From a virus, in IMG/VR virus record IMGVR_UViG_3300027522_000035, positions 1 through 24,606 of that record: a stretch of DNA of 24,606 bases. One strand, written 5' to 3'. The notes under the pieces are model-generated. The model searched no databases, had not been told where the DNA came from, and saw only the letters and a list, made by a program, of their open reading frames with translations. Positions 1 through 24,606 of the stretch are shown here, one piece after another (position 1 is the first letter of the stretch; every line of letters starts with the position of its first letter). The translations under genes and the position numbers were made by a program.

Positions 1-662
1 GGATTATCTAAGTCACGAACCGTGATAGTATTGTTTGCAGTATCTCTGGCAGTTACTTCGTATTCTTTGCCAGCATGACCTGTAGCAGCAGTTCCGAAAC
101 CACTGTTTGTGAAGAATGAAACAACATCACCAACGTTAATTGCATTAGATGCAAGATCAACGTCATCAACTGTTATAGATGTTGCACCACTTGCTGGTGT
201 ACCGTTAACTTGGTTAGCACCTGTAATGTCTTGCGAAAATGCTGTAGAAGTAGCACAAACTGAAACAGCGAGATTATTACCATGATCACCAGCGGTTCTT
301 GCGGCCCAAGGACCAACACTACCTTGACCATCTCTAAATGAGTTAGTATAGTGATCTGCATCTCTAATTAAAAGTCCAAGGTTTGAAGCAGCGTTCAAAA
401 CGGCGGACTCAGCACGAACAACTTTAAGTGCGTTTGAATACTGCAAAAAATTTGCAGCAGTGAAGAAATATTCAAAGTTACTTGAATTTGGTTTACCAAA
501 TATAGAAACTAGTTCTGCTTCTGAAGAAATATTAACAACTGAACTAACTGGACCTTTTTCAAAGGAACCAGCAACAGCGCCAATATTAGTTTGGATAGAA
601 GGAACAATGTTTGTTAAGTCAATTTCTCTTACATGTACTCCTGGCGACACTAAAAAACCCAT
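1..662 (-). CDS. 18: Tail sheath protein gp18, N-terminal part (cut by window edge)
   Basis: This is the contractile tail sheath subunit of a T4-like myovirus; the sheath polymerises around the tail tube and contracts to drive infection. The protein starts MGFLVSPGVHVREIDLT, followed by IGAVAGSFEKGP; this opening (SPGV-x-V-x-E-D-L, then a Gly-rich GxFEKGP stretch) is typical of T4-like sheath proteins. About 220 codons are present and the frame stays open to base 1, so the C-terminal two thirds or so lie outside the window (T4 gp18 is 659 aa). The ATG is preceded at good spacing by AAGGAG (671-676). It has its own late promoter (728-735) and a structured leader. It sits directly downstream of gp17, as in T4, apart from the inverted HNH-like gene between them. 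Identification is by family resemblance and gene order. Confidence 0.93.
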   Translation of the reverse strand, partial: MGFLVSPGVHVREIDLTNIVPSIQTNIGAVAGSFEKGPVSSVVNISSEAELVSIFGKPNSSNFEYFFTAANFLQYSNALKVVRAESAVLNAASNLGLLIRDADHYTNSFRDGQGSVGPWAARTAGDHGNNLAVSVCATSTAFSQDITGANQVNGTPASGATSITVDDVDLASNAINVGDVVSFFTNSGFGTAATGHAGKEYEVTARDTANNTITVRDLDN

Positions 663-681
663 TTTTCTTACTCCTTTTTCT

Positions 682-709
682 GTAGAGAATCTAACTCTAC
701 GTTAGAGTT
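682..709 (-). promoter_or_regulatory. Two overlapping alternative hairpins in the gp18 leader
   Basis: In the gp18 mRNA leader, AACTCTA (709-703) can pair with TAGAGTT (699-693), giving a 7-bp stem with a 3-nt loop. GTAGAG (700-695) can also pair with CTCTAC (687-682), giving a 6-bp stem with a 7-nt loop. The middle segment is used by both stems, so they exclude each other. The second stem ends 5 nt upstream of the Shine-Dalgarno AAGGAG. Neither stem is followed by a U run, so a terminator is unlikely. A regulatory role is inference. Confidence 0.5.
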
Positions 710-727
710 TATTCTTTTCATTACGAA

Positions 728-735
728 TATTTATA
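728..735 (-). promoter_or_regulatory. T4-type late promoter for gp18
   Basis: The minus strand reads TATAAATA, an exact match to the T4 late promoter box recognised by the gp55 sigma factor with sliding-clamp activation. With T4 spacing (box at -13 to -6) transcription would start at about base 722 with an A, giving a leader of about 60 nt before the gp18 ATG. It lies in a 128-bp intergenic region with a divergent copy 42 bp away. Confidence 0.8.
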
Positions 736-777
736 AAAAAATGAATCCTAAAACACGTTTTTATATGTTTAGATTCT

Positions 778-785
778 TATAAATA
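778..785 (+). promoter_or_regulatory. T4-type late promoter for the HNH-like gene
   Basis: There is an exact TATAAATA box on the plus strand, ending 5 nt before the ATG at 791. With T4 late spacing the start of transcription falls on base 791, the A of the start codon. No Shine-Dalgarno is visible before this ATG, so a leaderless mRNA is predicted. It could be a chance AT-rich match, but its position just upstream of the only plus-strand gene argues for function. Confidence 0.6.
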
Positions 786-790
786 ATCAC

Positions 791-1090
791 ATGAATAAAC
801 ATTATGAAAAATACAAAGATACAATAAAAAGTGTATCAAAACGAAACTACCGTAAACGTATCGTATGGCTTAACGAATACCTTGCAGAAAAATCCTGTAT
901 TCATTGCGGCGAAAGTGAGACTGTATGTCTAAAATTCTACCCGTATAATAATAAAATTAGAAAATTAACTCAACGTAAAGGATTAAACGAGGATAGCCGC
1001 AAAGAAGTAACAGATTTTATAAAACAATCAGTTATAGTTTGTTCAAATTGTTTTGTAAAATTAGATCATGATCTTATAGAATTTATATAG
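791..1090 (+). CDS. Degenerate HNH-like zinc-binding protein
   Basis: This 99-aa basic protein is encoded against the direction of all its neighbours. Its layout follows the short phage HNH/zinc-ribbon family: a basic N-terminus (RNYRKRIVWLNEYL), a first zinc knuckle C36-x2-C39 followed by GE, a central hydrophobic strand, then a second knuckle C84-x2-C87. In active relatives the middle carries a His-rich F-x-H motif and the second knuckle reads CxNCH. Here those positions read KFYPYN (46-53 region) and CSNCFV, so the usual catalytic histidines are missing while the zinc ligands remain. It may be a decayed homing endonuclease or a repurposed DNA-binding protein. It is convergent with gp17 (4 nt between stop codons) and divergent from gp18. 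Family assignment is moderate; loss of catalysis is inferred. Confidence 0.65.
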   Translation: MNKHYEKYKDTIKSVSKRNYRKRIVWLNEYLAEKSCIHCGESETVCLKFYPYNNKIRKLTQRKGLNEDSRKEVTDFIKQSVIVCSNCFVKLDHDLIEFI

Positions 1091-1094
1091 TTGT

Positions 1095-2738
1095 TTACCA
1101 ATCTGAACCGTAATCACGAACAATAGGATTCCACTTAGTTCCATATTCATCAACCATCTCACCATTATTTTCTTCTTCAAGACCATTCAATACAAATCCA
1201 AATGGAGCCATATCCTGTTCTAACATATCTTGTTGTTCCCTCATCATGGTTGATCTAATATCCTGATCAGATAATTCTTTAAAATACTGTTGGTCTGTTG
1301 CCCACGCAAACATAAACAGACACGCAACCAAGTCATCGTTACATCCTTCATCAGCCTCAAATGATTGTCCTTTGACAATAAATGTAGATAACTCTGTGAT
1401 AATCTCTAAATCTTCAATAATTAGTTTATTATCCTCAACCATCTGTTTTAGGTTGGAACAACCAATACGTTTTACAGCTTTAGTAGTTCTTACCCCCAAC
1501 TGCGCTCGGCCTCCTGAGAACCCTCCTCCAAGGACTTGTCCCGCTCGCCCACGCATGGAAGCCATTATCAGGTTGTCATACTCCAAATCAAACTGTAAAG
1601 CAGTGGCAACCTGTTCTCCAATGTCATTAACCTCTACCATAACAAATGCTTGATTATATGCTCGGGCAACATCATAAATTTTTGCAGGAAATAGCATAGG
1701 TTTAATTTCATTATCTCTAAACTTTGCACAAATCTTATATGGTATCTCTGTCACATCAACTACCACAAATGCTGAATAATCGTTTGCAGTTCCCCTAGAA
1801 ACATCAGCGGTGAGAAAATATGTGTGACCTTCTTGCGGGGGAAGGTGAACATCTAATCCAGCGTTAGACTTAATCGGCGCTCGATATGTTAATTGTTTAA
1901 GCTTAGTTGGTGTAATTAGTGTATCAATAGACCCTAAGAACTCACACTCAAACTCTGTATTAAACTGAGATTGAGAGGTATTTTTTATCGTTTCTTTTTT
2001 CCATTCCTCATCACGGCCAGGAACTTCGCTCCAATGAACCTCAATAGGAATATAAGTGTTACGACCTTCCTCTGCATCTACCCATAACTTGTAGAACATA
2101 TTCATGCCATGTGGTGTAGAAACAATCATCACCTTAGTTGTCTTACCCGAACTTATTGTTGGATATACCGAACTAAAAAATTGTTCTGCAACGTTCTGTG
2201 GAACATATGCAAACTCATCTAAAAATATAATGTTATAACTACCGCCACGCACGGCACTAGCACTAGTAGAACTAGCAAGGATTTTTGATCCATTTTCCAA
2301 CTCCAAACTGCCTTTGTTCCAAGACATAACGCCTTGTTGTAACCACTTTGGTAAATGCTCGTATGCAAGTTGAAGTCTACTAAGTAAGTCCCTTGCAGTA
2401 GCAGCTTTGTTTGCAAGGATTGCAACGTTTACACTTGGATTAAATAAAACATAGTGGAGAAGATATGCAATAATAGTAGTAGATTTTCCTGACTGTCTAG
2501 GAAGTTTACATATAGTGAAACGATTTTTGTGAAATGTTCCAATCATATCCTTCTGGAAATCATATAGTTTAAATGGAACAAGGCCTTCATCAAGAGACAC
2601 AATCATAATGTAGTTTTCTACAAAATATTGCGGGTCTTTCATACACCTCTGATACTCTTGAAGTTCTTCCTTTGTCCACTCTTGTTGGACATTGGCCTTT
2701 TTGAGATTGGGATTACCAAGGTAGACAGATTCAGCCAT
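1095..2738 (-). CDS. 17: Terminase large subunit gp17 (packaging ATPase and nuclease)
   Basis: This is the motor of T4-type headful DNA packaging; it hydrolyses ATP to pump DNA into the prohead and cuts the concatemer. The 547 residues show both domains. The ATPase has Walker A RQSGKST at 81-87, Walker B IIFLDEF at 170-176 and the coupling motif VSTPHG at 206-211. The RNase H-like nuclease has TADVSRG with D312, an acidic VEVND near 368-372 and NDD at 467-469; these match the positions of the T4 catalytic D401, E458 and D542. T4 gp17 is 610 aa, so this is a slightly shorter version, as is common in marine relatives. The start codon overlaps the gp16 stop by one base (TAATG), indicating translational coupling. 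No intein or intron interruption is seen, although this gene is often invaded in phages. Confidence 0.97.
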   Translation of the reverse strand: MAESVYLGNPNLKKANVQQEWTKEELQEYQRCMKDPQYFVENYIMIVSLDEGLVPFKLYDFQKDMIGTFHKNRFTICKLPRQSGKSTTIIAYLLHYVLFNPSVNVAILANKAATARDLLSRLQLAYEHLPKWLQQGVMSWNKGSLELENGSKILASSTSASAVRGGSYNIIFLDEFAYVPQNVAEQFFSSVYPTISSGKTTKVMIVSTPHGMNMFYKLWVDAEEGRNTYIPIEVHWSEVPGRDEEWKKETIKNTSQSQFNTEFECEFLGSIDTLITPTKLKQLTYRAPIKSNAGLDVHLPPQEGHTYFLTADVSRGTANDYSAFVVVDVTEIPYKICAKFRDNEIKPMLFPAKIYDVARAYNQAFVMVEVNDIGEQVATALQFDLEYDNLIMASMRGRAGQVLGGGFSGGRAQLGVRTTKAVKRIGCSNLKQMVEDNKLIIEDLEIITELSTFIVKGQSFEADEGCNDDLVACLFMFAWATDQQYFKELSDQDIRSTMMREQQDMLEQDMAPFGFVLNGLEEENNGEMVDEYGTKWNPIVRDYGSDW

Positions 2739-3142
2739 TATTTTTCTTTTAACATCTTCTGCAACTCAGCAGTACTACCAACGAATAATGCATTAGTTAC
2801 ATTCTTTGGTGCATTATTTGGAACATCTTTTAATTTTCTCATCTTCTCTTGTAAGTCACCAAGTTTTTCAGTGACCTCTGCAACTTGTTTAATAAGGTTC
2901 CCGGCGACCTCGTATGCTCGTGGATGGTCCGATTCTTTGGCGAGCTCCAATATTCCTTCCACTGCATTCGTTCCTTTTTCGACCAAATTGTAGAAGTTTT
3001 GTCGCTGGTATTCATAATCTTTTTCAATATCATCATCATTAGTATCGCTCCATGATTCGTGAGGAGGAGTTACTTCTTGTTTTATAGTTGTGGATGGAAG
3101 TTGTTCTACTATACCTAAAGCCTCTTCAATTTTATTATTCAT
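2738..3142 (-). CDS. 16: Terminase small subunit gp16
   Basis: This is the DNA-recognition partner of gp17; in T4 it forms rings and regulates the large subunit's ATPase and nuclease. The 134-aa protein is shorter than T4 gp16 (164 aa) but has the recognisable core: a Y-x-R-x-N-x-Y-x-L-V-E-K-G segment, then SDHPRAYEVAGNLIKQVAEV (71-90) with HPRA-YEVAG typical of T4-like gp16, followed by a charged coiled-coil (EKLGDLQEKMRKLK). A Shine-Dalgarno AAGGA precedes the ATG. It lies between gp15 and gp17 as in T4, and its stop overlaps the gp17 start. Assigned from motif and gene order. Confidence 0.92.
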   Translation of the reverse strand: MNNKIEEALGIVEQLPSTTIKQEVTPPHESWSDTNDDDIEKDYEYQRQNFYNLVEKGTNAVEGILELAKESDHPRAYEVAGNLIKQVAEVTEKLGDLQEKMRKLKDVPNNAPKNVTNALFVGSTAELQKMLKEK

Positions 3143-3158
3143 AACTAATCCTTAATTT

Positions 3159-3935
3159 TTATTCTTCCACTCCTTGGAAGAATGAAGTTGTTTCATTAAA
3201 TCCAAAATCATCATCAGCACTAGCTGTAGTGGGGTTAGGTGTAACAACAAGTCTTTGCTCTCTCTTAGGAGCAGTATCTTTAAGGTTTGTGAATTGGTCT
3301 ACCTGTACAGTCTTAATGACAGACTGTGAAGTGACAGGGCCATACAGATAAAATTTTGCTGTAAAACTTAAACTATATACTAGAGCTCTTCTACTTGTGA
3401 AGTCTCCATCATAATCATCTTCATAACTTATACTATTCAATACGATAGGAACATCTCGTTTGATTCCCATATCTGACATATCATTTATAGTGAGAGTGTA
3501 GTCAGGTTGAAAATACGGTAAAATTTGTTCAACGATTTGTAATGCATCGTCAGAATTTTTAGCTAAACAATATAATTCAAATTCTATGTTATATGGAACA
3601 GGCATAAATTGAGTATCAAGAGATTTACCATCAGTTCCAGATTTTGTCTTTTTAAATTTTTGAATACGATTTAATTTTCTTGCTGGGTCATATGTTAACC
3701 CACCAATCTCAAAACCAATTCTAGGCAAAGTGACCGCAACTTGTTTTGTCAAGTCTGGGTCTTCTGCAAGACGAACCAAAAACTTTTGTCTTGGTCCATA
3801 TGCCAACGGAACCTTCATTGACTGAATTACTTTTCCATCACCGTCCCTACGAACCAACGATATATTATTAAACATTGTACCAAATGCAACAACCACTTTT
3901 CTGATTGTCTCATGATAATATTGTGTACCTAACAT
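3159..3935 (-). CDS. 15: Tail sheath stabiliser and completion protein gp15
   Basis: In T4, gp15 forms the hexameric ring that caps the tail tube and sheath and joins the tail to the neck. This 258-aa protein (T4: 272) begins MLGTQYYHETIRKVVVAFG and continues FNNISLVRRD and KVPLAYGPRQKFLVR, the conserved N-terminus of the family. A later YNIEFELYC segment and an RRALVYSLSFTAKFYLYGP stretch match the usual C-terminal beta-rich part. Its ATG overlaps the gp14 stop (TAATG). The last 40 or so residues are polar and probably flexible. Confidence 0.94.
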   Translation of the reverse strand: MLGTQYYHETIRKVVVAFGTMFNNISLVRRDGDGKVIQSMKVPLAYGPRQKFLVRLAEDPDLTKQVAVTLPRIGFEIGGLTYDPARKLNRIQKFKKTKSGTDGKSLDTQFMPVPYNIEFELYCLAKNSDDALQIVEQILPYFQPDYTLTINDMSDMGIKRDVPIVLNSISYEDDYDGDFTSRRALVYSLSFTAKFYLYGPVTSQSVIKTVQVDQFTNLKDTAPKREQRLVVTPNPTTASADDDFGFNETTSFFQGVEE

Positions 3936-4936
3936 TAACCCAAACTCCCTGCATCACCAAATGGATTAGATTCTGTAAAATCTAAAACTGTATCATCTAG
4001 TCTATCGAACAACTCATTTTGAGCTGACGGCCCAGCGTCAGTAGATAATCTACCACCTTCACCTATTATATAGTCTTCTTGTAACAACCACTCACCAGTT
4101 TCAAGTAATAAGCTCTCACCGACTGAAGTTGAGTCATCCTCACCAATAATATTGTCATTATCTGTCTCATCCTTCAACAGACCCCTTGTTGCGGCAGTAT
4201 CATGTATACGAATTGATTCATTTACAGCTGAAGACTGTTCTAAAGTAAACTGATAGAGTAAAGTATCTATAGACAACGCATCTTCTATTGCATCTATTGC
4301 AGTAACACCAGTATCCAAAGCTTCTAAACTATAATCAAATGTGCGACACTGTAATTTATATACTGGATTACCATCTAATTGATTAAATGGTTCATCATGA
4401 TCAACGAAATTGACCTCAAATAATTTTTTGAGTATTGGATGAAAAACCAAATCACCCTCTAATGGTCTATCTGAATCTGTTGAATCAGTCTCGTTAAGAA
4501 TATAAAAATCAGAACCTTCAAATGAAGCATAATTTGTTGATGTATCAATACTTGCAGATTCTAGTAAAATAGAACCGCCTGTGTCATCCGTACCACTTTC
4601 AATAGTAAATTGTTTTGTAAGTTCTTGAAATCTACTTTTGGAAACAACAAAGGTAATCTCGCTCAAGTTTTGCAACCCAAACTTGGACATAAGTTCCTTC
4701 TCACCAGCATATCCACCACCAGCGTTCTCCACATACATTTCTATTTTTGCAGACTGACGGAATTTTGAAAGTGAAGTTTCACCAAAAACAGTATCTTCAT
4801 TAACAATAGTTCTATCAACATAATGAACATCATGTCCATAAATTTGAATTGCTTCTGCTATTAGGTTTGCATAAAGATTTCTTTCAGTCGATATAGATGC
4901 AAAGTTACTTGTATGAAATGCTGCATTTACGGCCAT
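3935..4936 (-). CDS. 14: Neck protein gp14, with internal insertions
   Basis: gp14 is a head-completion (neck) protein that closes the DNA-filled head and offers the tail docking site. The 333-aa protein is clearly longer than T4 gp14 (256 aa). Recognisable parts are a start with STERNLYANLIAEAIQIYG, HDVHYVDRTIVNED, FGLQNLSEITFVVSKSRFQEL, GDLVFHPILKKLFEVNFV and PVYKLQCRTFDYSLE. The extra length lies in acidic, low-complexity insertions near residues 114-136 (DDTGGSILLES) and 255-295 (SVGESLLLETGEWLL). The second shares a VGExLL-x-E pattern with the fibre-like protein at 16027-18237. Overlaps gp15 by one base and ends 4 nt after the gp13 stop. Confidence 0.93.
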   Translation of the reverse strand: MAVNAAFHTSNFASISTERNLYANLIAEAIQIYGHDVHYVDRTIVNEDTVFGETSLSKFRQSAKIEMYVENAGGGYAGEKELMSKFGLQNLSEITFVVSKSRFQELTKQFTIESGTDDTGGSILLESASIDTSTNYASFEGSDFYILNETDSTDSDRPLEGDLVFHPILKKLFEVNFVDHDEPFNQLDGNPVYKLQCRTFDYSLEALDTGVTAIDAIEDALSIDTLLYQFTLEQSSAVNESIRIHDTAATRGLLKDETDNDNIIGEDDSTSVGESLLLETGEWLLQEDYIIGEGGRLSTDAGPSAQNELFDRLDDTVLDFTESNPFGDAGSLG

Positions 4937-4940
4937 AAAA

Positions 4941-5756
4941 TTATCCTATCATGTAGTTAATTGGTAATTCAAAATGCAATTGAATTTGATCTTCCAACTT
5001 CGTGATTTCGTCTATTGCTTGACTATAAATATCACCACCGTTCATAGTAACACCACCGAGCATTTCTACTCCACTAAACTTAGAAAGGTTTGACCCCCAT
5101 TGTCGTTTGATAAGAGCTGTTGTATATCTTTTCAAATACATATCATTATAAATGTCTGTAAATTGGTTTGGATCAAGTTTCCTGTAACATTCTATAATAA
5201 TAAATTCGCCTACACTCAGGTCATTGTTCCAATCCATATCTAAATAAAGTCTCTGTTGATGTTGACTGAATCTAATTGGAACCTCACCAACAAGTATATG
5301 TTCTAGGAAGTCAAGATGTTGAAGTGTCATTTGATATTCCATAATAGAAGTTGATGAAAAATCGTATAAGTCGTTTAATCTAAGTTGATACCTAATATCA
5401 AACAGACTACCACTAGTACCACCACTAAAAGGAAAAACATTCACAACAGCAACAACTGCTTCTGGGGTAGGAATATATCCAGCTCCATCAAACCAAGTTG
5501 CAGTTACAGTATTATCTACAGTATCAGTTGCAGATGTAGTGTAATTGGTATTTGCTCTATCAATATCTGACTGTAAAACTTTATGTTTTAGATATACTCT
5601 TTCAATTCCATCGTAATGATATTCTGCGAAATATTGTAGCGCTTCATCAATACGGTCATCTACTTGGTCATCTGATACATTTATATCTATTACACCAAAA
5701 CCAAGTGACCTAAGACAATAGGCCTTTAGGGTATCTTTTGTTGCGGGTATTGCCAT
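4941..5756 (-). CDS. 13: Neck protein gp13
   Basis: gp13 is the head-completion protein that binds the portal after packaging and recruits gp14. This 271-aa protein (T4: 309) starts MAIPATKDTLKAYCLRSLG, then has GVIDINVSDDQVDDRIDEALQ and YFAEYHYDGIERVYLKHKV, the conserved opening of T4-like gp13. A central FIIIECYRKLDPNQFTDIYN segment and YTTALIKRQWGSNLSKFSGV also fit the family. Its initiation region (ATG with AAAGGAG) is an exact 20-nt copy of that of the 46-aa gene just upstream. First of five essential late genes in a row. Confidence 0.95.
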   Translation of the reverse strand: MAIPATKDTLKAYCLRSLGFGVIDINVSDDQVDDRIDEALQYFAEYHYDGIERVYLKHKVLQSDIDRANTNYTTSATDTVDNTVTATWFDGAGYIPTPEAVVAVVNVFPFSGGTSGSLFDIRYQLRLNDLYDFSSTSIMEYQMTLQHLDFLEHILVGEVPIRFSQHQQRLYLDMDWNNDLSVGEFIIIECYRKLDPNQFTDIYNDMYLKRYTTALIKRQWGSNLSKFSGVEMLGGVTMNGGDIYSQAIDEITKLEDQIQLHFELPINYMIG

Positions 5757-5929
5757 TTAGTCACTCCTTTTATTTTACCAGAACTTTAGTTTCTTAACTG
5801 CCTTTGTACTTGCTTTTGCTGTGCGACTTATCACGCCAGCAGTTTGATTTGCTGCATTCGTTGTTGCACTAACAACTGCGGCCGGTGTTTCTTTAATTGT
5901 TTTTAGCCATGCCATTTAGTCACTCCTTT
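5751..5929 (-). repeat. 20-nt direct repeat of the translation initiation region
   Basis: Bases 5751-5770 and 5910-5929 are identical over 20 nt. Each copy contains the Shine-Dalgarno AAAGGAG, the spacer TGACTAA, the ATG and the GCA second codon, one for gp13 and one for the 46-aa gene. The repeat is 159 bp apart. It suggests duplication of the ribosome-binding region, or selection for the same initiation strength. Confidence 0.85.
5775..5915 (-). CDS. 46-aa Ala/Thr-rich basic protein, unknown
   Basis: This small gene encodes 46 residues starting MAWLKTIKETPAAVV and ending VKKLKFW before TAA. It has no Cys. The middle is rich in Ala, Thr, Ser and Asn, and the end is rich in Lys (KASTKAVKKLKFW); it could form an amphipathic or cationic helix. 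No membrane segment or signal peptide is convincing. Reasons to believe it is real: a strong Shine-Dalgarno identical to that of gp13, a perfect late promoter 20 nt upstream (5935-5942), and no other gene in this gap. It is the first gene of the neck and packaging operon, so it is expected to be made late and in quantity. A minor virion or head-tail assembly component is possible but unproven; I recognise no homologue. Confidence 0.72.
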   Translation of the reverse strand: MAWLKTIKETPAAVVSATTNAANQTAGVISRTAKASTKAVKKLKFW

Positions 5930-5934
5930 ACCTA

Positions 5935-5942
5935 TATTTATA
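5935..5942 (-). promoter_or_regulatory. T4-type late promoter for the 46-aa gene-gp13-gp17 operon
   Basis: The minus strand carries an exact TATAAATA. With T4 spacing the transcript starts at base 5929 with an A, just ahead of the AAAGGAG of the 46-aa gene, leaving a leader of only about 14 nt. The box overlaps the stop codon of the GNAT gene (5938-5940), so the accessory block and the neck operon are joined without spare sequence. Confidence 0.82.
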
Positions 5943-6447
5943 AGTATTTAGAAGCAACGCAATTTGGCCCGTACTGACCGTCATCAAACCAATCACTTTT
6001 TTTAACAAAACCTACCTTTTCGTAAGCAGGAAGAGCAGACTTTCTTGGAACTGTCCATAACCAAGTAGCATCATGTTTACTTACAAACTCAGATGTATGA
6101 GTTAAAATTTTAAATGAAAGTCCTTTCCGTCGATGATTAGGAGAAGTCCAAAGTCCTCTAGAGCGCCAATAACTATCTTCCTTATAATTAAATGGATGAC
6201 TAGATGAAGTCATGAAGCAGCTATTAACACAAACTATCTCATTATCAATTTTAATACCAAAGAACTGGATGTTCGAGTTTTCTGACTTCGGTATCCCCTC
6301 CTTCTTTAATACGGTTGTAAATAAATACGGCTCCATCGTTAGTGTCCAATTATTAGTTGGTTTTACTCCACCCTTTTTTTCTGGCCACAAATGTTGTTCC
6401 CATATTTTCTTAATCTCTTCCCATTTAATTTCTTCTACCTCATGCAT
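5938..6447 (-). CDS. GNAT-family N-acetyltransferase
   Basis: GNAT enzymes move an acetyl group from acetyl-CoA to an amine of a small molecule, sugar or protein. The ORF is open from 6504, but the ATG at 6447 is preferred. It follows AAGGA at about 10 nt and overlaps the upstream stop by only 8 nt (ATGCATGA); the longer form would overlap by 65 nt. The resulting 169-aa protein begins MHEVEEIKWEEI. The acetyl-CoA binding signature lies in RSRGLWTSPNHRRKGLSFKIL, that is L-W-x-x-P-x-H-R-R-K-G-x-S, the Q/R-x-x-G/A motif A of the fold. It is followed by the AYEKVGFVKKSDWF C-terminal strand (YEKxGF) typical of GNATs. It is the last gene of the accessory block. The substrate is unknown; an amino-sugar made or transferred by the neighbouring glycosyltransferases is a reasonable guess. 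Confidence 0.82.
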   Translation of the reverse strand: MHEVEEIKWEEIKKIWEQHLWPEKKGGVKPTNNWTLTMEPYLFTTVLKKEGIPKSENSNIQFFGIKIDNEIVCVNSCFMTSSSHPFNYKEDSYWRSRGLWTSPNHRRKGLSFKILTHTSEFVSKHDATWLWTVPRKSALPAYEKVGFVKKSDWFDDGQYGPNCVASKYL

Positions 6448-7141
6448 AATCTTTAAATCCTTCCCATTCATGTGGTTTATTAAATCGGTGTGAGAAATGA
6501 ACAAATTTTATATCAGGATGAAACTCACCTCCTAAAAATACATAGTCGTTACTTGTTAGTTTACTATACTTTCTTGTTATCTGAACTTGCCACTTTTTAA
6601 TACTCTTACCACTTATAATATCTTCACCAGTGACCCAACGAGTAAACCATTCACAAGGCAACACTTTCAACTTTAATCTTTCATTCACAGAATCCTCAAC
6701 AAAATATTGTTCTCCATTTACAGGACCACTTGTTGTTCCATTTGAAATATAATGACTCTGCCAGCGATTATGATCTTTCATAAACTTATCGTAAATATAT
6801 TCACAGTCTGTAGGATAATATTTGAAGAACCCCCCATTGATAGAGTATCCTTCCTTCTCCGTGTCTCTCCACCACCCTGGCATAGCTGCAAACTCACCTT
6901 TTACAATAGGGTACTCAAATATCTTCTTATAGTCATTCATCAAAAGAATGTCAATGTCTATAACACAAACAGGTTCATCAATACCAGTTTGCATTGCCCA
7001 CATCTTATTCCATTGAAGTTGTACTTCGGGGTGATAAGCTTCTCGTATCCAGACTAGTTCATAATCTGAAAGTTTTTTCTCTAAGTATGTTTCGTACTCT
7101 GGCCCATACTTGTCGCCTATTCTAACTGCAAATATTTTCAT
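6440..7141 (-). CDS. Glycosyltransferase, GT-A type with DXD motif
   Basis: The 233-aa protein starts MKIFAVRIGDKYGPEY, a beta strand and nucleotide-sugar loop. It then has WNKMWAMQ and the metal-binding VCVIDIDILLMNDYKKIF, with D62-I-D64 as the DXD motif that holds the divalent metal and the sugar nucleotide. Later NGGFFKYYP (inverting/retaining GT-A acceptor region) and a C-terminal HFSHRFNKPHEW resemble GT8/capsular-type transferases. No membrane segment is visible, so it should act in the cytoplasm during virion assembly. One base separates its ATG from the stop of the upstream oxygenase gene. Donor and acceptor are unknown. It differs from the second glycosyltransferase at 13547-14407, so the two may act in sequence. 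Confidence 0.82.
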   Translation of the reverse strand: MKIFAVRIGDKYGPEYETYLEKKLSDYELVWIREAYHPEVQLQWNKMWAMQTGIDEPVCVIDIDILLMNDYKKIFEYPIVKGEFAAMPGWWRDTEKEGYSINGGFFKYYPTDCEYIYDKFMKDHNRWQSHYISNGTTSGPVNGEQYFVEDSVNERLKLKVLPCEWFTRWVTGEDIISGKSIKKWQVQITRKYSKLTSNDYVFLGGEFHPDIKFVHFSHRFNKPHEWEGFKDYA

Positions 7142-7142
7142 A

Positions 7143-7853
7143 TCAATGTGTGTGTAATAGGTTAGCTATTACTTTCTCCACGTTCTCTGTAGTCATCGGT
7201 ATATTCATTATCATATGATCACTTTCATCTATCCAACTAACTGTTCTATGTGTCATTCTAGTATTTACATAATATGCTCTGCCGTGTTCAATCATCAGTT
7301 TCTTATCATCTTGCATAAACCAATCGTATTGCTGCGGGCCGCAGTTCTGAAGAAATACAATTACCCTAAAACAATTTCTGGGTATGCTTGGATGATCTCT
7401 GTGTGGTGGAAAATAACCACCAATATTTGAACGAACAATAAAGGTTCGACCTAAAGGTTCAAACGCATCACATATAGGTTGCAAACTTTCACAGGAATGA
7501 TATAAATCTGTAAACTCATTAAAATCTACATCGTCTAATTTTTTTCCTGCTGATCGACTTGCCTGTGGTAAACTAGGATTGTCTTGGTGTGTTTTGCCAG
7601 GCAAATTTGTAACAGCAAGGCCTTCTCTATTATTAGGCCTGCCCTCTTTCGGTAAGTAGTTAACCCAATCATTATCAAACAATTTAATTTCACGCCTATA
7701 CTTTTCTGGGTCAACGTAAAAATGCAAGGGTTCAAACATACCCAATTGTAATAGTCCCAACTCATTCATCAATGTTTCTTGTGTTACTTCCCCTTTAGGA
7801 AATTTATGAAACTTTCTTTTTCCTGCTGGTAAATCAACTTCATTATCCACCAT
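7143..7853 (-). CDS. 2OG-Fe(II) oxygenase, Asp/Asn hydroxylase-like
   Basis: The family uses 2-oxoglutarate and O2 to hydroxylate a substrate on a non-haem iron. In the 236 residues, the double-stranded beta-helix core is seen from about 137: FIVRSNIGGYFPPHRDHPSIP gives the H151-x-D153 pair, FRVIVFLQNC is a core strand, and ARAYYVNTRMTHRTVSW-like sequence (192-207) provides the distal H202 with R203 nearby. The N-terminal 130 residues are specific to this subgroup. The stop lies one base before the glycosyltransferase start and the start overlaps the upstream gene by 11 nt, so it is firmly part of the block. Substrate unknown; virion protein side chains and sugar or lipid intermediates are both possible. 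Confidence 0.8.
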   Translation of the reverse strand: MVDNEVDLPAGKRKFHKFPKGEVTQETLMNELGLLQLGMFEPLHFYVDPEKYRREIKLFDNDWVNYLPKEGRPNNREGLAVTNLPGKTHQDNPSLPQASRSAGKKLDDVDFNEFTDLYHSCESLQPICDAFEPLGRTFIVRSNIGGYFPPHRDHPSIPRNCFRVIVFLQNCGPQQYDWFMQDDKKLMIEHGRAYYVNTRMTHRTVSWIDESDHMIMNIPMTTENVEKVIANLLHTH

Positions 7854-9216
7854 TTTTCATACCTCTTTTTTTTATACCTCTTTTAAATAAATCTTTTCCT
7901 CTTAAATGATAATACTCTGTGTGTTTCTCAAGTGTGTCTACCATATTATCAAAACTTTCTTTGAGCTCTAATAAACTATAACACGCATGAGATGTGTGAT
8001 ATCCATAGATATTACTGACATCCATGAACACCCTTTTGCCTTTAATTTTATTTACAAACCAATCATTGCCTGCCTCACCAATTGCATCCCAAACTTTATA
8101 TTCAATTTCATAATTGTTATACATTTTTTCTTGGATTGTTCTCAACTCTTCATGTGTTCCAAAACTTTTAGTTCTTTCGTTTAACGTAGTTCTATGTTCT
8201 CTATTTGGTGCCATATTATTCACAGTAATTATTTGGGGTGATGTTTTTCCATACAATCTTATATCACTCATAGACATGTTCATTTCAACAATGTTTTGTT
8301 TTATCTCCACATTCTCACTACAATAATCATAGAAGACAATCTCTCCATCGAAATCTAACTTGTCTGCAAAAACTTCGCCACTATACCCAGCTGTTGGCGT
8401 CATTATCAAATCAAAAGGTTTTTCCGGCAGCTGCCCTAAGCCCTCCGTATTTTCTGCATAGAATATTTCATACAGTCTTGTAAATAAAACTTGAAAATAA
8501 GGATCGGTCTTGTCTATATCATCACGCCACCCAAAATTTTTCGCATGAATAATACCCCAATTCTTATTCTGCAACTCTCTTCGGTTCTGCATGTGGGCGT
8601 AAGACCAACACTTTGCGTTACGTTCTTCAACAGAAAAATTTGTGATAGTAGGAAGACCGTCAATCTTTATCCAAGATGGTGTGTAATCGTCATGAAAATT
8701 ATCATCTGCCCTTATAAAATTATCCCACTTCCCTCTTATATTTGGTTTATCCAATGATCTCCATTTTTTAAGATTAAGTTCTATGTGTTGGTGATGAATA
8801 AATGCTTTCTCGCCAGGCCTAGCAATGATGTGACCTTTGCAAAATTCATCTGTCTTTGTCCAGTTATAAAATCTTTGGATTGCAGTTGTTGAGCGAACCA
8901 TATCAAAGACCATACCCACTGAAACAATCATGGCATGAGTGTAATCTTCACAAGTTTCTAATACGTCTTGCAACTCTGTGAGGTAACATATCTTTTGATT
9001 ATGACCTGTCCCTGCACCAGTAATACCACCAGAAGTTTGCGTTAGTGTTGTCTGTAATTGTTTTTCCATCGAAAAGTCCCACTGAAACGTGACATAGGGT
9101 GGTTTTTTTTTGTTAGGATACACAATAATAAAGACAAGATTTTCAACTCCTTTTTTGGGTTTTATTTTTTCTGTGTGTTCTAACCAGAAATTTTTAACTT
9201 CTTTAAAGCTTTTCAT
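7843..9216 (-). CDS. Unknown two-domain protein; glycosyltransferase-like N-half, methyltransferase-like C-half (tentative)
   Basis: I do not recognise this 457-aa protein with confidence. The N-terminal half opens with a hydrophobic strand (LVFIIVYP), then has YTHAMIVSVGMVFDM, a later GHIIARP and IHHQHIELNLKKWR; these look like alternating strands and helices of a nucleotide-sugar-binding fold. The middle carries a Trp/Asn-rich region (WSYAHMQNRRELQNKNWGIIH). From about residue 289, FDLIMTPTAGYSGEVFADKL followed by GEIVFYDYCSENVEIKQNIV resembles the first two strands of a Rossmann methyltransferase, with D or E closing the second strand. The C-terminus (GYHTSHACYSLLELKESFD, then Lys/Arg-rich) includes a conserved-looking VFMDVSNIYGYH. 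It overlaps its neighbours on both sides (11 and 14 nt). A role in the same decoration pathway is inferred from position only. Confidence 0.5.
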   Translation of the reverse strand: MKSFKEVKNFWLEHTEKIKPKKGVENLVFIIVYPNKKKPPYVTFQWDFSMEKQLQTTLTQTSGGITGAGTGHNQKICYLTELQDVLETCEDYTHAMIVSVGMVFDMVRSTTAIQRFYNWTKTDEFCKGHIIARPGEKAFIHHQHIELNLKKWRSLDKPNIRGKWDNFIRADDNFHDDYTPSWIKIDGLPTITNFSVEERNAKCWSYAHMQNRRELQNKNWGIIHAKNFGWRDDIDKTDPYFQVLFTRLYEIFYAENTEGLGQLPEKPFDLIMTPTAGYSGEVFADKLDFDGEIVFYDYCSENVEIKQNIVEMNMSMSDIRLYGKTSPQIITVNNMAPNREHRTTLNERTKSFGTHEELRTIQEKMYNNYEIEYKVWDAIGEAGNDWFVNKIKGKRVFMDVSNIYGYHTSHACYSLLELKESFDNMVDTLEKHTEYYHLRGKDLFKRGIKKRGMKNGG

Positions 9217-10504
9217 AGTATGGTTTCCATTCGGGAAACATATCAGTCAAACATGTTCCTCTGTATTTGTCTCGTTTTGAAATATCAATCATCATTTTAT
9301 TATGTAGTTCTTCATCCCACTCCATGTTTGTAAGATAACTGGATAACTTCATGAAGGTTTTTGTGTGATGAGGTTTCACCTCAGAGTATATTTTGTCTAG
9401 ATATTGCTCTCTGATATCAGGTGGAACAGCTGTGACAATGTATAGATTTTGGCCACCTACAACAAGACTACCAGTAGCAAAATCATTATATACATCTGGC
9501 GATTCTTCTTGCAGAATATCCACTCCATCAGCTACCTCATTTAAATATCCTATGTTCAAAGAACTGACACAGGTTGCAAATAATATTTTTGTCCTAGGCA
9601 TTTTTGCAAACCTCTTAACATTCTCCATAATCTTTGGCCACTTGGAGGGAAAACGAATATAATTATTTTTCTCTCCCCAACACTCAACTGATATATTCAT
9701 CTGACAGTCCTTGAAATGTGGAACGTAATTGAATATATCTCCCCTCTTACCCATCTTTGGAGTCAAAGTTGCATTAGTGGTTATGACAAGTCGCATCTGA
9801 TCACTAACGCCCATATCAATAGCTTTATCCATCATGTCATAATTTTGAGTCAATGCAAGTGTCTCACCACCGACAAGTTTCATTTCAATGAGGTTCTTGA
9901 TAATATCGGTATATTTTTCCATATCATCTTCATCATTGACCCAAGTTCTACCATTGAGCCAACTACTTGTCATTCCCTTGCCTTGAGATACTCCAATCGC
10001 TTTATTCTCTTTTGCATAGCTGGAAGAATTATAGGGACCACACATATGACATTTAAGATTACAGAAGTTATTAGGAGCATTGTATTCCATTGTCAAATAG
10101 AAAGGATCATTCATATCTGATTCAATATACGATTCAAGTGCATCTGTATATTCTCTATATTCGCCATGTTCTTTATCAAACTTATCTAAATATACAATTC
10201 TATGACTTTCAGTCGGCGAGAGTCTTTCTTGCTCTTTACACACCATACAGTGTTTATCAATTAGTGGTGTAGGTTTGTCAGCGTTCATGAACTCATCACG
10301 AAATGTCTTCATGAATTTTGTATGATGAACTTCCATAGGGCCCATTTTATCTTGAGGATAAGACTTTGCTGATTGGTCTAATGATCTTCTTCCACCTGGC
10401 CACGATTTTAAAACACAACAAGGTTTTTTAGCTCCATCGTGATTGATGACCGTATTCATAAACGGTTGCGGGCAAAACCATTTCAAGTCTTTTAAGTTAG
10501 TCAT
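9203..10504 (-). CDS. Radical SAM protein with N-terminal twitch/SPASM-like cysteine domain
   Basis: Radical SAM enzymes use a 4Fe-4S cluster to cleave S-adenosylmethionine and start radical chemistry. The 433-aa protein has the core motif C148-x3-C152-x2-C155 (FCNLKCHMCGP), followed by a GGE loop in KLVGGETLALTQ and an ITTNATL strand, as in the TIM-barrel core. Ahead of it is an auxiliary cluster region: WFCPQPF (C11), KKPCC (C29, C30) and HCMVC (C86, C89). This arrangement is seen in twitch/SPASM-containing phage and marine bacterial proteins that modify peptides or sugars. It overlaps the upstream SPASM ORF by 8 nt (ATGACTAA) and the downstream unknown gene by 14 nt. The substrate is unknown. 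The reading frame is intact, unlike the neighbouring radical SAM gene. Confidence 0.85.
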   Translation of the reverse strand: MTNLKDLKWFCPQPFMNTVINHDGAKKPCCVLKSWPGGRRSLDQSAKSYPQDKMGPMEVHHTKFMKTFRDEFMNADKPTPLIDKHCMVCKEQERLSPTESHRIVYLDKFDKEHGEYREYTDALESYIESDMNDPFYLTMEYNAPNNFCNLKCHMCGPYNSSSYAKENKAIGVSQGKGMTSSWLNGRTWVNDEDDMEKYTDIIKNLIEMKLVGGETLALTQNYDMMDKAIDMGVSDQMRLVITTNATLTPKMGKRGDIFNYVPHFKDCQMNISVECWGEKNNYIRFPSKWPKIMENVKRFAKMPRTKILFATCVSSLNIGYLNEVADGVDILQEESPDVYNDFATGSLVVGGQNLYIVTAVPPDIREQYLDKIYSEVKPHHTKTFMKLSSYLTNMEWDEELHNKMMIDISKRDKYRGTCLTDMFPEWKPYYEKL

Positions 10505-10835
10505 AGACTATTTCCTCTCTCGTATCTCTGTCATCACCACAATATTTTGTACAGATTTTAGGAACAGATGTTCCCTTGATTAGTCCATTGAAAAAGTCAA
10601 GCCATTCTATTGACATTATGATATCTTCAATGGTATCAACATTTTCTATTTTTAATTCCTCTTTAAACAAATCGTCCATACCGGCCATACTACCATTATA
10701 ATCTGATTTCAATTTTCGTAGTGGGTCTGTCCAACAACAAGGCAACAGATAACCCTCTGCATTTAATGCAAATGATTTTCCTTTAGCACACTTTGGTTTA
10801 AGCACAGTTAATCTCACTTGGTTTGTACGGGTCAT
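10497..10835 (-). CDS. SPASM-like Fe-S domain, separate second part of a radical SAM gene
   Basis: This 112-aa ORF carries the auxiliary iron-sulphur domain expected at the C-terminus of a radical SAM enzyme: KPKC (C16), then NAEGYLLPCCW (C33, C34) and VPKICTKYC (C95, C99). There is no core domain in this ORF. It overlaps the core ORF at 10798-11385 by 38 nt in the +1 frame. The two together make the domain order core-SPASM of one normal enzyme. Its own ATG (10835) lies inside the core ORF and has only a weak GGTGG upstream. It may be made by translational coupling as a separate subunit, joined by frameshifting, or be the downstream part of a broken gene. A +1 shift just before the TAA stop of the first ORF would join INCA to KPKC, placing an extra Cys in register. 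Confidence 0.7.
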   Translation of the reverse strand: MTRTNQVRLTVLKPKCAKGKSFALNAEGYLLPCCWTDPLRKLKSDYNGSMAGMDDLFKEELKIENVDTIEDIIMSIEWLDFFNGLIKGTSVPKICTKYCGDDRDTREEIVYD

Positions 10836-11385
10836 CTGAACCAGACCACCGTGAAGATTTGTTTAGATGTAAGGGAATTTGATATTGACGAGCAAGTTCT
10901 ATAGCTTTGGATATGTCATTTTCGTTATATTTAAAAATAATATACTGCCATCTAATATCGTTACCATTCTCTTTACCAGATTTCATCACTTCAAACAAAT
11001 ATTCACCATCTTGATTTATCCTATATTTATGACTGTCCTGTGGAAGTCCATCAATACCAAACTCCCATATAGCAGATTTATTCGCACCAAACGCATCCAT
11101 GTACCAATCCATAGGTTTATGAGAAGCAGCAGTGTGTACAAAGACTCTCTTGTCTCTAGTAAGTTTAAGAAACTCTATGAACTGTGGATGAAATATTGGG
11201 TCAGATATTTGACCACAAAATTCTATCTGGTTAAAATGTTCAATGATCTTCTTAAAGCTGTCTAAAGATAAATCACCCAGATTGTTAGTAGGAACAGAAC
11301 GTCTAAGACACTTTGGACACTCCAACGTACATCGGTGGGTTATATCAAGATTTATGCTTTTCCTATCTAGTATAATTGAAAGCAA
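10798..11385 (-). CDS. Radical SAM core domain, first part of a split gene
   Basis: The 195-aa ORF holds the radical SAM core: INLDITHRCTLECPKCLRR with C19-x3-C23-x2-C26, then a barrel with FCGQISDPIFHPQF (the usual glycine motif region), VFVHTAASH and WEFGIDGL. It ends ...DDPYKPSEINCA, where relatives continue into a SPASM domain; here that domain is in the +1 frame (10497-10835). The start is also odd. The only in-frame start is TTG at 11385 with a TGA three codons upstream, whereas the best Shine-Dalgarno (AGGAG, 11402-11406 region) is spaced for ATG-ATG at 11395-11390, which is in another frame and stops after ten codons. Two frame breaks suggest a decaying gene, an assembly error, or unusual decoding. 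The core motif itself is intact. Confidence 0.72.
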   Translation of the reverse strand: MLSIILDRKSINLDITHRCTLECPKCLRRSVPTNNLGDLSLDSFKKIIEHFNQIEFCGQISDPIFHPQFIEFLKLTRDKRVFVHTAASHKPMDWYMDAFGANKSAIWEFGIDGLPQDSHKYRINQDGEYLFEVMKSGKENGNDIRWQYIIFKYNENDISKAIELARQYQIPLHLNKSSRWSGSDDPYKPSEINCA

Positions 11386-11404
11386 GTACCATCATCCTAT
11401 TCTC

Positions 11405-12145
11405 CTATTTGTGTTTAGTAAAAACACTAATTCCTAATTTACTACTAATACCTACTTTCCTAAAATCACTAGCACAATGTAATCTACAGGAATCAAACAC
11501 AATGGCATTTCCTGGCTTCCATTTGTGAGCAGAGTTACAACTTAACCCTTTTAGCCATCCATCCTTAATATGATCTAATGGCAAATTTGTCTCGAAAGGT
11601 TTTTGAGTTGTACCAATAACATTTGAGTACTCATATACACACATACTTCTGGGCAATTTTGCGAATTGCAAAGATTCATGATGACCTTTTGTTTCATGAC
11701 TGTCACCGTTAAAAAATTTACTTGGCCCATTCAAATAAAACTGATCAAAAAACATCAAGTAAGGTTCTTGATCTTCCCCCTCTATTCTTAATGGAATAGT
11801 AAATGCCTTATATATTTTAGGTAGTGTGTCTATACTATCGTCAATATGAATTATGTGAGGTTTATCGACATGGAAAAAGAACGCATACCATATCTCAATA
11901 TCACCAGCATGATCCCCAAAATATATTAAATCTCTAATTCTAGATAGAGCGGGATTATTAAAGTTTTCAATTTTAGATGTTATTGGCCCTGTGTTCTTAT
12001 GTTCCTTATTATCAGAATTTTCCCAAACATCAATTAACTCTTCAATGTCTTCTTCAGATACACAATTTTCTATAGAGTAAGGTTTATCTGTATGGGATAA
12101 GATAAAATCCTTGTCAACCTGTGATCGTTCATTTATCAACATCAT
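11405..12145 (-). CDS. 2OG-Fe(II) oxygenase-like protein
   Basis: This 246-aa protein has the marks of the 2-oxoglutarate/Fe(II) dioxygenase fold: WYAFFFHVD, then HIIHIDDS with H100-x-D102, a core strand FTIPLRIEG, and C-terminal GNAIVFDSCRLHCAS with the distal H223. SSKLGISVFTKHK follows, in which the usual Arg for 2-oxoglutarate may be replaced by K236. The long loop between (140-200) is rich in Gly, His and Asn. The start overlaps the stop of the next oxygenase gene by one base. The stop overlaps the Shine-Dalgarno of the split radical SAM gene. Closest in style to phytanoyl-CoA-dioxygenase-like proteins of marine phages; substrate unknown. Confidence 0.7.
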   Translation of the reverse strand: MMLINERSQVDKDFILSHTDKPYSIENCVSEEDIEELIDVWENSDNKEHKNTGPITSKIENFNNPALSRIRDLIYFGDHAGDIEIWYAFFFHVDKPHIIHIDDSIDTLPKIYKAFTIPLRIEGEDQEPYLMFFDQFYLNGPSKFFNGDSHETKGHHESLQFAKLPRSMCVYEYSNVIGTTQKPFETNLPLDHIKDGWLKGLSCNSAHKWKPGNAIVFDSCRLHCASDFRKVGISSKLGISVFTKHK

Positions 12146-12834
12146 TAATCAAGTTCTTTCAATACATCCTTACCAAACTGTTTAACCATAGATTTTTTCA
12201 TCAACTTAATTCGTTCTTTATTTGACCCACCATGAACGATAAAGTGAAAACGATTTTCATCAGAACTATTTAATGCTTCATGCGTCACTCCGTTGTCAAA
12301 CCAAAATCCAGTGCAATTTTCAAAGGGCAACTCTTCTTTAGTATCTACTCTTCGTAAATAACAATTGTCTGGCTGGTAAATAGCAAGGTTGATAGCAGCA
12401 GATATATTTCTCTGTCTCCCCTCATTTATTCTTGCATCACCAGCGTCATGATGTGCGTGAATATTTCCACCAGGCTTGATGAGCATAAACCTACAACGTC
12501 TATAGTGTTTGTGTGGAAAGTCTTCTAACCACCTCTTTGTCTCTGGCGCAATTTCTGCAATTTCAGTCCATCCCCACTTTACCGTGTCTTCAGTATAATT
12601 ATGGCCAGTAGGATTCATAGTATTACGCCAACCCAAAGACATATCAGATTCATCCTCATGAACAAATCCATGTATCGCAGCAGACCACCACTCATCACCA
12701 TCTTGTAGTCTATGTTCTACAAAAAACCCCTCATCATAAACTGCTTGAGTCTCTTTAATTATTATCTCTGGTATTTCTAAATCAATCTTTAAATACCAAA
12801 CATCGTTTTTTCTACACCACTGAACAGGATTCAT
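12145..12834 (-). CDS. Aspartyl/asparaginyl beta-hydroxylase-family 2OG-Fe(II) oxygenase
   Basis: This is the clearest oxygenase of the block. In 229 residues the core shows FMLIKPGGNIHAHHDAGD with H128-x-D130 as iron ligands, RNISAAINLAIYQPDNC (core strands), GFWFDNGVTHEALNSS with distal H185, and ENRFHFIVHGG with R195 placed to hold 2-oxoglutarate. This order (H-x-D, H, N-x-S, R-x-H-F-I-x-H) is typical of aspartyl/asparaginyl beta-hydroxylases, which hydroxylate Asp or Asn side chains in animals; in phages the targets are not known. It overlaps neighbours by 1 and 4 nt. Three such enzymes in one block suggest either several substrates or successive steps. Confidence 0.88.
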   Translation of the reverse strand: MNPVQWCRKNDVWYLKIDLEIPEIIIKETQAVYDEGFFVEHRLQDGDEWWSAAIHGFVHEDESDMSLGWRNTMNPTGHNYTEDTVKWGWTEIAEIAPETKRWLEDFPHKHYRRCRFMLIKPGGNIHAHHDAGDARINEGRQRNISAAINLAIYQPDNCYLRRVDTKEELPFENCTGFWFDNGVTHEALNSSDENRFHFIVHGGSNKERIKLMKKSMVKQFGKDVLKELD

Positions 12835-13514
12835 TTTCCAATCACCATAAATCTTGTACTCTTATTTGATAGAATTTTTGATCCAGAATACATAACGTCT
12901 TTAATCCTTGCTTGGTCAATCAACTCTTCTTCAGAGTTAACACAATTTATATGGTCTTCATGTTGTTCATCATCAGAAGACTGTAATATATATAGAGGAT
13001 TTTTCTGGACTACATTATTCAATTCTCTAAACTTCCACATAGGATACATGTGTTCACAAGCACAGTTTATAATAACATCATACACATCTTCTTTTGGTAT
13101 TGGTTTTAGATGCTGCCAAACATGTTGTGAGTTGAGGGGTTTAATCATAACGTTTTTCATATTAATTTTGTATCTATTTTCTTCCTTATATCGTTTATTA
13201 AACTTATAACTTATAGGTGACACATCATGATCAATCTCAAAATTTTCAATCCACTCACACTCTGGAAATGTGTCGAACATAAGAGGCACAATATACTGAG
13301 CAAACCAACCAGCAAGTAGAGCTACTCTTTTCGGTTGAACATCTAATTTCTTTAATGTCTCTACCAACCAGAGTTTACTTTCTAATTGAGAGGCGTTCAT
13401 AGAATCAAAAACTCTTTTTGTCAAGTATTGATAATTCCCAACTTCTAAATTTACGCCAGATGAAATTGCATTCTTCCAATCATTTGCCAGCTCTGGTGTA
13501 AATTGTAAATTCAT
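12831..13514 (-). CDS. SAM-dependent methyltransferase-like protein
   Basis: The reading frame is open from an ATG at 13553, but the ATG at 13514 is preferred because a strong GGAGGAA stands 7-8 nt upstream of it. The longer start would put this site inside the coding region. The 227-aa product has a Rossmann-like order: KRVALLAGWFAQYIVPLMF as motif I strand and loop (the usual G-x-G is reduced to A-G-W), WIENFEIDHDVSPIS with an acidic end of the second strand, then YDVIINCACEHMYPMW resembling the D-x-x-x-x-N/D motif IV, and a strand PLYILQSSD. A methyltransferase is likely but the cofactor loop is not standard. Its stop overlaps the downstream oxygenase by 4 nt. Confidence 0.65.
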   Translation of the reverse strand: MNLQFTPELANDWKNAISSGVNLEVGNYQYLTKRVFDSMNASQLESKLWLVETLKKLDVQPKRVALLAGWFAQYIVPLMFDTFPECEWIENFEIDHDVSPISYKFNKRYKEENRYKINMKNVMIKPLNSQHVWQHLKPIPKEDVYDVIINCACEHMYPMWKFRELNNVVQKNPLYILQSSDDEQHEDHINCVNSEEELIDQARIKDVMYSGSKILSNKSTRFMVIGK

Positions 13515-13522
13515 ATTTTGTT

Positions 13523-13540
13523 CCTCCGATACCTCCGATA
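13523..13540 (-). repeat. 9-bp tandem duplication carrying the Shine-Dalgarno
   Basis: The plus-strand unit CCTCCGATA occurs twice back to back (13523-13531 and 13532-13540), so the mRNA has two GGAGG sites in tandem before the ATG at 13514. Only the nearer one is at normal spacing. This decides the start of the methyltransferase-like gene and may raise or buffer ribosome loading. Confidence 0.8.
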
Positions 13541-13546
13541 CTATTT

Positions 13547-14407
13547 TTACCATAATGATTTCAACTCCTCAACATCGTTAGTATCTGCACTATTATTAAA
13601 TAAACAAATCCTATGATCTGGTCTTAATTTTTTTTGTTCTATATCTGAGGGAAAAATGTTGCCTGTGTAATATGAATAAATGTCTCCTTTTGGAAATACA
13701 TTAAAGAAATTTTCAGCAAGGTTATTGTTAGTTTCATTCCACATATTATACCAAAAGTGATTGAGATAATTATCAATGGTAGGATATGTAAAAAATAAAA
13801 CGTCTAAGTTCTTAACAATGTGCTTGTATATCTCTGTGAGTTGACCCCTATTCCATCGAATGACAGATGAATTTATAGGAGTTGATTGCATCGATGCATA
13901 ATTCTTTCGACACTCATTCATGTCATTCCACCAACCTCTAACAATCCACGGATGTTTCATTTCAAGAGTAAAAAAGTATGCTAAGTCTTGATGGATGATA
14001 ACGTCAAGGTCAAGATATAGAAAATTATCTCCCTTTATAGATTTAAAATCTTTCTCTGAATGTTCAGCTCTGCTGGATTCATCCAATCCACCAACGGGAT
14101 GCCAGCTGGCACCAGTGGGCATATTTTCTTCCGCTTGAAATTCATTTTGGATAAGTTGAAACATGTAGAGTTTTCTATATGCCCACATGTTTGAAGGAGC
14201 TTGTTGATTACGAAATCGACTGTGCAGACCTTCGTACTCATCCCAAGTTGTAGGAAGCAAAATATCATAATCTTTTTCTTTTTTGTCAGTGAGACAGTAA
14301 AAGTTGAAAGGGACTGAACAGTTATCTTCACACTGTTGCTTTAACTTTTCTACATATTCTCGGCTGTACTTATCGCCCCACTTGACGCATAATATTGTAT
14401 TTTTCAT
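13547..14407 (-). CDS. Glycosyltransferase, GT-A type with DXD motif (second copy type)
   Basis: This 286-aa protein opens MKNTILCVKWGDKYSREYV, has FYCLTDKKEKDYDILLP and APSNMWAYRKLYMFQL, then the metal-binding NFLYLDLDVIIHQDL with D133-L-D135 (DXD). PINSSVIRWNRGQLTEIYKH is a common acceptor-side motif in this phage and marine bacterial family, and the C-terminus RPDHRICLFNNSADTNDVEEL is also typical. Residues about 92-124, between the helix and the DXD strand, look like an insertion rich in Gly, Ser, His and Glu. It shares the opening (K-x-x-x-x-V-x-x-G-D-K-Y) with the transferase at 6440-7141 but is longer, so the two are distant paralogues at best. It is the first gene of the accessory block, 10 nt after the structural gene before it. 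Confidence 0.85.
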   Translation of the reverse strand: MKNTILCVKWGDKYSREYVEKLKQQCEDNCSVPFNFYCLTDKKEKDYDILLPTTWDEYEGLHSRFRNQQAPSNMWAYRKLYMFQLIQNEFQAEENMPTGASWHPVGGLDESSRAEHSEKDFKSIKGDNFLYLDLDVIIHQDLAYFFTLEMKHPWIVRGWWNDMNECRKNYASMQSTPINSSVIRWNRGQLTEIYKHIVKNLDVLFFTYPTIDNYLNHFWYNMWNETNNNLAENFFNVFPKGDIYSYYTGNIFPSDIEQKKLRPDHRICLFNNSADTNDVEELKSLW

Positions 14408-14417
14408 AATTGTTTAT

Positions 14418-15059
14418 CTATAATAATGTAGAGTAAGCTTTAATTGCCTCCACTGGATTTTCTGCTTTACGAATTTCAGTTTTCGCTTTTCTTTTCTTAC
14501 TATTCTTTACTGACTCTTGCTCAAATATTTTCAGTTTCAATTTAAATAAAACTTCTTTGTGATCAGCATTTTCTGCATCAAAGTCAAAAAGAATATCCAA
14601 ACTTCCCTGTGATTCCTCAGTAATTTCTTGAGTTTCTTGAGTTTCTTGATCTTGATCTTGATCTTGAGTTTGTTTAGTTTCTTGATACAGATTATTTTCT
14701 TTTGCATAACGATGAAAGGCATCTCTAAATACTTGACGATCAACTTCAAGTTTTGCTCTTGTACATTCATCAATAGATTCCCAAGGAAATTCTTCCAACA
14801 AAGCTTTCATTCTTGCGTCATCAGGTTCCACTGGGGAAATATGATAAGAAGTTTGAAGTTCTTTTCCACCGTTTTCATGAACTCCAACTTCATCATCACC
14901 CGCATGAACTGCGCCAGCTGGGGGTGTATAATTATATACAATCTCAAGGGCAGTTAACTCATTATTTATATAGTAAACCTCAACAACCTTTCCGACGAAT
15001 GGAAATTTTGGATCACCATTCGCAAAATATGCATCAGTTTCTTTATTCTCATATGCCAT
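14418..15059 (-). CDS. Acidic phage protein with Gln/Asp/Thr repeats, unknown
   Basis: The 213-aa protein is acidic, apart from a Lys-rich C-terminal helix. It begins MAYENKETDAYFANGDPKFPF and has a first region with hydrophobic strands (VGKVVEVYYINNELTALEIVYNYTPP). A helical middle follows (FPWESIDECTRAKLEVDRQVFRD). Residues about 131-146 are a low-complexity run of QDQDQDQETQETQE encoded by short tandem DNA repeats, followed by a basic helix (KNSKKRKAKTEIRKAE). The Shine-Dalgarno GGAG is well placed. Its position between virion genes and the absence of enzyme motifs suggest a structural or assembly role, but I cannot name a family. Confidence 0.7.
   Translation of the reverse strand: MAYENKETDAYFANGDPKFPFVGKVVEVYYINNELTALEIVYNYTPPAGAVHAGDDEVGVHENGGKELQTSYHISPVEPDDARMKALLEEFPWESIDECTRAKLEVDRQVFRDAFHRYAKENNLYQETKQTQDQDQDQETQETQEITEESQGSLDILFDFDAENADHKEVLFKLKLKIFEQESVKNSKKRKAKTEIRKAENPVEAIKAYSTLL
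14623..14667 (-). repeat. In-frame 9-bp and 6-bp tandem repeats
   Basis: The plus strand has one ATTTCTTGA and two GTTTCTTGA 9-mers followed by three TCTTGA 6-mers. Both unit lengths are multiples of three, so gain or loss of copies changes the length of the Gln/Glu/Asp run without breaking the gene. Confidence 0.85.
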
Positions 15060-15074
15060 AATTAATCTCCTACC

Positions 15075-16025
15075 CTATGAAACGTGTATTCTTAAATTGT
15101 ATGAACTAATTGCCTGTGCCGAACCACTAGGTTGTTCCTGTGCTCTATAATCATCACCAACTTGTCTTGTTCTATAAGTTGAACCATCTAACTTTGTATT
15201 TACCATTGCTGTTCCACGAACATTTCCACTACCACTAGTTCCTACATTATAGGATATTTTATGGTCATTAGTAGAATGAGCAGCCTCAAATCTTAGTAAA
15301 TTACCAAATAAAGTTGAAGCATCTGCAACACTATATTCTTGAAGATTATTGTTTCCATCTATATGTAGTGGACTTCTTGATGGTGTATTATCAACACCAT
15401 CTCTTACATGAAGAAAATAACTAGTTATTGTTGTTGGTTGGTCAAGTGTCTCAGGAATACCAGCAGCAGTAAATGCACCTGCATTGGCTCTAGTATCAAT
15501 AAATACTGCTGTAGTAGAAACGTTTGTATATCCACTAGCCGCAGTCGCTGAATTTGTGATAGTAAAAGTTCCAGCAGTAGCAGATGATTCTGCTGCGGTT
15601 GTCATAGTCAAAATTGTAGGGAATACAAATGTGTCTAACATATCAGTTAAAGTCATTGCTCTAACCGCACCCGCAGTTGAATCATAATATACAGGAAAAC
15701 TTATTCCAGTATCACTAACATGTCCAATCGACCCACTAGCAGTATATGCTAGATTAATCTTATCGAATGCAACAGTTACAGTTGCAACGTCAGCAGTCTC
15801 AGCTACCAAATCAAAGTTGGTAGCGTCTTGACCAGTTGCACCAGCCTTTGTTCTAGTATCACTCATTGCAGCAATCAATGCACCACTATTAGCAACTTGC
15901 GTAAGAACAGCAGTAGGATTCTCTGAATATATAAACTGCATCTTCTGTCGCCATTGAGTAACTTCACCAGAAGACATGGCAGTTAAATTACCATTTAAAA
16001 AATATAAAGGACTTCTTACTGTCAT
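15075..16025 (-). CDS. Virion structural protein, marine T4-like type
   Basis: The 316-aa protein starts MTVRSPLYFLNGNLTAMSSGEVTQW, an opening (RSPLYF-x-x-G-N-x-x-x-M) I associate with virion proteins of marine T4-like phages, followed by an IYSENPTAVLTQVANSG stretch. The rest is rich in Ala, Thr, Ser and Gly with predicted beta structure, and there is a YFLHVRDGVDN and NLRIHVS ending. It has no enzyme motif. It is co-directional with the fibre-like gene (1 nt gap) and has a GGGAG site before its ATG. It could be a fibre, whisker or decoration protein; the exact role is not known. Confidence 0.75.
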   Translation of the reverse strand: MTVRSPLYFLNGNLTAMSSGEVTQWRQKMQFIYSENPTAVLTQVANSGALIAAMSDTRTKAGATGQDATNFDLVAETADVATVTVAFDKINLAYTASGSIGHVSDTGISFPVYYDSTAGAVRAMTLTDMLDTFVFPTILTMTTAAESSATAGTFTITNSATAASGYTNVSTTAVFIDTRANAGAFTAAGIPETLDQPTTITSYFLHVRDGVDNTPSRSPLHIDGNNNLQEYSVADASTLFGNLLRFEAAHSTNDHKISYNVGTSGSGNVRGTAMVNTKLDGSTYRTRQVGDDYRAQEQPSGSAQAISSYNLRIHVS

Positions 16026-16026
16026 T

Positions 16027-18237
16027 TTAAGTTACTCCCGGCGCAAATCCGGCAACTGAGTTTAATATATGCCCACCCGAATCACGAATTTCTATAACAT
16101 TTTTTTGCATACCAGCATGAAGGAACGGCATGTTTTCCATATGAACATTACTACCAGCGTTAGTTGATGAACCATCTGTACCATCTAAGAGTATATTATC
16201 ACCAGCATCAGTTCCGTCAGCAGCAGATTGATTCATAACAATTAATACATCTCCACCCCTTCTTACCAAAGTTTGACCATCGCCATTTGGGCCGTTGTTG
16301 GCGCCGCCATCTGAAACCATCAAACCTTTATCAGGTCTATGGAAAAGATAAACTTCCTTATCAGCGCCAAAGTAAATAAAAGAACCATCAGATTTCAAAC
16401 AAAAATCATCACCAACGGTAAGATCAAGAGAAATTCCAACACCACCAGCTACAGTTAATGCACCGTCTGTGGCAACTGTATTAGCAGTCGTTGCAGTTAT
16501 AGCAACTACACCAGCAGAGGAGATTGTAACAGCATTAAGATCACTAGCAGAACCGATTGACCCGCCGTCTTGGATTGTGATACTTGCATTAAATACAGGC
16601 CGGGCGCTAAAGGTAGCAATACCAGTAACTAAAGCGGTTCCAGATATATCTACATTACCATTAATATCAATTAGGGTTGAGGTTAAGTCTATTTCATCGT
16701 CTGCAGCGATTGACAAATCACCGTCAGCAGTTGAACTAATGTGAATTGCAGTATCACGAAATATTATCTTTTTATTTGTAGCCATTGTTATGGCATCTGC
16801 TTGTGCAAGTGTACCACTAATCTCTACATTACCATTGATATCAATAAGTGTAGAGTTAAGTTCTATCTCATCATCGGCATTAATGTCTAGATCACCATCA
16901 GCTGGAGAACCGATATTAATTGCAGCGTCACGAAACTGTACTACCATTGCAGCATTAAGTAATATCCCAGTATCGTGAACATGAGTTAAAGTTACATCTT
17001 TACCCGCACCAAAAGTTAATACAGCAGCGTCACTAAGTAAGAATAAGTCATCTCCAATAACAGCATCCAAGGCTACAGACAAACCACCATCAGTCTGCAA
17101 TGAACCATCAGTTGTAGAAGTTGCAGCAGTAGTATCATCTGTTTTAATAATACCACTTGCAGTTACCGTACCAGTTACTGCTAGGGCCGAACCAGTAAAA
17201 GTTAAGTTTGCCTCACCGTTACCACTATTAGAACCTGTAGCAGTAATAACACGGTTGTTACCGTCATTATTCAAAGATAAACCATCAGATTGATTAGCAA
17301 AAGCTAAGTTTCCATCACCATCAGTTGCAAGAAGTTGATTTGCAATACCATCAGCAACAGGCATTCTAAACTGAATACCACCAGCAGCTGGGGGAAGAAA
17401 AAGAGAACCTAAGAGGTTGTCACTTGTTGCAGACTGATAAGCAAATCTTGCGTTAACAGAAGACTCATCAACATTTTCTCTAGTCAAGAATACCAATGCA
17501 TCTTCAGTTGATACTTCAAGGATTATAAATTCTTCATAATCCTCAAATGTAGGATTGACAATATGATCATTTGTTCCTTCTTCATAAATAAGAGCTTCAC
17601 CAATGTTAACGACCACACCTTCTACATCAGTTGCATCTCCATCAAGAATGATTGCACTAGATGAATTTGCACCACTAGAATTAGTTCCATTAAGAAGAAT
17701 AATATCATCAATATCTCTACCTATTAATGCTATCGTTCCTGTCTTGTTTTGAACTGTTACTGTTCTATCAGCAGTAGGATCAGTGATTGAAAGGGTTGTT
17801 TGAAACTCATCTATTGTTGAACCCTCAAATACAAAGTCTCCAGAAAATTGATTAAGAGGATTTATAAGATGATCCCCTGTTCCTATTTCATATAAAAGTG
17901 CCTCACCAACATCCACACCAACTGCGCTAGCATTAAGAATGATTGCACTAGACTCATCTGTACCACTTCCATCTGTTGCATTAAGAACAACAACATCGTT
18001 GATATCTCTACCCGTCAATGCTATTGTACCAGACTTATCTTGCATTGTTACTGTTCTGTCAGTAGTAGGATCAATTATTACAAGGGTTGTTTGAAAATCA
18101 TCAGCTGTAGTTCCCTCAAATACAATCTCTGCACCAAATTTCAATCCTTGAATATCTGATCTAAGAGTATTAAAAGATCGACGAAATGTATCTAATGAAT
18201 CGCCAGTAGTTATTGAAGCTGCTGTAATTGTTGCCAT
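16027..18237 (-). CDS. Repeat-built fibre-like virion protein
   Basis: The 736-aa protein begins MATITAASITTGDSLDTFRRS and FNTLRSDIQGLKFG, an N-terminus typical of marine phage fibre-like structural proteins and probably the attachment part. Three internal repeat pairs follow: residues about 38-127 and 135-229 (VFEG...DEFQTTL, GTIAL-x-GRDI, VGEALLYE); about 376-420 and 589-633 (TDG-L...VGDD-x-FL...FGA-KDV); and about 436-476 and 493-534 (FRD-AI...DEIDLTSTLIDINGNV-ISGT). Such Asp/Gly/Asn-rich repeats usually make beta-solenoid or trimeric fibre shafts. The C-terminal part (640-736) is Gly/Asn-rich and could hold the tip. It occupies the place of the short tail fibre/whisker genes (12, wac) in T4 order. 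Its stop is 1 nt from the next gene, and its start overlaps the upstream stop. Confidence 0.8.
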   Translation of the reverse strand: MATITAASITTGDSLDTFRRSFNTLRSDIQGLKFGAEIVFEGTTADDFQTTLVIIDPTTDRTVTMQDKSGTIALTGRDINDVVVLNATDGSGTDESSAIILNASAVGVDVGEALLYEIGTGDHLINPLNQFSGDFVFEGSTIDEFQTTLSITDPTADRTVTVQNKTGTIALIGRDIDDIILLNGTNSSGANSSSAIILDGDATDVEGVVVNIGEALIYEEGTNDHIVNPTFEDYEEFIILEVSTEDALVFLTRENVDESSVNARFAYQSATSDNLLGSLFLPPAAGGIQFRMPVADGIANQLLATDGDGNLAFANQSDGLSLNNDGNNRVITATGSNSGNGEANLTFTGSALAVTGTVTASGIIKTDDTTAATSTTDGSLQTDGGLSVALDAVIGDDLFLLSDAAVLTFGAGKDVTLTHVHDTGILLNAAMVVQFRDAAINIGSPADGDLDINADDEIELNSTLIDINGNVEISGTLAQADAITMATNKKIIFRDTAIHISSTADGDLSIAADDEIDLTSTLIDINGNVDISGTALVTGIATFSARPVFNASITIQDGGSIGSASDLNAVTISSAGVVAITATTANTVATDGALTVAGGVGISLDLTVGDDFCLKSDGSFIYFGADKEVYLFHRPDKGLMVSDGGANNGPNGDGQTLVRRGGDVLIVMNQSAADGTDAGDNILLDGTDGSSTNAGSNVHMENMPFLHAGMQKNVIEIRDSGGHILNSVAGFAPGVT
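16640..16934 (-). repeat. Direct repeat pair inside the fibre-like gene (174-bp offset)
   Basis: A segment near 16640-16760 and one near 16814-16934 are clearly related at DNA level, offset by 174 bp (58 codons), with the same frame. They encode the DEI-x-L-x-STLIDINGNV-x-ISGT unit. This is recent enough that nucleotide similarity is visible by eye. Confidence 0.75.
17551..18126 (-). repeat. Tandem 90-residue domain duplication in the fibre-like gene
   Basis: Segments 17857-18126 and 17551-17835 encode two copies of a domain with the pattern VFEG-T/S-T...DFQTTL...DPT-DRTV...GTIAL...GRDI...VGEAL-YE...GDH-NP. Sequence divergence is moderate and both copies keep the frame. Confidence 0.75.
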
Positions 18238-18464
18238 TATTCTTTACCCACCAACTTTTCTAATAGAGTTTTAATTTCGTGCATCTCGCATTTAATATTA
18301 TTTATCTCCCTTGTCGCAGACCTTAAATCATCTCTTTGCTTTTGTGCCGATTTAGATCGAGAAACTGCTCGATCATAGGCAGTCGTATTAGTATTAACAA
18401 TAGCTCCTGAATGTTTATCTCTTACGAGGTCTACATTATCTTCTACTTTTATATAATTTTCCAT
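18237..18464 (-). CDS. 75-aa conserved phage protein with C-terminal coiled coil
   Basis: The small protein starts MENYIKVEDNVDLVRDKHSGAI with VNTNT, a pattern (YIKVE...LVRD...GAI-NTN) familiar from a small protein of marine T4-like phages encoded next to large virion genes. The second half, about residues 34-72, is a charged helix with heptad-like spacing (REINNIKCEMHEIKTLLEKLV), suggesting oligomerisation. It is tightly coupled: the stop overlaps the fibre-like gene start (TAATG) and the start lies 1 nt after the upstream stop. A chaperone or connector for the flanking structural proteins is possible, not shown. Confidence 0.75.
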   Translation of the reverse strand: MENYIKVEDNVDLVRDKHSGAIVNTNTTAYDRAVSRSKSAQKQRDDLRSATREINNIKCEMHEIKTLLEKLVGKE

Positions 18465-18465
18465 A

Positions 18466-21400
18466 TTATGTCGCCAACGCTAATGCTCTAAAGTCTTTGA
18501 TTCTTGGTGGTTCAGAAGAGTTAGTCGATTGCATGACAATTTTAATTGAGAACGCAATAAAATCATCTAGTGCATCACCAACACCATCATCTGTAACACC
18601 GGCAGTAAATAGATACTCTTGAAAATCATCACGCCCCAAGGATGGGTTAGTGACAGAATCGGGAGAACCATCACCATTAAAGTATTTCCAATTTAATTCA
18701 TCAAAGTCACTAGCATCGTCTGACCTCAAGATTTTAAACATAACTTTAATTTCTGAAGATGTATCTCTGTTCGCACTAAAGAACACTTTCAACGCTGTCG
18801 CTGACTGGGCCAATGAAGCTTTTCTTGTGCAGTATATCGCAACATTATTATCACCAACTGATTCAGTTGAATCTCTATATTCATCAGTTGGAAAAACATC
18901 AGAAGCAGAGTCAATATTATTAATTCTATTTGAAACAGCAAGGCCTGTCATTCTCTGTGTATCAATAACAGGAGATAGATTTTCTTGAAAACTTGATAGG
19001 CTACAAGTTAATGATAATGATTTTTGACCAGCAAGTTCATTTGTCTCGTTAATTGCAGAAGCAATCATATATGGAGAATCATAATACACATTTTCATTTA
19101 ATGGTATTGGAGTTGCGTTTGAAATAGTATCTTTAATAAATGATGCTTGAACACCAGATGCACTTGTTGCAGATGTCCCTTGTTTGACTGTTAAAATAGA
19201 TGTACCTGTAAGTTGCATGTTTGATATATTCATCTGTGCAAGGTCATACAACATATTTTCTGATGCATAAGCATCATCACCGCCGTTCTGAGCTCGTGTT
19301 ATACCAGTACCATCAATAACGGCGTTAGTAGCTACCGTAATCGTGTAACTATCAATATTAATATTACTGATTGATGTAAACGTTTTATTAGCAGCAATAT
19401 TATCAGCATCTGTAACGTAGTGATTGATTTCTGTGAATGGTATTTTATGTAACTGATATAATTCTACAGGAGAACCAGCAGCATGATTTGCTCCAGATTC
19501 ACCAGCCTGGTTACTACCAAATCCTCTTGTTGCACTACTAATTGTATTACTACTTATGGAAGAATATTGTATTATCTCGTTATTGATTCTTATCATCCAG
19601 TTGTTAGATGCGTCCCTAGAATATTTACCAGCAGTATCATTAAAATTTGTACCGTCAGCAAGGACAATAGTTGTCGTTGTATCATCAATCGCATTTGCCA
19701 AGGTTGTTGTAGCACCAGACTTAATATCCATAAACCTAACATTATTATTAGTTGTGTTCATATTATGGTTTGGATGTAGAACTTGGATAACATTACTTCC
19801 ATCTTGGAAAATCATAGGATTGATTGGTAGTCTAACTGAAGACTCGTTACCACCCGACAACCCAGTAGAAATACCTGACCTTTCGGGAACTGGTAGTTGA
19901 TCATTTACAAGAGGCACCGTTCCTGAAAGTGCAGTAAACGAACACCTATTCATTTTAAATTTAATATCTTCCATAAGAGAAGGAGCCCAAGTTCTATTAT
20001 TATGAGACTTAAACATAACCCCAACATCTGGTTGTTTAGAAACTGTCCTTTCTGCAAACAATGCATTAGACGTTGAGGTTGCTGTACCACCAACACCAGC
20101 AGCAGCCAATGTAGATTGAATTTCTGTTTCACCCATTCGAGCAATCCAAATCTTATGAGTTGGTACTTGTGCAAGCAAACAGAAACAATATTCTAAACCC
20201 GACTGTAAATAAACAGGGCTATTAAATTTAAAGTTGGTTGCTTTTTGTCCAGTTTCATCAATCGAAATATTTGCAGGGTCTTTTACAACCCGACCAAACG
20301 GCATAATTTTTGGGCCAGGATAACCGTTGACTACATTTCTCAACTCTAGTGTTACAGGGAATACCTCATCCTTTTCAGAAAAGAATATATCTATACTTGA
20401 AACAAACGCTCCTCCAGACTCTTCTATTAAAAAAGTCTGTGCTAACGGATCATCATCGTCATCACCATCATTATCACCATCATCATCAGTCTGCGCCTGC
20501 GGCACAGGCGCTGGAGGTGCAATAAATGTGGTAGATTGACTAATAACATCAGAGAAAATTGATGTTGAAGAATTTGCATTAGATTTACTCAATTCTGCAT
20601 TTCTTGTTGCAATAATAGTTTCTTGTTCAGTTTCTAAAATACCTGTGGCATGGTAGATTGTTTGTCCTGCTGTAATAGGGTCTGTAGATGTGATATTTGT
20701 TGGACTTGCAGTAAGTCGAAATGAAATCTCACCAGTTTTAAATTTAAGGTTTCCTGTCACTTTAGGATCAGGAAGACTGAATACTCCTTTAACTCTACCA
20801 GATGGGCCGGTTATTAAAGCATCACCAAAAATTAAACTTGAATCAGATGTTGAGAACCCCTCTAGTGGTTTTGTTAAGGAAGAAACATCTACTTTATCAA
20901 AGAAAGGATATAGTTGTGTATTTGGTAAGAAACTATTTCCTTCAAAATTTATTATTTTAGGTCTACAAAACGGCAGCATGGCCCTTGCAATAACTTTAGT
21001 TCCTTGTGATTCAAGGTCAATTTTTTCAATAACATCAGTTTTAATACCAGTTCTACTCTGATCTGTTCTTACTGTACTAACTGTTCGTGATGTTAAGTTA
21101 TTACCACTCCACCAAGAACTACTTGATGAAGCTGTTGTTCCAGACCATTGAGTTTGCCAAGCATTCCACACCGTTCCTATTGAATCTTTATTATCTTCAT
21201 AAAAAGTATCAAAGTTACCCTCTACATTAACAATTAAATCGGGAGCAACCTCTGTTTCAAACCAATCATCACTTTGTGGGTCAAGAGAAACATGTCCTTC
21301 CCAATTAGATAAAAGAACAGGAGTAACTCTTTCAACTCTAGTTGCAAATGGTTGATCAAGTAAAGTAACTTCTTTGTAAGGTAAAGTTATAAGATCACCA

Positions 21401-24400
21401 GTTTTTTGATAACCAAAATTAGCACGTTCTGTATCAGAAGTAGATTGTTCTACTATAGAAAATGATTTAGTCTTGGAAGCTGGCCGCAATTCATTATTTT
21501 CCATATCAATAGAACACTGATAGTCTTGGTGTTTAACATCACCAAGACGATGACCTTGGAAAGCATCAACCACAAATCCAGATTTAAATCTATTTAATCC
21601 ATTAGCATCAGTAACTTCAAAACTCTCTGCATCACGTTCTAATAAAGATAAGTGTGTATAATATTCTAAATTTCCAATACGATCTTGAAGCTTACCAATA
21701 TCCTTCATAGTGAAACGTTGATTTTTTTCTCTTCGTATAACGACATCTCTAGGAGTAAATGTAAATGGTGGAATAAATAGTTCTGCCAATTTCATTGTCG
21801 AAGCTCGAGCCTCTGGAATTTGAGGATTTTCAGAAGAATCACCTTCAGTTATAGTAATATTACCACCAATATCAATATCAATTATTGCTCTTTTACCTAA
21901 GTAATATTCATAGTCTGCCTGTACCAAAGAACCTGGCTTGAGGAAGTTATTTGCAGAAGCGCCAGTCCCATCATATTGTCGATGGAAGAAATCAAATGAA
22001 TATCCAGTTATTGCATCAACTGTTTCAACAACAGCTGTTGCCCCCACAGCATCTTCTACACTAGGTCTAAAATCAAAAGTGTTATATAGTTTATAAAACC
22101 CAGTAGGAGCAGGAGCTTCAGGATCAACTTTTGTAGCACTATATTGTGGAATATCAACATAGTCCATTTGATTTGCAACGTCACTATATGAATCAACGGT
22201 TAGAACATCACCAGCACTATGTTCAAGATAATCAAATACAATTAATAATCGACCAGTAGGAGCTGGCAAACCGCTTCTTCTCTCAATACGAGAAATATCA
22301 TAGTAATTGTCTCGTTGGCCAGTGTCTAATTGATAGTTGGAAGTTATAACAGAATCACCCTCAGTGACACTACCAACTGTCGAAGTTGCACCAGAAGATT
22401 CAGCAGTAATTACCTCATTTACTGAAAATCTTTTAGATGAACCAGAAGTATATACTAACTGTACTGGAGATGTTGTAGTAATAATTCTTGCTGTGGCATT
22501 AGTTGATGCACCAGTAATCTTTTCACCTCTAGTGAAAGTACCTGTTGTTGTACCTAAAGATATTGTTGGTGTATTTGCATCAGTACCAGAAGCTCCAGAT
22601 TCAAATACTGCCATCAACCTAAACACATCACTTCGTCCCAAAGAAATTTGTCTGTCCGTTGGTCTAGTTCCAAATGCAGCAGTTGCGCCTGGAATGACCT
22701 TAACTTGTTTCATTAGTTTTGTTGTTTTGGTTTTTTGAACAACTGAACTCTTAGAGAGAGTTGTCATAATTTTAAGTTTAGCACCAGTACCAAATACAAT
22801 AGGATTGGTAATCGTAAGAGTTCCCGTTCCAGCGCCGGAGAATCCACTAGAAGCACTAACAACATCTCCAGATTTAGAAGAACCAGAACCAGCAATTAGA
22901 ACTGAAATTGTATAGTCGGTTTCACTATGAGAAAGAAATGTTTCATTTGTACCAGCTGAAACTGTTACCGCACCAGAAGAATTTGTGTTCACAATAAACT
23001 GTCGGCGAATTGTAAGTTGTGTATCACTTTCTCCGCCATTTGATGCAGTTAATAAAGTTTTTACTGGACGTTTCGCAAGTCTAAAGAGAGAAATATTTTT
23101 TTCTGCATCTTCTAACTTACAAATAAACTTGAGAGAACCAGTACCACCAGATGCAGCTGTTTGCAACGCAATCGGATCACCTTCCACCTCTGTTAGAATA
23201 TTATCTCCATTGTTTAATCCAACATCAGTTGTTCCATCTAAGTCTAAGAAGGAAGAAGCAGTAGCAACGGCGGTGAGTGCAATATCAGCAGTGAAGTCTT
23301 GACCAGCATCAGCGTCATCACAAACAACAGACCGAACTTGGTCAAAAGATTTTGATTGAAAGGAAAGAATGGTTAAATCAGCATTACCAGAATTTTCTAC
23401 TAAACCACCCGCTTCAGCAGAGTTAGATGAAATAATTTTTTCACCGACTTGAAAAATTCCGTTAACGTTTGTGAGAACAAGATCAGCGCCTGAAGTTTCT
23501 TCACCAAATATAAGACCAGTTGCACCACTATTACTTCCTGTAACAAGTTGTCCGCCATTTGCGGCGATAGATAGTAATGTTGGACTTGGTGTTCCAGATA
23601 AAGTTATTCTAACAAACGGACGAACATCAAAAACAAAAAGTTTGTAAATAGCATCAGCTTGGCCAGGAGTACCAGAAAGATGTTGATAAGTCCGAACCCT
23701 TGCAACACCAATTTTTGTTCCAGTGGCAGTGCCACGGGCTGAGGTTGCAGTGTCATGTAAAGATAGTTGTTTGAATGGGGTTGACTCACCAGAAATAAAT
23801 GATACATCTGGAGTTCCAAACAAATTATTTACGGTTACAAAGTTACCAACATCAAACGCTGTATTACTAGAATTAACCGTATTAAATTCTCTAGACTTCT
23901 TTAAATCAATTACAGTAGGTGCAATTTTTTCAATCTCAAAACCCTTAACATATGCCTTACCAGAAGAAATTTGTAATGCAAGAAGTGATTCAGAAGCAAT
24001 ACCATTACTATCTGTTATTGTTCCAGACTTATATACACCCTTATAATCTACAGGGCCAACACTAGCATCAATAGATTCTTTAACTTGGAATGTAAATGGC
24101 CTTACAGTATAGTTACCAGATTCATCAAATGTTCTACGAGCAAGTGTCTCTTCAAGGATAGAGTACTCTGTATTCCTTGCATGTCTTATTATTCTACCAC
24201 CCTTAATCCTCAACAACTCAATGAAATTTTTATCGTCTGTTGCAGAAGTTACAATAGATATAAGAGTTAGAGTAAACTTTAGTCGGTGTGCGCCTTTAGC
24301 TGCAAAGTTAGATGATCCAGTTGCATTATCTAATAGAGATGTATCAAGTTCTGGTGTTATAATTGACTCATCAACTCTCAGTCCAATTTTTACATTCAGT

Positions 24401-24606
24401 CCGAACCCACCTCTATATTTGTCAAGAATAATATTTTGGTCAGCAACATTAACAAAATGACCTCTAACAAAATATACACCAGCCGAAATTGAAGCCATGC
24501 ATGCTTTTCCAGCGACAGCTCCAGTACTTCCGTCTACAACTGTATTTATATCATCTGTTTCTAAAATTACAGTTGTTATAGAAGCTGCGTCTGCAGCAAA
24601 CGTTGT
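18466..24606 (-). CDS. Giant virion structural protein, DUF4815-like, N-terminus outside the window
   Basis: At least 2046 residues; the frame stays open from base 24606 with 36 codons before the ATG at 24498. That ATG lies inside a conserved run (AGKACMASISAGVYFVRGHFV), so the true start is upstream. The first part (GVYFVRGHFV, IILDKYRGGFGLNVKIGL, SLLDNATGSSNFAAKGAHRLKF) matches the opening of DUF4815-type phage structural proteins. Many Thr/Ser/Gly-rich beta repeats follow. About 1340 residues after that ATG, an acidic linker (DDDGDNDGDDDDD) leads to DPLAQTFLIEESGGAFVSSIDIFF, the start of a beta-sandwich domain common in cyanophage virion proteins, and GLEYCFCLLAQVPTHKIWIARMG. The C-terminal 500 residues contain further beta domains. 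Its place before the fibre-like gene corresponds to the gp9-gp11 baseplate region of T4, so a baseplate or fibre-attachment role is likely. Confidence 0.82.
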   Translation of the reverse strand, partial: TTFAADAASITTVILETDDINTVVDGSTGAVAGKACMASISAGVYFVRGHFVNVADQNIILDKYRGGFGLNVKIGLRVDESIITPELDTSLLDNATGSSNFAAKGAHRLKFTLTLISIVTSATDDKNFIELLRIKGGRIIRHARNTEYSILEETLARRTFDESGNYTVRPFTFQVKESIDASVGPVDYKGVYKSGTITDSNGIASESLLALQISSGKAYVKGFEIEKIAPTVIDLKKSREFNTVNSSNTAFDVGNFVTVNNLFGTPDVSFISGESTPFKQLSLHDTATSARGTATGTKIGVARVRTYQHLSGTPGQADAIYKLFVFDVRPFVRITLSGTPSPTLLSIAANGGQLVTGSNSGATGLIFGEETSGADLVLTNVNGIFQVGEKIISSNSAEAGGLVENSGNADLTILSFQSKSFDQVRSVVCDDADAGQDFTADIALTAVATASSFLDLDGTTDVGLNNGDNILTEVEGDPIALQTAASGGTGSLKFICKLEDAEKNISLFRLAKRPVKTLLTASNGGESDTQLTIRRQFIVNTNSSGAVTVSAGTNETFLSHSETDYTISVLIAGSGSSKSGDVVSASSGFSGAGTGTLTITNPIVFGTGAKLKIMTTLSKSSVVQKTKTTKLMKQVKVIPGATAAFGTRPTDRQISLGRSDVFRLMAVFESGASGTDANTPTISLGTTTGTFTRGEKITGASTNATARIITTTSPVQLVYTSGSSKRFSVNEVITAESSGATSTVGSVTEGDSVITSNYQLDTGQRDNYYDISRIERRSGLPAPTGRLLIVFDYLEHSAGDVLTVDSYSDVANQMDYVDIPQYSATKVDPEAPAPTGFYKLYNTFDFRPSVEDAVGATAVVETVDAITGYSFDFFHRQYDGTGASANNFLKPGSLVQADYEYYLGKRAIIDIDIGGNITITEGDSSENPQIPEARASTMKLAELFIPPFTFTPRDVVIRREKNQRFTMKDIGKLQDRIGNLEYYTHLSLLERDAESFEVTDANGLNRFKSGFVVDAFQGHRLGDVKHQDYQCSIDMENNELRPASKTKSFSIVEQSTSDTERANFGYQKTGDLITLPYKEVTLLDQPFATRVERVTPVLLSNWEGHVSLDPQSDDWFETEVAPDLIVNVEGNFDTFYEDNKDSIGTVWNAWQTQWSGTTASSSSSWWSGNNLTSRTVSTVRTDQSRTGIKTDVIEKIDLESQGTKVIARAMLPFCRPKIINFEGNSFLPNTQLYPFFDKVDVSSLTKPLEGFSTSDSSLIFGDALITGPSGRVKGVFSLPDPKVTGNLKFKTGEISFRLTASPTNITSTDPITAGQTIYHATGILETEQETIIATRNAELSKSNANSSTSIFSDVISQSTTFIAPPAPVPQAQTDDDGDNDGDDDDDPLAQTFLIEESGGAFVSSIDIFFSEKDEVFPVTLELRNVVNGYPGPKIMPFGRVVKDPANISIDETGQKATNFKFNSPVYLQSGLEYCFCLLAQVPTHKIWIARMGETEIQSTLAAAGVGGTATSTSNALFAERTVSKQPDVGVMFKSHNNRTWAPSLMEDIKFKMNRCSFTALSGTVPLVNDQLPVPERSGISTGLSGGNESSVRLPINPMIFQDGSNVIQVLHPNHNMNTTNNNVRFMDIKSGATTTLANAIDDTTTTIVLADGTNFNDTAGKYSRDASNNWMIRINNEIIQYSSISSNTISSATRGFGSNQAGESGANHAAGSPVELYQLHKIPFTEINHYVTDADNIAANKTFTSISNINIDSYTITVATNAVIDGTGITRAQNGGDDAYASENMLYDLAQMNISNMQLTGTSILTVKQGTSATSASGVQASFIKDTISNATPIPLNENVYYDSPYMIASAINETNELAGQKSLSLTCSLSSFQENLSPVIDTQRMTGLAVSNRINNIDSASDVFPTDEYRDSTESVGDNNVAIYCTRKASLAQSATALKVFFSANRDTSSEIKVMFKILRSDDASDFDELNWKYFNGDGSPDSVTNPSLGRDDFQEYLFTAGVTDDGVGDALDDFIAFSIKIVMQSTNSSEPPRIKDFRALALAT
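20449..20488 (-). repeat. Trinucleotide tract encoding an acidic linker
   Basis: A run of ATC-type triplets on the plus strand encodes 13 Asp/Gly/Asn residues in the giant virion protein, separating a Pro/Ala-rich segment from the DPLAQTF domain. Triplet slippage would change linker length in frame. Confidence 0.75.

Follow-up and report, generated by a model that had tools for sequence, protein, structure and literature searches.

A fibre-linked optional gene cassette in marine T4-like phages that may encode a multi-enzyme decoration pathway

We found that a marine T4-like phage carries an optional cassette of enzyme genes, A to J, whose core is tied to one fibre gene pair and keeps its gene order in related contigs. 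Our data indicate that the cassette most likely encodes a multi-enzyme decoration pathway (a probability of approximately 0.85), in which an acceptor would be hydroxylated and then receive a modified glycan. The acceptor of this decoration may be the linked fibre protein, which we favour over a change of the host surface while granting it slightly less than even odds.

Locus and expression

The window, that is, the whole stretch of DNA analysed, is a 24.6-kb IMG/VR fragment (24,606 nucleotides) of a marine T4-like phage whose host is probably a SAR11-type bacterium. Its gp13 is 60 to 61% identical to those of the Pelagibacter phages HTVC008M and Mosig and the Methylophilales phage Melnitz. Eleven minus-strand ORFs, lettered A to K in the direction of transcription, occupy 14407 to 5938, and no overlap or gap between neighbours exceeds 38 nt; fibre genes lie on one side, and gp13, gp14, gp15, gp16, gp17, and gp18 follow downstream. 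The initial annotation had described this one-strand run with tiny overlaps and gaps, embedded among virion genes of the T4 late module, and all of its coordinates were found again (5938-14407). It had counted ten genes and also eleven ORFs; eleven is the number of ORFs, and the mismatch arises because E and F are two genes. No wac homologue was identified in the window. A foreign origin of the block on grounds of composition was rejected, GC content being 0.32 to 0.36 throughout. The features are as follows.

18466-24606, DUF4815/VrlC-like gene, virion-gene neighbour of the block
18237-18464, phrog_473 protein, virion-gene neighbour of the block
16027-18237, fibre-like gene, virion-gene neighbour of the block
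15075-16025, minus strand, u15075, putative fibre or tip protein and proposed target (composition, co-occurrence)
14418-15059, minus strand, u14418, partner gene, possible fibre chaperone or attachment factor (co-occurrence with the block)
13547-14407, minus strand, A, predicted GT-A glycosyltransferase, GT8/GT24-like, DLD motif (model, Foldseek, motif)
12831-13553, minus strand, B, Rossmann methyltransferase/spermidine-synthase-like protein (profile matches)
12145-12834, minus strand, C, Asp/Asn beta-hydroxylase family 2OG oxygenase (PF05118, 9.4e-10)
11405-12145, minus strand, D, probable 2OG-Fe(II) oxygenase (motif)
10798-11385, minus strand, E, radical SAM core (CxxxCxxC) without SPASM (PF04055, 6e-4)
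10497-10835, minus strand, F, separate SPASM-type Cys subunit (PF13186, 0.013, below cut-off)
9203-10504, minus strand, G, twitch-domain radical SAM protein (NF033640)
7843-9216, minus strand, H, predicted GT-A-like domain (residues ~21-222) and methyltransferase-like domain (~223-454) (structure prediction)
7143-7853, minus strand, I, probable 2OG oxygenase, HRD...H (motif and profile matches)
6440-7141, minus strand, J, GT-A glycosyltransferase, DID motif (profile homology to A)
5938-6450, minus strand, K, GNAT acetyltransferase, linked to gp13 and not part of the cassette (PF13508, 4e-6; PF00583, 6e-6)
5935-5942, minus strand, late-promoter-like box (T4-type) of the gp13 operon, after the cassette, TATAAATA

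The start of K is more likely the ATG at 6450 than the listed TTG at 6504, since this ATG overlaps the stop of J. Within 120 nt upstream of a gene, the box TATAAATA was found for 25 of 26 gp18 genes and 54 of 86 gp13 genes, and almost never before cassette genes. Since this box is nearly absent there and only 10 nt separate u14418 from A, our data suggest that the cassette is transcribed by read-through from the fibre and other virion genes. A sigma-70 promoter scan performed no better than on shuffled sequences.

Conservation of the core and linkage to a fibre gene pair

Five scans of viral contigs yielded about 200 loci. The core order A-B-C-H-J is kept in approximately 30 marine contigs other than this one, a recurrence well beyond chance, and the core proteins of the contigs with this fixed order are 40 to 60% identical. 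D, E/F, G, and I vary among relatives, as do extra genes (a carbamoyltransferase and a DUF6071-like gene). One contig (L052), compared to a second (L135), is missing 7,282 bp from just past u14418 through J and retains K, while the aligned flanks are 93, 91, and 96% identical at the nucleotide level. Because exactly A-J is absent between flanks that are about 90-96% identical, A-J constitutes an optional cassette. A further contig (L053) also lacks A-J and carries K; K, which had been counted as a block member, therefore falls outside the cassette. The initial annotation had suggested comparing relatives to see if the block comes and goes as a whole at this position, and both the conserved core order and this one clean presence/absence pair give a positive answer. 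It had also named genes occurring singly and unlinked as evidence to the contrary; the mobile genes E/F, G, and K show this pattern in part, whereas A-B-C-H-J do not.

The pair u15075 and u14418 is present in 8 of 8 block-positive junctions and in 1 of 20 block-negative ones, among 28 distinct complete junctions (27 plus L052, which was restored after removal as a duplicate gp13). The Fisher value, calculated by hand, is approximately 3e-6 and serves as a guide only since the contigs share ancestry. In two contigs (L009 and L137) the block again comes after the 15075/14418 pair, yet the next gene beyond it is a second VrlC-like gene in place of gp13, which argues that it is tied to the fibre pair and not to gp13. 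The pair persists without the cassette in L052 and L053, so any decoration would not be obligatory. HTVC008M contains neither the pair nor the block, and in both HTVC008M and Melnitz the junction is filled with other genes; the 297- and 193-aa genes of HTVC008M, considered as remote homologues of the pair, were rejected for want of any signal. We infer that u15075, which is Ser/Thr-rich (24%), Cys-free, and 42.6% identical to Mosig_00097, encodes a virion protein. A family search with u14418 returned no match above cut-off, and a weak match of its profile to the TAF1 bromodomain region (3e-4) was judged to be chance.

Enzymes of the cassette

Several enzyme classes of the initial annotation were recovered directly: its two DXD glycosyltransferases are A and J, both of GT-A type, its methyltransferase-like protein is B, and its GNAT is K. 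Others were recovered in part. C, among the three proposed 2OG-Fe(II) oxygenases, scores above its Pfam cut-off, while D and I, which have no Pfam match, are likely members by motif or weak profile similarity. G stands as one of the two proposed radical SAM proteins with auxiliary Cys domains, but the other resolves into the two genes E and F. The protein H, previously an unknown two-domain protein, is predicted to have two domains, to which likely folds can now be assigned.

The AlphaFold2 model of A (mean pLDDT 72.6) matches GT-A enzymes in Foldseek, including UGGT, the PBCV-1 capsid glycosyltransferase (2p6w/2p72), and LgtC (E values 4e-6 to 8e-6), and its DLD is invariant within LDLDVII; the prediction for A is a GT-A glycosyltransferase of GT8/GT24 type. 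J is homologous to A (hhalign, 97%), its D62-I63-D64 is invariant, and its Mosig homologue matches the glycosyltransferase family phrog_1962 (5e-17). Against PDB sequences, the profile of A gave only spurious matches and those of J and H gave none; C, H, and J had no match among annotated phage records. H, for which no sequence matches were found, was modelled by AlphaFold2 at high confidence (mean pLDDT 89.5). Its first domain aligns to LARGE1, LH3, and COLGALT1 (Z of approximately 8, a level that, the tool warns, may reflect a common arrangement) and its second to NNMT-type methyltransferases (Z of approximately 9). At 7 to 13% identity, Z-scores of 8 to 9 in these models denote resemblance, not function. 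H has no conserved DxD where A and J carry theirs and has instead an invariant NxHDDYTP motif.

C is a clear Asp/Asn-hydroxylase by family (39 bits to PF05118 against a cut-off of 22.6), from which the type of hydroxylated substrate is predicted. Its iron/2OG site, H128xD130...H185...R195, is invariant in 22 sequences, and the only PDB matches of its profile are to AspH. Enzymes of the PF05118 type may alternatively act on lipid, as with LpxO. D carries HxD with invariant H223 and K236 and matched neither Pfam nor PDB; in relatives a 2OG-FeII_Oxy_5 gene stands in its place, as does the 170-aa gene of L136 (PF13759, 1e-14). H151xD153 and H202 are invariant in I, the profile of which matches a beta-hydroxylase (7v4o, 4.5e-4) and a Pro hydroxylase (4p7w, 4.5e-3). 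From these motifs and weak profile similarities, D and I are probably 2OG oxygenases. The profile of B matches spermidine synthases (E value 7e-5), and its CEH...QS...HINC motifs are invariant.

In a genome scan, 5 of 129 Bacteriovoracia genomes proved to contain H-like domains, and a further match was marginal. C and H form one polypeptide in three cases, in either order (L215, L216, and L211/L218); in another locus (L217), C lies inside the same 719-aa frame that gave the H match, and in L210 the two genes overlap. Since they are fused, in both orders, or adjacent in Bacteriovoracia, C and H probably act together, which is our strongest functional assignment. Among the genes around the bacterial C/H genes are ones for a GT2 enzyme, a carbamoyltransferase, and radical SAM proteins of the twitch type.

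G scores above the NCBIfam cut-off for NF033640, N_Twi_rSAM (1.4e-71; 241.7 bits against 170). E matches phrog_21308 (3e-15) and, far below cut-offs, radical SAM maturase families of NCBIfam. Radical SAM/SPASM maturases carry the CxxxCxxC core and SPASM on one chain, whereas here the SPASM-type part is the separate gene F, which overlaps E by 38 nt. The E/F pair is widespread, often lying between gp15 and gp16, and is present in Mosig. In all 56 distinct pairs from diverse phages, E and F occupy different frames (offset +1 in 38 and +2 in 18), frequently with a 4-nt ATGA overlap, and in one locus (L204) the F-type gene lies upstream of the E-type gene. Because the frames differ in every pair and the order is reversed in L204, E and F are, judging from sequence comparison, two translationally coupled genes. 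A frameshift or assembly error was rejected given that 56 pairs, differing in frame offset and overlap, all keep the split; programmed frameshifting is disfavoured by the ATGA overlaps, the two different offsets, and the reversed order. Our literature search for a split SPASM subunit returned nothing usable.

Comparison with known systems

The closest known system is the host recognition cluster of pelagimyophages, a hypervariable island in which tail fibres occur alongside GT8-type glycosyltransferases and radical SAM cassettes (PMC7029224). The block has the same setting: VrlC (DUF4815) on one side and the neck genes on the other, tail fibres and glycosyltransferases present, and content that varies among relatives. 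The island location, GT8 enzymes, radical SAM cassettes, and an Asp/Asn hydroxylase as a common pelagimyophage gene were thus already reported (PMC7029224). That cluster was described as non-syntenic, whereas we found within it a core whose gene order is fixed and which is linked to a single fibre pair; H, the separation of E from F, and the coupling of C to H also go beyond its description (PMC7029224). The Pelagibacter phage Mosig (EXVC030M) carries 15075/14418 homologues beside a modification block with homologues of B, E, F, J, and I. That block, however, is on the opposite strand, divergent (22 to 46% identity for these homologues), and supplemented with nitroreductases, an aminotransferase, and a carbamoyltransferase; H was not found in the stretch of Mosig examined.

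Hydroxylation and glycosylation of collagen by PLOD/LH3-COLGALT1 and by mimivirus (PMC9546862) similarly couple a 2OG hydroxylase to GT-A domains, including by fusion, and the first domain of H aligns to LH3, COLGALT1, and LARGE1 as noted above. The phage cassette differs in its PF05118 hydroxylase, in the methyltransferase-like second domain of H, and in that no collagen-like target was seen. Campylobacter phage CP220, a T4-related phage, has an exchangeable radical SAM block with sugar-transferase-like genes (PMC2853527), although there radical SAM proteins and an amidinotransferase dominate. The literature search returned nothing usable on tail-fibre glycosylation by phage enzymes. The constant order of the genes, their link to a single pair of fibre genes, and the two odd enzyme designs seem to be undescribed: in open-access literature we found no account of the ordered core, the fibre-pair tie, the architecture of H, the coupling of C to H, or the separation of E from F, which is weak evidence of novelty.

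Discussion

The sequences themselves show the gene content, the kept order, the gain or loss as a unit, the coupling of C and H, the separation of E and F, and the linkage to 15075/14418; we infer the chemistry, substrate, and benefit of the cassette. A-J would be an optional late cassette for multi-step decoration of the u15075 product (or of its neighbour at 16027-18237). C, aided by D and I where present, would hydroxylate side chains; H, working with C as one unit, would bind or place the first sugar through its GT-A-like domain and modify it through its methyltransferase-like domain. A and J, as related GT-A enzymes, would lengthen the glycan, and its tailoring would fall to B, G, the radical SAM pair E/F, and adjacent genes like the carbamoyltransferase of relatives. 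The decorated fibre might then show changed receptor use, or the virion might be shielded. Fibre decoration is favoured because the core order is fixed at one junction in approximately 30 contigs and A-J is absent as a unit in L052, because the cassette is linked to 15075/14418, including in L009/L137 and Mosig, and because C and H are fused or adjacent and A resembles the PBCV-1 capsid glycosyltransferase. It is also favoured because cassette genes lack the late box and cassette proteins lack membrane segments (none contains a hydrophobic 19-residue stretch with a mean Kyte-Doolittle value above 1.4). The initial proposal of virion or fibre decoration thus gains a stronger tie to the fibre pair, even away from gp13, but it is weakened by the published O-chain reading and because the bacterial chromosomal homologues of C, H, G, B, and E have no phage fibre nearby. 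That 15075/14418 persists without the cassette, and that GT8-type enzymes, carbamoyltransferase, and aminotransferase would suit surface-polysaccharide work too, also argue against it. Moreover, the linkage could stem from co-inheritance of one host-recognition island, the contigs not being independent.

Late remodelling of the infected-cell surface (lipopolysaccharide core or another glycan), serving superinfection exclusion or progeny release from receptor-bearing debris, is the main alternative, which we consider possible though less likely than not. Glycosyltransferases of this very island were proposed to alter host O-chains (PMC7029224). A resembles LgtC and other GT8-type enzymes, relatives add a carbamoyltransferase, a nucleotide-sugar epimerase, and an ArnB-annotated aminotransferase, and on a Halobacteriovoraceae chromosome C-H lies beside GT2, YdjC, and carbamoyltransferase genes. 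Yet the genes are tied to a fibre pair rather than spread, lipopolysaccharide decoration does not usually involve three oxygenases and two radical SAM systems, and the cassette encodes neither a flippase nor a membrane acyltransferase, nor indeed a membrane segment of any kind. Gtr-type serotype conversion modules have a membrane flippase and a membrane glycosyltransferase, so the lack of membrane proteins argues against such a module, not against modification of the lipopolysaccharide core. It is improbable that the cassette product is an unattached small molecule or a modified peptide (a metabolite, cofactor, or RiPP-like product) that aids infection: peptides and metabolites are frequent substrates of SPASM and twitch radical SAM proteins, in keeping with the NCBIfam neighbours of E, and the CP220 block was suggested to be metabolic (PMC2853527), but the block has no conserved gene for a precursor peptide and the core consists of glycosyltransferases and a hydroxylase, not scaffold-building enzymes. 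We regard it as quite improbable that recombination gathered these genes as loosely selected island cargo that shares no pathway. D, E/F, G, I, and K do come, go, or move separately, and HTVC008M and Melnitz carry other genes at the junction; against this stand the core order fixed at 40-60% protein identity, the C-H fusions, and the unit-like loss.

Returning to fibre decoration, its most specific form, a phage hydroxylation-glycosylation pathway for its own receptor-binding fibre that combines a C-H unit (hydroxylase with GT-A-methyltransferase) shared with predatory bacteria and a radical SAM enzyme having a separate SPASM subunit, is somewhat unlikely. Marine T4-like phages carry many glycosyltransferases and 2OG oxygenases, for which no role has been agreed; change of host O-chains, DNA repair, and 2-oxoglutarate balance have been proposed (PMC7029224, PMC3037559). 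This question becomes directly testable with a core cassette tied to a fibre pair, two nearly identical natural phages of which one has the cassette and the other lacks it, and Mosig, a distant carrier that is in culture on Pelagibacter HTCC1062.

Related genes at other positions

In many marine T4-like phages, a second split pair, with the radical SAM core and the SPASM-type Cys subunit in separate ORFs like E and F, is found between gp15 and gp16, as in the following compared loci:

L136:14943-16087, second radical SAM/SPASM split pair, between gp15 and gp16
L138:9864-11008, the same, between gp15 and gp16
L145, L147 and others, the same, between gp15 and gp16

The order is reversed at L204:8180-10821, where a 790-aa ORF with the radical SAM core lies downstream of the SPASM-type gene. 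Large fusions of C (2OG oxygenase) and H (predicted GT-A-like and methyltransferase-like domains), 681-919 aa, occur in genomes related to predatory bacteria (Bacteriovoracia; L215, L216, L217, and L211). The block and gp13-gp15 are also present on CAJWSQ010000087.1, a phage contig that has been placed, likely by mis-binning, in a Flavobacteriales MAG.

The junction before gp13

Between K, the GNAT gene, and gp13 lies one further feature:

5780-5917 (within region 5756-5917), basic 46-aa ORF

Because the 20-nt AAAGGAGTGACTAAATGGCA is present both at the start of this ORF and at the gp13 start, the region may be a small duplication or insertion. No homologue of the ORF was found among the fetched loci. 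One phage contig carries a gene for the TRAP-type solute-binding protein DctP between block and gp13 (L012:11244-12188; PF03480, 3e-45). Directly ahead of K/gp13, relatives L119, L143, L026, L034, L040, and L121 carry two to four opposite-strand genes, much as Pelagibacter phage HTVC008M has its four 2OG oxygenases there. This position is a second exchangeable cassette site.
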